Source of the DNA: Tetmemena sp. SeJ-2015
Taxonomy: Eukaryota > Ciliophora > Spirotrichea > Sporadotrichida > Oxytrichidae
DNA length: 64,000 bases
NCBI GenBank assembly: GCA_027382625.1
Contig: JAJKFJ010021722.1
Coordinates: 172,072-236,071 of the forward strand
Direction: 5' to 3'
Of this stretch, positions 1 through 64,000 are shown piece after piece. The stretch's first letter is position 1. The number at the start of each line of letters is the position of its first letter. Below the pieces are notes generated by a model. The model saw nothing but the letters and a program-made list of their open reading frames with translations, ran no database searches and was not told where the DNA came from. The position numbers were made by a program, and so were the translations under genes.

Positions 1-495
1 TATGGCCTCTATTTATCCCTTTTTAGCAGCTATGTGTAGAGGAGTCCACAAATCTTTATTTCTTGAGTTTGGTCCCGCACCTGATAGTACTAAGCTCTCA
101 GCTATTGCTTTCCTCCAAATCTCTAATATCCATTTAACTTCAGCTCCTCTCTTTATCATCAACAACTCTACTGCCTATTCCAATGTAAAGCACTACCATA
201 TACCCCACCTCCTATATTTAGCATATATTCAATTGCTATTATAGATCTTGGCTGCCTCAAACTAATGATTCCAGATAGCGTTGCACAACGCAGTGCATTC
301 ATCTTTGTCTAACACATTTAGATCTATCCCCGATTAAATTAGTGACTTTACAACTCCCAGATCTCCATTCTAACTTGCATTATGAAGGATTGTTCTCTGT
401 CTTGAATCCAACTAATTCAAATTGAAGTGCTCAATCTAATTGAAAAAGCGGAAGTAGTCTATGAAGTCACACTCAAATTTATCTCCCTTCATCAT
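1..495 (-). CDS. ankyrin-repeat protein, 3' end outside window
   Basis: Read on the minus strand with TAA/TAG as Gln, an ATG at 495 opens a chain of ankyrin repeats. One repeat reads LHNASQNGDLGVVKSLI and continues as NVLDKDECTALCNAI; near the window edge another reads LWTPLHIAAKKGQIEAI. Ankyrin repeats are protein-interaction modules, so a partner cannot be guessed. The frame shifts near 245 and 205. Each shift is repaired by one base at a short A run, which fits an assembly error better than a dead gene. The gene runs off position 1, so its full length and C-terminus are unknown. The repeat family is clear; start and exact frame are less sure. Confidence 0.75.
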
Positions 496-626
496 CAAAA
501 GTTTTCCCTTGCTCAGTTTCAGAAAAAAAATACAAACAAAAATATCTTCTTCATAGAGGAAGAATAGATTTGTTACATTCATTAACAAAAATATTGAGAA
601 AACAATGAAAGCAATAATATTTTATA

Positions 627-2708
627 ATGCAAAAGCCATCTGAAAATCAACGAGAGATAACTCTTGATTTTAAGAATGCCCCTTATTCTAAAAATTGGAA
701 ACTCTCACCTGCATCGCAAGGTCTAGAAGAAATAAATCAGCCATTACTTGAGAATCAAGGACTTCTTGCCAGAGAGGGATGAGAGGAGAGGAAGTTCTCA
801 AGTCACAAGTTCAGCCTTTCCATCTGAGAAGTTTAAGAGGTAAACAACAAGTTCTCCTTAAAGAAAAACTGAAAATAAGAATAAGAGGAAGAAAAGATAG
901 ATATTATTTGGCATAGAAAACAAAATAACGAAGGTTACTCATGCTGAATTCATTAGAAAGTCAGATGTTACCATAGCTGATCGTCTTTTTTGAATTATAT
1001 TTACTTTTATCGAAACAAGCTAACTTGTCTTACCGTTCTAAATTTGCTTGCTTACTTAGTCCAGATTGGCGTAATCATTTTGACGACAATAATCAACAAG
1101 ATTCAGATAAACATCTTTGATGGTTTGCAAACTCCTATATCCATAAATCAAGGGTTTCTAATTTGGCAATGGGTTGTCGTTTTCATACTTCAACTGCTGT
1201 TCGTATTGTTTTCCTTGCCGTTTACAAAGCCAGGTTAACATTATCAGAACATACTTCTAAGAAGAGTAAAGTACTCGTTTGCATTTTTATGTTTCTTGTA
1301 AACAAGTGCAATAATCGCATTTACGTCATACACAGACTTCAGCAAATATTTTGTTCCCTTCGGTCTATTCTTCACATTGAAAAGTAAGTTAGTTTACTTG
1401 AAAATTTCAACATTATGAGATAGTGTGGACTAAGAATCAATCCAATGGAATAATTCTCATAACTTATTCTTTAGCAATTAAACTCATTTATGATTTATAG
1501 TATACATGCATTTCAAAGCTTACAGGAAAGTAATCTACAAAGATGATGGGAGGGATTATGTGAGCATCAAAGAATACATAGCAATTCACGTTACATTTTC
1601 AGCTCTCCACTCTTGGATCACATACTTTTGCATCTACACTTTCTTCAGATGCATGAATGAGCTGCTAAATTTCACAGACTACAGAGAGGAGTTAATTAAC
1701 GATACGGAAAATTGGCAGAAGAATATTGAGTTTTTTGGCATAATGGCCATGCTGATTATGATGATAGAACTCTGCATTTAATTAAATAAAATGGGTTTAA
1801 GTTTTCACTTATTTACCTAGCCTATTACAAAGACGTGATATTTGCTTCAATCTCGTTAGTAAATTACGTGGGCATGTACATTTACAACAAGGATTCGCAC
1901 TATTTCCAGCACTACATCACAAGCACGCTGATAGCTTTTATGACTATAACGAGCATCTTCATTTTCTTGACTCTTCTATACGACTATGATAAAGCCTTTT
2001 ACATGAAGCATTCTTTTTTCTATCTATATTTCTTTATATGAAGCATCAAATCTATGAGAAAAAGTTCAAAAAGGCAGAGAAGAAGTTAGAAGAAAAGTCC
2101 TAAAGCAAGCAGAGTCTAATGGGCAAGAAACGATAAGAAACTACTGAAGGATAGTACGAGAGAAGCTAGAAGTTTTGCAGTGTGGGTGTAATTTTAATAA
2201 ATTCAAAAGAGGAACGTAATGAAAGGAGCATTTGGGTCAGGCGCAGGAGCGGAAAATTAAGACACCGATAACACAAGCGTCACTGATTATGGCGAAGATG
2301 AAAGAATCAGAGAAGAGGATGAGGAAGGTCAAATGATGTTTGATACGCATCATGTGCATGGAAATGACGATGGTGAGCTTGTAGTACACAATGTAGATTT
2401 ATATTCATATTCTTAAATTATTAGATGATAAAGAAATAGAATCGTAGAAGAATCAGTCTTTTAACAACTCTGAATTGGCTAAAAGGAAGAGCAGCAGATA
2501 TGATATTTTCGAGACCTTTGCTAAGAAAAGATAAGCAAAGTAGGCTAAAACTGTGCTTAAAAATAAGCCAAAATATTATAAGAAAAAGAAGATAGTCAGA
2601 TTTGGGCAAGGAAAGCAAGAAGCAACATCACCTACAAATAATCAAAATCTCATTGAACCTGCAAGCTATGGAGACAGATCAGTGCAGGCTCTTTTGAAGT
2701 TTGATTGA
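627..2708 (+). CDS. polytopic membrane protein, unknown function
   Basis: The ATG at 627 opens a charged cytosolic N-terminus of about 110 residues. About six or seven hydrophobic segments follow, for example LTCLTVLNLLAYLVQIGVII, FILQLLFVLFSLPF, ITYFCIYTFF and IAFMTITSIFIFLTLL. A Lys/Gln/Glu-rich cytosolic tail ends at TGA 2706-2708. A GT-AG intron lies at 1384-1500. Two IESs of 35 bp each interrupt the membrane part (1776-1810, pointer ATTTA; 2003-2037, pointer ATGAAGCAT), and removing both restores the frame. Other frame breaks at G, T and A runs (about 767, 986, 2206, 2422) need one-base corrections. I do not recognise the family; a channel or transporter-like scaffold is possible but unproven. 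Confidence 0.7.
1776..1810 (+). other. IES, 35 bp, pointer ATTTA
   Basis: ATTTA occurs at 1776-1780 and again at 1811-1815. Removing one copy and the AT-rich insert turns a broken frame into ...MMIELCIYLAYYKDVIF, a continuous membrane segment. There is no GT-AG intron solution in the correct phase. Confidence 0.85.
2003..2037 (+). other. IES, 35 bp, pointer ATGAAGCAT
   Basis: The 9-bp word ATGAAGCAT occurs at 2003-2011 and 2038-2046. The insert carries an in-frame TGA. Excision joins ...AFYMKH to QIYEKKFKKAEKK in frame. Confidence 0.9.
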
Positions 2709-2864
2709 TATGAAAAGCCTTGAGGATATCAAGCTCAAGAGCTCTAGTTTATATTATTGTGAAATGATAAGGATATTTATTCAGTTTAAATGATTATGAA
2801 TTTGATTATATTTACAATTCTTAAGAAAAGTTAGGCCTATTATAAATTTAAATTACTCAAATTA

Positions 2865-5800
2865 ATGAAATCCCATCAAGTGGCTAACGAATAGCCATAC
2901 AGCTCCATCTTGAATTCTCAAGGGAAGACTCAGAAAATTCAATAAATGAAGAATCACCCAACCAATTTGAAGCCCTGCCTTCCCTCATTGAGAGAATAAA
3001 CTGAGGAGGAGAGACTTCAAACTAATTAGAGAGATGACTCTTACATTTAAACTATAGTAGATGGAAACCCTAAGATTATAAATAGACAAATTCAAAATTT
3101 CAATAATCTTAAAAACAAAACAACCAACCTCCAGAGTGCTTCAGTTATAAAGCAATCTAACTATAACGATTCCTGCAGCCTTATTTAAGATGAGGTCCGA
3201 TTCTTCAAAGACAAAGACGAAGTATCTATAAATGGCTCTGAAAATAAAAGTTCGCAAAGACATCAAATAATTTAAGGGATGAGTTCAGCTCATCTTTAAA
3301 AGATGACAAGTTAAGAGGTAAAAGGTTAATTATTCGAATCAAAGGCCTTTCTGAATTAAGTGAGACATTAATTTCCCATAACTTCAGCTAGATTACTCAT
3401 CTGGACTTAAGTCAAAATGTTTTGACTTCTCTAAAGTGATGTGGTTATGAGAAGTTTAGCTAATCTTAGAGTGCTTATTCTTAGCTAGAATAGAATTACT
3501 GTGATTAGCCCCATGGTTAAAAAGCTTACAAAGCTAATAACTTTGCGCTTAAATTCAAATTCAATTACCAGACTTCCTAATGAGATCGGAGAATTATAGG
3601 CTCTAGAGGATTTGGATGTCTCTGATAATAAATTATTTGGTGTTCCTGAATAATTATCCAGTATTTCTAGTCTTAATACTCTAAATTTATCTCTAAATAT
3701 GATCAGGAGTATCCCAGCAGAACTTGATTAACTCACAAAACTCGAAAAGCTCTACATAGAATAAAACATGTTCACCTCTTTTCCGTGCTCTCTAGGAAGA
3801 CTATTAAATCTTAAGGAGTTTTCCCTTGAATGGAATAAGTATATTTACTTAGAACCATAGCTTCCAAACCTCGTTACAACTGAAACTGATTTGGGAATTA
3901 AATGAAGGAAGACTTTTTTCTCAACATTCTAAAGACTCTGCAAACTGCTTGTACAGAATGATAAATTTTGCTTGTATAGTTAGCTCATCAACATATTTTA
4001 TTTCTCAGAGCAAGATTCTTATTGAAGCAGGGGCCGATCTGAATATAGAAAATTTAATGAGAGCTTTACACATCGCTGTAGTAAGAAACGATTAGCTACT
4101 TTCTGATATGATGATAAGGATTTATTCTTTAAGTTAGCTTAAGTTAATGTTATAGACGCTGATGGAAACACACCTCTACATTTCATAATGAATGTTTTCT
4201 CAAAGAGTGAAACTAAATACAAAGCAAAGGATTACAATGGTGTATTTAAATGTGATTTATATATTGAAACTTTTGATTATAACATGCCAGGTGGATAATA
4301 AAAATGGACTCCTTTGCATTTAGAAGAGAATGTATAAACTTTTAAAATTAAGTGGATCTTTAGAGAGCTTGAGAAAATTTCCTATCAATGTATATGCGAG
4401 GAACATAGATTTTATATTCAAGATAATGCACTAAAGGAAACCTCGTTCTCTTATTTCATTATGGAAATCTTTGAGCTTGAAAAGACTTCTGAGAATCTAA
4501 TCCTGAATAATCATCATCTGCCGATCAGACAAAGAATAAGAAGTTCTTCTCCAGAAAAGAGAAAGAAAGTTTAAATTGACGATGAAAGTGGGTACATATC
4601 CTTCCTAGATTAACTTTAGAGTATCAGAAGGAGATGAAATTTTAATCCTTGTATTTCAGGAAATTTTAGAGAAGAGTCTTCGACTGGAATAGTCACGTAT
4701 CATTGATATTCCAGAGACCGATGAGGAAGAAGAATAGACAGAAAACTAGAACTTTAATAAATCCTACTCACGACACATTCTTAATGATCTAAGAAAGCTT
4801 TCTTAATCTAAATTGTTGATAGGAGATTAAGATAGGAATTCAATCTTCGTAGACTTGATGAGAACTATGTCTCCTAGAACACTAGGGCAAAAACTTCACT
4901 TCTACTAAGGTAAAAATGCTTTAATAGCTGGAATTGATCTTTAAAAATTCTAAAAGTAGCTTAACGATTCAGTCATATAGAACGAAGCTAAACTTAAAAA
5001 TCGATTTCATTCTTCTCACCTAGAAATGGAAGACATATCAATATTTTCTATCTCAAAGATAAATAATCAATTTAAGAGTTCAATATAAGAAGGAAAAAAA
5101 CCATCAGAACTTTGATTAAATGCTCGGAAAAAATCTATAATTGATAAACTGCCAACTGTGGCACTTAACTTGTAATATAGATCAGTTATTGATGAACAGA
5201 TTAAGTTGATCGCAAATAGAGGATCTATGGAGTGCATTGATTTAGCTCTCAAGCAGTTATAGTCCTTGCTTGAAAACTATAAGCCCCTTGATGAAGCTCT
5301 AGTAGATGATATTGAGGATTATATTTCCACTCTTCTTTCCTAAAAAACTATGATATCGAAATTAAATTAAAGGGTCAAGCCTTCATTCATAGAAAGCCAA
5401 TCCAACATCCCGACTCAAAGGAAGCATAAGTACTCAAATTCAAAAAGCCTTGTTCCAAATCCAGCTTTTTCCAATGCTAATATTATTAACCTTCATCAAG
5501 TTTAGCAAATGCCTCTTAATCAATTCATATATCTAAAAGTTCTTTAGATATTTTGAATCATCAGCAGACTTACAGAGGAAGTGAGAGTGCTCCTAAGAAT
5601 CACTCTTCCTAGACAATAAACACATAGGCAACTATAGTTTTAAATAAAACTAAGGAACAAGCGATAATTGACTTTAACTAGACATAGAGAACACAAAACA
5701 CAGTTGATAATGGAATGCTTTTAAACAAAGATAGTATGAATTAGAGTAGCAAAGCCATAACTAATTTGAGCAACAAAAATGCTATTAACTCCAAAAAAGT

Positions 5801-5903
5801 ACCTCAAAGTTAAATAAGCGGGGGTTAGATTTAGCAGAAAATAAACGACACTCCTAAAGTAATGTAACAGAGAAACAAATACTTTAGTGAAAATGCCAAC
5901 TGA
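2865..5903 (+). CDS. leucine-rich repeat / ankyrin protein
   Basis: The ATG at 2865 gives a Q/N-rich N-terminus. A run of leucine-rich repeats follows from about 3,390 to 3,860 (ITHLDLSQNVLTSL, LANLRVLILSQNRITVI, KLITLRLNSNSITRLP, ALEDLDVSDNKL). Ankyrin-like text comes next at 4,015-4,330 (KILIEAGADLNIENLMRALH, DADGNTPLHFIMN, WTPLHLEENV), then a long low-complexity Ser/Asn/Gln tail to TGA 5901-5903. Both repeat types are protein-binding scaffolds. The ankyrin part has several frame breaks, some of which may be unrecognised IESs. One certain IES (5092-5125) hides an in-frame TGA. A start further upstream is possible. The repeat assignment is firm; the exact exon/MDS structure is not. Confidence 0.75.
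5092..5125 (+). other. IES, about 34 bp, pointer GGAAAAAA
   Basis: GG followed by a run of A occurs at 5092 and again at 5126. The insert contains the only in-frame TGA of this part of the gene. Removal joins SSIQEGKK to SIIDKLPTVALNL. The A run differs by one between the two copies (7 versus 6), which is probably a homopolymer count error. Confidence 0.8.
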
Positions 5904-5975
5904 AATTCATTGATAATTTGATTACTTTGATTCATTTACAAGTTTATATACAGTCTTAGTAAATATTTATGATAA

Positions 5976-6833
5976 ATGTTGCTGGCTATAGATCTTATTC
6001 CAAAAAAGATAAATTAAGGATAGAGTATGAACTTTAGCTTGAAGAATTATAATGTGGAGAAATTTTGAGAGGATTTGTGTTTTATGGTAATTTTCTTTGA
6101 CGATGAAGACAGAGAGAACTACGGCTTTGGCGATAATGTGATGAATTTTATGGTAGGATAGTGCCTATAGCAGTTAAATAATGGGCTAAGTATTCAAAAC
6201 GCTAATCTTCAGATCGAAGGAGATGTCATTAAAGTAGATGATAAACATTTCATCAAGATAATAATCATTAGGTCTATTTTTGCAAATCTTCTTTAGTTTA
6301 CATGGCTTAAAACTTCTATCATGATGTATTATCAATTATAAATATACTTAAAGAGTAAAGATGCTGCTAAATACTTAGAAGCGGCAACTTAGCATCAACA
6401 AAGAAAGCAAAACATTAAAAAGAAAGCAGGGGAAGTAGTTTGTACTTTCCTAGAGATAGATCCAGAACATAGTTTTAAGGAATGAATAATTACTAATTCT
6501 TGATTCCTTTACCGCTGAATAATTTATCTAAATCAAAAGCAGTTACGATCTTGAATGAGTTTAGATCTATCACTCTTGCTTTTAAAGAATTCAAAGATGG
6601 TATTTAGATAAAAAGAACCCAGTTTATCTATTATTTTAAAGCTTCAAGGACTTTATCATCTTTTGATAGAAGATATCCTATGGGTTGAATAACTTTATAT
6701 GATCTACGAGGATTTTAAGAAAACAATCATGGACTCCTAAATACTTCAAGATCAGAGCATAGTCTCCTAGATTTCTGAGATTTTCGAAGACCTTCACTCC
6801 TTTTATGAAAGTTACTTTTATGAGTCTGACTGA
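5976..6833 (+). CDS. hypothetical protein
   Basis: The reading begins at ATG 5976 (or a later ATG near 6030) and ends at TGA 6831-6833, about 280 residues. Text such as FFDDEDRENYGFGDNVMNFM and a long helical, charged C-terminal half (QLYMIYEDFKKTIMDSQILQ) look like a real protein, but I recognise no family. An apparent in-frame TGA at 6066-6068 lies in a 12-bp IES (pointer GAG). Two one-base slips at A runs (near 6,484 and 6,636) need correcting. It follows the LRR-ankyrin gene by about 70 bp on the same strand. Confidence 0.6.
6057..6068 (+). other. very short IES, 12 bp, pointer GAG
   Basis: GAG at 6057-6059 repeats at 6069-6071. The 12 bp between hold an in-frame TGA. Removal gives ...KNYNVEDLCFMVIFF in the same frame. 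A substitution creating TGA is the alternative. Confidence 0.6.
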
Positions 6834-6931
6834 AAACTACATTCATTTTGAATTAATTCATAATCTCCTTTATGCTTCTCTAAATTCATTATAAGCATGG
6901 CTAATTAAAAGATTAATTAACTAAAAGAATT

Positions 6932-7316
6932 TCAAATCTTTCTCTGTCTTTTATTCTCAGGAGCTTTCTCGTTGCCATGCTCATAAAATTATTGCAAAAG
7001 CTTTATTCATATAAATGGATGTTTATTAATTTTTAATACCTGTTTATTAAATGATTGCTTGGTCTTTAAGCACTCCCTTCTGTATAGAGTAGCCTTATCC
7101 ATATTTATGTAGCGAGAGGATAGAACCATTCCCTCCGAATTTATCATTCTCACACCCAAAAACCACATTCTTGACTCCTGCTAGATTAAAAATATTAGGA
7201 GTTATTAATGCAAGGCTCTACTGTCACATAGAGAGTGCATTCCTTTAAGAGATCTGCTTTCCCTTAGTCACTCAATTCATAGATGCAATTAATCTCGCAA
7301 TGAGTTGTTGCCTACA
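6932..7316 (-). CDS. ADAT2: ADAT2 tRNA adenosine deaminase, MDS 2 and 4 (scrambled gene, unit 1)
   Basis: ADAT2 is the catalytic subunit of the ADAT2/3 enzyme that converts wobble A34 to inosine in tRNA. Two MDSs lie here on the minus strand. MDS2 (7211-7316) carries the zinc/catalytic HCE motif (ATTHCEINCIYEL) and LLKECTLYVTVEPC. MDS4 (6932-7188) carries LAGVKNVVFGCENDKFGGNG and the tail APENKRQRKI before TGA (6932-6934). The 22-bp IES between them (7189-7210) replaces the second half of the zinc motif, which is found on the plus strand at 11801-11836. Links: TGTA (MDS1-2), GCCTTG (MDS2-3) and the 11-bp TTAATCTAGCA (MDS3-4). Three one-base homopolymer fixes are needed overall. The zinc ligands H, C and C are all present once MDS3 is added. 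Confidence 0.9.
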
Positions 7317-7608
7317 AATATAATTCAGCTGAGAAAAAAACTAATTGCAAGCACATTAAATTATACAATAAAAATTCTAAGTGATCTTACTATCACCTAT
7401 TAGGAGGGTTCATGGTAAAATTTATTATGAAAAGAAGAAACTTCCTCGGATTCTAAAGCAAGTTAGGCCTTTAAAGTAATAATAATTGATATATTTACTT
7501 GTTCAATAGCCATCGATATATTATGTTACAAATATTTTTAAATTATTTATTTAGGAAGCACTTGATCGATGGAAACGACGTGATCATTTTAATTTTTCAT
7601 TATTTTAA

Positions 7609-9602
7609 ATGAAATTAAGTAAATAAGGCACCATTGCCATTCTACCCAAGAGCACTGTTGTCCTCTCAGGTGACCACCCTCTTTCATAATAAAAAGGATG
7701 CTGAAATCGTTGCTATTCTTGAGAGCGACCTCTGGAAGAGAGAAGAATTCACTTCCAGGGTTTCTCAATAATAATATCAAATGAGAATCTTTTGAGATGA
7801 GAAGTGAATTTAAATGATTAAATAAAGAAATTAAGTCTTTAATTCTTTTTTGCTCCTATCCTCAATGTGTGTACTTAACTCACTCCAATTGAGTCTTCAT
7901 TACGAATTAGATGTTATTCAGAAACAATTTTTTGATTGGAGATAGTGTAAATATCAGCGCCTGGAACACAGCTATTATTAAATATGATTATCAGCATTAG
8001 TTAAATGAATTAAAAGAATTTAAATTAGAAGAAATCAAAATGATTCTAGACTATCACAATCAAGCAGCTGCTCCCAGCACTATCTTAGATGCTATAAAAG
8101 CATTAAAAAATTCTTCATAAAGTTCATAAACCAGTTGCGCATTCTGCCGATGGCGTAGAGCTCAAATACATGTTTATAATCTCTATCTCATCTAAAATCA
8201 AATTCTGAAAACGTGATCGTAGAACAGTCTTCATCTGGTAGCCATAACAACATTAGGGGTGTGTATCAAAATTTATTATTCAAACTGAGCTCGTAGCAAA
8301 AGTTAAATAAATAAAAATGAAATATGTATTCACTGACTCTAGTGTTTATGATTTGTAGATAGACTCTCCGTTTGACAATAATATTGTATAGAATTTTATG
8401 AGACAATAGAACCAAATGACGGCAATATTTATAATCTCAATTTTAAAACGCACTTATAGACAGACTTTTCATAGTAGATAAAATTTCTCCGCAAGGAATT
8501 TATAGAGTAAAGTTTTGCAAGAACGGTGAGTGGATCACTGTCACTATAGATGACTACTTCCCTTTCATTATTTAAGAGGAGAGCCTTTGTTCGCAAGAGC
8601 TCACGGAAACGAATTTCTGTTAACTATTACTTACTACGTGGTGGATTTGCACACGAGGCTTTGAATGTTCCTATTTAAAGTTATGATTTCGAAGATGAGT
8701 ATGTGCAGCATTTTGTTGAAAGTGGACAATTTTGGGAGTTGATTAAAATTTGTAGCTTTTTATTGAGGGCTACTTGCTTTCACTCTCAACTATATGCATT
8801 TATGACAGCTCTAAATGGACTTAAAAGATAAAGATGCAGTTGGGCCTAGAAAATTATAGATGAGCTTTTAGGATGCAATCAAGCAAATAATAATTATAGA
8901 AAGAAAATAGATACCAGTTTAAATTATAGCTATTTTATTATTAAAAATGTTGATAGTAATCTCTCGAAGATCCTACTTGGATATGGGCATTGCAATTTTG
9001 AAAAGAACTAGTGAGGGTGTTGAATTAGTGGATCATTATTTTTTACAGATTCTATAGGCAGTGTGAAATAGAAGTTAAACATAAAAGTATATTAAATGTA
9101 ATGAATGAATTGAAGATTAATTTAACTTAGAAGCTGGCTCTTACATAATATTGCCTCGTTCAACAGGATGCATAGAATTATGGCTCAAAGCTAGAACATT
9201 CAGTTGGTTAACATGCTATTATTCTTGACTGAGAAAGAATTCTAGAATGAGATACTAGGATAATAATATGGAGAGAAATTATAGAGGCATCATACTCAAG
9301 GGTTTCAAGGAATTCTTTAGACACTAAATTTAAGAGATCAAGTCAAATTAATAAAAGTGGAGTCTTATATTAGAGTGATGAGACTGTCTGGCAGTGGCTT
9401 GAGAATTTAGCATCCTACTTCTGTGAGAGATGCAGTGTAAACAGACCTAGATGCAAGAACCAACCTCCTCGTGATAGATAAGTTTGGCCAAGAATTAGAG
9501 AATAAAAAGATGCAATTATTTAAATAAAGAAATATAACTGTAGACATAACTCTTGACTGATGTATAATTGAATGCTTTTTAGTTCCAAATCCAATAAAAT
9601 CA
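7609..9602 (+). CDS. calpain-like protein, odd MDSs 1-31 (scrambled gene, unit 1)
   Basis: Calpains are papain-fold proteins with a C2-like domain. This copy holds the odd-numbered MDSs, which I place at 7609-7767, 8203-8251, 8332-8375, 8394-8419, 8450-8564, 8578-8615, 8622-8663, 8679-8747, 8764-8791, 8807-8863, 8955-9172, 9183-9215, 9224-9408, 9421-9509, 9536-9559 and 9572-9602. Recognisable text includes GIYRVKFCKNGEWITVTIDD, LLRGGFAHEAL, SYDFEDEYVQHFVESGQFW and EAGSYIILPRSTGC. Each MDS ends in a 4-11 bp word shared with the even MDSs at 12.05-14.40 kb, and joining them gives one continuous calpain. A normal IES (pointer TTAA) also interrupts MDS21 near 9,080. The 7768-8202 stretch is not explained. 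The order and joins are directly readable; MDS2 and part of MDS4 are the least certain. Confidence 0.9.
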
Positions 9603-9615
9603 TATATTTTTTATA

Positions 9616-10070
9616 ATGGCTAAGCAAGCTCTTGTTTCAACTCCTTAGCTATGGCATCAATGTTAACAGAAAGCGTAAGAGTCAAATATTATCATCTAAA
9701 TTTAGCAAGAACCAAGCACATTAGCTATATCTTAATCCTAATTATGAATTATAGAAATCAGAGAGGAGCATAGATTAGTTCAATTATTACACAGCTAGCT
9801 GTAATGAAGACTCGATCTCTTTATTAAGAATTTCTTCCTTTAATCAATTCATATGATTGAGGGAGGAATTAAAGATTACAAAAGATATAGTTTGAGGGTA
9901 GCGCGGAGTGATGAGTAAGCGATCTATTTAGTAACAGTGGAGATATTAATTAGAAAGAATGGCAAAAATATGGCATTTAGTTAAATAGTTATTAATTGCA
10001 GGAAATAATTGTCTAGACAACTTAACTACTTCCCTAACCCCACAAACAGCTCCTCTAAATAAACAAACAA
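9616..10070 (+). pseudogene. decayed or partner copy of the mS35 gene (unit 1)
   Basis: This stretch lies between the calpain and PA2G4 pieces of unit 1, exactly where mS35 lies in unit 2. It shares collinear words with mS35: GGCATCAA (9653 / 14601), TAAGAGTCA (9676 / 14709), TAGCTATA (9722 / 14762) and AAGATATAG (9882 / 15116), with looser similarity between. It reads partly open (for example MAKQALVSTPQLWHQC and YELQKSERSIDQFNYY), but in changing frames. Either it supplies MDSs for the 5' part of mS35, where the unit-2 copy is broken, or it is a decayed duplicate. I could not assemble a unique joined reading. Confidence 0.5.
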
Positions 10071-10085
10071 TCAAAATTACTTTTT

Positions 10086-10381
10086 TCATTCTTTCTTCTC
10101 CTCTTCCTTCTTAGCTGCCTTCTTCTTTTCTTCTCTCTTTAATTCAGCATCCTTGACTTTCTTGTCAGTCTCGAATCTCTCTCTTTAAAGCTTTATTTTA
10201 AAGCAGTGAGGAGATCGTGAGCAACGCATTCCTTAATAAAGAGAATGTTTATTATGATATAAACTCTCTGATCTGGGGTCTCCTTAGATTATTTGAATAA
10301 AGTGCTTCTTGAGCTTGTGGGAGAGAACATCTTCAACTTGCAAATCTAAGTAAACTTGGTGTTGGTTCCTTGCTCCTTGAT
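10086..10381 (-). CDS. PA2G4: PA2G4/EBP1, MDS C, E, G and I (scrambled gene, unit 1)
   Basis: PA2G4 (EBP1) is a methionine-aminopeptidase-fold protein of the ribosome and nucleolus that lacks peptidase activity. Four minus-strand MDSs lie here: C 10355-10381 (KEQGTNTK), E 10276-10329 (LSHKLKKHFIQIIQGDP), G 10201-10236 (KECVAHDLLTA) and I 10086-10182 (RFETDKKVKDAELK and a Lys-rich tail to TGA 10086-10088). They fill precisely the gaps in the copy at 15623-16287. Pointers linking them are ATCAAGGAGCAAG, CAAG, TGTTCTCT, AAGGAGACCC, TTAAGGAATGC, CTCACTGCTT and AGAGAGATTC. IESs between them are 18-39 bp. By itself this locus encodes nothing continuous. Confidence 0.93.
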
Positions 10382-10436
10382 TACTAAAAATTTAATTCTC
10401 TTAACGCATCTATTAAAATAAATGGATTTACTATTT

Positions 10437-10920
10437 TTTCTTGAAAGAATTGATCACCACTAATCCTTTTATAATGCGATTATGATGATGCCACTACGAT
10501 TGATAAGGACAACTCTATGCTCTTTTGAAGTTAAATTGACCAAATCAGAGCTGTACGCAGAAAAATAGATTACTTTTTCATTCTATACCTTACTATAATC
10601 ATTATTATTCTTTAGAAGGAAACTGCAGAGATTCTTGAGGCATCAGTTTAGACGTGTTAAAAATAAATCAACCAAAAACTAGCAAATCATTGAGTAATTG
10701 AAAATAGGATTAATAGCTGTTCTACTTCCTCCATCGTTGATACAACTCCAAACAATCGAAATTTAATCCTTGTTGCAGATTTCTCCTGTGTACGAAGTGG
10801 AACTGAAGAGTTAAATTATTAGAAACACTATCTTACTTCTATAATACATTTAAAGAATTGCTCCATGGTTTCAATTGGCAACTTGGATTCTCTTTTAATA
10901 ACTTGTAAGTATTTATATCT
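10437..10920 (-). CDS. TH1/PH-like fragment (probably scrambled, unit 1)
   Basis: Minus-strand text from 10,600 to 10,437 reads DYSKVQNEKVIYFSAYSSDL then EHRVVLINRSGIIIIAL and LVVINSFKK. This resembles the first strands of a myosin-I tail (TH1) or PH-like fold, but the match is from memory and weak. Both ends of the segment are shared with the minus strand at 16.88-17.25 kb: GATTATA (10594-10600 and 17068-17074) and the 16-bp CAATTCTTTCAAGAAA (10437-10452 and 17025-17040). Joining through them keeps the frame (FPRQKDYSKVQNEK...INSFKKESIFRLY). Further upstream (10,665-10,920) an open minus frame reads NNLTLQFHFVHRRNLQQG and may belong to the same gene. Confidence 0.5.
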
Positions 10921-10950
10921 TAATAAATTTGTAATTCAAATTAATTTAAA

Positions 10951-11479
10951 TGGAATCGACACAAAATAACTAAGATACCTCCGCAAAGGAGAGCCAGCCT
11001 GGAGCAAACTATTTAATACATCAAATATTTAATCAAGTAAATTATATTAAAAAGTGCAAATACATTTCAAATGCAATACTAACTTACTCAAGAAGATAAA
11101 TATGCAAATTGATGATTGAAGAAAAGAACAAGAATAAAGAGAAGAGACTCATAGGCTTGGTCAACTCAATTTTCTAAATTTAAAAATTAGAAGTACTATA
11201 ATGATGTATGAAGCTCATAGACTGGAGTTCTAAAATGAAAGAATCCCCTTCTTCAAGAGTAAGTCGCAAACCAAAGTACAATGATCCAGACCAATTTATG
11301 TACTTTAGAGAGAATGGGAATGATCTAACAATCCTAGACCACTTAGATCCTGTCTAATTCTTAGCTTTATAGATGAATAGTAAGGCTATTGAAGGAATTG
11401 ACAAATCAATCTTTCAATAAAATGAGGTTCTTAATGCAGCTTCCAATGCTTTTAAAACAATGATACTAACTATGGGTTG
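10951..11479 (+). CDS. hypothetical protein, unit 1 copy
   Basis: The ATG at 10951 gives MESTQNNQDTSAKESQPGAN, a helical charged middle (KLMIEEKNKNKEKRLIGLVN) and, after one frame break near 11,200, KLIDWSSKMKESP, DPDQFMYFRENGNDL and a C-terminus ending in TGA at about 11,477. I do not recognise the family. The segment KLIDWSSKMKES resembles KLTIDWDKSKKKT in the gene at 17,298, which occupies the same place in unit 2. The two are therefore probably duplicates or halves of one scrambled gene. Confidence 0.5.
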
Positions 11480-11563
11480 AATTCGCAATGGACTACGAAA
11501 TATATTATGAGACTAATTTATCCTTATATCTATAATTCAATTTTGCGAAATTATAAATTTATA

Positions 11564-11836
11564 ATGGAAAGTTTAGAAAAGTTTGAACAAAAGAGAATGC
11601 AAGAGGAGCTAATGTCGATGGCTAAAGAAATTTAACTAAATGAAGAAGTTCCTGTTGGATGCGTGTTTTACCATAAAATTTACAACCCTTATCAAATCAC
11701 ATAATCTGACGAATAGAACAAAAAATGTAAGTATCAAGCCTCTTTATATAATTTAATGAATGATTAGGCTTACATTTAACTATAATAATTTTATTTTAAG
11801 GCCTTGTATTATGTGTGCTACGCACTTAATCTAGCA
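11564..11836 (+). CDS. ADAT2: ADAT2, MDS 1 and 3 (scrambled gene, unit 2)
   Basis: MDS1 (11564-11729) starts with the ATG and encodes MESLEKFEQKRMQEELMSMA followed by NEEVPVGCVFYHK, the usual N-terminal strand of the deaminase fold. It ends at pointer TGTA, which continues on the minus strand at 7316. MDS3 (11801-11836) is only 36 bp and encodes PCIMCA and ALNLA, that is the zinc-binding PCxxC. It is bounded by GCCTTG and TTAATCTAGCA, both also present at 7211-7216 and 7178-7188. Assembling ADAT2 therefore needs two inversions over about 4.5 kb. One missing T in GCTAC (11818-11822) must be assumed to keep the frame. Confidence 0.9.
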
Positions 11837-12045
11837 ATCTTTATTAATGAATGAAACATATATATTTATTAATGCTATAGATAGAAAGAATTCAATTTAA
11901 AAAGAAATAGCGAAGGACATAATTCTTCACTATCATTAATTTACATAAATTGTTTATAGTAAGTTATCTTCTTTATCTATTTCAGCTTATATAATGTCTC
12001 TTAGATTGAATCAAACGCTTTCAAAGAGGTGGAATTCATAGCAGA

Positions 12046-14404
12046 TTTCTCAGGTTCTGAAAATAGATTTTATAATAATTTTAGCTAGTCATAACAACCA
12101 AAGTGTTGCCTCAAGTAAGAGTGAGAAAGCTGGGCTCCTAGTTAAGAAAGAAATTGGCCCTTTTCAAAAAATGGATTAAATAGATTAGTTCAAAAGTTAG
12201 ACTGATGAAGAATTGGAAGTTGAAGTCAAGGTTTCGCTTTACCTTGAAAAATCCTCCTATGGATAGATAAAAGGAACAGCTCAGAAAGTATCTGACAGAG
12301 CACAAATCCAAAATAGACTCGGCTAGGAAAGTATTCTCTAGAGTACCTTTCTCTCTTTTGCCGATTGAGCAAGCTGAACAGAAGATTAAGGAACTTAACT
12401 TTTCAAATTTCATAGACATGGAATTTGAGCCAACTGACTCTTGTCTAAATTACAAGATATAAGTAATATCTAGTACTAGTCTCCGTTTGATGTGATCGTC
12501 CATTGGAGGAGGCCTCATGAATTTATGAGGGCTGATTATTCAGAAGGGATATTAGACCCTGCAGTCTTTTATGAGTTTAATTCTGTAATCAAATGATGTG
12601 CGTCCTGGAGTTTTAGGAAATGAGTGGTTCTTGTCAGCTGTCTCTATCTTGGCTGAGAGACCTGCACTTTAACAAAATATTTACCTTGTTACCCAGAGGG
12701 AGAGCAGTTATTTCTTAATCGAATTGTGGGTGATGCTTTTGGAAAAAGCTTATGTAAATTAACTTCAAGTTTTTTATTAAAGATATAGGCTAAACTTCAT
12801 GGAAACTATTACAATAATTGAAGAGGCTTTGCTCGATTTAACAGGCTGTCCCACTATCAGTTATGATGTTTATAATTTGATTAAATACTTTGATGATGAG
12901 GGCTTAAGGAAAGTATTACAATATTAAAGTAAAATTATCAAGTTATTAATTGAGATAAGTCATTTAAAATTAAATTCACGTTGCTTAAATTTATAAATAT
13001 TAAATTCAAAGTTAATAAACGAATAATAATCTTTCATCTCAACTTAAGGCGAAGGTAGATGGATTGATAACAACTAAATAACTTAAAACACTCATGAAAT
13101 GAAAGAGAGCGCAGATGATGGCTCCAATAATAAGGATCCGCTAGTTATTAATCCCTTACCTCGAGGGCAAGCCTTCTCCATAGTTCTAGTGAAAGATGTC
13201 TTGGGAAACTTTAACTGCTCAACCTCAGATCTTCTCTGTAAAGTTATGAGTGGAAAGGAGACTGGAGTGAGAAGAGCTCTACTCTGTAAAGGATTTGGGC
13301 CTGTGTTCGTTTAAAATTAAGATGATGGTGATGGGACATTCTGGATGTGCTTTAAGTTTCAATCAAGCATTTCAAGTCACTAAATGTCTGCAGAATTAAG
13401 AATTGGGAAGAAGTAAGGATCAAAGGAAAGTTCATTAGAGTGCAAGATATTGAAGATCCAAATGTTGAAATGGTCATATCTAAATGGTAAATAGGCACAA
13501 AATTATTTATGATCTTTTAATTAAACAGTTAAAGTTTACTATTCAATAGACTTGCATGAGCAAACCAGGATTTTCATAAGTCTGCATCAAGAAGACGAAC
13601 GTATTAAGGGAGTAATCTCGATTAATTCAAGATAGTTGATCTTAAAGACTTCGTGTAAGATAGGCATTGTACAATAGCATATCTAAGAAGGAAGGATGCA
13701 CTTTAAAGAGACCTGAAAATGCTCAAATTAATATAATATGTTAACATGAACGGGTAACTTCATGAATATTTGATTTCAACAATTGAGGATATTTTCCACA
13801 AGTTTGATATGCTTATGAACTAAGAGCTCACTTTCTGTGAATTCAAAGGCTTTTGTGAGTGTATTGGAAGAACAAACTTGACTAATGAATATATAGATAC
13901 TCGGTCGCTATCATTCAACAAACAGAGGCATAATAAATTTTTCCAAAGTCAAATTATGGAGGTAGTGATGAGAAATTGATTTTCTTTTTAATACGGAGAA
14001 TTTGGGTTATGATAGAGACCTGCACTCAGTTCGGTCAAGATGCTTTGTGCTAACTTTTCACTCTGCTATTGAAGTCTCTGTAACTGTGAGAGTGCACTCC
14101 TTAGATTTGCTTAGAATAAAAAGGGCTACAAACTCTTCTATACTTTCTCAGAGCAAGTTCACGCTTACACCTACGCAATTCAAAATAATGTGGGCAAAAC
14201 TGTAGTTGCATATTATAATAATCTACTAGTATCTTGACTGTAGCACTTCTTAGAACATGCTTTTTACTATTTCATGGTTGATAGTTTAAAATCACAAAGA
14301 GAATAGAGGCAGGACACACTGAGTTTATGATGCACACACTTGCCATGCCAAACGTGCAAAAGTTTATCCGTAGTGCGAAAGTAATCATGAGGGAAATCAA
14401 TTGA
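12046..14404 (+). CDS. calpain-like protein, even MDSs 2-32 (scrambled gene, unit 2)
   Basis: This copy holds the even MDSs: 12046-12063, 12090-12441, 12480-12575, 12590-12669, 12684-12705, 12720-12812, 12823-12867, 12877-12904, 13037-13280, 13320-13619, 13694-13727, 13741-13883, 13996-14092, 14113-14205, 14233-14266 and 14288-14404 (stop TGA 14402-14404). Text includes HWRRPHEFMRADYSEGILDP, VRPGVLGNEWFLSAVSILAE, ELWVMLLEKAY, EDIFHKFDMLMNQELTFCEF and NLGYDRDLHSVRSRCFVLTF. MDS12 contains a GT-AG intron. In the joined protein the three protease residues are replaced: GDCWFL reads GNEWFL, GHAYSI reads GQAFSI, and the NPWG Asn region reads RSSLQ. It is probably a non-proteolytic calpain-fold protein. 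Confidence 0.9.
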
Positions 14405-14516
14405 AACAATTGAAACATTAGTTGAATTATAAGTTTGAGGAATTATATTTTAACTCACACGCTTAATGATTATGAAAGATTAATTTTAAGGCTCTTAATA
14501 AATATTATAATATAAA

Positions 14517-15590
14517 ATGGCAATGCTTTTCACACTAAGAAATAGCCTCCTTAACAATTTAATGGCTCAGATAGATTTTTCTACTCCTGTCAGGTTCTCT
14601 GGCATCAAATTACAATCGACATTATTATTGCAGTTCCAAGAAGAATTACGGAAATTAACTTATTAGAATAAGAGGAATAATAAATTAATTTGAGATCTGT
14701 TATTTTTTTAAGAGTCACAATATGATTATACAAATCTCTCTTATTAATCTTGTTTATGCAATAGCTATAACTGCATCCCAGAGTGGCAGTAGCCAACCAA
14801 AGTAGATCCTTTTGATTATAAGCTGAGAACCCCCAAAGAAATCTTGATTAATTTTCTAGATTAGTGCCTCCAGTTTTCCCATTGAATGTTGAGCATTGCG
14901 AATATCCCAACGGAGATACTACACCTGGAAACCTAGATTTCAGAGAAACTGTCGTAAGTATATATACTTCTCTAATAAGGTTTTCCAAATTTTAAAGTTC
15001 CATTCCTAATCATTAATCTAAACGCATCTCTATTATAGTGCAAAATCTAATTCAAGTTATCAGACATGGATTTGAGCGACTTGCAGCGTCAAAGATTGAT
15101 ATACTTGCTTGGTCCAAGATATAGAGAAGGCTAGGACATTCAGAAGATTGTTAGCAAGTCATTTAGAACTTATCACGAGAACTACGTAAAGGGATTTGAA
15201 ACCTTAAGAGAAATTTTCTGGGAAGCTAAGCGCGCACCTCATCCTCATGTTAAGGACCTTAGGAACCCTTATAAGAGAGAAAGAGCAATCAAGTCATTGC
15301 TCGGAAAAACTAAGGCAGAGAGAACTAAAACCATGAAGGACTGGAAAGACTGGCTTGAGCAAAGGAAGGTTGAAGTAGAGGCTGAGGAACTTGGTCTAAA
15401 GAAGAAGAAAGAGGAATAGGCTCTAGCAGAAGCTGAAGCTAACAAGGACCCAGTGATGGCTGGAAGAATGAAGAGAAGACTTCAAGCCAGAAAGAGAACC
15501 CATTAAGGTTAATTAGTTGAACATATCGGCAGACTCGACTACCTCACAGATCCATCAGTTCAAGATGAAACAACTCAGAAAAAGTAATGA
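14517..15590 (+). CDS. MRPS35: mitochondrial small ribosomal subunit protein mS35
   Basis: mS35 is a mitochondrial addition to the small ribosomal subunit. The conserved core is clear: FPLNVEHCEYPNGDTTPGNL, LSDLQRQRLIYLLGPRYREG and SFRTYHENYVKGFETLREIF, followed by a Lys/Glu-rich tail to TGA 15588-15590. A GT-AG intron of about 90 nt lies within 14952-15040 (GTAAGT...TTATAG). The 5' third, from ATG 14517, is broken: the frame stops near 14,700 and resumes around 14,780 (EWQQPTKVDPFDYKLRTPKE). A T-run slip is needed at 14,860. The break coincides with words shared with 9616-10070, so the 5' end may also be scrambled. Being imported, the protein should have an N-terminal presequence; the first residues (MAMLFTLRNSLLNN) are compatible. 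Confidence 0.8.
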
Positions 15591-15622
15591 AGACTCATTT
15601 ATCAAGAGATATAGCCTTATCT

Positions 15623-16287
15623 GAATCTCTCTACTGAAAGAGGAAACTACATTTTGTAGAAGTATTTCTTAATGGTGCACTTGAACTGAGCAACAACTTC
15701 TCCAGCTTTCTCAACGAAGACGGGGTAAGCAGTGAGCATGATAATAATAGCATTCCTTAACTCCAACCTTGGCTCCAGTGGAGTCCTCAAAGCTTCTGAT
15801 GGAGAAAGGAAGAGTGGGGTACTTCTTGTTAACCTCAGTGAAGAAAGCTCTTGCCTTTTGGAGCTTTAGGTTGTATTGAGTGTCGAGCTCTCTCTTATAG
15901 ACGGTGGTTCTGAATTCACTCTCCTTGGGCTTTCCCTCTCCAGTGGAGATATAAACGTCCAACCCAATAACATCACCTGGGGCGAACTCAAACTCCTCAA
16001 CTCTCTCAGAAAAGTATAAGGGTCTCCTTGTTAAGGATCACTAGTAAAACTTTCTAAGAGAATCAAGTTACCACAAGTGTTAAAGAAGAGAACACCTTCA
16101 ACTGGGTTGCATTCGAATTCAGCAGCGATCTTTCCAATAACTTCAGTAACCTTGATGATAAATAGGATAATGCTTGCTCCTTGATGAGTCTCTGAGCAGC
16201 TCTGAAAGCGTGGTATGCAGCGAGCACAACTTCAGCCTTTCTTCCTGAAACCTTGGAGGCGGGATCAGCAGAGACGACCACAGTGTG
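15623..16287 (-). CDS. PA2G4: PA2G4/EBP1, MDS B, D, F and H (scrambled gene, unit 2)
   Basis: Minus-strand MDSs are B 16173-16287 (VSADPASKVSGRKAEVVLAA), D 16087-16154 (VTEVIGKIAAEFECNPVEGV), F 15750-16029 (FEFAPGDVIGLDVYISTGEG through GAKVGVKEC) and H 15623-15736 (YPVFVEKAGEVVAQFKCTI). IESs between them are only 13-57 bp. Every gap is filled by an MDS at 10086-10381 through 4-13 bp pointers, giving one unbroken PA2G4 from the FVAQAAHT junction to the Lys-rich end. One extra T is needed in MDS F near 16,012. Near-identical sequence extends past some pointers with a single mismatch, as if the pointer repeat was once longer. Confidence 0.95.
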
Positions 16288-16467
16288 GGCAGCCTTAAAA
16301 ATTCATTTCAAGAGTAATAGATAAGAAATTAAGTCTCATTCCATCTCTCAAATTTGACCTGAATTTAATTTTTCTCTCTTATTCCTTTATCTTCTAATTG
16401 ACTTGCGGAAATACAGAAAACAGGGAGAAAATTATATTAAATTACTAATTCGCAAACAGTATTGAAT

Positions 16468-16877
16468 ATGGTTGAGTCCAGAGATAGAGCAGATAGCGTT
16501 GAGGAAGAATTCAAGGACGAGAACTTCATCGAGAGACCCGCAATTCTCGACAAGTACAAGGCTGCCGCTCAAATCGCCAACGCCGCACTCCTGAAAGTCA
16601 TTTCCCTCTGTGTTCCTTCTAAAAATGCGTTCGTTATTACACTATCTGCCAGGAGGGAGATAAGATGATTGATGAGGAATTGAAGAAGGTGTTCAACAAC
16701 AAGAAGGCAAAGAAGTTGGAGAGAGGTATCGCTTTCCCCACTTGCGTTTCAGTCAACTAAGTCATGGGCCACTACTCCCCCATGCAAGATGAGTCAGTTC
16801 AGCTCCAAGAGGGAGATGTTGCAAAGATCGATCTCGGCTGCCACCTCGACGGATTCGTCGCCCAGGCTGCACACACT
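16468..16877 (+). CDS. PA2G4: PA2G4/EBP1, N-terminal MDS A (inverted relative to the rest)
   Basis: The ATG at 16468 opens MVESRDRADSVEEEF, the family's KYKAAAQIANAALLKVI helix, and then ICQEGDKMIDEELKKVF, GIAFPTCVSVN and AKIDLGCHLDGFVAQAAHT. It ends at pointer CACACT (16872-16877). The next segment starts with the same CACACT on the opposite strand at 16287, so this MDS must be inverted to join. Within it the frame changes between CVPS and TICQEGD (16612-16640). A 17-bp IES with pointer GTTC (16612-16628) would restore the frame but drops four residues expected after CV; a one-base slip is the alternative. Confidence 0.93.
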
Positions 16878-16879
16878 CA

Positions 16880-17180
16880 CATTATTATGATAATTCTTTG
16901 AGAAATAATCTAATCTAATGCAGCTGAGATCTTAAGAATGAGCATGAAGCTGAGGTTTGCATTTAGACGTTAGAGAGAAATAAGAAAGTTTAAATTTAAA
17001 ATTATAAAGCCTAAAAATGCTCTCTTTCTTGAAAGAATTGTCTTCATCATTGATTTATTCTTATGCTTATAATCCTTTTGTCGAGGAAATAGAACTTGAG
17101 AACAAGGGAATAAGTTCTCTTGACCCTCATTCAGTTGATTTACTAGGCCGTTTTTCAGAACTATTAGAATATAATAGATC
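16880..17180 (-). CDS. TH1/PH-like fragment, unit 2 part
   Basis: Minus-strand text reads ENLFPCSQVLFPRQKDY up to pointer GATTATA (17068-17074). From the 16-bp word at 17025-17040 it continues as SFKKESIFRLYNFKFKLSYF and LTSKCKPQLHAHSQ. The segment missing between these words sits at 10437-10600 on the same strand. It lies directly after PA2G4 in unit 2, as its partner does in unit 1. Start, stop and full gene structure were not found. Confidence 0.45.
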
Positions 17181-17297
17181 TCTCTCCTTTGCAATAAATC
17201 TTTTGTTTAATTATTACCATGCCTGCCCTAAAGGTTCTTTATTTAATTCATGATTTTAATCTTACAAGAATTTGTTATTAATTTTGTGAGCAGCAAA

Positions 17298-17885
17298 ATG
17301 ACTGAGTATTTTGCCAAAACTGAAAAGACACTTCTATATAATCAAATGAAAGGGCAGTAAGTCCGTTCTTAAGAGAGAACTCACTCAGATGCTTATTATA
17401 ATTATATCATATGATAAGATCAAAGATAACATAATAGAAGGACTGCAGAAGGCTGTTCAGTCTCAATTTATTTATATATAAATTGTTTCAAGAGATAGCT
17501 TCAATAAAAGGACCAATAATTCCAGAAACTCACTATCGATTGGGACAAGAGCAAGAAGAAAACTTAATCAACATGAAATATATTTTACAATTAATATTCA
17601 GATGATGTCAATACTCTCACTTCTAAATTCATAATTCATTAAAGGAAAGGAACAGCCAAAAAGGAAAACAACTTTAACTCTTCAACAATATGTACTTCAA
17701 AGGATTCAATTAAACGAGTAGCTCAGAATGAGGAAGCAGAGCAAGATACTTAATTTAAATTGCGATTAAGATTAAGGTAAATATTTCCAAATATAATAAC
17801 TTCAATTAAGAGGCAAGCAAACTACATATAAATATCTAATAGAGCTTAGGTTGTAGATATTAGGTCAGGCTATTCACATAATTTG
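17298..17885 (+). CDS. hypothetical protein, unit 2 copy
   Basis: The ATG at 17298 gives MTEYFAKTEKTLLYNQMKGQ. After frame changes the text continues FQKLTIDWDKSKKKT and, across a 27-bp IES (pointer TTAAT, hiding an in-frame TGA), YSDDVNTLTSKFIIHQRKGT and a basic C-terminus (FKLRLRLR). A TGA near 17,883 probably ends it. It overlaps or abuts the 3' end of the convergent minus-strand gene. KLTIDWDKSKKKT matches KLIDWSSKMKES of the gene at 10,951, which sits at the same place in unit 1. Family unknown; MDSs may be shared between the two copies. Confidence 0.5.
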
Positions 17886-20800
17886 AAGATCTTAATTGAT
17901 GTTAGGCCCTCCGAAGTGATTATATTAGTTGTTGAACATTTGAGCCTGTCCATAGGTATTAGCCTCATCATAAAATTAGTACTAGTTAAGATCTTCATTA
18001 GACTCGGTTTGAGGGTGCTGCTGCATTTATTCATTGAATTCAGCATCCTAACCTTGGCGAGTTGCATTTTGAACTATAAGCAACTGATTGACGAATTTTT
18101 CTAGAAGTGGAACCTGTCTAGAGTTGTCATCACTAATATGAGTGAGCTAACTGGAGAGAAGTTATACTATTTCACTATAAGTCATCTGTTTGTTGTTATG
18201 AGGGTCAACTATAGACAGAAGCTGTTCTAGCAAATAAGATATTTCAACTCCCATCTTGATAATCAAATCTCTAAATTCGTTCTCATCGATGATGCCGTTG
18301 CTATCTTGATCTACTTGCTTGAATAAAGAGGTGAAACTAGAGAGGAACTTCTCATGCTCAATAAGTTAAAAGTCGAGAATTATCTTCAGGAATTCAGAGT
18401 AAAGCAGCTTTACAGTCTACTTGCTCTGCCTGTGTTATAATAAGATATTTGCTCCTCGTCTCTACTCATCTTCCTTGTTGCAAACTATTATTGAATTTGA
18501 TAGTTTAATTCCTTTCCTGAGTTCTATCATCTCCATGAATTTATTGCCAAATCATATGAGAACAGTCATCTGAATCGTACATCTTATTGACTATCTTTTT
18601 CCAATAAGCATACAAATATATTTTAACAAACCACACAATTTGAATAATCATCGTCTAGGTAGCTATTTTGAATATGTTCACACATCTAGACAATCTCTCC
18701 TTCACTCTTAAGGTGGTGCTTTTCCCTTACTAGCACTTTAAGCAAGTTAGAGAGCGTATCTCTCACATGCATCTGAATGAATCTGAACTCCTCATCGCAT
18801 TCGTTCTTAAGGATTTTGCCAAACAAGGTGACTTCATGATCGTCTTTTAAGTAAGTTCTAACACCATGAATGATAGTACTCGCCCATTCGATGATAAGAG
18901 ATTTCAACCCATACTTCTGATTGAGATATGTATACATGAATTGCTCCCAAATCATAGATAAACTTACTTTATTTACAAACTCATGCATGAAACTAATCAC
19001 CTTTATTTTATGAGAGTTTAATGATTTGGATTCTCTGCATTTGATATCATACTTTACTTTCTGTGAGTAAATGTCATTGATTATATCCTTAAGTTACTTC
19101 AATGGAAGGATTTTATGATTCTAGTTAGAGATAGATTGGTGCCCCCCTTGGAAATTGTTCATAGGTTGGGTTGAGGCCACTATCTGCTGTAGGCCTGTGC
19201 CAATGGAATTGTTTATTTACGGTTTCTGGTATTGCTAGCTTTGGTTTCCATTGAATTGCTGTGAATGAAGAGGCTGTCTTTACTAGGCTATTTATTACTG
19301 TTACTGCTAGTTCAGTACGTTTTGATTAACATTTCCAAAATTAACAGCCGAAGAAGTGGAGGGCTGCTAAGAATGTAGGTAATTAGTGTTTTGAGAGATA
19401 GAGCTCATGGGGTTATGACTCTCTTTTATAACCTGACTATTGAAATTGAAGTTAGGGTTTGAGCCACCAGCTGGAGTTGTTACGTTGCTTGCTTTCGTCT
19501 TTGAGTGACGAATTAGAGTGTCAAGTAACCTTTTATTTTCCTCCTCTAGGCTTTGCTATTAAGTCTCATAGTATTCCTTAGATTCTCTCATATCGTTTTT
19601 CAATTACTTTAAACAACTTATGGTTGATTCCCTCTCGAGGGTTTCAGCTGCCTCAAATTAATTTCTCTCTTTAAATATAATTCGACTGAATAAACTATCT
19701 TTTGAGTGACTTTATCTCTTCTTCATGAGACTTATTAATATGGTTTTCAATAGATCTTATCATGCTCTTAAAGCTTTGAGTTAATGTAAGCTTCTGAGTA
19801 GTAGGGTTTATAATTATTTGATCTAGCAGGGAGGACATTGAGTTAATTACATTCACACCTGCTTCGAACAATCTATTTTGATACCGTATAAGTTTACTCA
19901 CAATGTTGAAAGCCTCTTTGTCAGTTTTATTTATTCAACTTTAAACATAAGATTCCTAAAACTGAATTCAACTTCTTTTATTGATTGATTAAGAAGTCAT
20001 TTTGTTGAAGCACATAGCAATGAGTGATTACTTAGTCTAGAGAATGATCTTCTTTTTCATGACTTCCTTATCGTTCTTTTAATCGTCTTGTAGTTCTTAC
20101 AAGTTCACACTTAAATCGTACATGATATTTTTCAAATGCTGATCGAACTCCTCCGCAAGCTTTTTATCGATATTGTGCTCAATTTTTCTCGTAACAATAA
20201 AAGGAATCACTTTCTTGAAGTCTGATTTGATCATAGAGAATAGCTATATTCTCTAAGTCCTAAGCTCGTAGTTCTTTTTCCTCTGGAGCTTCATCCTCGA
20301 AGCAATAATTCTGCTCTAGCAACATGTTGCCTCCTTCGTGACTCACTTAACTAGTATTCAAGTTGTCCTTATAAAAAAGCTACTGATCTTACTTAAAGCA
20401 TCATCATAATCGATCTTGATTTGGCTGTTATCTTTCAAGATTGGGTAACTTTCTTGGCGCTAATTGAGACTAGCAGGTCCGGAATAAGGTGCTGCTGAGG
20501 TCCTGAATTCCATTTAACTCTAGCTGTTGAGTCCATAGTTGGAGTTTTGGGAAGTTGGCATCTAGTTGTTAGACTCTTTTGACTCAAATAAAGACTATCA
20601 ATAATTGAAATTTGACTTCTCCATATTCTTAGAGCTCTATCTTTGATAGTTCTACTATTATTGAGCAAGCTGCTACTGTTGTATAAGCTGCTGCTGATGA
20701 TCGTAATTTTGCGACTTCTGGCCCACATTATGAGCACTCTCTCGTTGGTATTGCTGCTTTTCCTATTGCATCTGCTAATCTTAGGAAACGGAAAAAGACT

Positions 20801-21530
20801 CATCGAATTGCTACTGCTGCTACTACTATTGCTGATATTGGATGTCTTATTCCTGTTAAAAGTTTTATGAAGACTGATCAAACTCCTCTTAATCCTCCTC
20901 AACGACAACCTCTGGCTGATGTTCCTCTTCTTGGTTATCAAAGTTGTCGGGGTCCTGTTATTACTGATAGTTCTACTAGTTGGTAAAAGTATCATAGTAC
21001 TGTTGTTGAAACTCATCTCCATCATTATTCTGCTATGCCTCTTGTTAATCACTCAAAAGCTTTAAAAGTAGAATTAGTATAGTTGTTAGTGGGGGGATTG
21101 TCCATAAGCATTAGGTTGTTCAGCATCTTCCTCCGCTTCTTCTTGCTGTTAATCAGCGCTCTACTCTTATTCTTCCTCCTCATCGTCCTATTCTGCATCA
21201 CCTTCTTCGTTTTCGTCATTGAAGAGTGCATCTCTCTCCACTGCGAGTCCGTTCAAGTATTCAAGGGAGGCCAATTATCGCAACAAGTAGTCTACTTGCT
21301 CCTCTTCATGCAAGTTAATGAAAAGAACCTTTATAATAAGGCATGGTTTAGAGCGAATCAACAGCCGATTCAAGGTCCTCGATGGGGTTCCCATTCAAAT
21401 TGAATTCCTAGATTTATTCGATTGTATATATGTGCGTGTGAGAGGTCGTTTGGGAGTTTCCTAATGTGATTATCTGATAGGTTTATCTTCTTTAGTTCTG
21501 CATGTATAATTATTTAGTCAACATTAGTAT
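17877..21530 (-). CDS. LRR / Gln-rich / coiled-coil / EF-hand protein
   Basis: This is a long minus-strand gene. Its 5' part (about 21,500-21,240) holds leucine-rich-repeat text (AELKKINLSDNHIRKLPNDL, then NLNGNPIEDLESAV and NLHEEEQVDYLLRQLASLEY). An acidic then Gln-rich region (21,230-20,430) has long Q runs written with CAG, CAA, TAG and TAA. The middle is coiled coil (INPTTQKLTLTQSFKSMIRS). An EF-hand follows near 18,300 (DQDSNGIIDENEFRDLI) with a second degenerate one, then a Q/N-rich end (FNNQYNHFGGPNINQDLQIM) to TGA 17877-17879. An IES (20584-20616) hides an in-frame TGA. The domain mix suggests a calcium-responsive structural protein, perhaps ciliary, but this is inference. The 5' end is uncertain. 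Confidence 0.7.
20584..20616 (-). other. IES, 33 bp, pointer GTCAAA
   Basis: On the minus strand GTCAAA flanks a 33-bp insert containing an in-frame TGA. Because its length is a multiple of three, the flanking frames match even before excision. Removal joins SKNMEKSK to ESNNQMPTS. Confidence 0.85.
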
Positions 21531-21580
21531 TCAATACCTATCTAAAAAGAGTTTCGATTTTCAAATTATTAATACAAAAT

Positions 21581-23347
21581 ATGAGTACTAAATTATCTAA
21601 AGTGTCTCTTCATTTAGTGATTGCGGGATTGCTTCTAGTCTGCCACGTGTCAACTTCACATTTGTCTATCAACACTTAAGTGTTAAAGGAACTAGTTACT
21701 AGGGAGAGTTAGTTCTTTGTGGATATGTGCAACGATTATCTGACTCATTCGCAGCCAGATACCAAGCTTACTTTCAATTTTGAGGAAATCTTATTTAAGA
21801 AAAGTGATAAGCATCAAGGAATCGATCTAATAACACCACTAGCCATAGAGAAGAAGTTAATTAACTAGGAAAGTGGCCAGATTGAAGGCACTCTTAATAT
21901 TCAGACTCAGTGGATACTCACTGCTAATCAAATAAGGAATCATTAGGACAATCCATATCCTATGGATCCATTTTCCTATTCTGAAATTAGAGCTTCTGAA
22001 GCCGAGCTACAGATTTAAGTAGAGGAGGAAGAGAGATAGAAAAGAGATGAATTGATCAAAACAGTTGGAGTTATACTTGACATTATACAAGATACTCTCT
22101 TCTCAACTTGGGATGCTGCAGTTTGGGAATAGGCATCTACGCAGGCAAAACTCTTTAGATTCTATTACTACTAGCTTGTATCTTTGGCAGGGGAGATGGA
22201 AGTTCAAGAGGATCAAATTTATCTCCATTTCAAAAACGAATACTATGGGTACCCCACATCAAATCAAGAGCAAGAGAGTATAAAGAAATCAGACAAAGAT
22301 GTTACTAAGAATAAGATATTTTTATTTCTGTTAGCCTAGCCTTGGATTCAGACTTGATTCATAATCTCCTCGGCATAAATTACGAACTAAGAGACGCTTT
22401 TAGAATCAGGCCAAGATGGACTTCAGAAGCCAAGGATTATAACTCTGTGCTTGATAAAGTATTTAACTCTACACTTCTAAAGCCTTTCCTTACAAAGTCA
22501 AATTTCGATTAAATTGGGGATGATACTCCTCTAGACATCATTTTTAACAGTCTTCTCTTAGAGAAGGAAGACTTAGATTACATGAAAGAAGGAGAAAACT
22601 CCTTTTCAATATCGAAAGCAGATAACTCCTTCGATTTGTTAACAACTGTATCGGCTGAGTTGCTGGAAAATGTTTATGAGGAGGACTTTGATTAAATGGT
22701 TTGGAAGGTATTAAGAGCCGGCTATTTAAAACTCCAACTTTAAGGTACTTTCAAACAGCAATCACCTTCAGTATTCTGGGTCCAATTTTTGCTAATTTGC
22801 CTGAAGGGAAAGTCTACAACTATGAAAATTAAAGAACCTACGAGGAGGAAAGTGTTGCCACTAAATTAAGAGAAATGAATGAACTTAATAAAGATGGCTT
22901 CTTACTTGACATCTCTCCTCTAGTTTCCCTATTTCCTTGTTTTGGAATTGAAGGCAAATATTTAATTTTTTTAAAAAAAATAATCTTTTTAAATCTCTCG
23001 AGGCATCTATCGAAGAAGGAAAAATATTTATCAGCTTTGATTTCACAAAATAGGGACCAAATAAGTGCCAAATAAGCAAAGCTATGGCAGATAACAGCAT
23101 TAACTGGGCTACAGAAATGGATTTGAAGAAGTTTAAGTATATTGCAGAAGAGAGAAAGTCCAGTCCTAAATTGAAAAGAAGACTATGTTTGAACTCATTT
23201 ATTTTTAAAGAAGACAAGAAAGAGAAATGTAGAAGCATAAAAATGAGCAATGCTTTTATATACTTTTTTAAGTTTGAGCAAAGTAAGGAGTAAGACCATT
23301 AAAATCGAAGAAATCAAAGAGGCAGTAGAGAATGGAGGATTTGTGAA
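21581..23347 (+). CDS. secreted or membrane protein with signal peptide, unknown
   Basis: The ATG at 21581 starts MSTKLSKVSLHLVIAGLLLV, a good signal peptide ending near VCHVSTS. A mostly hydrophilic chain follows (NFEEILFKKSDKHQGIDLIT, ELRDAFRIRPRWTSEAKDY) with one later hydrophobic segment (TAITFSILGPIFANLPEG). Frame slips at A and T runs (about 22,320, 22,734 and 22,975) need correction. The 3' end is uncertain: the reading passes KRRLCLNSFIFKEDKK and probably stops at a TGA near 23,345. I do not recognise the family. The divergent gene at 21,530 starts only about 50 bp away. Confidence 0.65.
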
Positions 23348-23429
23348 ATTAATTCACCAATTTCAAACTATTTATCAACATTTATGTAATTTTTTTCCCG
23401 ATTTTTGTAATTAAAATACAATCAGACTA

Positions 23430-24493
<1,064 letters not shown>

Positions 24494-24550
24494 TAATGAT
24501 TTAAAAGTTAAGACCAGGATAATAGTTTAAGTTTCTTATATTAAATTTAA

Positions 24551-26923
24551 TCACTCACACATAACTCTTTCATATTCCATCGATAGGGGGTGACTATGGG
24601 TAAACTCAAATCTATTTAGCTTATATGAGCCCATCATATTTCCTTAAGCATCTGACTCTCTAGTATATTCAACATAGAAAGGACAAGTACCTACATCAAA
24701 GTTAAGCCCTTGAGGATGTCTAAAATTGGGGCCAAACCTTTTTTCCTTCGCTATGTTCCAATATTAACTTCCCACCATGCATCTAAATGGTATATTCTGT
24801 TTATTCCCTTTGTATTTTGCATTTTAATGAGCGGCTTAAAATCCAAGCTATGCGCTCATGAATCTAACCTTGCATTTTAGGTATGGTTTGTCAAGAGCAT
24901 CATTAAAATCGAAGAATTCTAGGAATTTTGGAGTGAGATACACCTACGCAGAGTTCTCCTTTAAAATCTATTGCACGTTACTCATAAATCTTCTATCGCT
25001 AAAAGCTTTCAAAATATCTTTGTTATCGTCTCCTCTTGACTAGAGAGTGACTATCAATGGCTTCAAATTAGCTTTTATAATCTTTTCAACTAGCCATTTT
25101 ATAGCTCTTTCCACATAAAGCTTAAGCATTTTAAACTCTGCTTAGTCTATTTGCTTTCGTAAATTCTGAGGCTCGAACTAGAAACTTTTAACAGTTTAGA
25201 AAAAGTGATTCAATCCTTAAATGATCGAAAGCACATCCATATCATAAGAAATATGAAGCCTATCTCTCCATTGTAACAATCCTTCCTTCTTATTTGTTGG
25301 GGCACTTCCCCTATAAGGCTGCTCATCCTAGTACCTTTATTAAGAGTAACCATTTTAGACTTCTCCTTCTGCTTATTGATTATTTATGCCAAGCTACTTA
25401 TTTCTTGTCATTGATAAAGGTGGTCTTCCTCTTCTGCCTCTACAAATTTACTCAGGGAGGCTATTAAATTGACTATTTCCATTCTAGCGAGCAATCATAT
25501 TGTTCCCTCTAGATTACGTGCCAGAATTTGAATTCCTCTTGTTGTTGTTCTTATCATCATGAAATTTCTTATCTATCAAATTCTTAATATGCTTGAACTA
25601 GTCCTGTAAATTTTATTTCTAGGCTTGGCTACTTTTTCCAGGATTCATAGGCCCAGGTCTAGAAATTCCATTTGCAATATTTGCAGCTGATGGTCTCCCC
25701 CTCGGTGCTCTTGCCACTGCATTTTCTTACATCCCTCCAAGATTTATTGTAGGAATATTAAGTTACTAAGATGGAATAGTAGGAATATGCTATCCAGGTA
25801 CAAGCGACTTTCTTCCTCTCTTAGAAGCAGCAGAAGCTATTTGAGGCAAATTTGCAGCTGCTTGGAACTGCGTTAAATCTCTTGAGCCTGGAATATGCAT
25901 GACTTAAGGGATAGGTATGGGAATGGCTTCTATTAAATTCTCATCTTACCTCTGTCCTTCTATTGTAAGCTTGACGCTTAGAAGTGCTCTTAATTTTTTA
26001 AGAGTGTATATTCTTTGCTGATACAACTTTAATGAAGCGTCAGATAGTGGAGTCAGAATTCTAATTTTCCGAGTAAGCGCATCAAATTTAATTCCTTATT
26101 CATGCCTCATAGAATTGTAGACTTATTGTAATGGATCAATTCTCTGTCTCTTTTTTATTTGCTTGGTAAGTCTCTTTGCCATAACATCTATCCTGTAGTT
26201 GTAGTAACAATTTCTCTTGAGCACTTTGGTGAAAGGCTTAATCATTAGTTTGTAATGGCGTTTATTTGTAACATACTTGTTGTATATAAAAGTCTTTGTG
26301 GCGGGTTTTCTGCATTCGATGATATGTAATTGAGAATCATTTACATCGTCATCTACAATCAATATCTCTTCTGGCGGGATTTGTGGCGCATAATCTATTA
26401 TATTATCATTTTGGTTTAAACCCAAGTCCTATTCTCTCTGGATTTATTAGCGCTCTAAGTTATTGTTATTCTAGCCATATCCAAGCTATTGCGCATCTTC
26501 TCCGGATTATATATTGACTTGATTATCTTGGCCCATCTCTGCCGATAATTAATCCTCCCCATAGCATTACTAAAACTAGTTCAATTCTTGCTGTAACTCT
26601 AAATGTTGTATCTAATCAGAATCTTGCATTTCATAGTCATAATCCGGGGGAGGTACATACTTCTGTGGCATGCTAGGATAATCTTAGCTCATAACTTCAT
26701 CTAAAGTTTCATCTCGAGCTGCAAAGTTGTTCTACTACTCCTTATCAGCATCTTTTTCTCTCTCGTTTATATTTTGAGATTGCTGTTTGTCTTATGCATC
26801 TTTAAATTCAGGGAGATTATTAAACTCAGTTTCAGTTTCTTACTCTATCTAATTTGAGTTGAAAATTTACTGCTCCTCTTCTTGGTTTTCAACTTATACC
26901 TATTGATCAATTTCTATATTCAT
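24551..26923 (-). CDS. AT-hook protein with FAR1/FLYWCH-like zinc region
   Basis: From ATG 26923 the protein is Q/E-rich for about 170 residues. It then has a basic helical part (KRHYKLMIKPFTKVLKRNCY, VMAKRLTKQIKKRQ) and two AT-hook motifs (RAPRGRPSAAN and RGRRGRPPLS), which bind the minor groove of AT-rich DNA. The C-terminal region near 24,840-24,560 has RCMVGSQYWNIAKEK, GTCPFYVEYTRESDAQG and FEFTHSHPL, a C...C...HxH pattern like FAR1/FLYWCH domains of MULE-type transposases and the transcription factors derived from them. The stop is TGA 24551-24553. The AT-hooks are seen directly; the zinc-domain assignment is by motif spacing only. Confidence 0.65.
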
Positions 26924-27122
26924 CTTAAGTAAATAAACCTAAAATTATTGATTTAGAGAGATTTAATAAGATAGTCAACACAAATTTTAGTAGCAAATAT
27001 TTAAATCAATGATTATTGAATAAGTTTAACAAGATTTTAAGATGCTAAATCTATTTCTCGTAAAAAGTCTATAAGGTTTCACAATGGTAAACTCGAATTG
27101 AAAGGAAACAAATCTTATGAAA

Positions 27123-28734
27123 TCATTAGTTAGGCAAATTATCCATTACTCGCTATTAAATTTATTGCTGCTACTATACCATCCTGTCATGGTGTGTGAG
27201 TGATATTGTGTTCATCCCAACTCCATTCCACATCATTTAATCTATTCTTGACACATCACTTCCATTCAGTTCTGCAACCCGCCTTGCATCTTTTATGAAA
27301 TCATCCTTTTAACTTTAATCTAGCTTAGCAGCCTTTAAATCATTATCTTTTAGTTTTCAAGCTCTTTTTACATCTGCTCTCTCCTTTACTGTGAAGCTTA
27401 TTTATGTTGAGCTAGCATAGATTCTTCATAATTAGTCAATGGGATGCCATGCCTGAAATTTCTTGTCTATTATATTTACAAAAGGCTATGGCTTTTTGCT
27501 ATTCTAATTTTTTCACAAACGCAGGTTATTTCAAAGATTAACCTTCTAATTCTTATTCGTATTTGTTCTCTTCCACAATTTTAAAGCTTTTAATACCGAG
27601 AGGTTAAATTGGATCTTACTTAAGTGCTTTTCCATGCGAAAATGCCTCAGACTCAAGCGACTAATCTTAATCTGAAAGCTCCTCTTCGAACTTAACAGAG
27701 GAGAAGTTACATTGCTGAGTCACATTTTCCTAAGCATTAGAGTTTTCATCGGCAGCTCCCATCAGAAGGTTGAATTTACTAGCTGAGTTATTTTCATCAG
27801 CTGATGAAGTTCTCTAGTCATAGGAATCCTAGTTCTGGTTGTCATTTAAAAACGAATCTCCTCCAACAATCATGGCCATAGAAGCACCCAAATCATCAAG
27901 CAAGTTATCTTAAATAAGTGGGGGGTTGTCTCTTTCCAAAGCTCCAAAATTCAAAGTGGAGGGCTCAAAAATTAACTATTAAACATTCTAATCTATTCCT
28001 AGAGAAAAAGAGGGAGTTCTCTCTCCTAAATTTTGTAAATGAGAAGTATCCATCTTATCTAGTTGCGATGTTGTTTGACTAAATGTGTCTGAGAGCACTC
28101 TTTCTTGCTTTTTAACATTCATGTAATAGTTATTACTTAGTGTGGGAGTCGTAGGCATGTCTTTGAATTTATCGTGACCATACTTGAATTTATACTTCCT
28201 GTGGTACTTTCCCCTTCTATTATCTTTCTGCTCTTACTTATTCTGATATTTAACTTCTCTTGGCTTTGAAAATTGATGCTTATTATCTTATTCTTTGGCA
28301 TCTCTGTTGCTTGATTATCCATTGATTTCTTTAGATAATTGGTCGTGATTATTATCGTGTGAATACTTTCTGTGGGTTGCATATTCCCTCTTTTAGTCGT
28401 TATGATTTTAATTATGTTTTGAGTGAGTCTAACGTATTTCATTAGGGTTTTTACTAAAGCTATGTTGCTTGAATAAGTTCCTGTTGCTCTTTTATCTTGA
28501 GTTGTGTTCCCGTTATTCTCTGTGCGAAGGTTGATTGATCATGCTTTCTTTTCTTTTAATTTGCATATTATTTATATTGATCTATGGAGGTATTTATTCA
28601 CCTTCATTTGCTGAGGTATTGAAGAACTCTAAATATTGCCTAAATTCTTCTTCTAACTCGCCTTCTACCTACCCAAAAGGGTTGAAAAGAAGATCATTAT
28701 AAGTTTGATCATAAATCAAATTCAATTTATTCAT
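27123..28734 (-). CDS. disordered Q/N/K-rich protein
   Basis: The ATG at 28734 gives MNKLNLIYDQTYNDLLFNPF and GELEEEFRQYLEFFNTSANE, then a long basic and polar low-complexity region (KYHRKYKFKYGHDKFKDM), an acidic Ser-rich stretch, and a C-terminal ordered-looking part (FIKDARRVAELNGSDVSRID, MMWNGVGMN) before TGA 27123-27125. Frame changes near 27,450 are unresolved and may be an IES. No family is recognised. Composition suggests an RNA- or chromatin-associated protein, but nothing in the sequence proves it. Confidence 0.6.
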
Positions 28735-28969
28735 CTATCATTTCACTTTTATTTGAGAATATCTGTAAAGAGTTAAAATAAGCTGATCAGTTTTATTAAG
28801 AATTCGATTCCAAGAACTAATTTGAAATTAAAATCTTAAAAATTAACAAATTCTCCTTCAAATTAGATTTAATTGTAAAATCAAAAATCAAAAAGATTTT
28901 CTCACTTTTTAAATTAAATTTCTCATTTTTTTAATTAGTTAAATTCAATAAAGATAATTTAGACAATAT

Positions 28970-30216
28970 GTCATTAAAATAAATTTATTATTTATTCGTT
29001 AATAATACAACCCTTATATTTAATTAAGCTTCTCTTTCCTCACTCTTGAAAATCTAATTTGAATTATTTTCACCCGGAAATTTATCTGAATCTCCCTCCC
29101 CAAAGTCCATCTTTTATCCGGAGTGAGATGATTCTTTAGGATTTTTTGCAGAAATCAAAGAATCTCTATGATAGGATAATTTTTTGCCAAAATCAAATTC
29201 TTTAACCTAAGGAGTTAAATTTTATGACTTTGAGCAATAAATCCATAAATTTAGGATTAATTTTTTTTAATTAAAATTGTTGTAAATGCTTTTGCTGAAA
29301 TGCGATCTATGGAGATCGAAACAAATTCTATGCTCTTCTTTCTTAAGATTTTTCCTTATCAGTCTTTTCATTTGCTGCTTACTCTTAACTCATTGTACTT
29401 TCTTTTTATCCGACTCTTTTTGAATCTCTCTTTGGATAATTCTGTTGATACTATTTTTGAAACTTCATCATTTTCTTCTTGTTTTTCCTCCTTCTTCTCT
29501 TTTGAATAATCTTTATCTTCTCATCCTTACTACTGATGCCTTATTACAAATGTGAGGAATTGAATTCAGAGGCACCACTCTTTTTACTATTTTTGCCCTC
29601 ACTGATAAACTCGCTAACTGCTCTCTATCTCATTCCCTACCCAAACTGCTAACTTTTGAATCTTTGCAAGTTAAGCCCATTCTCTTGCTCATACTGTTCT
29701 TAAGAGCTCTAGCCGAAAGTTATGCTTGAATTTTTTCGCATATGCTCATTTTATCCTCCTTTGTTGGGAGAAGATTTCTTTAGATTATTCAAATGAGGAT
29801 GATGATTTGAGTTTGTATTAACTGCTCTATCTGGCCTGGTGTGGATAATTTAAGCTGACTCCTCTCATTTTAAACGGTATCAAGGGAGGAGGCAGTTTAA
29901 AGTTATTCGTGGTAAGAGTTCTCTTTAATTGACTGAGAGAGTAAGAGCTTTCATTGCTGTCTTCTCCAAAAGCAGCAGCTAAATCTGCGGAGTAATCATC
30001 ATTTGATAATTCGTAGGCCAGTGATTCCTTCCGCAAATCGTACCTTTAAGAATCGGCAGCCAGTTAACCGAAAGGTATAGTTTTCATATAAGTCAATATT
30101 GCACTTTAAGGGTAGATTGGTAATTTCTAAGCCTCATCATTCATCAAACTATTCAAAGCTGATTAGAGGTCTCCTTTATTCTAGGAACCAGTGGGTTGAT
30201 CAAGTACTTGTTTCAT
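28970..30216 (-). CDS. hypothetical charged protein
   Basis: From ATG 30216: MKQVLDQPTGSQNKGDLQSA, SAILTYMKTIPFGQLAADSQ, DYSADLAAAFGEDSNESSYS, then PPPLIPFKMRGVSLNYPHQ and a Lys/Gln/Arg-rich C-terminal half rich in TAG/TAA glutamines. No clear TGA was found, so the 3' end near 28,970 is approximate. The family is not recognised. It lies about 100 bp downstream of the CH/ARM gene on the same strand and could in principle be its 3' continuation, but that gene has its own TGA at 30315. Confidence 0.55.
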
Positions 30217-30314
30217 TAATTTATGTATTCTTCTTTCTTAATTTTAATGTTCTAATTTTATCTATCAAAGTAAATTTGAACGACATATTTATAGATGTAA
30301 TGAGCTTTAGATTA

Positions 30315-33300
30315 TCAGACATAGTTCTAGCTCATTTATTTAAGGACTCCCCACTATTCTGTTTGTCCATCGGGCCCTATAATACCTTCCATTCTTTCTT
30401 CATCAAGCTCATCTACATCCACTGATTGAATGTGAGATTGATCGGGGGCTTTACCACCACCCTATGCCTGCTAGTCACCCTCGCTGTCTCTTCTTCCCCC
30501 AAAGCTCTTCCTTGACCTATGGCTATCAAGTTTGCTTTCAAGTCCAGATGTTTGATTATGCTCGTTCAATGCCTCTTCCTCTCCTGCCTTTAACGATTGA
30601 GCTAATGCAATGCTCTTCTTTAGCTTGTTAGGTTTCTGTCCTTGAACTTCAATCCTCTGCTGATTCAACTTTTTGTCAAGTTTATACTGATTTTCCTCTG
30701 GTTGAAGCTGTATGAACTTGAGCAATCCCTCAATAGTCTGAGCACTGATAATTGACACATCGAAAGGTTTGCTCATTCTCTTATCTTCAATCTTGACATT
30801 CAGTTGCTTCTCGAATTTTTCTTTCTCCTTTAAGATATCTTGAAGCTTCTTCTGCTCTTTAGTCTTGCGAGTTGTACTCTATCCTCCTACTCGAGAAGTC
30901 GAATTGGTGATGTTGGTGTCATTCAACACTCCACCTGAAATAGCTGCAGTTGAATTTTGCTTTTGAAGCATGTTTCTCTTTGAGGCTTAAGAACTTCCAA
31001 TTATAGATCTTCCTCTTGAACGAGCTCCACCAATCTTTGGGGGTTTTCCACTCAGAGAGCTTTGATCCAATTTCTCTAATAGCTTTGCCTCTAGCTTTAA
31101 TCCACCAGCACCAGACAATAAATCTTTGAAAAATAATTAGAAATAATCTTGTCCCAGAATTGCAACTCTTATCAAAGCCTTTTTGAAATCTTCGTAATCT
31201 AAGGAGCTCACACCCGTCCCAAGCTCATCAATTTCTTTCTGACTTAGTTTCTCTCGTCTCTCGCGAATCATAGCCCTAAATATCATAACCATGTCATCTC
31301 TAAAATTAAAACATCAGGAATTAGGAAAAAAGCTTGTCATCATTAGGTACAATTGTTGGAGTAATTAAGCACTGATATCCAAATTTAATGAACTCATTGA
31401 AGTTTACTCTTTGCAGTGAATTAGCGAGGTTAAACCCTATTTCCTTCTTATCCTGTGATGCATAAAATTTGAAAAGCTACTCCAGAGCTCTATCGTACTT
31501 AATGTAAACTTGCTGAACCTCTGGCTACTGGAAAAATTCATTGATCTATTCCCTTTCTCTTTGTTCTACCTTATACTGATCTTTATTCTACTTGATATAA
31601 GACTCCATCTGATTTTTAACTTTGCTCTGTTTCTCTTTCTTCCACTCTTCAAATTCTTTCTCTGCCTTATCAGCTTATTCTTTTTCTCTCTTTTTTCTTT
31701 AGAATTCCTCCTCTAACTTCTCTTTTTACTTTTTCATGAATTCCTTTTATTCTTATGCCTTTTGCTATTTCTCTAATCTCTTTTTCTCCTCGTCCTCTGA
31801 CTTCAGATTAATCGCTTAGTCCTACTCTTTACTTCTTTTATTCTTCTATTTGAACCTTTCTTTGATCATATTAAGTTAAATTATTTTAAGTCTCAAGGGA
31901 TTTTATAAGATATTTGGCTTTCTGCTCCTCTTTGAGCTTCCTTTCTTTTTCCTTTTACTCTTTCTCCCTTGCGAGTAGTAGCTATTTTTGTTCCTCAGCA
32001 CTCTTACCCTTGACATCTCTTTATTTTTCAATTTCGCTATCCAATTGCTACTTTCTCTTCTGTCTCTTCTCCTCTCTTAATCGCTCAGCTTCTCTCTCTT
32101 CCAGCTCTTTCAACTTCTTGTCTTCCTTTGCTTTGTTCCAAAAGTCCTTCGTGAATTTCACTTTCTCTCTGTCAGGAAGCTTGCTCTAACCTTTCTCAAC
32201 TGCTTATAAAATCTCCTCTAGAACTTCTGCAGTGTCTTGCAAGTGAGTTCGATCTTTCACAGAGATGGAGTCTTTTTAAAGTTGATAGAGTGCTAAGTTT
32301 TAAATCAACGCCAAGTTGAGGCTTCTATATAAGATGAAAATATATATATAGTTCTTATAAATTTCAGGTTGCTTTTGAGAGTTATCCGAAGCAGATGAAG
32401 GCAGAAGCACACTCTTGCTATTGAGAGAGGTAAATTGTTTTTTCTCAATAGGCTTCATATATTAAAGGGAAGGGTTTGCAGATGGCATCATAAGTGAAGA
32501 CTACTTTATTCTAGGGCTTTACTTTAACTCTTTGCTCATAAGAAACTAGCGCCTCTAAGATGTGAAAACCAAGTGCCGAACTAACTATCTAATCTAGAAC
32601 TTCAACAGCTATCTTCTTTTCTTCAGAGATCTCCAAATAATCAGGGAGCACATAGTTGTGGATCTGCTCTTTCTCAGTAATTTTATAGAATCCCTCTGGG
32701 AGAAGCATGTCAGGGTTATCTCTAACTCTTTTGTTCATTTCCTTTAAAACATCTTAATCACCAATTGAAGTAGCATCAGGATCTTCATAGAGTAGAGTAC
32801 TTTAGCCTCTGCTTCTTGTGGCTTTTTCAAAATGCTAAATGAGTTTTGAAACCATTTCTGTCGGATTGAGGTAAGAAGGAGGTTTGGAATAAGAGAAGCA
32901 AGCTATTTAAATTATCAACTGCATAAAAGCCCCGAAATCCAATGCTGATAAATCTAACCTCTTGTAAAGCTTACTATTTTGGACTCTTATTAATTACTAA
33001 AGTTAATCTTTGCTGATCATACTCTGATTCACATCGTGATCTCTCAGCATTTTATTTATCTCAGCTAAGTTTATGGTTTTATCTCCATAATAATCGAAAC
33101 TTTAAACCTTCATGTGCTAAGATCTACTTAAAGCATACTTATTGAAAAGGAATTTGAATGGTTTTAGAACTTCTAGAGCAAAATCTTGACTCCATCTTTC
33201 TCTCTTTCTTCCTCTTCATTCTCTAGATCAATTAATTTGATGCTATTAACTTCGGTTCCCTTAACCTTACTCTGTGATTGAACCCGAGGAGTCTCTTAGT

Positions 33301-35908
33301 TTGACTCATACAATACAAGCTGATTCTCTGCGGGAGTATTTTTGGCCACTCCCAATTCAATATTCCTTTTATTGAGCTCTTCTTTTAGGTTCCTCTTTTT
33401 CTTTTCATCTAAAGCCTTTTTCTTCTCTTCTTCCATCTTCTATTTGAATGCTTTCTCATCTCGTTTTTACTTGATGGTCTCAATTTCCATTATAGCTCTC
33501 CTGTCAGTATGCGTCTTTGGTTCTTTGTGGATATATGGAACCAGAGCTCTCATAGCAGCTTGCGATCCTCTTCCTTGTGGGCTGCCTTGGCTACCGGACA
33601 CTTATGACGCGCTTTCAAAATCCCTCTCGGTTTAAAATTAAAAGGCATAGATTTCCTGATGATAGTATTTAGCTTTGATCCTTGCTATTTCCTCATTTCT
33701 AGCTACCTTCGCCTATCTCTTTTATTCATCCACTTCTTATTTCTTCTCAATTTCATCCATTTACTTCAAGTATTCATCCATTGCAGCTTTTCCCTTAGTG
33801 AACCAAAACTCAAGCAAGTGAACGAGTCCCTTATTCATGGTACCGTACATCTGCTTGTGTCTTCTATTGATGCTCAAAATCATTTGTTTAACTTGCTCGT
33901 TGAATTCCTCTGATATCTTCAAGTTCAAAATCTTCTTAGTTATAGTGATGATGTTAAATCGTCGAAGCTTTTTGGTGTGGTCATCTTCATCTGCAGCAGC
34001 CGAAGATTCTTGCTAAGAATTTTAAAGATGCTTAAAAATTAAAATTTGCTGCTACTTTGAGCTCTGACCTTTAACTTTGACCATTTCCCAAGCTTTCTTC
34101 ATAGATAACATAGAAGTTAGAGATATGGATGTCAATTTTATCAAGAAATCCTAAACTCCGGAGTCTTGTGAGAATCTATCTGCAATTATGATTAAAGGGA
34201 TGGATGCTGGCTGAGCCCAAATTGGGATGCTAAGATATATTTTAGCAAATTAGTCCATCAACTGCAGGCCATAAGGAGCTAGGGTTAGTTTGGGATGCTT
34301 AGCAACTTAAGAATAAAACTCAAAGTCAAAAGTATTCAAAGAGTACGGCTTCTCATTCACCTGCATCACTCTTAATAGGGGTTCTATCAAGATACTAACT
34401 GGAATCGACTAATGATTCAGAAAGACTTCTATAAAGCTATTCGCCATGAACTCCCTAGTAACCTCATCTTCTATGTTTTCGATCATTGAAAATGTTAGAA
34501 TCTTGTAAATTACGGGAGCTTGATTATTTCTCACCTAAGCAAATTAATCAAGTAGTTTAAACATCAACCCAAGAGTTGATAATCTTACATGTCTTGCAGG
34601 GTCTCTGCACCCTCGCTTCAGGACCTTAATTGTAGAATCGAGTAAAGAAATTCCACTCTCTACTATTGATTGGTTGTCCTAGATTAACTCAGGTTCAGTT
34701 GACCATATCTCGGCCAATAATGAAATGCTTTAAGCTCGAAGCATAGGCTCTGCCTTATTATCTGGATCGGCATCCTTTATAGATTATCAATTTAAAATAA
34801 AGTCAGCATTAATAAGATTCCTCTATGATCCCACTGTGAAGAAGAAGTTTGTTCAAAACTTCATCTCTATTTTGCCTTACTAAATATGGTAGTAATTCAC
34901 AAAGTACCTATGGAAGTTGGGCCAAGTTTTTCTTGAAATGATTTTCTTTGAGTTCAGGAATAAGCCTCTCAATTATTCCCTTAAATGTTGAGTTTATGAG
35001 AGTTGCTACATTCTCTACTATTTAAGAGTGCTTATTCAAGCCATAAAGAGTAGCTTCGAGACCACCTCCAAGCTAACCATTTTTCTAGTTAGGCATTTAT
35101 ACGTACCATTATAACTCTATAAAATATACTAGAGTAAAGTAGTCTAGATTTTCTACTTTAAAATAGTAAAAATCCTCAAGTTAGTTAGAGCTATCAAAAT
35201 CCTAAGCAATTTTAGAAAATAGCTTGACTGTCCAATCTGTAATCGCAATACTTTCTGAAAAGAATCCACATTTAAGCGCATTCATAAGCATATAACCTCC
35301 TTAGTTGTTAGCTTCCCCATGAAAAGTTTTCATTTGGAAAGACTCTGTTGCGAGTTGACTTAGGTGCTTTGAAGATGAATAAATGATTTAGTACCAGTTC
35401 AGCACTTGATCATAATTGCTCTTAACTCCTTTTATGCAAGCATGCAATAAATAGTGATTGTGGTTTGTTAGCAAACCAGCTGCTTATTTGGGCTAGAGCT
35501 GTAAGGCCTAACATAGAGAGACGATGATGTATTCAAGAGTACTCTCAGTTTCATTTAGAGGTCTATCAGGATTTAATGAGACGATATCTACTGGCTGTTC
35601 TCCTTCTTTCTTCTTTTGTCTTTTTGAAATTGATCGACCCATCTTCATATTTTCTACCATTCTTTTTTCAGCTTCGATCACTTATTGCAGTACTTCGATA
35701 ATGCATTCATGATCTCCCGAGACCACCAAACTTTTTGAATCAGGGTCGATTTTAATTCCAAGTTTCTATAGTAATTTTGAGTGTTTAATTTTTGATTCTT
35801 ACATCCAATTCTTTTAGGACTGTATTCCAATTGAACAATCTTGAAGTAGGATTATGAGAACTTTTTAGTGCACCCAATCCAACACTGTTTAATTTTTCAA
35901 TAGGTTTC
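30315..35908 (-). CDS. CH-like / ARM-type / coiled-coil protein, probably axonemal
   Basis: From ATG 35908 the protein starts MKPIEKLNSVGLGALKSSHN and FNWNTVLKELD, then after a GT-AG intron KLGIKIDPDSKSLVVSGDHE, a calponin-homology-like start of the SPEF1 type. About 600 residues of helical ARM/HEAT-like text follow (AGLLTNHNHYLLHACIKGVK, VEMVISK is absent), then QFIQ-type EF-like text (TINLAEINKMLRDHDVNQSM) and a very long Lys/Glu-rich coiled coil (33,500-31,500). The end is a Ser/Gly-rich tail at TGA 30315-30317. At about 1,800 residues this is the architecture of central-pair or axonemal scaffold proteins, but I cannot name an orthologue. Several IESs and introns must be present inside; they were not all mapped. 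Confidence 0.65.
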
Positions 35909-36326
35909 ATCTAAAGTACGAAGTTAAAGAGGATAGAAAATGAGCTATTTTATTCTTACTGAGTGAAGTTTAAGTAAGTATTGTGCCAGCAAAAATCCAC
36001 TCTCTACTTATTGCTACTATTATCTATCTAATGCAACCTTTCCAGATCCGATTATAAATGCAAATAATCATTTTATAATATGCGTTAATTTTAATTGTTT
36101 CGAAGAAGGATCATCTCTGAGCAGTTAGAGATGCTAACTAGTAAAATGAGTGAAAAGTTCACTAGGAAGTTCCATTATAATTTGAGCTGAAGTGATTTAA
36201 ATTTTTAATTTCTTGATTTAAATGATATAAATGCCACTTAAAGAGAGTGTATTTTAAGAAAATTACAAGTGATTTTAATGAATAAATTAGCTTTAATTGT
36301 TCAATCTTTCTGCTATTTTCTGCTAC
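35909..36326. other. intergenic spacer
   Basis: About 420 bp of AT-rich DNA lies between the ATG of the CH/ARM gene and the 3' end of the ISWI gene. I see no open reading frame, tRNA or repeat in it. In the macronucleus it should contain, or be cut away beside, the ends of two chromosomes. Confidence 0.5.
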
Positions 36327-39300
36327 TCATTCGGCATCCTCCATTTCTTCTATCTTATTCATAGCTTCAAGTTCATCGCTATCCTCAGGGCGATATCTTT
36401 TTTATCCAGCCATTTCTACAGAAAAAATATTACGCAAATCTATTGAACTTACAATTTTTGTGGCCGCTTCCAAAGGCTAGAGTTGTTTATCTCAAATTTG
36501 AGGCAGTACCATTACTCTTAAATTTAGTAGTCAAAGAGGAGTTTCCGTTGATATGATTTCTGGGCCTCCTTTGATCAATTAAACTACTATCCTTATCATC
36601 TGAATTGCCCAAATCCTCATATTTAGCGTCTTAGCCATTGTAATCAATTACTCTTCCTCCACCAATGAATAGATCTACTTCATCCCGCAAGTGACTGAAC
36701 TTATTTACTTGCTAAATCTCCTTATTGAACTTTTTCAAAGCACCCTATCCGTTTTCATCATCCTCCTCACTATTTTACGTTGAAACTTTCTCCTTTTAAA
36801 TGCTTTTCTTAGCTTTTCCATTTCTCTGCTTTCCCTTTCCTTTGCCCTTTAATTGACCTCCTGCTTTAATTTCCTCATCGGAGCCTGCTCCTTCTTCCAT
36901 TACAATATCTTCATCTTCCTCATTATTCGCAAAGTTCTCCTCCTCGATTTCTCCTTCTAAATCCTCCATGATATCATCAGCATTCTGTCCTAATGCAAGC
37001 TACTCTTGCTTCCTTCTGCTGTTTTCCTCTTCCTTTTCTAGTGCCTTAACTAGAATATCGGCTCTTCTCTAAAGCTCTTATTCATTTCTGCTAAGGAACA
37101 GATGATCGCATCTGCATCTCATGTCTCTTCTGATAGCTTTTTTAATTTCTCTCCACTTGCCATACCCCACTTGATCTGTGATCACGAGCAGCATAATATC
37201 ACTGTCCTTTGTGAAGTATTTTGACTTTTAAGTGGCCATTATTTGCATTTGCTCAAGAGGACACTCATACTAGCTAACCTTATTTCTTATAATGTGAGGG
37301 GCTCTATTCTTGAACTAGATTATTTTGTCAGCTTTCTCCATGTTCTTTCTTATCTTGTCTACATCTGCTAATTTGCCAACATTTTGCACAAAGACCTTGG
37401 AGTATTTTGCCACTTCCTCTGGAGATTTAGTTCCTAGATGCTCAGATATGCCTTGATAGTCTTCGGGCGAACAGAATTCGAGAGCCTAGCAGAATCTCTG
37501 ATAATCTCTTCTGTCCCACTCTGGGAAACCTGCATTCCACAGTCTATCCTTTTCTTCTCTTTCCTTCTCTGTAAACTAAATCTGCTCTATGCCTTGAAGG
37601 AAGCCAGTATATTTCGCATCTAATTCCTTCTCAAGGAGCTGCTTAAGTCTTTCAGGCTGAGGGAAAAATCTAAAATCCTGCACTTTAAGCAGCTTCTTTT
37701 TCTTAGTCTCGTTAGAAACGCCGATAGCACCTCCCTAGAAGAACTTAGGGAAGAGCTTGCTCTCATTTAAGTTCTAAGTAGCCATCTTCTTTTCTCTTCT
37801 ACCTCCTCTAACTTCCTCGTTAAGCATATTTACCACATGCTGCTGAAGAACTGCCTATTACTGTCTTCTTTTTTCCTAGAGATAGTCTACGTCTTCGAAT
37901 TAGTACATGTTCATAGAGTTCATTGAAAAATCTAGCATGTCAAACTTGTTCTTCACTATCTGCTCTGCCTTGCTTTTAGATATTAAGAGCTTTTTCCTCT
38001 CCCTTTCTAATCATTTCATCAATATCTTCGTCTTAGACTTCAGACCCTACCTTGAAAATTTCATCTGCTCCATAATTAACCATATCTTGAAGCTCATCCT
38101 TCTAGAGACCAGTATGCTTTGGTGCAACTCTGCCTTTTTAAATAATCAGGGAGTCTAGCTTAAGTTTCATAGTCTATTTCTCTATCATCTTCTCTTCCAT
38201 AGTGTTTTAGGTGATGAGCCTAAAAACTTTAACCACCTTTTTCTGTCCTATACGATGAGCACGATCCATCGCTTGTAGATCCATTTGTGGATTCCAATCA
38301 CTATCATAAAGAACTACTATATTTGCAGTCATCAAGTTTAGTCCAAGTCCTCCAGCCCTAGTTGAAATGAGGAAGATGAACTTTTCTGAGTTAGGCCTTG
38401 TAAACTCCTCAATATATTTTTCTCTGTCATCTAACTCTGTATTTCCATCGAGTCTGCAGTACTTATATTCTCTGAAAATGCAGTAGTCCTCAAGAATATC
38501 AAGCATAGATGTAAAACCAGAGAAAATAAGGACCTGCGAATCTTCCTCCTTTACCTTTTTAAGCAATTTATCTAAGAAAAGCATCTTTCCTGAGGCCTTT
38601 ATAATATGATCTCCAAATTCATCTGCATCTTCTGGTTCTTATCCATCGAAAAGGTATGGATGATTACAGATTTTTCTTAATTAGATGATGATATTCTTAA
38701 AGAAGCTAACTGAAGTGCCTTTTTCTATAGTGGATTTCTTCAGTAGTTGTCTGTACACATTTTTCTAGTTTTCAGTAATGCCCACATTTACATGAATTTC
38801 AACCTTTGGTGGAAGATTCTTTTCCACGTCCTTTTTAATTCTCCTGAGCAAGAAGGGTCTGAGAATTTTATGCAGTTGCTGAATGATTTCAGAGTTTCTC
38901 TGCTCCTTCTCTTAATCCGTCATGCTTTCATCTATTTTGTTCAAGTCGAACCATTCGTCAAAATCTTCTGAAGAGCCAAACACCTCTGGTAAAAGGTAAT
39001 TTAGTAAACTCCAAAGCTCGTGCAAGTTATTCTATAGAGGGGTACCAGTTAGTAAACTTATGATCAAGTTTTATTCATGTTAATGATATAAGTGGAAATT
39101 TTAATATGCTTTAGCAGTCTGTATCTAGTATTGAACTGTCTTAGCTTTTAGGAAATCTAGCTTTCCTCATTCTTGATCTTATGTGCCTCATCAATTATGA
39201 CATACTCCCATTTGAACTTAAGTAATTGAGGGAGGCAAATTCTGCATCCCTCAAAAGTCGTCACAACAACATCAAACTTGCCAGGCTGCAACTAGTTTTT

Positions 39301-40185
39301 CAATATCTCTTCTCTTCTGCTCCTTTCTTGCAATGAGATTAACAGCTCTGATCTCTGGGCACCATCTCGCTATCTCATTCATCCAATTGGGGATAGTGGA
39401 CTTAGGACTGATTATCAAGTGATAGCCATTAATGTGCTTGAATTCTCTCAAGAAGGCGATCAAAGAAATTGTCTAAATAGTCTTTCCTAACCCCTATAAA
39501 TTTGAATGTTAGCGATTTTAATAGAATTTAACATCAAAGCACGAAAGCTCTTAAATTTAAACTCAGATCTTGGTAGTAGACTGTGGTGATGCCTGAAATA
39601 GATAGATGCTATTAATTGCTGACTTACCATCTCGTCGGCCAGTATACCATTGATACCGGTCTCATATAACCCGATGAGCCAATTTAATCCGTCGAGTTAA
39701 TAATCTCTCAGTTAGCCCCCTTTTAAAATTGAAGGCTAAGTTTCCAGTCTAGTTAATACTTCCTCGCTCCCTATATCTTCCTCATCGTCCCCACCTTTAG
39801 CACTCTTCCTCATGTGCCTCTTTGATACAGATGCCTTGCCTCCTATACCTTTGCCATTGAGGCCTGACCCGCCAAACTTTTGCTTAAAAATGTCCATAGA
39901 GTCTCCATGAAGGTTATTCAGGCCTGCTCTAGCTAGTTCCTGAGCGGCTTAATTCTGGGCTCCTTTGGCCTTTTGGGAAAGGAGGAAGTGAGTGAAAATT
40001 TCGCTCTGCTTTATGAGGTACTTCAAGCGATCTTGAGTTGTCTATTGCTGCTTATGTTTGAACTCTGAGTCCTACCGCACCTTCAGCATCTGTGCGAACT
40101 CTCTCTTCTGCTTCTCCTTATCGTCGAGTTTATGACGCTCTTCTTTTGTCTCAAGCTCGGCTGCCTCCTCAATTTGCCTATCCAT
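36327..40185 (-). CDS. ISWI: ISWI-type chromatin remodelling ATPase
   Basis: ISWI ATPases slide nucleosomes. The two RecA lobes are complete: [37 protein letters not shown] (motif I), [11 protein letters not shown] (DEAH motif), [20 protein letters not shown], and in the second lobe [36 protein letters not shown] and [13 protein letters not shown]-terminal HAND-SANT-SLIDE text follows ([35 protein letters not shown]), then an acidic end at TGA 36327-36329. A GT-AG intron splits motif I between DEM and GLGK; a TA-bounded IES lies at 39053-39111. One A too many near 38,010 breaks the frame. An upstream ORF from ATG 40404 may add an N-terminal exon. Confidence 0.93.
39053..39111 (-). other. IES, 59 bp, pointer TA
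   Basis: Inside the conserved RLLLTGTP of ISWI, a 59-bp AT-rich insert is bounded by TA on both sides. Joining at TA restores Arg-Leu-Leu-Leu-Thr-Gly exactly. There is no GT-AG alternative. Confidence 0.88.
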
Positions 40186-40536
40186 CAATAGAGAAAATTA
40201 GTAAGCAATAATTATAACTAAGGATACTCTCTGTAAAGTCAAAAATTAAACCTTAGACATTTGAAAGAAGCAATTTTACTATAGTAATAATGGAATCTTG
40301 GGAAAACATGTAGCTGTCATGGACTTCCTTTTGGTTCTTTTATTGAGTTTTAGTCTCCTCTAGGGAACTCGGTTGGTCGAAGGGGTGATGCTTTTTGGTA
40401 TCCATCTATTAGTTAGTAGGTTTAGGCGCAAAAAGATAAGACTTAATCAATGTAATTATAAAAATTATTTAACAAAGCCCACAATAATTAAACTATAGGT
40501 AGATGCCAATTACTCATTCTACTATTAATCAATCAA

Positions 40537-41660
40537 TCATTCAATCATGTAAAAATGGCAGAATGGATATTTGCATTTATATTTGGGATGATGATTGGTA
40601 GGGGTGACCTTGGTAGGTGTTTGCTTGACTGAGACCTTTTTAGTAGAGGAGTCTTGCTTGACTTGCAATTATATATGGTCGATATGAACAGGGGCAGTTT
40701 TAGAATTGAGGCCAAAGATCATGCTGGCGTGGGTCTCATCCCTCAGCCTGCAGTTGGTCGTTTCTTCATAGGAACAGTCGTCTCCCTCAGTGGTGCCAGC
40801 GCCCTCACCTCCCTGACCCCTCGCCAGGTTTTGATTCCCACCATCATCATAGTTAGTTTACTCAAGCATATCTCATACATATTTAAGATGAGAGGTGTCA
40901 AATATATTTATCGTTGTGGTTGTATTTGGCAATAAATGCCTCATCCTCGTACTATAACTGCTTAAGCCTAGCCTTCTCATCATAAAGATTATTGCTACTG
41001 CCTCTTTAAAATAGTTATAAGCAGTTTCAATTTCAATTAAACCACCTATACCAATAATTTAAATGACCCTCCTTATAAGAATACGTTTTCATTTCCGTTG
41101 AGTTCTTCATGGAGCTTGAAATTGTTCTGTTTTTGCTATGCCAGCTCCTCCTTGAGGGTGCTGATTTGTTGTTCTAGGTAGTTGATGGTGTTAGAGTAGC
41201 ACTTCTTGTAGTTTTCAAGCTGAGAAACCCTTTCCTGGGTGTCTTTGAGCTTGTTCTGCAAGTCTTGGAAGTGTTTTTCACGAGTTTTGAGGGCCCGCTC
41301 CACGTTATCCTTGATTATTTTGTCCATATTTTCATAGTCTTTCTTTACATTATCCATCTGTCCCCTGTACTTGTCCCTTTCCTGCTTCATCATCAAATAA
41401 AATAAATGTGTGTATGATGAGATGAAAAGTGTAAGTTAAGATTTGAATAGTGCTGTGTCATATCCCTGAGTTCCTCCCTTAGGTCGTCCTTCTCCTCTCT
41501 ATTTTTTTCTAACTCAACTCTTAATCATTCAAAGTATAATAATAGCCTTAAAGTGTAACAATTGATTTATATTTGAAATCGTTTAACTTCATTGTAGAGT
41601 TGCTGAGCCTGCATATGGGTGGTGGTCTGTTTGGAGATGCAGAGAGTAAGGGTTGAGATA
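40537..41660 (-). CDS. coiled-coil protein
   Basis: The 5' end lies near 41,660 (QTTTHMQAQQLYNEVKR). Exons separated by short introns read VELEKNREEKDDLREELRDM, then MMKQERDKYRGQMDNVKKDY and REKHFQDLQNKLKDTQERVS, a continuous heptad-rich coiled coil. The C-terminal part is polar (DDCSYEETTNCRLRDETHAS) and ends KYKCKYPFCHFYMIE before TGA 40537-40539. The start codon was not fixed. A role in the cilium or basal body is possible for such a protein but is not shown by the sequence. Confidence 0.6.
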
Positions 41661-41853
41661 TAGTTGTATTTTTAAATTTAAAGTTACTTAATTTTATGCG
41701 ACAACCCATTTAAATTAATAAATTTATTATTTTAAATCTCACCTATAATTACATCCCAACATTATAATGGATTTATTGTTTATTGGGAAGAGATGGACTA
41801 TTTGAGAGAATTTAAAATAAAATAGAGAGATTATAGTTAATTCTTAGTTTGTA

Positions 41854-42605
41854 ATGGCGAGTAAGTATAGGAAGAAGTTTACACTGCCGGAGGGGGCTTA
41901 CTAAATCTTAGAAGACTACACGAGGGAGGTGCTAAGGGACCAACCCAAAGACATTCTTGAGTTTAGCTACCTCTACTTCAAAGCCCTAGAAGAAGTAAGT
42001 TCAAGAAAAGATACAATTTAGAAATAATAAAAGATAGAGTGACTTCTCGCATTTCAATAACTGAAAACACAGAGAGATAAGCTATCTCTCCCTCTATCCA
42101 TATTTTTAAGCTCTTTATTCTTGAGCATGAGATATTGATGGAATATCTATTTTCATTACTGAGTAATTGAAGTTGAGTATAGGGTAAACTGGAAGAATTC
42201 GATTACAAGGAGAAGGGAGCAAGCATCCCACCTCCAAAACTAAAGCCAGAAGAGAGGTAGATGCTGCTGGAACAACAGTAGCAAGAGCAATATGAGGGTG
42301 AGGAGGGAGCAGGCCCCATGATGAATGGCTAAAACGAGTATGGTGAGGAAGAATAAGAATACGAAGGCTAAAACGAGGGCGAAGAAGGAGAAGGATATGA
42401 AGAAGGCCAGGAAGAAGAAGGCTAGCAGCAATATAATAAGTAATTCTTTAAATACGTTGACGAGAATGGAAATGTAATTCCCCCAGAGCAGATGGAGCAA
42501 TACATGCAGCAGCAGATGCAGTACATACAACAGCAAGAGCAAATGCAAGAAGAGCAGGCTTACGGGGAGGAGAATGACTATGGCCCCGAGCAAGACGAGT
42601 ACTGA
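41854..42605 (+). CDS. RIIa (R2D2) docking-domain protein with Q/E-rich tail
   Basis: The N-terminus KFTLPEGAYQILEDYTREVL followed by RDQPKDILEFSYLYFKALEE is an RIIa dimerisation/docking domain like those of sperm protein 17, ropporin and radial-spoke proteins, which bind AKAP helices. A GT-AG intron (about 41,996-42,181) follows. The rest is an acidic and Gln-rich tail (EEGEGYEEGQEEEGQQQYN, EQMEQYMQQQMQYIQQQEQM) to TGA 42603-42605. The short N-terminal domain plus disordered tail fits a cilium-associated adaptor. Domain call is good; specific orthologue unknown. Confidence 0.8.
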
Positions 42606-42750
42606 GATAACTAAGGCTGTTAATCATACAAATAATTTAAGTCATTACAATTTAAAAATATACTTAACTTAGTGTGATCAATTAAATTAAGTTAGGCTAT
42701 TGAAAGTATAAGATGCTTTGTAATTTAAATTCAAATTGCAATAATATAAA

Positions 42751-45700
42751 ATGACTTCACCGAACAGAGGAAACAACAGTGCTAGGAAGAGTGCGAATGA
42801 TTACTATTATCAGCATTTGATAGGAAAAGTTGTCACATTTTATATTGATGTGATTGATATAACTAGATCGATCTGGACATGGATCGAAGAAAGTATAGTC
42901 CGTTCAATGCAAACAGCCAGCCAGGTAAATCACTCTGTTCCTAATCCTTAGATAGACTACATGGACTTGCCTTTTTAATTTGAGGATGACAATGGGCAAG
43001 AGTATTTTGTTTCCAAGGGAGGTTCACTCATATAGCATGGCCAAATCATTGGAGAGAGACATCATGAGTCCAGTTAACTCTAGCACAAGTATTCAGAGAG
43101 ACAGCTGACTGAGTTAGAATAGCAGTAACTCAGACTCAAGCAACAACCACAGTATTCTAATTCAAGTCAAGGGCCCTACTAAAGCGTAGACTCCATACAT
43201 AAGGCACAACCTTATAGCAGTCAGCAAGTTTGTAACTATGAATTGCTTGTTTGCTGTTGATGTTGTTAAAGTAGAAGCAGATACCTTTTACAAATCCCCA
43301 AATACACTTAAGAAGAAGCAAAGCCAAAATTAGCTATAAACAATTGGCTCTTCACTTAACTTGCAGGTCATCAACCAGAAATCCTCCTCTGCTTTCAGTA
43401 ATGGAACAGGAGCGAGCCAAACCAATGCGAATGTTAGAGTTAATACTGGGGCAAGTCTAGGCAATCAACAATTAAATCAATAGCTTCAATTATACAATTA
43501 CGCTAAATTAAGAATGGAAGCAGCTAATATATGGCTTATTTAGTTTAGTCTATATTTTTTATATGATGACGTAAGATTACTTCAAAAGGCAGGGCTCATA
43601 GTAGCTCAATAATAAAGAGGAAAACAAAGTCTCAAACTATTCTCAAGAGAGCATAATAATTCAAGATCAATAGTAAAGACTGTAGGAAAGATAGTTCATG
43701 TGAGGGTCTGGCTAAGATGACTTCGTTTTTAGCGAAGAAGAGAGAAAGGATACTGGATCTTTTGATCATAAGATTATATAAACGTTATAATCAATTGATT
43801 ATATGTATTCATTAGAGAAACTAAAGCAGAATAACGAATAAGAATCAGCTCTCAAGTTTCATCGAAGCCACAAGTGAGAATATAAAAACAATGACTTCTG
43901 AATTCGCTCAGTTGTATCTTCAGCCATAGGGAGGGAAGCAATCGAGCTTAACTATTCAGTAAAACAATACTCTCTCACATTAGTACTCTGAGGATCCTTT
44001 ACCAGCTATGGAGATAAGAAGCTCCCATCACTCGCACTCAAATTTACAGCAATAATAAAGACAAACAGTTTCAGTGTCAGAGAACGTTTTCAGTATACAA
44101 AATCAGCCACAATCTGTGAAACACTTATCATAGAAGCCTTCACAAAACTACTCTAAATTTGCTAATCAGTAATCTAGCTCATATATGACAAATTAGGGTG
44201 CGATCAATCTGGCTGATAGCATCTATGGAAGGATAATGAGTCTTAAAGAGGGTTAGTTTGACAAGGCTTCTAACTATCTCTAGTCCAATGAAGGGGGAGA
44301 AGTTTCAATCCTTTAGAATGAAGCAGTACCTGCTCAGCAAAGAAGGGTTGGATCTTAATTTACACCTGTCTTGCCTTTTGAACAGTAAAATAATACTACC
44401 ATCACCGAGGATGAATTTCTCACTACCCTTTCTCAACAACGAATCAATAAACTCTGCTCTTATCTACATAAATGACTTTTTCTTTACTTAAATTTAGTGA
44501 GCCAGAACTTCACAACACTCTGTACTTGCTATAAAATCAGCATGATGATGAGGATTTAATGGCTTTGAAGAATAATTTCAACGACCCAAATAGCACTCAG
44601 TTCTTCTAGAATTTGTAAATGCTTTACACTAGAAGAGTGCAAAACGCATATTCGCTTTTGGAGTCCCTAACTCATTAAAGAAACCAAGTTCTTAATTGGC
44701 AGAGACATCTTTAAAACTTAGAGCAGTAGTTGAAGTAGAATACAATAGCTGCTGAGAGTGAAGTGAGGATAAAGAAGGAGCAGCTTATTCTAGAAATTGA
44801 ACGACTCTATGACTCAGCCATGAAGGACATTTAAATCCAGTCTTAGCTTAAAGCTGATTCAATCCAAGATAAGCTTTCTCAGTTTAAGGAACATTTTTAA
44901 TTGAATAAAGTTAGAGATCTTCATTTTTATTAACATGTGGATGAAATAGAGTAAACAATAGACATGATTAAGGTGCGAGTCAAGGGACAGCCACAACAGA
45001 AGTTCGTTCTCAACTATTTGAATATCATGAGAGAGGGCGAGCAAGTGCTCAGCAAGAATTTGAAAGTGGACACTCACTTTGATAAGATGGTGACTGATTT
45101 AAAAATAAAAGCCCCTTTCTTCAATTACTTCTTAAGTCAGCAGAATCATAGAGGAGAGATGGTGAGTGTGAGTATGAGCCTTGTTAGGAATCCACAGCAG
45201 TACAACTCAATCAAGGTCAATGATAAAAGTTTGACTAATTTCACCGCACTTGCAGGTGCATCCGAGTTGAACAACGAATCTAGATTTAACCTGCCCAGGA
45301 GATCAGCTAATCAGATATTCAGAAATGAAAGTGCTGATTCATTTATTAAAGAATTGCCAAGTGTTAATTAGATTCCTAAAGGGAAGACAGAATCCAAAGT
45401 CTGAAGCAGAACAATAGAACTCTTAATTTATTTATAAATAGTTTCAGCTACATCAAAAATGAGAGAGGAGAGAAGTAGAACAATAACTATAACGTATCAG
45501 ATCTCTACTACAAAACAAAGCCCTAAGCATTTACAATCCAAAACTTCAATGATTCTAAGTTGCTTGTTTTAAAGCTATATATTTTGCCTCCACGGATGCC
45601 TAAAGAGAATAACTCTAGATTCTCAAACAGAGAGAAACCATTTTTGAATGCTTTGGGGACTCGGGGTGGTACCGACTCTTCAAGGATAAATGACTCAGTA

Positions 45701-46839
45701 TCAGAGATTAACTAAAGAGAATTTAAAAGTGGAAGAGATTTAAGTGCAACTCCTAAGAGCTAAAATGATCGATCAGGGTATAATGGATTCAGCCCGAATG
45801 ATAAGAGGGATTCAATTTATATGAAATTTGTTTTCTCCATAAAATAATATGGAAAGCCTTTAAAATGCAAAGTTAAAGATCTTTGAGAAAATTAATGAAC
45901 TGGAGAACATTATCACTGAGAAGACACTTGACCATCGAATCAAGAGAAAGAAAAAGTCAAGTCGCAAGAATTCACCAAAGAGAGAGCAAAGAAATATAAT
46001 ACATAGCAAAGGACTTCAAGTTCAAGATGAGGCTCCTTAGAGCATCTATTGATTTTAAATGCTTTATATAATCAACTAGGTATTTTAAATTAGCAAAGAC
46101 TTTTAAAAATAAGGAGAGTATTAAATAAGGAATTATCTGAGAGACTAAAATTCCTAACTGCAATCAAGAGATGTGAGGAACTAAAAGCATTTGCAAAATC
46201 AGGACTCAGTAGCCAATATACAGTCAGCCCTCTATATCTCTCCTCTTCATTCTGAACCACTTGCATCAACTCATAATCAAGATTAGAATCATAGCTAATC
46301 ATACTTAATAGCTTCTTACATTATGAACAATTTCTTTATTGAAATCATATAAGCGACATAATTACAACCCTTCGAAATAAGAGGTAGACTCATATCTCTA
46401 TTAGAATTAAAAGCTACAGAATAATTATTTGAAAGATATTGAGTCTTAAAAGATCAGACTCTATATCCCATTTGGCAATCCCGCTTATTCCTGCTACTAC
46501 GATATCCAACCGAACCCTGGATAAAAGACTTTCTAAATTCTGGATTAAATGCTCAATCATAAATCAATCTTTTTAAAATTCTTTGATCATCTAAACATTT
46601 TAGATCCAATTTAGCGAGCTAATTACCGTTTAGGCTATTAGATGAGTGAAGGAGAGGATAATTTTGAGTTATTGAATGACTTTGAGGACCCTATACAAGC
46701 TATCTAAACTAACTTATAATACTAAAGGAATTCAAAGAAGGGAACACTCTCACCCAGAATGTACTTAGTAGATGTCAGTGAGAAAAAGAATAATTTACAA
46801 TTTAAACCAATTCAAGAGAGAAGAAGTAGTTTCATGTGA
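42751..46839 (+). CDS. large Gln/Ser/Asn-rich coiled-coil protein
   Basis: The ATG at 42751 gives MTSPNRGNNSARKSANDYYY and an amphipathic segment (FYIDVIDITRSIWTWIEESI). About 1,200 residues of Gln/Ser/Asn-rich sequence with coiled-coil stretches follow (for example EVRIKKEQLILEIERLYDSA). An ordered-looking block near 44,960-45,370 reads VKGQPQQKFVLNYLNIMREG and APFFNYFLSQQNHRGEMVSV. The C-terminus PRMYLVDVSEKKNNLQFKPI ends at TGA 46837-46839. Many frame interruptions occur, a mix of IESs and homopolymer slips. No family is recognised. Confidence 0.6.
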
Positions 46840-46976
46840 CCAAAATTAAATTTTTTTATTCTAAATTTCTTTATTAACCTGTTCAGAAAAGTTTAAGGAC
46901 AAGTTTAAATTAAAAGCATGGAGAAAAGCCAAAATTAAGGATATTTAAATAGAATTATTCTTTTGATTTGAGTGAT

Positions 46977-47765
46977 TCATTGAATTTGTAGGTTATTATT
47001 ATTATTATTATCAACTGGCGTCTGCTTCTTTTTGAAAGAATTGTGCATGCTTGATAGATAAGTATTAAATCCAAGAGCTATGAAATTTGAGAATAGAACC
47101 TGATACTGTATAGGGATAAAAGTAAAATTGATTAAGCATCCTGGTATCCACACCATCCAATTAGTTGTAAATCAATTGATTTCATTTAAATGAATAGTCA
47201 TTTATTAATTTGTTGTTATGGTTTTGAAGTATTTGTTACGAATATCCTCTTTTGCTTTAGCAAAGCTGTGGCCCTCAATGAAATTAACGACTGGGAAAAA
47301 CATGAACATGAGTACGGGAGCGAATATAAACTGATCTATAAACATTTTCTTTGCGATTCCGACTGGAGTTACATTTGGAACAAAGTATGGTAGAAGCTTT
47401 GTAAAGTGGAAATGGAGGATTGGAGCCATATAAAAAGTTCCAAGCACCAAGAACGTGCGAGTCCTGCGCCAGTTGTGGGCTTTCTTCTCTTGTGAGTAAT
47501 CTATATCTAGATTAACTTTTTGATAGGCGTTATATTTTAGTTTAGAAATGCTACTTACTCCTTTCTATAGTTTGGCAAATGCAGTCTCCAAAGCTTCCAA
47601 TCAGCCCACTTGTCACCATCTTAGTCAGCAAGGGGCGAGTTTTCAATGCACTATTCACCACAAATATTAAAATTCAATTTAAGAAACAAAAACATTTATG
47701 AATACTGCATTTTAATGGCAAAACTTATTTTGGTTTTGATTATACTTAGCGAAAAGAAATGACAT
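46977..47765 (-). CDS. Mpv17/PMP22-family membrane protein, paralog a
   Basis: Mpv17-family proteins are four-pass proteins of the mitochondrial inner membrane or peroxisome. After IES removal the start reads MSFLFAKYNSALKTRPLLTK followed by MVTSGLIGSFGDCICQ. Then come MAPILHFHFTKLLPYFVPNV, FIDQFIFAPVLMFMFFPVVN, and the signature NWMVWIPGCLINFTFIPIQY with QVLFSNFIALGFNTYLSSMH. An IES of 86 bp (47656-47741, pointer AAT) splits the N-terminus and one of 48 bp (47163-47210, pointer AAT) precedes the conserved NW. A GT-AG intron lies near 47,490-47,550. Stop TGA 46977-46979. First of four tandem minus-strand paralogs. Confidence 0.9.
47163..47210 (-). other. IES, 48 bp, pointer AAT (Mpv17 paralog a)
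   Basis: The insert lies between ACAACA and TGGATGG and contains a TGA. Joining at AAT gives TITTNWMVWIPG, the family's conserved Asn-Trp. Paralogs b, c and e have IESs at the same site. Confidence 0.85.
47656..47741 (-). other. IES, 86 bp, pointer AAT (Mpv17 paralog a)
   Basis: AAT after AAGTAT on the minus strand repeats before AGTGC. The insert starts CAAAACCAA and contains a TGA. Excision gives KYNSALKTRP. Paralog b has an IES of identical length, pointer and start at the same codon. Confidence 0.9.
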
Positions 47766-48110
47766 GATAATATAAATTTGAATTTTAATTTTGTTGAGAA
47801 AAAATAATTCTTTAAAACATCTCAAGAAGAAAAAATAATTAACACATCAAAGAGTTCTTTAATAAATCCTATGCTCAATGAATTTTATTCATTATAGGCC
47901 AAAAAAAATTTACATACATGATTTAAACAATCTAGAAGAGTAATTGAACTCTTTATCCTGAGGAAGTATTTTTACAAGATAAAGATCTATTTACAATGTA
48001 AAATATAAATATTTGGAGACAATAATCTTTCTTAATTTGAGGAATGATGAAATTAATAAGCAATATCATTTTTTGGTACCATTGATTTATCACGGATCTT
48101 ACAGAAAACT
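47766..48110. other. intergenic spacer between Mpv17 paralogs a and b
   Basis: About 345 bp of very AT-rich DNA. No coding potential, RNA gene or repeat was recognised. Confidence 0.5.
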
Positions 48111-49096
48111 TCAATGTTCCTTGTTTTCGGGTGCCTTCTTGGAGTAAGAATTGTGCATATATGAAAGATACGCATTTACTAACCCTTAAAAATAAAAATC
48201 ATTTATAGTATAATGTTTAATTTATTTATTTTATTATTATATACTTTCAAATTAATCAAGATTGGAAAGAGAGTTAGAATTGTAATTTCTAAAGAAGTTT
48301 TATTCCAATGCTTTCTATTGTGTTTATGATTAGCACTAAATACGCTTTCAAATATTTAAAGGGAATAAATTATGCAAGCTAACCTAAATGGGGGTTTAAT
48401 TGAAGCCAAGAGAGACAAAGTTTGCAAATAGAACTTGATACTGTATAGGAACGAGAGAAAAGTTTACCAAGCTCGCTGGAATCCACACCATCCAATTTAT
48501 ACATGAATAATCAATTATAAACTAACTTATTTGTTGTGACAGTAGGCCAGTATTTGTTTTTGAGGTCTTCCTTTGCCTTGGCGAAACTATGTCCCTCCAC
48601 TAGATTTACCACGGGGAAAAACATGACAATTAGAGTGGGGGCAAACAGTCCCTAGTCAATTAGTAACTTCTTTGCTACTCCGATGGGAGACACACTGGGC
48701 ACGAAGTAAGGCAGTAGATAGGTATAGTGCACGTGTAAAATAGGGGCAATATACAAACTTCCAAGCAGAAGGAAGGTGCGAGTTCTTGGCCAGTTGAATG
48801 GCTTCTTCTCATTTTGAAATTCTAAACACAAACTCAGATTAATCACATTTATAAGAGAGATAGACATCATATTGCTATAAGGTGCTTACAGTTCTCTAGT
48901 TTTTAGCAAAGATAGTCTCCAAAGCCTGCGATCACCCCACTAGTTACCATTTTAGTCACGAGTGGTCTGCTTTGCAAAAGACTATTCATCAAAATGTAAA
49001 TTATAAATATTCAATAGCATTTAAATCTTAAAATAATTGAGTATCTCTAGAATTTAACAATTGGTTTTGATTATACTTAGAGAGAAGATGTGCCAT
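48111..49096 (-). CDS. Mpv17/PMP22-family membrane protein, paralog b
   Basis: This is the closest relative of paralog a. The start after IES removal reads MAHLLSKYNSLLQSRPLVTK and MVTSGVIAGFGD. The middle reads SLYIAPILHVHYTYLLPYFV and the signature NWMVWIPASLVNFSLVPIQY with QVLFANFVSLGFN. Three interruptions are evident: 86 bp at 48987-49072 (AAT), 34 bp at 48498-48531 (AAT, before NW), and a longer one of roughly 200 bp between SLGFN and AYLSYMHNSYSKKAPENKEH (about 48,190-48,390). A GT-AG intron lies near 48,830-48,890. The stop is TGA 48111-48113. Recent tandem duplication with paralog a is likely. Confidence 0.9.
48498..48531 (-). other. IES, 34 bp, pointer AAT (Mpv17 paralog b)
   Basis: Sits before the conserved Asn-Trp as in paralog a (48 bp there). 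Excision gives PTVTTNWMVWIP. Confidence 0.85.
48987..49072 (-). other. IES, 86 bp, pointer AAT (Mpv17 paralog b)
   Basis: Same codon position, pointer, length and first nine bases (CAAAACCAA) as the IES of paralog a, but otherwise diverged. It was therefore present before the duplication. Confidence 0.9.
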
Positions 49097-49170
49097 AGTT
49101 TGATTTTAAATTAATTTTGCTATAATTCTCATCAAATTAGCTTAAAGATTATAAAAGTAACAACTTAAAA

Positions 49171-49981
49171 TCAAACTTAATTATCCTCAGCAATCGATAT
49201 TTATTTCTGATTAACCTTTTACTCTCTGGAAGTTTCTCCATATTTAAAATTCTAGGTAAATAAAAGATATTTAGAGTTCTTATAATAATTTGAATATGAG
49301 TTATGCATGTAAGAGAGATACGCATTGAAAAAGAGTGCTATGAAATTAGAAACCAAGAGCTAATATCTAATTGGGACAAGATACAAGTTAAGAAGTGTTC
49401 CAGGACCCCAGGTTTTAAGATTTGAAGCTAGTAACTTAATTAATTTAGAATGTTTATTTATTTTAGTGAGGGAAGATACTTCTCTCTAACGTCTTTGATA
49501 GATTGTTCGAACGAAATACCCTCTATGAAATTCAGTACTGGGTAAAAGCTAAGCATGTATAAAGGAGCCACAAAAAACTAATCGATCGCTATTTTCTTGA
49601 ATATGGTTGCTCTATTGACAACTGGCACTAAGTAGGGCAGTAATTTACAGTAGTTAAAATAGTAGATCGGACTCATCCAAAATGTGTTTATCAAGAAAAA
49701 TGCTCGAGACCTTTTAAAATCTATTTTGAGGACTTCATCTTTTCTTTCTTCTATGCATTGGCTTTCAGATATCTAAGTGCTTCCATCATTGCTTTTGGTT
49801 TTAGGAAAAAGAAGATGGCTTTTTAAAGTTAGAAAATTTAAAATATTTTAAGTCTTGCCTTGAATTCAATAATCTAGCACATAATATCTCCTAGGCCTCC
49901 TATGACTCCACTGGAAAGCATTCCAGTGAGCAGTGGCTATTTCTGTAGACAGTAATTGTATTTATCAATGAGTTTTTTCAT
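49171..49981 (-). CDS. Mpv17/PMP22-family membrane protein, paralog c
   Basis: The start MKKLIDKYNYCLQKQPLLTG and MLSSGVIGGLGDIMCQ is uninterrupted: the N-terminal IES of a and b is absent. Later text includes the region before KTWGPGTLLNLYLVPIRYQL and VSNFIALFFNAYLSYMHNSY, with a longer polar C-terminus ending at TGA 49171-49173. An IES of about 38 bp (49428-49465, pointer TTTTA on the plus strand) lies just before the conserved Trp; joining needs one extra A. GT-AG introns are probable near 49,810-49,870. The family call is secure. Confidence 0.85.
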
Positions 49982-50156
49982 TTTCTGTAAATAGTAGTTA
50001 TCTACTTACTTTGATAACATGATGAAAAAATCTATTTGACATTAGTGAGAAGAATTTATAAATATCTGGCTTAAAATTAGGATAATTTGATGATGATGAT
50101 TTACAGTAACTCTTACTGACTACATCCCAATTAGGATTAGGCTAATTTATATTTGG

Positions 50157-50934
50157 TCAAATATTGTCTGGAATGCAATCTTCATCTAGGTGTTTCTGTT
50201 TGTATTAGTTGTGCATGTATGATAGATAAGCGTTGAAGAAAATCTGCACGAAGTTTGTGAACAACACATGGTACATATGTGGAATACTAAAAATAAAGTA
50301 CGTTTACTTAATAAGAAGATTTATTGAATGAAGGTGAAGTTTATCATTTGAACCAGAGGCCACACTTTAAATGACATAATCATATTTCAAACAAGGATTA
50401 AATAGTGCAAATTAAATCATAGTGGGAACAATTTTTTGCTTGAGGTCATCTTAAGTTTTGGACAAAGAATTGCCCTCAATCAACATTATATTTTAAATTA
50501 ATCAAGTTCGCAAAAGGATAAAAGAAGGTTATGAGCAAAGGCATAAAAAGCGTTGAATGAATTGCTACTCTCTTCAAATTTCCTATGAAGCCTTTCTAAG
50601 TCACTAGTCTTGGAAGCAATTTAGAAAACCACACATGAAGCATAGGCGCGAAATAAAATACATGGTAAGCATATTAAATAACAAGAGCCAATTATGAAAA
50701 ACTGCTGTGATCTCTTAAAGTTAATCTCCTCTTGTATTTTATAATCTAAAGAAGAAGAAAGAGTTTATATACACCTAATTTTCTCCATAGTAAGAATCTG
50801 CAGATGGTTAACTTACATTTAAAAACGTTTTGACAGATAAGATCTCCAAAGCTGGCTGTCAGCCCAGCCGACATCATTTTTGTGGAGATAGGATATTTAT
50901 GGAGCAAGGAATTGTAAAACTGAACAGCTTTCAT
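50157..50934 (-). CDS. Mpv17/PMP22-family membrane protein, paralog d
   Basis: The start MKAVQFYNSLLHKYPISTKM followed by MSAGLTASFGDLICQNVFKC has no N-terminal IES. The C-terminus reads FNAYLSYMHNQYKQKHLDED and ends at TGA 50157-50159. An interruption with repeated ATTTAA (50373-50417, 45 bp) lies just before KVWPL, again the conserved Trp site, though the joined frame is one base off. An intron follows NVFKC at about 50,810. It is the most diverged of the tandem set. Confidence 0.85.
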
Positions 50935-51037
50935 TCTTAATATTTTCTAAGATAATTTACTCTACATAACATATAGCTACTCTCTTAAGGATATTCTGAA
51001 TCTTGAATGCAGATAAATAAATTTAATTTGATCACAA

Positions 51038-52114
51038 ATGGATTCACAAGCCTCAGATATTGACAGTCAAACAACGAAAAAGCTTGAAGCTAAAGATATG
51101 TTCAGCTTTGAGGGGCAGTCTGAGATCTATGCGAAGATTAGACCTGTCTACCCTTAAGTCTTCTATGATCAACTCTACCCCTACTTAGATTAGAACAAAG
51201 AGTCGTTAAAAAAGGAAAATGACATTACAGATTAGAAGAAGTTTAGAGTATGCATAGATGTCGGAACAGGAACTGGCCAGGTTGCCAGATAAATTGCTCC
51301 TTAGTTTGACCATGTATACGGACTGGACATAAGTGAAAAGTAACTAGAGTAAGGAAGAATCGAAAACAAGGATATGCAAAACATTTCTTTCCATCTAGCA
51401 TCTGTATATGATCTTGAAAGTTTTGCTGAGGAGCATTAACTCCTTGGAAAGATAGATTTGATAATCTTCGGGGAAGTTTTCCACTGGTTCGAATTTGATA
51501 GAGCTCTTGAGATCATTCACAAAGTATCTAAACCATCAAATGCGATCGTTGCAATCTGGACTTACAGGCAATTTTACTTTCTGCACAAGAATATTCAAGA
51601 TGATATACTTTAGTATCAGGCTCCTTATCTCGATGGCTTTTCAGAGATAATTTACGATAAAGACTTCAGCATCTAGGATGAAAACTTGATATCTTTGTAT
51701 ACAAAGTTTCACAAGAGTCTTTTTGAGTTTCATGATAGAGCCTGTCCTTACTACGCATTCGATATTAGAGGAGTGATGGAAACTCTCTATTAGCCTATTA
51801 AATTTGATAAAGAGCACTTTGATTATGTGAATAAGACTTTTTGTGTAGAGTCATTTAAGTCTAATGCTCAGAGAGCTCTTGATTTTTTACTATCCACAAG
51901 TGGATATCGGATTTTGTTAGAAAAGGAAGGCATCCAAATGGGAGATAAGGAAAAAGATCCTGCCATGATATTTACTTCTCAGATTTAGTAAGCCGCTAGA
52001 GAGTATCTTGGCAAAGATAGTGACTCCCTTGGTGAAGAGTTAGAACTGGACAAAATCAACCTTAACATAGGATGGCCATTCTTTTCAATTATTCTTAAGT
52101 GCAAGCCTGAGTGA
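51038..52114 (+). CDS. SAM-dependent methyltransferase (class I)
   Basis: This is an intact reading from ATG 51038 to TGA 52112-52114 (358 residues) with no IES, intron or frame slip, which is unusual in this window. The N-terminal half has the class I fold: FRVCIDVGTGTGQVARQIAP (motif I, DVGTGTGQ), VYGLDISEKQLEQ (acidic end of strand 2), and IDLIIFGEVFHWFEFDRALE (motif around strand 4). The HWF and the IYAKIRPVYPQVFYDQLYPY start match the trans-aconitate methyltransferase / methyltransf_11 group. The substrate cannot be inferred. It stands alone on the plus strand between minus-strand genes. Confidence 0.9.
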
Positions 52115-52255
52115 TTCATCATTCAATCCAAAGGCTTCGAATTACTCAATTCTTAATCTTTTACAAAATATTTAAAGTCCACATATCCAACAACTTTACA
52201 TATTCTCACTTTAAGAAATAACTTATATATTGAAATATATATTATTCATTAGACC

Positions 52256-53739
52256 TAGCTTTATAATTTATTTCGTTTCTTAATTATTAGTTGATCCTCG
52301 AATTATTCTCTCTGCTTTAGTTTCTCAAAGACCTGCGGATTTGCAAGTTTCATCCAGTCTTTTTCTAAAAATGTCCTTTCATATGATCTCATAACCTCCA
52401 CTTTGAATTTCCCCTTCGTAATAATTTAAAAGCACGAGTAAATTAATGAAGTGGAGTAATCTTTCTATCAGAGTTTTTGGGAGAAAGACTAAGTTACTCA
52501 TTTTTCTCTAAGTCCTTTGAAAACTTCTCAGCCTTCTCATAGATCATAAGACTGCTCTTTATTTTACTGCCAATCCCTCCGTTAATGCCAGAAAAGCCGG
52601 ATGTGTATTGCGTCTCTCCAAAATTACAGTATCATCTTATAAAATTGCTAATAAAGATTATAGAAAAAGTTACTTACATCTGCCATATTTTTGAGCTGCG
52701 TTTGATTCAATTTGCTATCGTTATTGTAATTAGATTTTGCAGCATCGAGTGATGAGTTTAAAAATTTCGTGAAGCCAGAATTCCTTCCATAGAGAGAGGA
52801 ATTTTTATCTTCGTTCCCCAAAAGAGCGGGCTTAAGAATCGGCAGTTAAGTGGTGTTCTATTACTATTAAGAAGAGCTATAGTAGGAGGAGGGATTCAGC
52901 TGTCTGCTTCTTTAAGCTTTCTAGGCTATTAACTCTCTGAAGGAAATGTCGCTTTAATTGAATGGCTGCTAACTTATCTTTTTATCTGAGTTTCTCTTGC
53001 TACTCTAGATAATCTTCTCATATTCAAATTAAACACAGGAAGTTGGTTCAAATAAAGGTGATCTCGTTTTGGTTAGCAAGTTGTTGAAATTTGATCTTTA
53101 GGGGAGAGAATGAAGTCTCTTGGTTAATTACTAAAATCTCTGGGCTTAGACTTCTCTCTTAGACTCCATGAGCATACAAACTAGGACAAATTATTTATTC
53201 AGTGAATTTAATAACTAAGATTTGAGGAAGTGTTGAAGCTTGTTTGGGATGGGTTTGATAGGAGTGAATAAAATCAAATAATGGTAAATTGTTTCGATGT
53301 CTCTTAGTCTTAATCAAGTTGTAGTAGAGACTTCCAGGCCCGTTTTCCCTATCTTGCACTATCAATTAAGCTATTTATATAATTTGGCTATCGTCATGTT
53401 CTTATTTAGGGATATCAATAATTTTAAGAATGGATAGATGGTCTATCTTGTCTGTGTATTTGACCAAGGATGAAGTGGCATGGTGATTGACGATTGGCTT
53501 TTTAACACTTGGAGTGTCAAGTAGGGTTTCTTCGCTGTCAGCTAATAGCTTTCACTAGTCCATGAAATTTGAGAAGTACTGCTTCTGTTTGAGTTCACTC
53601 AGATAGCTGTTGATGGTCGAGGGAGAGGCTTTTATGTCTGGAAATTAACTCACTGACTCTTCCTACTGCACTTAGCTATTTACGTTTGTGTAGTTATAGA
53701 TCAATAAAAAAATGAGGGAATGTTTATAGGTGTTCGCAT
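52256..53739 (-). CDS. hypothetical Ser/Lys/Gln-rich protein
   Basis: A possible start at ATG 53739 (MRTPINIPSFFY) is followed, after an intron or IES, by SQFPDIKASPSTINSYLSEL, VNHHATSSLVKYTDKIDHLS and other polar segments in changing frames. The C-terminus DWMKLANPQVFEKLKQREQF and LIIKKRNKLQSQVQ is clear and ends at TGA 52256-52258. No family is recognised. A short GT-AG intron lies near 52,620-52,680. Confidence 0.5.
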
Positions 53740-53890
53740 TTACAGTCTAAGATTAGGGATATCACTGCCTATTCTAAAGTGTATTCAATACACACAAATT
53801 TACAGTTTTAATACATTAAGGAAGAAAAAAGAGAAGATTAAATTATTCTTAATCATAAGCTGTAATTTATTTTGACTCAATAATTTCATA

Positions 53891-54830
53891 TCAAACAAAA
53901 AAATCTATGATTGGCAAGGACTGAGTAGTAATCGTGATGCGGCAAGTTAAAACTTCTTTTTGAGTTTTACTTTTTGCCCTCAATCCCATTCTTTTTCTTC
54001 TGCACCGTTTGCAACTAATCCAGATTCCTTTTATTTAGCTTTTGGCCATCAATAAAAATTATAATTCACTAATTAAAGTATGCTCCATCTATTTATAATA
54101 AGCTTCTTAATAATAACTGAATATTGAATTTGCTCTTTGATAGTAATTGCAAACTAATTTGTCTTATTCTTCTTGGGACTCTCTGAAAGAAACTGATTTT
54201 GATTCCTTGTAGCTCTCACGTGAGAATTAAGTTCTCCATTTAATCCTGTCAATATACTCTAATGAGATCTCTCTTGCGCATTCACAATTGATGTGTAGGC
54301 TTTGTTTTTAGATTCATTTATTATCCTATGTGATTTATCTGCCTTCTTCTCGCTTCCATATTTTCAAATCATGATAAATATAAGAATTAGTGAAGAAGAA
54401 GATGATAAAAAATCTCTTTAAAATAATGATTATGAATCCATTTTATCTTTATAAAATTTAATTATTCCTGCTTTTTTCTAAATTGATTTAATAAATAAAT
54501 TGCATTTGTATTCAACTTATAAACTTTTATTTAAAAATTATTTGAGTGATAACCCCCGACTATTTTATTTTGATAGCTAGGTTACTCCATTATATTCCTG
54601 CCATTCTTTAATGAGATTATATCCTCTTGCTGCAAACTGGTTCTTATAGTGGAAGAGTTTTGTTGCTGTTTATTGTTGTTTTCCATCATGTTTTTCATCA
54701 ACTGCCTTAACCCTCTTTAATTATGTTAGGGGATCACAAATTGCCCCTCTACTACTTTCTAATTTAGCTTTGAATCATTCAATCTTTCTCCCAGCATAAC
54801 CTTAATTGCAAACTAAATATGTTTCTGCAA
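53891..54830 (-). CDS. hypothetical polar protein
   Basis: The N-terminal part reads MLGERLNDSKLNQKVVEGQF, GLRQLMKNMMENNNKQQQNS and SLQQEDIISLKNGRNIMEQP (54,800-54,560). An AT-rich break follows (about 54,370-54,560), then YGSEKKADKSHRIINESKNK, TGLNGELNSHVRATRNQNQF and, after another break, DGQKLNKRNLDQLQTVQKKK to TGA 53891-53893. The two breaks are probably IESs. A residue or exon may precede 54,800 (QKHIQFAIKV). Family unknown. Confidence 0.5.
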
Positions 54831-54967
54831 TATAAAAGTATGTTTATTGCAATTATAGTTTCAATACATGTTCAACCAATTATATAATTAAAACAATTTA
54901 ATCTTATACCACCAATCACCACCTCACACACGCTCACTAAAATAAATCAGCAAAAGCATTTTCAGAC

Positions 54968-55663
54968 ATGGCTTCTTTGTTGCACAAATACAATAGTCTT
55001 CTTATAAAAAGACCATTCATTACTAAAGTACTAACGAGTGGAACTATTGCAGGCTTGGGAGATTCCATCTGCTAGCTTTTGGAAATTAAATATCAAAACA
55101 ACAAGCAGTTAAGATAAATTTATTTAAGACTAGTTAGATTATATATTTATTCAGTTTGACTTCCACAGACTCAGGAAGTTCTTTGCAATAGGAGCTAAAT
55201 TTATATCAATTTATTTTCATTTCAAGCCTTGTTTATTGCACCTTTTTTGCACGTAAATTACACATATGTCTTACCCAGACTATTCGTTTCTGGCTCAAGC
55301 ACTTCAATTGCACTTAAGAAAGTATTGTTTGATCAAACAGTTCTCGCCCCTACCTACTTTTTCCTATTTTACAATGTAATAAACAGACTAGAAGGCCGCA
55401 CTCAAAGTGAAATTAGAGAACAACTCCAGTCAAAATTTTGGCCTACTATGTTTAAATAAGTCAGTCTTACTTTTAAAATATAAAATATGCTAATGAATTG
55501 GAAAGTGTGGCCATTGATAAACTTAATCAACTTTAGATTCATACCTATACACCTGCAAGTGCTCTGGAATAACTTCTTCTCAATGTTCTTCAATGCTTTT
55601 CTCTCATATATGCATCACAGCTACGAGTAATAAACTTGGTAAGAGTCATCCAAATAGAAGTGA
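54968..55663 (+). CDS. Mpv17/PMP22-family membrane protein, paralog e
   Basis: On the plus strand, the start MASLLHKYNSLLIKRPFITK and VLTSGTIAGLGDSICQLLEI has no N-terminal IES, confirming the excision inferred in a and b. Text continues FDFHRLRKFFAIG, FIAPFLHVNYTYVLPRLFVS, LFDQTVLAPTYFFLFYNVIN, NWKVWPLINLINFRFIPIHL and FFNAFLSYMHHSYE. Introns interrupt the first third (about 55,113-55,160 and 55,197-55,230). A 42-bp insert (55454-55495, pointer AA) again falls before the conserved NW and can be read through in frame. Stop TGA 55661-55663. Confidence 0.9.
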
Positions 55664-55765
55664 ATTAATTTTTCATTTCTTGAGAATATCATTCTATGCT
55701 AAAATGTGAGATAGTTGATGAACCAAAAAATTTATAAAGATAATTAGAAAATCTAAGTTGCTATT

Positions 55766-58700
55766 TCAAGAATCCTCTGAGGAATGTTGGCTGTCCATCT
55801 CCTCTATAATTGATTGTTGTACGTGAGTTAATGGATTAGTCTGTCTGTTTGCCATATTTGCGTTGGTAATAATCTGTTCCTTGCCATCTGACTCTCCGTT
55901 CTGGTTTGTAGTGATTCCTATACTATCTTCCTGTATATCACTATCATCACTCTGATACTCATCACTGTCCTGAGAGCCTCCATTTCCATTCATATTCTTA
56001 TGAGACAGACTATCGTTAATCCGCAGATTTAAATGATCCTCTTCGTCAGGTCCTTAATCTCTGCTCCCATTTATCGTGTGCGAGTATAGATAAATCATTA
56101 AGATAAATAGAAACAAGTTAATGAAATCAATTAAGTAATAAGGATCTTCTATTCCTTCGAGCTCACTCTAAGACTTTTATTGATGCATTCGATAATAAGG
56201 ATTTAAGTAAAAACTCTTTTTAAGACTGATAGATTTGATTGGTATTGAAAATATTTGCTCCCTATTCGAAGGGGAGGACTTAATTGTTATTTACTCTGGC
56301 TGCCTCTTCTTCAATAATCTGACTTCCATAAGTGTTCTATTTTAAGATGCCTCTCTATGATCTTTTTCTTTTCGAAAATACTGTATAAAAATCTATATAC
56401 ATTTTCGCTACCTTCTCGAGTTCCTCCTTATTTAGCTCCAGTCTCTGAAATAGCTCACTCAATTTGAGTGAGTCCATGATTTGTGGAGACAGAAGTCTTT
56501 AGAACATCTCCAATATCAAAGATAACAACAAATAATTCATATTGTCCATTTTATAAATTTTAATAATTTAAAAGAACCAAAGCCAAAAAGTAGACTGATG
56601 AGCCATTCCTTGTAGGAGAGACCATCCTTCGCAACTTCAAAAAAGTCCCCAGCGAACTAAACTATCGCAGCCTACACAAAGAATAGGCTTATGAAAATTA
56701 TTGAAAAGAGATAGTTGTGTGCGAATTTTCTCTTCACAAAAGCAAAACTAAACTCAAATTTGTTCCCATAGAAGAAACAGTTCAGCAAGTTGAAAAACTG
56801 CATCATCAGAAAAGTATTGAAAATTTAATTTTACTTCATGCATAATAGAGATTGTTAATTTAAATAACTGTGAAATGCCTACTAGTGCCTGCACTTTCGT
56901 CATCTGGACCATAGTCTATTTCTCCGTTCAAATAGATTATTGTTTAAAAATTCAGAGTCGGTATTTTAATGAATTATAGACAAAATTATGAAATAACCTT
57001 CCACTTTCCATGCTTGGGAAAATCTTCTCGCCCCAAAAAAGAAGGGTTATCACTACTATTATTTGATATAATGAGTGGAAAACTATACTCTTCACCAGAT
57101 CACTAGAGAATAAGTAATCATTTGAATCCTTTACTTGGGCTGAATGCTGCTGTTTATCAAAAGCAAGAGCAAAAGAGCCAATAGTATCCATGAGAATGTT
57201 TACCCAGAGCAGTTGAATAGGAGGAAGCACAAATTCTCTCAACAGTAAACATATTTAAATTAAATTTAAAGTATTGAACTTACGAAATTGACAAATACTA
57301 GAGAAACTGATATAGTAAGCTAAAATCTTAGGAATCTTCTTAAATTTACAATCTTCTGAGCATATTCAATTTATATTCAACAACTTGAATTCTTTCATTT
57401 TCAAGCTGATTAAAAATAAAGTGGGATTCATTTTAGATCGAAATGTTAATATGCGCACTTTGGTATAGACCCGAATAAGGGCAAATAATTAATAAAGAAT
57501 CGCTTTAATTTTGAAAAATCATTATGTCTGCATCAGCAAAATAGTTATGATCTTCGGTTTACTTCGCTTCAATTCCTACAGTTTTGCCACTATTTAAAAT
57601 TTTAGAGACACTTTGTATATTGCTTACCGATTTTTATAAAGTCTCATAAGTATCCGTGCCATGGTGGGAGTGGAATCACAAAATATGACTATCTCTGACA
57701 TCAGTCTTTGCATGTTTAAAAAAGAAAAAGGGTTAAGTTAGGTATACTCACTTCAAAATATTTAGAAATAAGTTTAATTAATATATTCAATGATAAAGTC
57801 GTTATATTGAGTTCCATCTATCATTTAGCTGCGCTTCTCTTCGTTTAGGTTCCAGCTAAAGTATTAATTTTGAGAAATATTTTAGATTACCTTCGGCATT
57901 TACATTTAAAGACTAAATCCGCAGTGAGTTTGGCTTTGCAATTTAAACACTCCAGTCTCTCGAAAAGAAATTTAAGAGAAATTGATGACAAATAAAAGTT
58001 TGTAGAATCCTTCCTAATCAATAATTTGGCCAATCCCAAACTCTGAATCCTTCGTGTAAAGCAGAATCTATCTCTGGGAAGATATAAAGAAATATTTTTA
58101 ATGAATACAAGGATAGAGATTATTATAATTAAAATTATGTACTTAAAAAGAACTCACTTGTATTAGCTTTAATAAACTTAAATTTCAGTAGTTGCAGACC
58201 CTAATCTTATTAAAAATGAGTTACTTTTAAATCTTCTTTTCTTTAACAGCTAACAAGCCTAGGCATATAAGTTTAGTGTTTTCTTAATTAGCTTGCTCTA
58301 TGTATGCGTCAAGAGGTCTAATATTTTTGTATGCAAACATAAATACTAAGTTTCCTTATAGCTCATGCTTATCAATAAATTCTGAGTATTCCTCAAAGCT
58401 CACCTCATCGAATTGCCGAACTACTCCATTTTTAAAAATGGAAAGCCAAAATTTTAAATTTTAGTCGAGATAAAAGCTACAGTTGTTAAGCCAATCGCCT
58501 GTAGCTCTTGCTATCACATGAATCCTGTGCTTAAATTCAAGGCTGGTATCTGCGTTTTTAATGATAGTAGAACTGCACTGTCTAAATGAATCATACTCAA
58601 GCCTGTTAAAATTGCTACAGTCCCATTATAATCTCTGAATTTCTTGATAGAGATCAATTTTTGAGTTCAATTTTCTGAAAATAAAGTCTATGAAAGCTTG

Positions 58701-60809
58701 GTCAAGCTTGGATTTAAGTTCAAGAGGGAATGAGACATTAGATAGAATATTTTCGATATGAGTGTTTTAAAATCAGTATTGAGCTTAAGTTGATTGAGAG
58801 ACTGTGCTTCTCTTATGACTTAAAATCTATCTCCTTATCACACATGAGTGAATAGACCTTAAGTTCTCTATCATATTTAATTTTAGGCCCTTAAATAAAT
58901 TAAGCTTTGTCATCTTAAGAGAAAGATCCAATCGAAGCTTTGGTAGAAAAGCGTTTTATGAAGACATCGCACTTTCCAAAAGTTTCTATGGTCTTCAAGG
59001 CTTTGACTAAGTAATTTTGCTTGAGCATGCCCTCAGTTGAATTTATTAGAGTTAAGGTAAGAGCCAAATTAATACCCTCTGGCACTGCTGCTACTAACAG
59101 AGTTATTCCATCAAGCAAATATCGAATCCACTCTTGGTAGTAAGTCTTATAATTAGCTATGAAGTTGTTAGATTGGTTAAATCTTACTTTTCACATCGTA
59201 TTAGTCTTTTTAAAGTATGAAAGCGTCAAGTATGAATCTCAAGAACAGAAAAATAGTTATGATGAGCGAGAAAAAAGTGCCATACTTTCCTTTTAAAAAA
59301 GTAAAATTTCCTAATTTTGAAGAGATCTCTTGGATTTTTTGGCCAAGTTAAGTGTTCGAAGCTTCATCTGTGGTTTGTAAATTTAAGGCTAAACTCTCTT
59401 TCGATACTTGAATGACTAGAAGCTTTCCAGTGCCATGAATGATGAATGTGTTCTTGAGTACGATCATAGATGGCAAGGATGTCTTATCATGGTGAAAGTA
59501 TGTCGCAAACACCTTCTTCCTTTCCTCTTGACATTAATCGAAGGTTTCCTTTCTGATGTTAAAATTATCAACCCTCATTTTTAACTCGAATTTCTTATCC
59601 ATCTAGTAATATGCAATCCTAAATTTTTTAAGAGGTAGAAATGCTTACAGTGGGAACTTTCATTCCACTCATTACATAAATGATGTCTCCAACTTTTAAA
59701 TCCTCCTCACTTAAATCAAGAATTCTAGTATTTCTAAGGCACTTATACTAAGAAATTTTTATTCTTATAAAATTTTACCTTTATCAATGATTGCTCAGTC
59801 ATATTTAAGCCTATCAGAACTAATCCAATTCTGTATTCAGTAAGTGACTGTACTATCGTCACTATGATAGAAGTCACAAGGATGCTGGTCCCTTCAATCC
59901 AAACATAGCCTCTATTCTCCCAATCGAAAATCAAGTTCAGAATAATTAGCATTAGGGACGCTAGTATAAGAACCTTGATGGCGAAGTCTTGCATGTTTCT
60001 TTTGAAAATGTTAAAATAGCCTAAGCGGTAAGTTTAAGGAGAAAGAGTGAGTACTTTACTTCTGCGGGCGTTATTTTTTGTTGGTCCCATATACAGCCTC
60101 TCTAGCCTGAAAATCTATTCCTACTAAGCCTTTGTAAGGGATCAACATGCAAGCAGTCTAAAATGTTATTTGTACTCATGAACTTGTTCTTGAAGAGTCT
60201 GTGCTCTTCATCAAATGTCTAAAATATAAAAAATAATTTGTGATGATGTCCTCTCCTTATAAGTTTGAACCAAATTTCTAAATCCTCAGCAGTGAATTAA
60301 AAAATAAAAATTATTAATTGCAATTTAAGAATTGGAAAAACTGCTAAAAGCTGGTAATTTAATCTGTCTTCATCCGGTTACCCAAAAAATTCATTAGCTT
60401 AGTTTTTGAAAGTGTGCTATAAATGATATTTAATAAAATGTAAGAATATCCTACCTCATGAACTGGCTCTTAACATCTTGCTGATCTTGATTATTTCCTT
60501 GAAAGTTGGCTTAATTATAATGGCCTCCTGCCATAGTTTAAGAATGAGTCAGTCCCTAGTTTACTAGCTAATTTTACCATTAGCCTTGGCCGATTACCAC
60601 ACTTTAGAAAGTAAATAGCTTATAAACAAAACATTGAGTTAGAAAGGTTTTGGGCCTCTACCAGTTATATTGGGACTAGGAGTCTTTGAACCCCAGTTAT
60701 TTTAAAAAAAAGGATCACAAGATTGCATATGATTTGAATAAATTATTTGAGTCAGAGGCATGCTACTGTTACCTCTTCCGTGATGTGGTGAATGCAAAGG
60801 ATAAGACAT
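55766..60809 (-). CDS. P2B-type calcium-ATPase-like protein, catalytic motifs missing
   Basis: From ATG 60809, after a polar N-terminus, the fold follows plasma-membrane Ca2+-ATPases: WIEGTSILVTSIIVTIVQSL (TM2), DLKVGDIIYVMSGMKVP, VAAVPEGINLALTLTLINS (TM4 PEG motif), VLPPIQLLWVNILMDTIGSF (TM6) and LMMQFFNLLNCFFYGNKFEF (TM8 region). The three P-type signatures are not found where expected: TGES is replaced by VDNFNIRKETFD, DKTGTLT by the text after KCDVF (IKRFSTKASIGSF), and TGDGxNDxP by SGKTVGIEAKQTED. A TCTTT-bounded IES (56523-56575) hides two stops, and behind it the chain continues into an acidic tail (DSQHSSEDS) ending at TGA 55766-55768. Either an inactive homologue, or some MDSs lie elsewhere. 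Confidence 0.75.
56523..56575 (-). other. IES, 53 bp, pointer TCTTT
   Basis: TCTTT on the minus strand flanks an insert with TGA. Joining gives LLFGFGSLILEMFQRLLSPQ in frame and adds about 230 C-terminal residues that otherwise look like a separate gene starting at 56549. Confidence 0.8.
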
Positions 60810-61208
60810 TTCAAATCATAAATTCTTATTTCTAATTTATCTTTTATCCTTGCTTTTGCATGAATAATTCATCATAAATTGAAAAGTGTAGTCAGATAAG
60901 TGACTAAGTTTTTAATTAAATTGAGTTCTTTTCGAATTTAATCAAATTATCTCTCTCCTTTAAATTAAGTATTTACAGGCCCAGATAAATAAGTTATCTT
61001 TATACACACAAATGTATTTCTCCTTATTTTTTTAATAAAAAGTTACCTGATTTTAAAAATCGACCTTACTAATCCTTCCTTTTACCTACAGTAACTTGAG
61101 TAATTTATAATTAGTAGAGCTATTTAAAGAAGAGAACTAACAATTGAAATTAAGATTTTAAAATAAATAAGATTTAAATCGATTACTCAAAGAGAACTCG
61201 AGAAAACT
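60810..61208. other. intergenic spacer between divergent genes
   Basis: About 400 bp of AT-rich DNA lies between the start of the minus-strand ATPase-like gene and the plus-strand Mpv17 paralog f. It should hold both promoters and chromosome ends; no motif is distinctive. Confidence 0.5.
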
Positions 61209-61930
61209 ATGAAAAAATTCCTGTCCCTATACAACAGATCTCTGGAATCAAGACCCCTAGCAACCAAAATGGCAACCCATTTTTATCCACTTTGATTTTT
61301 AAACGAGCGGCTTTTTAGCTGGAGTTGGTGACACATTTTGCCAATAAAGTTATTAGAGAAAACTAATTATTAGGTTAGTCTTAAATAAGTTTATGTAGAA
61401 AGAAGTAAGCCCTTCAATTAGAATCTAATTTATTCATAGAGTATAACTTGACCTCAGAGCAGAGCGGAACGGGCTACAACGTGACGAGGACCCGTAATTT
61501 CGTTCTAATGGCGAGCTTTTTCAGCGCCCCCATCCTACATCTGCATTTTTCGAAGTTTCTACCTTACATAGCGCCCTCCGCATCTAAAACTGGAGTAGCT
61601 AAGAAACTCTTTGTAGACTAACTCATCGTCTCACCCCTCTTCATGCTTGGGTGGTATTTAACAATCGACAGACTAGACGGTAAAACTAGGGACTAGTCTA
61701 TTAACGACATTGCAGTCAAATTTAAACCAACGATGACTGCTCATTGGCAGGTCTGGCCAACAGTTAACTTCTTCAATTTCTTGCTTGTTCCCATCAAGTA
61801 TCAAGTGCTCTTCACAAATGTAGTCTCACTCTTTTTCAATTCCTATCTAAGCTACCTGCACAACTCTTATACAATAAATTAATCATAGCTGGCTATTGGA
61901 TTTTTAATAATTTTAGACTTACCAGGGTGA
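61209..61930 (+). CDS. Mpv17/PMP22-family membrane protein, paralog f
   Basis: From ATG 61209: MKKFLSLYNRSLESRPLATK then, after a 28-bp IES, MATSGFLAGVGDTFCQQSYQ. An intron follows (about 61,385-61,440). Then RNFVLMASFFSAPILHLHFS, KFLPYIAPSASKTGVAKKLF and the signature AHWQVWPTVNFFNFLLVPIK with YQVLFTNVVSLFFNSYLSYL. The stop is TGA 61928-61930. Unlike a-e it has no IES before the conserved Trp, but it has its own at a different N-terminal codon. Confidence 0.9.
61274..61301 (+). other. IES, 28 bp, pointer AAC (Mpv17 paralog f)
   Basis: AAC at 61274-61276 repeats at 61302-61304 with an AT-rich insert holding a TGA. Excision turns a broken frame into TKMATSGFLAGVGD. Confidence 0.92.
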
Positions 61931-64000
61931 TTCATAATAGACTACTTAATAAGTGGTGGCTGAATAAAAAATAAAGAGAGGAATGTCAAGCCAGCACTCT
62001 CCTCACAGAATCTTAGAGTCTAATAAATTGATAATTATGACCTCCTCCTCTTCTAATATTTTAATGATTTCATTATACTTTACCTGTATCCTCAAACTCC
62101 TTGCAAACTGCAATTTGAGTAAGTTGAGAGAGTCTGATTTTCATAAATTTAAAGCAAACTAAAATATGAATCTACTTTCGGTGGATTACTCGCTTTCATT
62201 CAGATCAGCCCATTTAGAACTATATATTTAACTGTTTTAACCTCACAATAGCAACGAATAAACTTATAGATAATCATATTTACATACAAGTGACTTTTAA
62301 TTTAAGGGTTTAGCAAAGATGTTAAATTAAAGCTATTCTTGAAGGAGATAGCTGATTAAAATAATTCCATATAATTTTATAAACTGTCTTCTATAATTGA
62401 GTGCGAGTATCATTTTAACCGATGGGGATCCCTGCTATATAAAACAATCAAAAATTTTATAATAAATATAATCTATATTATAAATATTAAGCAACTAATA
62501 AATTACGAAGACACTCAGGAGTCGCTAAGCAAATTTAAATAACCGTCTCACAAAATCTAACCACCATAATTAATCAACCTTAATTTTTAAAAATTAGATG
62601 TTGAGAAGACTCCAACTTTCTTGAATATGATTACCTAACCTTATTCTTGAATTAATTTTAATAGGCATGATATTTTAATCTAAATAATTATGTTTAAATA
62701 GTATCAAAGCACTTTAATTAATTCAAAGTTTTATTTTTTATGGTTATTTATAGTCTCAGTTTCCTCTTTTTTCCATGACTCCTATTTTCTCATGCCAATC
62801 TCACCTCATCATTATTAGCGTATATTATAATTAGTAGCTCAATCACATATTTATTGTATATTACTAAAAATCTCGATTATTTAAACAAAATTTGCCGCTC
62901 TTCGCCCCCAATATCTTAAACTCAAATGCTCCCACTTATTTAAATGCATTCACTTTCTCTTTTAGTTTTCTTGCAAGAGCTATATAAGTAAATAAAAAAA
63001 GAACTAGATTTTAATTAATTAGAGTAACCTTATTTTGGCTGTGAAAAAATCCATTTTTATAAATCTCTTCTAGTTTTAAATATCTACAGGAATCTACCTC
63101 GCTTAGTGAGAATTGAAAATCCTTTCAACCTGCTTTACTATTTCGAACTCTAATTTTACACATACATTATTTTAAAATCAAAAGAAATTTATTCAGATTT
63201 TAACCACCATGGAGTTAACATTTAATTTAAATATAAACCCCATAACCTATATACTTAGATAAATAGTGAATAGATATTAATGATCATTATATATGATATA
63301 CACGCATTCCCAAAATTACAGAAGAGACTTAATTAAGACAAGGCAGATCTCTCAAATCTAAAAAAGCACCTTCTGGGACCCACCGTTAATCTATCACTAA
63401 TACTAAAAATATGAAATCTCGTATTCTCCACTTCAATTTTTGTCTTTAGTTTGTGTGTATAGTTAGTCTTAATGTTTAAAAAGAGTTGGATTTTATATTT
63501 TGAAATGATGATGGATGAGGTCCAGAATGGGGTATTAAGACAGGGGGGTTGTCTTAAAGTTTTGGCTTAATTCGACCTTTTTCCATATAGACCTAGTATA
63601 ACCTATATTATGAATTTAACTGACTCATTTAAGCTCTCTAATGCCTATATAATATATTGCTTATTAATAGTTAATTGGGATAATTCTAATAATTTTAAGG
63701 ATTATGGATTTCGAAAATTTGAATTAAGACAGCTAAATTGGCACATTGCCGGCAAAATCGCCTAAAAAGAGTCACCGTAAATCGGAGGTAAGTCTTAAAA
63801 ATCCGCCATTATACTCATTTTATTCAGCATTTAAAGAGCTATCACCATGTCCTATTTTGGCAGCTCTCCTAAAATAAATGGCAAAAATATCTGCAAAAGA
63901 GAGGATTTTCATTGCTAAATTTGAATTAAGACAGGTGAGAATTTAATTAAGACAGGCTATTTATTAACCAAATTCTTCAAACTTTATTAGTATAAATAAT
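61931..64000. other. gene-free AT-rich germline DNA
   Basis: About 2 kb without a supported reading frame on either strand. Base composition is more AT-rich than the gene regions. The last 700 bp contain repeated TTAAGACAG words (listed separately). This may be micronucleus-limited sequence between chromosome-destined regions. Confidence 0.6.
63331..63955. repeat. dispersed TTAAGACAG / CTGTCTTAA motif cluster
   Basis: The word TTAAGACA occurs at about 63333, 63536, 63724, 63923 and 63945, usually as (G)AATTAAGACAG, with its reverse complement TGTCTTAA at 63550-63557 and a shorter GTCTTAA at about 63792. The pair at 63536-63557 forms an inverted repeat with a G-rich loop. At least five copies in about 620 bp are more than expected by chance. 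Confidence 0.65.

Follow-up and report, generated by a model that had tools for sequence, protein, structure and literature searches.

How scrambled genes originate is disputed, the competing models being duplication-and-decay and stepwise recombination. A duplication-and-decay model for odd/even scrambled genes was reportedly described by Gao et al. in 2015. In its sections on scrambling, Feng et al. 2022 (PMC9797194) deals with duplication-and-decay and with an MDS/IES length correlation that is strong in Euplotes woodruffi and weak in Oxytricha and Tetmemena. The present locus resembles the model given in those sections in that two paralogous sources would be woven into one gene with exchange at pointers. 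Unlike the cases described there, which are MDS or local gene duplications, several adjacent genes here share one source pair.

Braun et al. 2018 (PMC5940158), in the part concerned with such loci, describe interleaved Oxytricha loci in which MDSs of different chromosomes lie inside each other's IESs. At the present locus, ADAT2 and calpain each have one MDS or more inside an IES of the other (order ADAT2-L, calpain-L, ADAT2-R, calpain-R, where L and R are the first and second units, predicted at 6.9-11.5 kb and 11.5-17.9 kb). Unlike the Oxytricha loci of that part, five or six genes interleave here in one parallel order. As in the Russian doll loci presented in the corresponding parts of PMC5940158 and PMC9797194, pieces of several genes are mixed in a multi-gene germline cluster. 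Those loci consist of nested layers, whereas this one is parallel, first unit then second; ADAT2 and calpain are not nested, calpain-R lying beyond ADAT2-R. A passage on the Oxytricha germline (PMC5940158) records a tandem duplication of 77 kb, which like the one proposed here is large, but its copies yield two paralogous chromosomes, whereas the copies here would together make one set. In the part of PMC4684698 on alternative MDSs, these are attributed to segmental duplications, and the authors saw no traces of lost duplicates in neighbouring sequence. That system, as set out in the same part, also has germline segments duplicated side by side and then combined; unlike this locus, its shared and alternative MDSs yield several paralogous genes. 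Duplication-and-decay and interleaved loci are already known. A multi-gene block in the same order would add a variant to these, and no such scrambled case was found in the literature searched (openly licensed papers).

Search strategy and controls

The window is the whole stretch of 64,000 nucleotides of Tetmemena sp. SeJ-2015 DNA that was analysed. The features are listed in Table 1. A profile search with free jumps at exact repeats, anywhere and on both strands, was carried out over 12.1 kb. The reversed profile and another region (30.0-42.1 kb) were used as controls. A low jump cost over-fragmented the search and was raised. ADAT2, calpain-like, and PA2G4 were rebuilt with scores that, from highest to lowest, were 1677.7, 1542.5, and 463.0 against 37-63 in controls, at least nine times the control scores. 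The pieces of these genes lie in both L and R and are joined between the stretches by exact repeats of 4-13 bp, as the original prediction had proposed. Codon scores trained on PA2G4 rebuilt calpain only partly. Scores trained on calpain rebuilt most of it, which is circular for that gene, so they were taken as evidence for other genes only.

Genes H and X were found by reference-free braiding. Summed pointer length was considered alongside braid score in ranking tiles because coding-rich tiles led the ranking by score. By braid score, H was fifth and X lay outside the top six tiles; both were first only by summed pointer length.

Table 1. Positions in the window of the gene pieces and related features (L, first unit; R, second unit)
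Unit	Feature	Positions	Strand	Evidence
L	3' part of gene H, braided with 11201-11482	6351..6690	+	reference-free braid
L	most of ADAT2, inverted relative to R	6935..7420	-	profile alignment
L	second version of ADAT2 N-terminal segment KAQLALESEEVSS, in frame with 7420	7433..7471	-	profile columns
third site	three PA2G4 MDSs (KHLIDGND, TIAILPKSTVVLSGDH, KDAEIVAILESDLW)	7556..7735	+	profile alignment
third site	one PA2G4 MDS (CVPGADI)	7950..7970	-	profile alignment
L	calpain-like gene, alternate MDSs	8109..9602	+	41 listed pointers collinear with R
L	candidate 5' pieces of mS35 (weak)	9614..9779	+	pointers TAATGGCT, TGGCATCAA, TAAGAGTCA, TAGATTAGT, ordered with 14560-14865
L	six PA2G4 MDSs	10089..10381	-	profile alignment; reference-free scan collinear with 15623-16185
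L	MDSs of coiled-coil gene X, not TH1	10439..10717	+	pointers common with 20440-19562 minus
R	gene H, alternate pieces	11201..11482	+	braid, control pairings, tile ranking
R	ADAT2 start, second exon piece, intron 5' part, short MDS	11564..11836	+	profile alignment
R	calpain-like gene, alternate MDSs	11901..14404	+	free-jump profile search, pointers
R	mS35, MRP-S28 domain in 3' part	14560..15587	+	Pfam PF10213, E 1.3e-7; plant mS35 chains from E 1.7e-4
R	PA2G4, six MDSs	15632..16293	-	profile alignment
R	PA2G4 5' part, two MDSs, strand opposite to rest	16468..16865	+	profile alignment
	'TH1-like' and 'hypothetical' of the predicted second copy: open frames without supported partner	16945..17885		partner searches
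	gene X main locus (coiled coil, Q-rich)	18566..20545	-	reference-free scans

Gene pieces in the two units

The segments, the joining repeats, and their order are direct observations. The calpain-like gene alternates in odd/even fashion between two ordered clusters, switching stretch at 41 listed repeats (4-11 bp, median 8) that are monotone in both units. In the free search, all 41 segments lay on the plus strand and 39 were ordered within the two intervals. Over 832 columns, the assembled protein shares 51.8% identity with a Moneuplotes protein; the single-stretch scores were 400.7 (L) and 1125.6 (R). An assembly artefact, whether misjoined haplotypes or a germline/somatic read chimera, is highly improbable: the stretches are not near-identical alleles, and misjoining is not expected to yield a single long protein and 41 pointers in order. 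On its side stands a one-base frame slip that remains in the ADAT2 segment 11801-11836, because of which small sequence errors may exist.

ADAT2 has its SHNLTNRTKN segment in R only (best in the window, 47.6; next 31.5) and its FYHEPSQQVIVR segment in L only (best in the window, 44.5; next 22.4). The claim that neither copy is complete held to the extent that ADAT2, calpain-like, and PA2G4 each need both stretches; ADAT2 is nearly complete in L, given single-stretch scores of 450.6 (L) versus 71.7 (R). A version of the N-terminal segment is found in each unit, beyond any pointer, with MAKEIQLNEEVPV at 11618-11656 as the R counterpart. In six frames across the whole window, the L version ranked first for profile columns 34-46 and 36-45 and fourth for columns 32-45. 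Its score was reached by none of 300 shuffles of 7421-7495.

PA2G4 consists of 18 segments in five clusters, ordered within each, which join through pointers of 4-13 bp into a 389-residue open frame (single-stretch scores: L, 184.8; R, 1260.1). The odd/even order is kept within each cluster, but a third cluster is present. For PA2G4, the need for this third site contradicts the proposal that each copy retained whatever the other had lost. No second PA2G4 locus was found in the assembly at E 0.01, all seven matches lying at this locus, and a DNA-level search of the assembly gave no full second copy of 6.9-18.4 kb. The expectation that no intact second germline locus exists was borne out in these respects; for ADAT2, three of the five matches in the assembly are at this locus, and the remaining ones are only 33% identical. 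Among relatives, the ten best PA2G4 matches sat on contigs no longer than 1.1-1.7 kb and the ADAT2 matches P0122-P0127 on contigs of 0.56-1.0 kb.

For mS35, predicted in both copies, the R part was upheld by its PF10213 domain. The signal in L is weak: 3 of 120 controls reached it (for a wider stretch, 7 of 80), with a tied first place among 548 tiles by pointer sum. The mS35 pieces in the first unit are no more than suggestive.

Gene H is the gene termed 'hypothetical' in the original prediction, which placed it at 11.2-11.48 kb as the end of the first copy. It instead opens R, and its partner at 6.3-6.7 kb precedes the predicted start of the block. The braid uses pointers AAGAGTAA, GATCCAGA, CTAATTCTT, TGCTTTTAAA, and CTATGGGTTGAAT; none of 120 control pairings scored as high as its core, and 5 of 120 did so for a wider stretch. 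When the partner was sought from R, 6351..6690 was first of 600 tiles by pointer sum (57 versus 35) and fifth by score. When it was sought from L, the R pieces were first of 812 tiles by pointer sum, at only 44 versus 42, and outside the top six by score. In a plain chain scan, H was near noise.

The supposed TH1-like piece of the first copy, at 10.44-10.72 kb, belongs to gene X, whose main locus runs from 20.5 to 18.6 kb on the minus strand. The X pointers are TCTTGAAAGA, CGATTATGATGATGC, ATAAGGACAACT, CAAATCAGA, AGAAAAAT, AATCAACCA, AGTAATTGAAAA, and TTAATAGC. Neither the open frames nor the joined piece matched TH1 (PF04858) in Pfam, and the TH1-like frames matched no solved structure at E 0.001. 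A six-frame PF04858 search of the own genome was empty; it is uninformative, since none of 14 control genomes gave a match either. The predicted 16-bp junction word is real, the 17.0-17.9 kb stretch sharing it (and a 10-bp word) with 10437-10470; the TH1 name and the pairing were not sustained. Summed pointer length between 17.0-17.9 kb and 10.4-11.6 kb was 86, above all 80 controls (highest 78). By score, the pairing of 16945..17885 with 10382-11560 was rejected, as 22 of 80 controls were as high (8/40, 14/40). At 4.3-5.1 kb, a candidate to pair with 17.0-17.4 kb (braid 4200-5300) was rejected with 19 of 120 controls as high, and a tile scan for a partner of 16945..17885 found none outstanding among 628 tiles. 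As a side observation, 10382-11560 also contains pieces of genes X and H.

With these corrections, L and R share one order: H, ADAT2, calpain-like, (mS35, weak), PA2G4, X. The parallel order predicted for 6.93-11.48 and 11.56-17.89 kb is real; its boundaries and last two genes were wrong. The genes split over the two neighbouring stretches number at least five (H, ADAT2, calpain-like, PA2G4, X), with mS35 as a probable sixth. The sources are collinear on one contig, in five-gene order and in pointer order within genes. Under independent events, the five-gene order would match by chance at about 1/120, an arithmetical figure that is after the fact because H and X were picked up by scanning. ADAT2 and X are inverted between the units.

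Similarity outside the pointers

The length correlation treated in the scrambling sections of PMC9797194 is absent at this locus. MDS and exchanged-IES lengths were not correlated in calpain (rho 0.08, p 0.64, 39 pairs), nor across the full set of 54 (rho 0.17, p 0.22); the 15 non-calpain pairs gave rho 0.50 and p 0.057. Similarity between MDSs and exchanged IESs (53 of 54 pairs) had p 0.008 with a dinucleotide shuffle and 0.36 with a mononucleotide shuffle, and four further tests gave p 0.056, 0.20, 0.029, and 0.030. No residual calpain-profile match was detected in calpain IESs (29 of 39 tested, p 0.84), and the two H alternatives showed no remaining similarity to each other at the protein level (p 0.59). 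Spacers between the units were similar at chance or borderline level (mS35-PA2G4, p 0.04-0.06; tail, p 0.02-0.05). A pooled residual-match p of 0.013 was set aside because the PA2G4 rows still contained pointers.

Weak homology outside the pointers, whose absence was to count against the original prediction, was faint: each unit has its own version of the ADAT2 N-terminal segment, and calpain had none, which comes close to that absence. Since such homology is nearly absent for calpain, the case for duplication is drawn mainly from gene order. The missing length correlation, short and very AT-rich IESs (GC 0.21 versus 0.38 in MDSs), calpain IESs free of profile match, and the scarcity of similarity outside pointers all agree with stepwise MDS/IES recombination, one gene at a time and without duplication, at short AT-rich repeats (Landweber and Chang model, in the form summarised in PMC9797194). 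We nevertheless consider it unlikely, as it predicts neither same-order second clusters for five neighbours nor an ADAT2 N-terminal segment that exists in two versions.

Proposed origin of the block

As far as the sequence goes, a single tandem block duplication followed by complementary loss is probably the best explanation of five (probably six) split genes in parallel order. One block would have been copied in tandem, and the copies would then have lost complementary pieces. Later inversions may have flipped ADAT2 in L and X beyond R, and PA2G4 may have gained its third donor site at 7.55-7.97 kb. These inverted partners and the third site also suit separate gene duplications at different times, with copies adjacent by chance or through selection for closeness. 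So does the calpain 3' end, of which a 280-bp stretch, IES included, recurs alone at 90% on another contig; partial germline duplication therefore occurs in this genome. Separate duplications do not account for the order shared by the clusters and seem quite unlikely.

Under the block duplication, each gene would be assembled in macronuclear development by alternating between blocks at pointers, presumably guided by parental templates as in Oxytricha. Where a segment is damaged in one copy, assembly could use the other. In this way, all genes of the block would drift together towards odd/even scrambling. The original idea that one duplication scrambled several neighbours retains the common order of five genes; its boundaries did not hold, and the inversions and the third PA2G4 site depart from it. 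We give roughly even credence to the fuller reading, in which one tandem duplication made at least five adjacent genes odd/even scrambled together, the decayed copies serve as one interleaved template for separate somatic chromosomes, and scrambling spreads by block.

The gene order of a block outlasts sequence similarity, and same-order interleaved blocks can therefore test the origin of scrambling even at old loci. If the proposed origin is true, many genes can become scrambled through a single event, and this would go some way towards explaining the commonness of scrambling in this lineage.

Genes recovered by profile alignment

A purpose-written aligner was used to place protein profiles, built from ciliate relatives and other protein matches, on both strands of 6.4-18.5 kb; the source assembly was GCA_027382625.1 (146 Mb, 5213 contigs). 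Jumps were limited to exact repeats or GT-AG introns. In these genes, TAA and TAG encode glutamine and TGA is the stop. The reversed profile and another region (30.0-42.1 kb) served as score controls. The calpain-like gene, PA2G4, and ADAT2 were recovered with certainty, scoring 1677.7 (reversed, 49.1; other region, 48.9), 1542.5 (62.8; 42.9), and 463.0 (37.0; 50.5), respectively.

Positions and strands of the profile-aligned genes
Gene	Part	Position	Strand	Remark
ADAT2	start and two short pieces	11.56-11.84 kb	plus	profile alignment
ADAT2	remainder	7420-6935	minus	profile alignment
calpain-like		8.1-9.6 kb and 11.9-14.4 kb	plus	path alternates between both stretches
PA2G4	six segments	10381-10089	minus	
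PA2G4	six segments	16293-15632	minus	
PA2G4	two segments	16468-16865	plus	
PA2G4	three segments	7556-7735	plus	
PA2G4	one segment	7970-7950	minus	

A free search placed all 41 calpain-like segments on the plus strand, 39 of them in order. The 41 pointers (exact repeats at joins), a list curated by hand, were 4-11 bp long (median 8) and all rose in both stretches. The assembled protein (8109-14404) seems to lack the catalytic residues, with GNEW, GQAF, and RSSLQ at what we take to be the sites of calpain C, H, and N, the last site being uncertain. The assembled PA2G4 was a 389-residue open frame of 18 segments. One ADAT2 switch occurred at a 12-bp repeat within a likely intron (11727-11758 and 7365-7312), with GTAAGT in the second unit and AG in the first. 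At the corresponding position, Stylonychia protein P0123 has an insertion, interpreted as retention of this intron. The reading frame of ADAT2 segment 11801-11836 was offset by one base from that of its neighbors, because of either an assembly error or an unseen junction.

Gene order and the ends of the block

The division of these three genes between the two stretches was confirmed; the ends of the block, with the pairings of genes X and H, differ from those first described. In a reference-free scan, 10.42-10.71 kb paired with 20.5-19.4 kb on the opposite strand (the coiled-coil gene X). The shared words included 15, 12, 12, 10, 9, and 9 bp, and two joins reopened the frame where X read alone meets a stop. 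By summed pointer length this pairing led all 238 tiles (62 vs 55); its score was matched or exceeded by 1/120 controls. The "hypothetical" gene H at 11.2-11.48 kb, formerly taken as the end of the first copy, has its partner at 6.3-6.7 kb (words of 13, 10, 9, 8, and 8 bp). Controls scored as high in 0/120 cases for the core and 5/120 for a wider stretch; by summed pointer length H ranked first among 600 tiles (57 vs 35), and among 812 tiles when scanned from the partner's side (44 vs 42). By pairing score alone, H and X were outranked by other, coding-rich tiles. The mS35 pairing was weaker than those of H and X (controls as high, 3/120, and 7/80 for a wider stretch; joint first among 548 tiles). 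In the second unit an upstream stop interrupts the mS35 frame, so this gene requires a join at that point.

With these pairings and the three profile-aligned genes, both units have the common order H, ADAT2, calpain-like, mS35, PA2G4, X. H, calpain-like, mS35, and the 3' portion of PA2G4 share their orientation between units; ADAT2 and X are inverted. No supported partner was found for 17.0-17.9 kb of the second unit, although its pointer sum against 10.4-11.6 kb exceeded 80/80 controls and a 16-bp word is in common. Pfam gave no match to TH1.

Other copies and repeats

All seven assembly matches to PA2G4 at E 0.01 lay within this locus. Of the ADAT2 matches, three fell in this locus; the other two were distant, with 33% identity. 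The calpain family occupied many loci (70 matches); because the five retrieved matched the assembled protein only piecewise, at 27-55% identity, none of these five is an intact copy of the same gene. A DNA search of the assembly, in which simple repeats were skipped and only the best candidates scored, found no full second copy of 6.9-18.4 kb. A 280-bp piece of the calpain 3' end (14212-14484), including its IES (unused stretch), is repeated on contig C2919 (L030, 1873-2143) at 90% identity, a dispersed partial germline copy. The 117 bp at 10832-10948, coding-like up to GTAAGT, are 100% identical on C2341 (L036, 2103-2219); two weaker short matches lay on C2587 and C2480.

Elsewhere in the window, direct repeats (20, 17, 14, and 13 bp long) separated by a near-constant offset of 1.32-1.335 kb (46955-49697) probably mark a younger tandem duplication. 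Six collinear direct words of up to 13 bp link 31601-31854 and 33188-33448, above the control of one shuffled window.

Traces of a proposed old duplication

In the 39 calpain intervals, the unused stretch was short and AT-rich (GC 0.21 vs 0.38 in segments), and its length did not track that of the segment replaced. Similarity between used segments and IESs outside pointers (53/54 pairs) gave p 0.008 with a dinucleotide shuffle and 0.36 with a mononucleotide shuffle. The former is trusted more because it preserves the terminal letters, which had been trimmed to a mismatch; even so, the similarity is faint. No match to the corresponding profile columns was seen for the calpain IESs (29/39 tested; p 0.84), and spacers between genes of the two units were similar at chance or borderline levels. 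Passages of Feng et al. (PMC9797194) describe such traces as weaker in older loci.

For the ADAT2 N-terminal segment, the first unit has KAQLALESEEVSS, directly upstream of and in frame with the FYHEPS segment, and the second has the counterpart MAKEIQLNEEVPV. No other stretch of the window matched profile columns 34-46 or 36-45 as well as the first-unit version, which ranked fourth for 32-45; its score was reached by 0/300 shuffles. A version in each unit fits the duplication prediction, whichever is used. The ADAT2 finding favors a duplication and the negative calpain result counts against it, leaving the odds of duplication unchanged.

The main support for duplication is gene order. One tandem duplication would have given rise to both parallel sources, ADAT2 and X may have been moved by subsequent inversions, and a further duplication may have supplied the third PA2G4 donor. 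The segments, repeats, and order were observed directly; macronuclear development would join the segments at the repeats.
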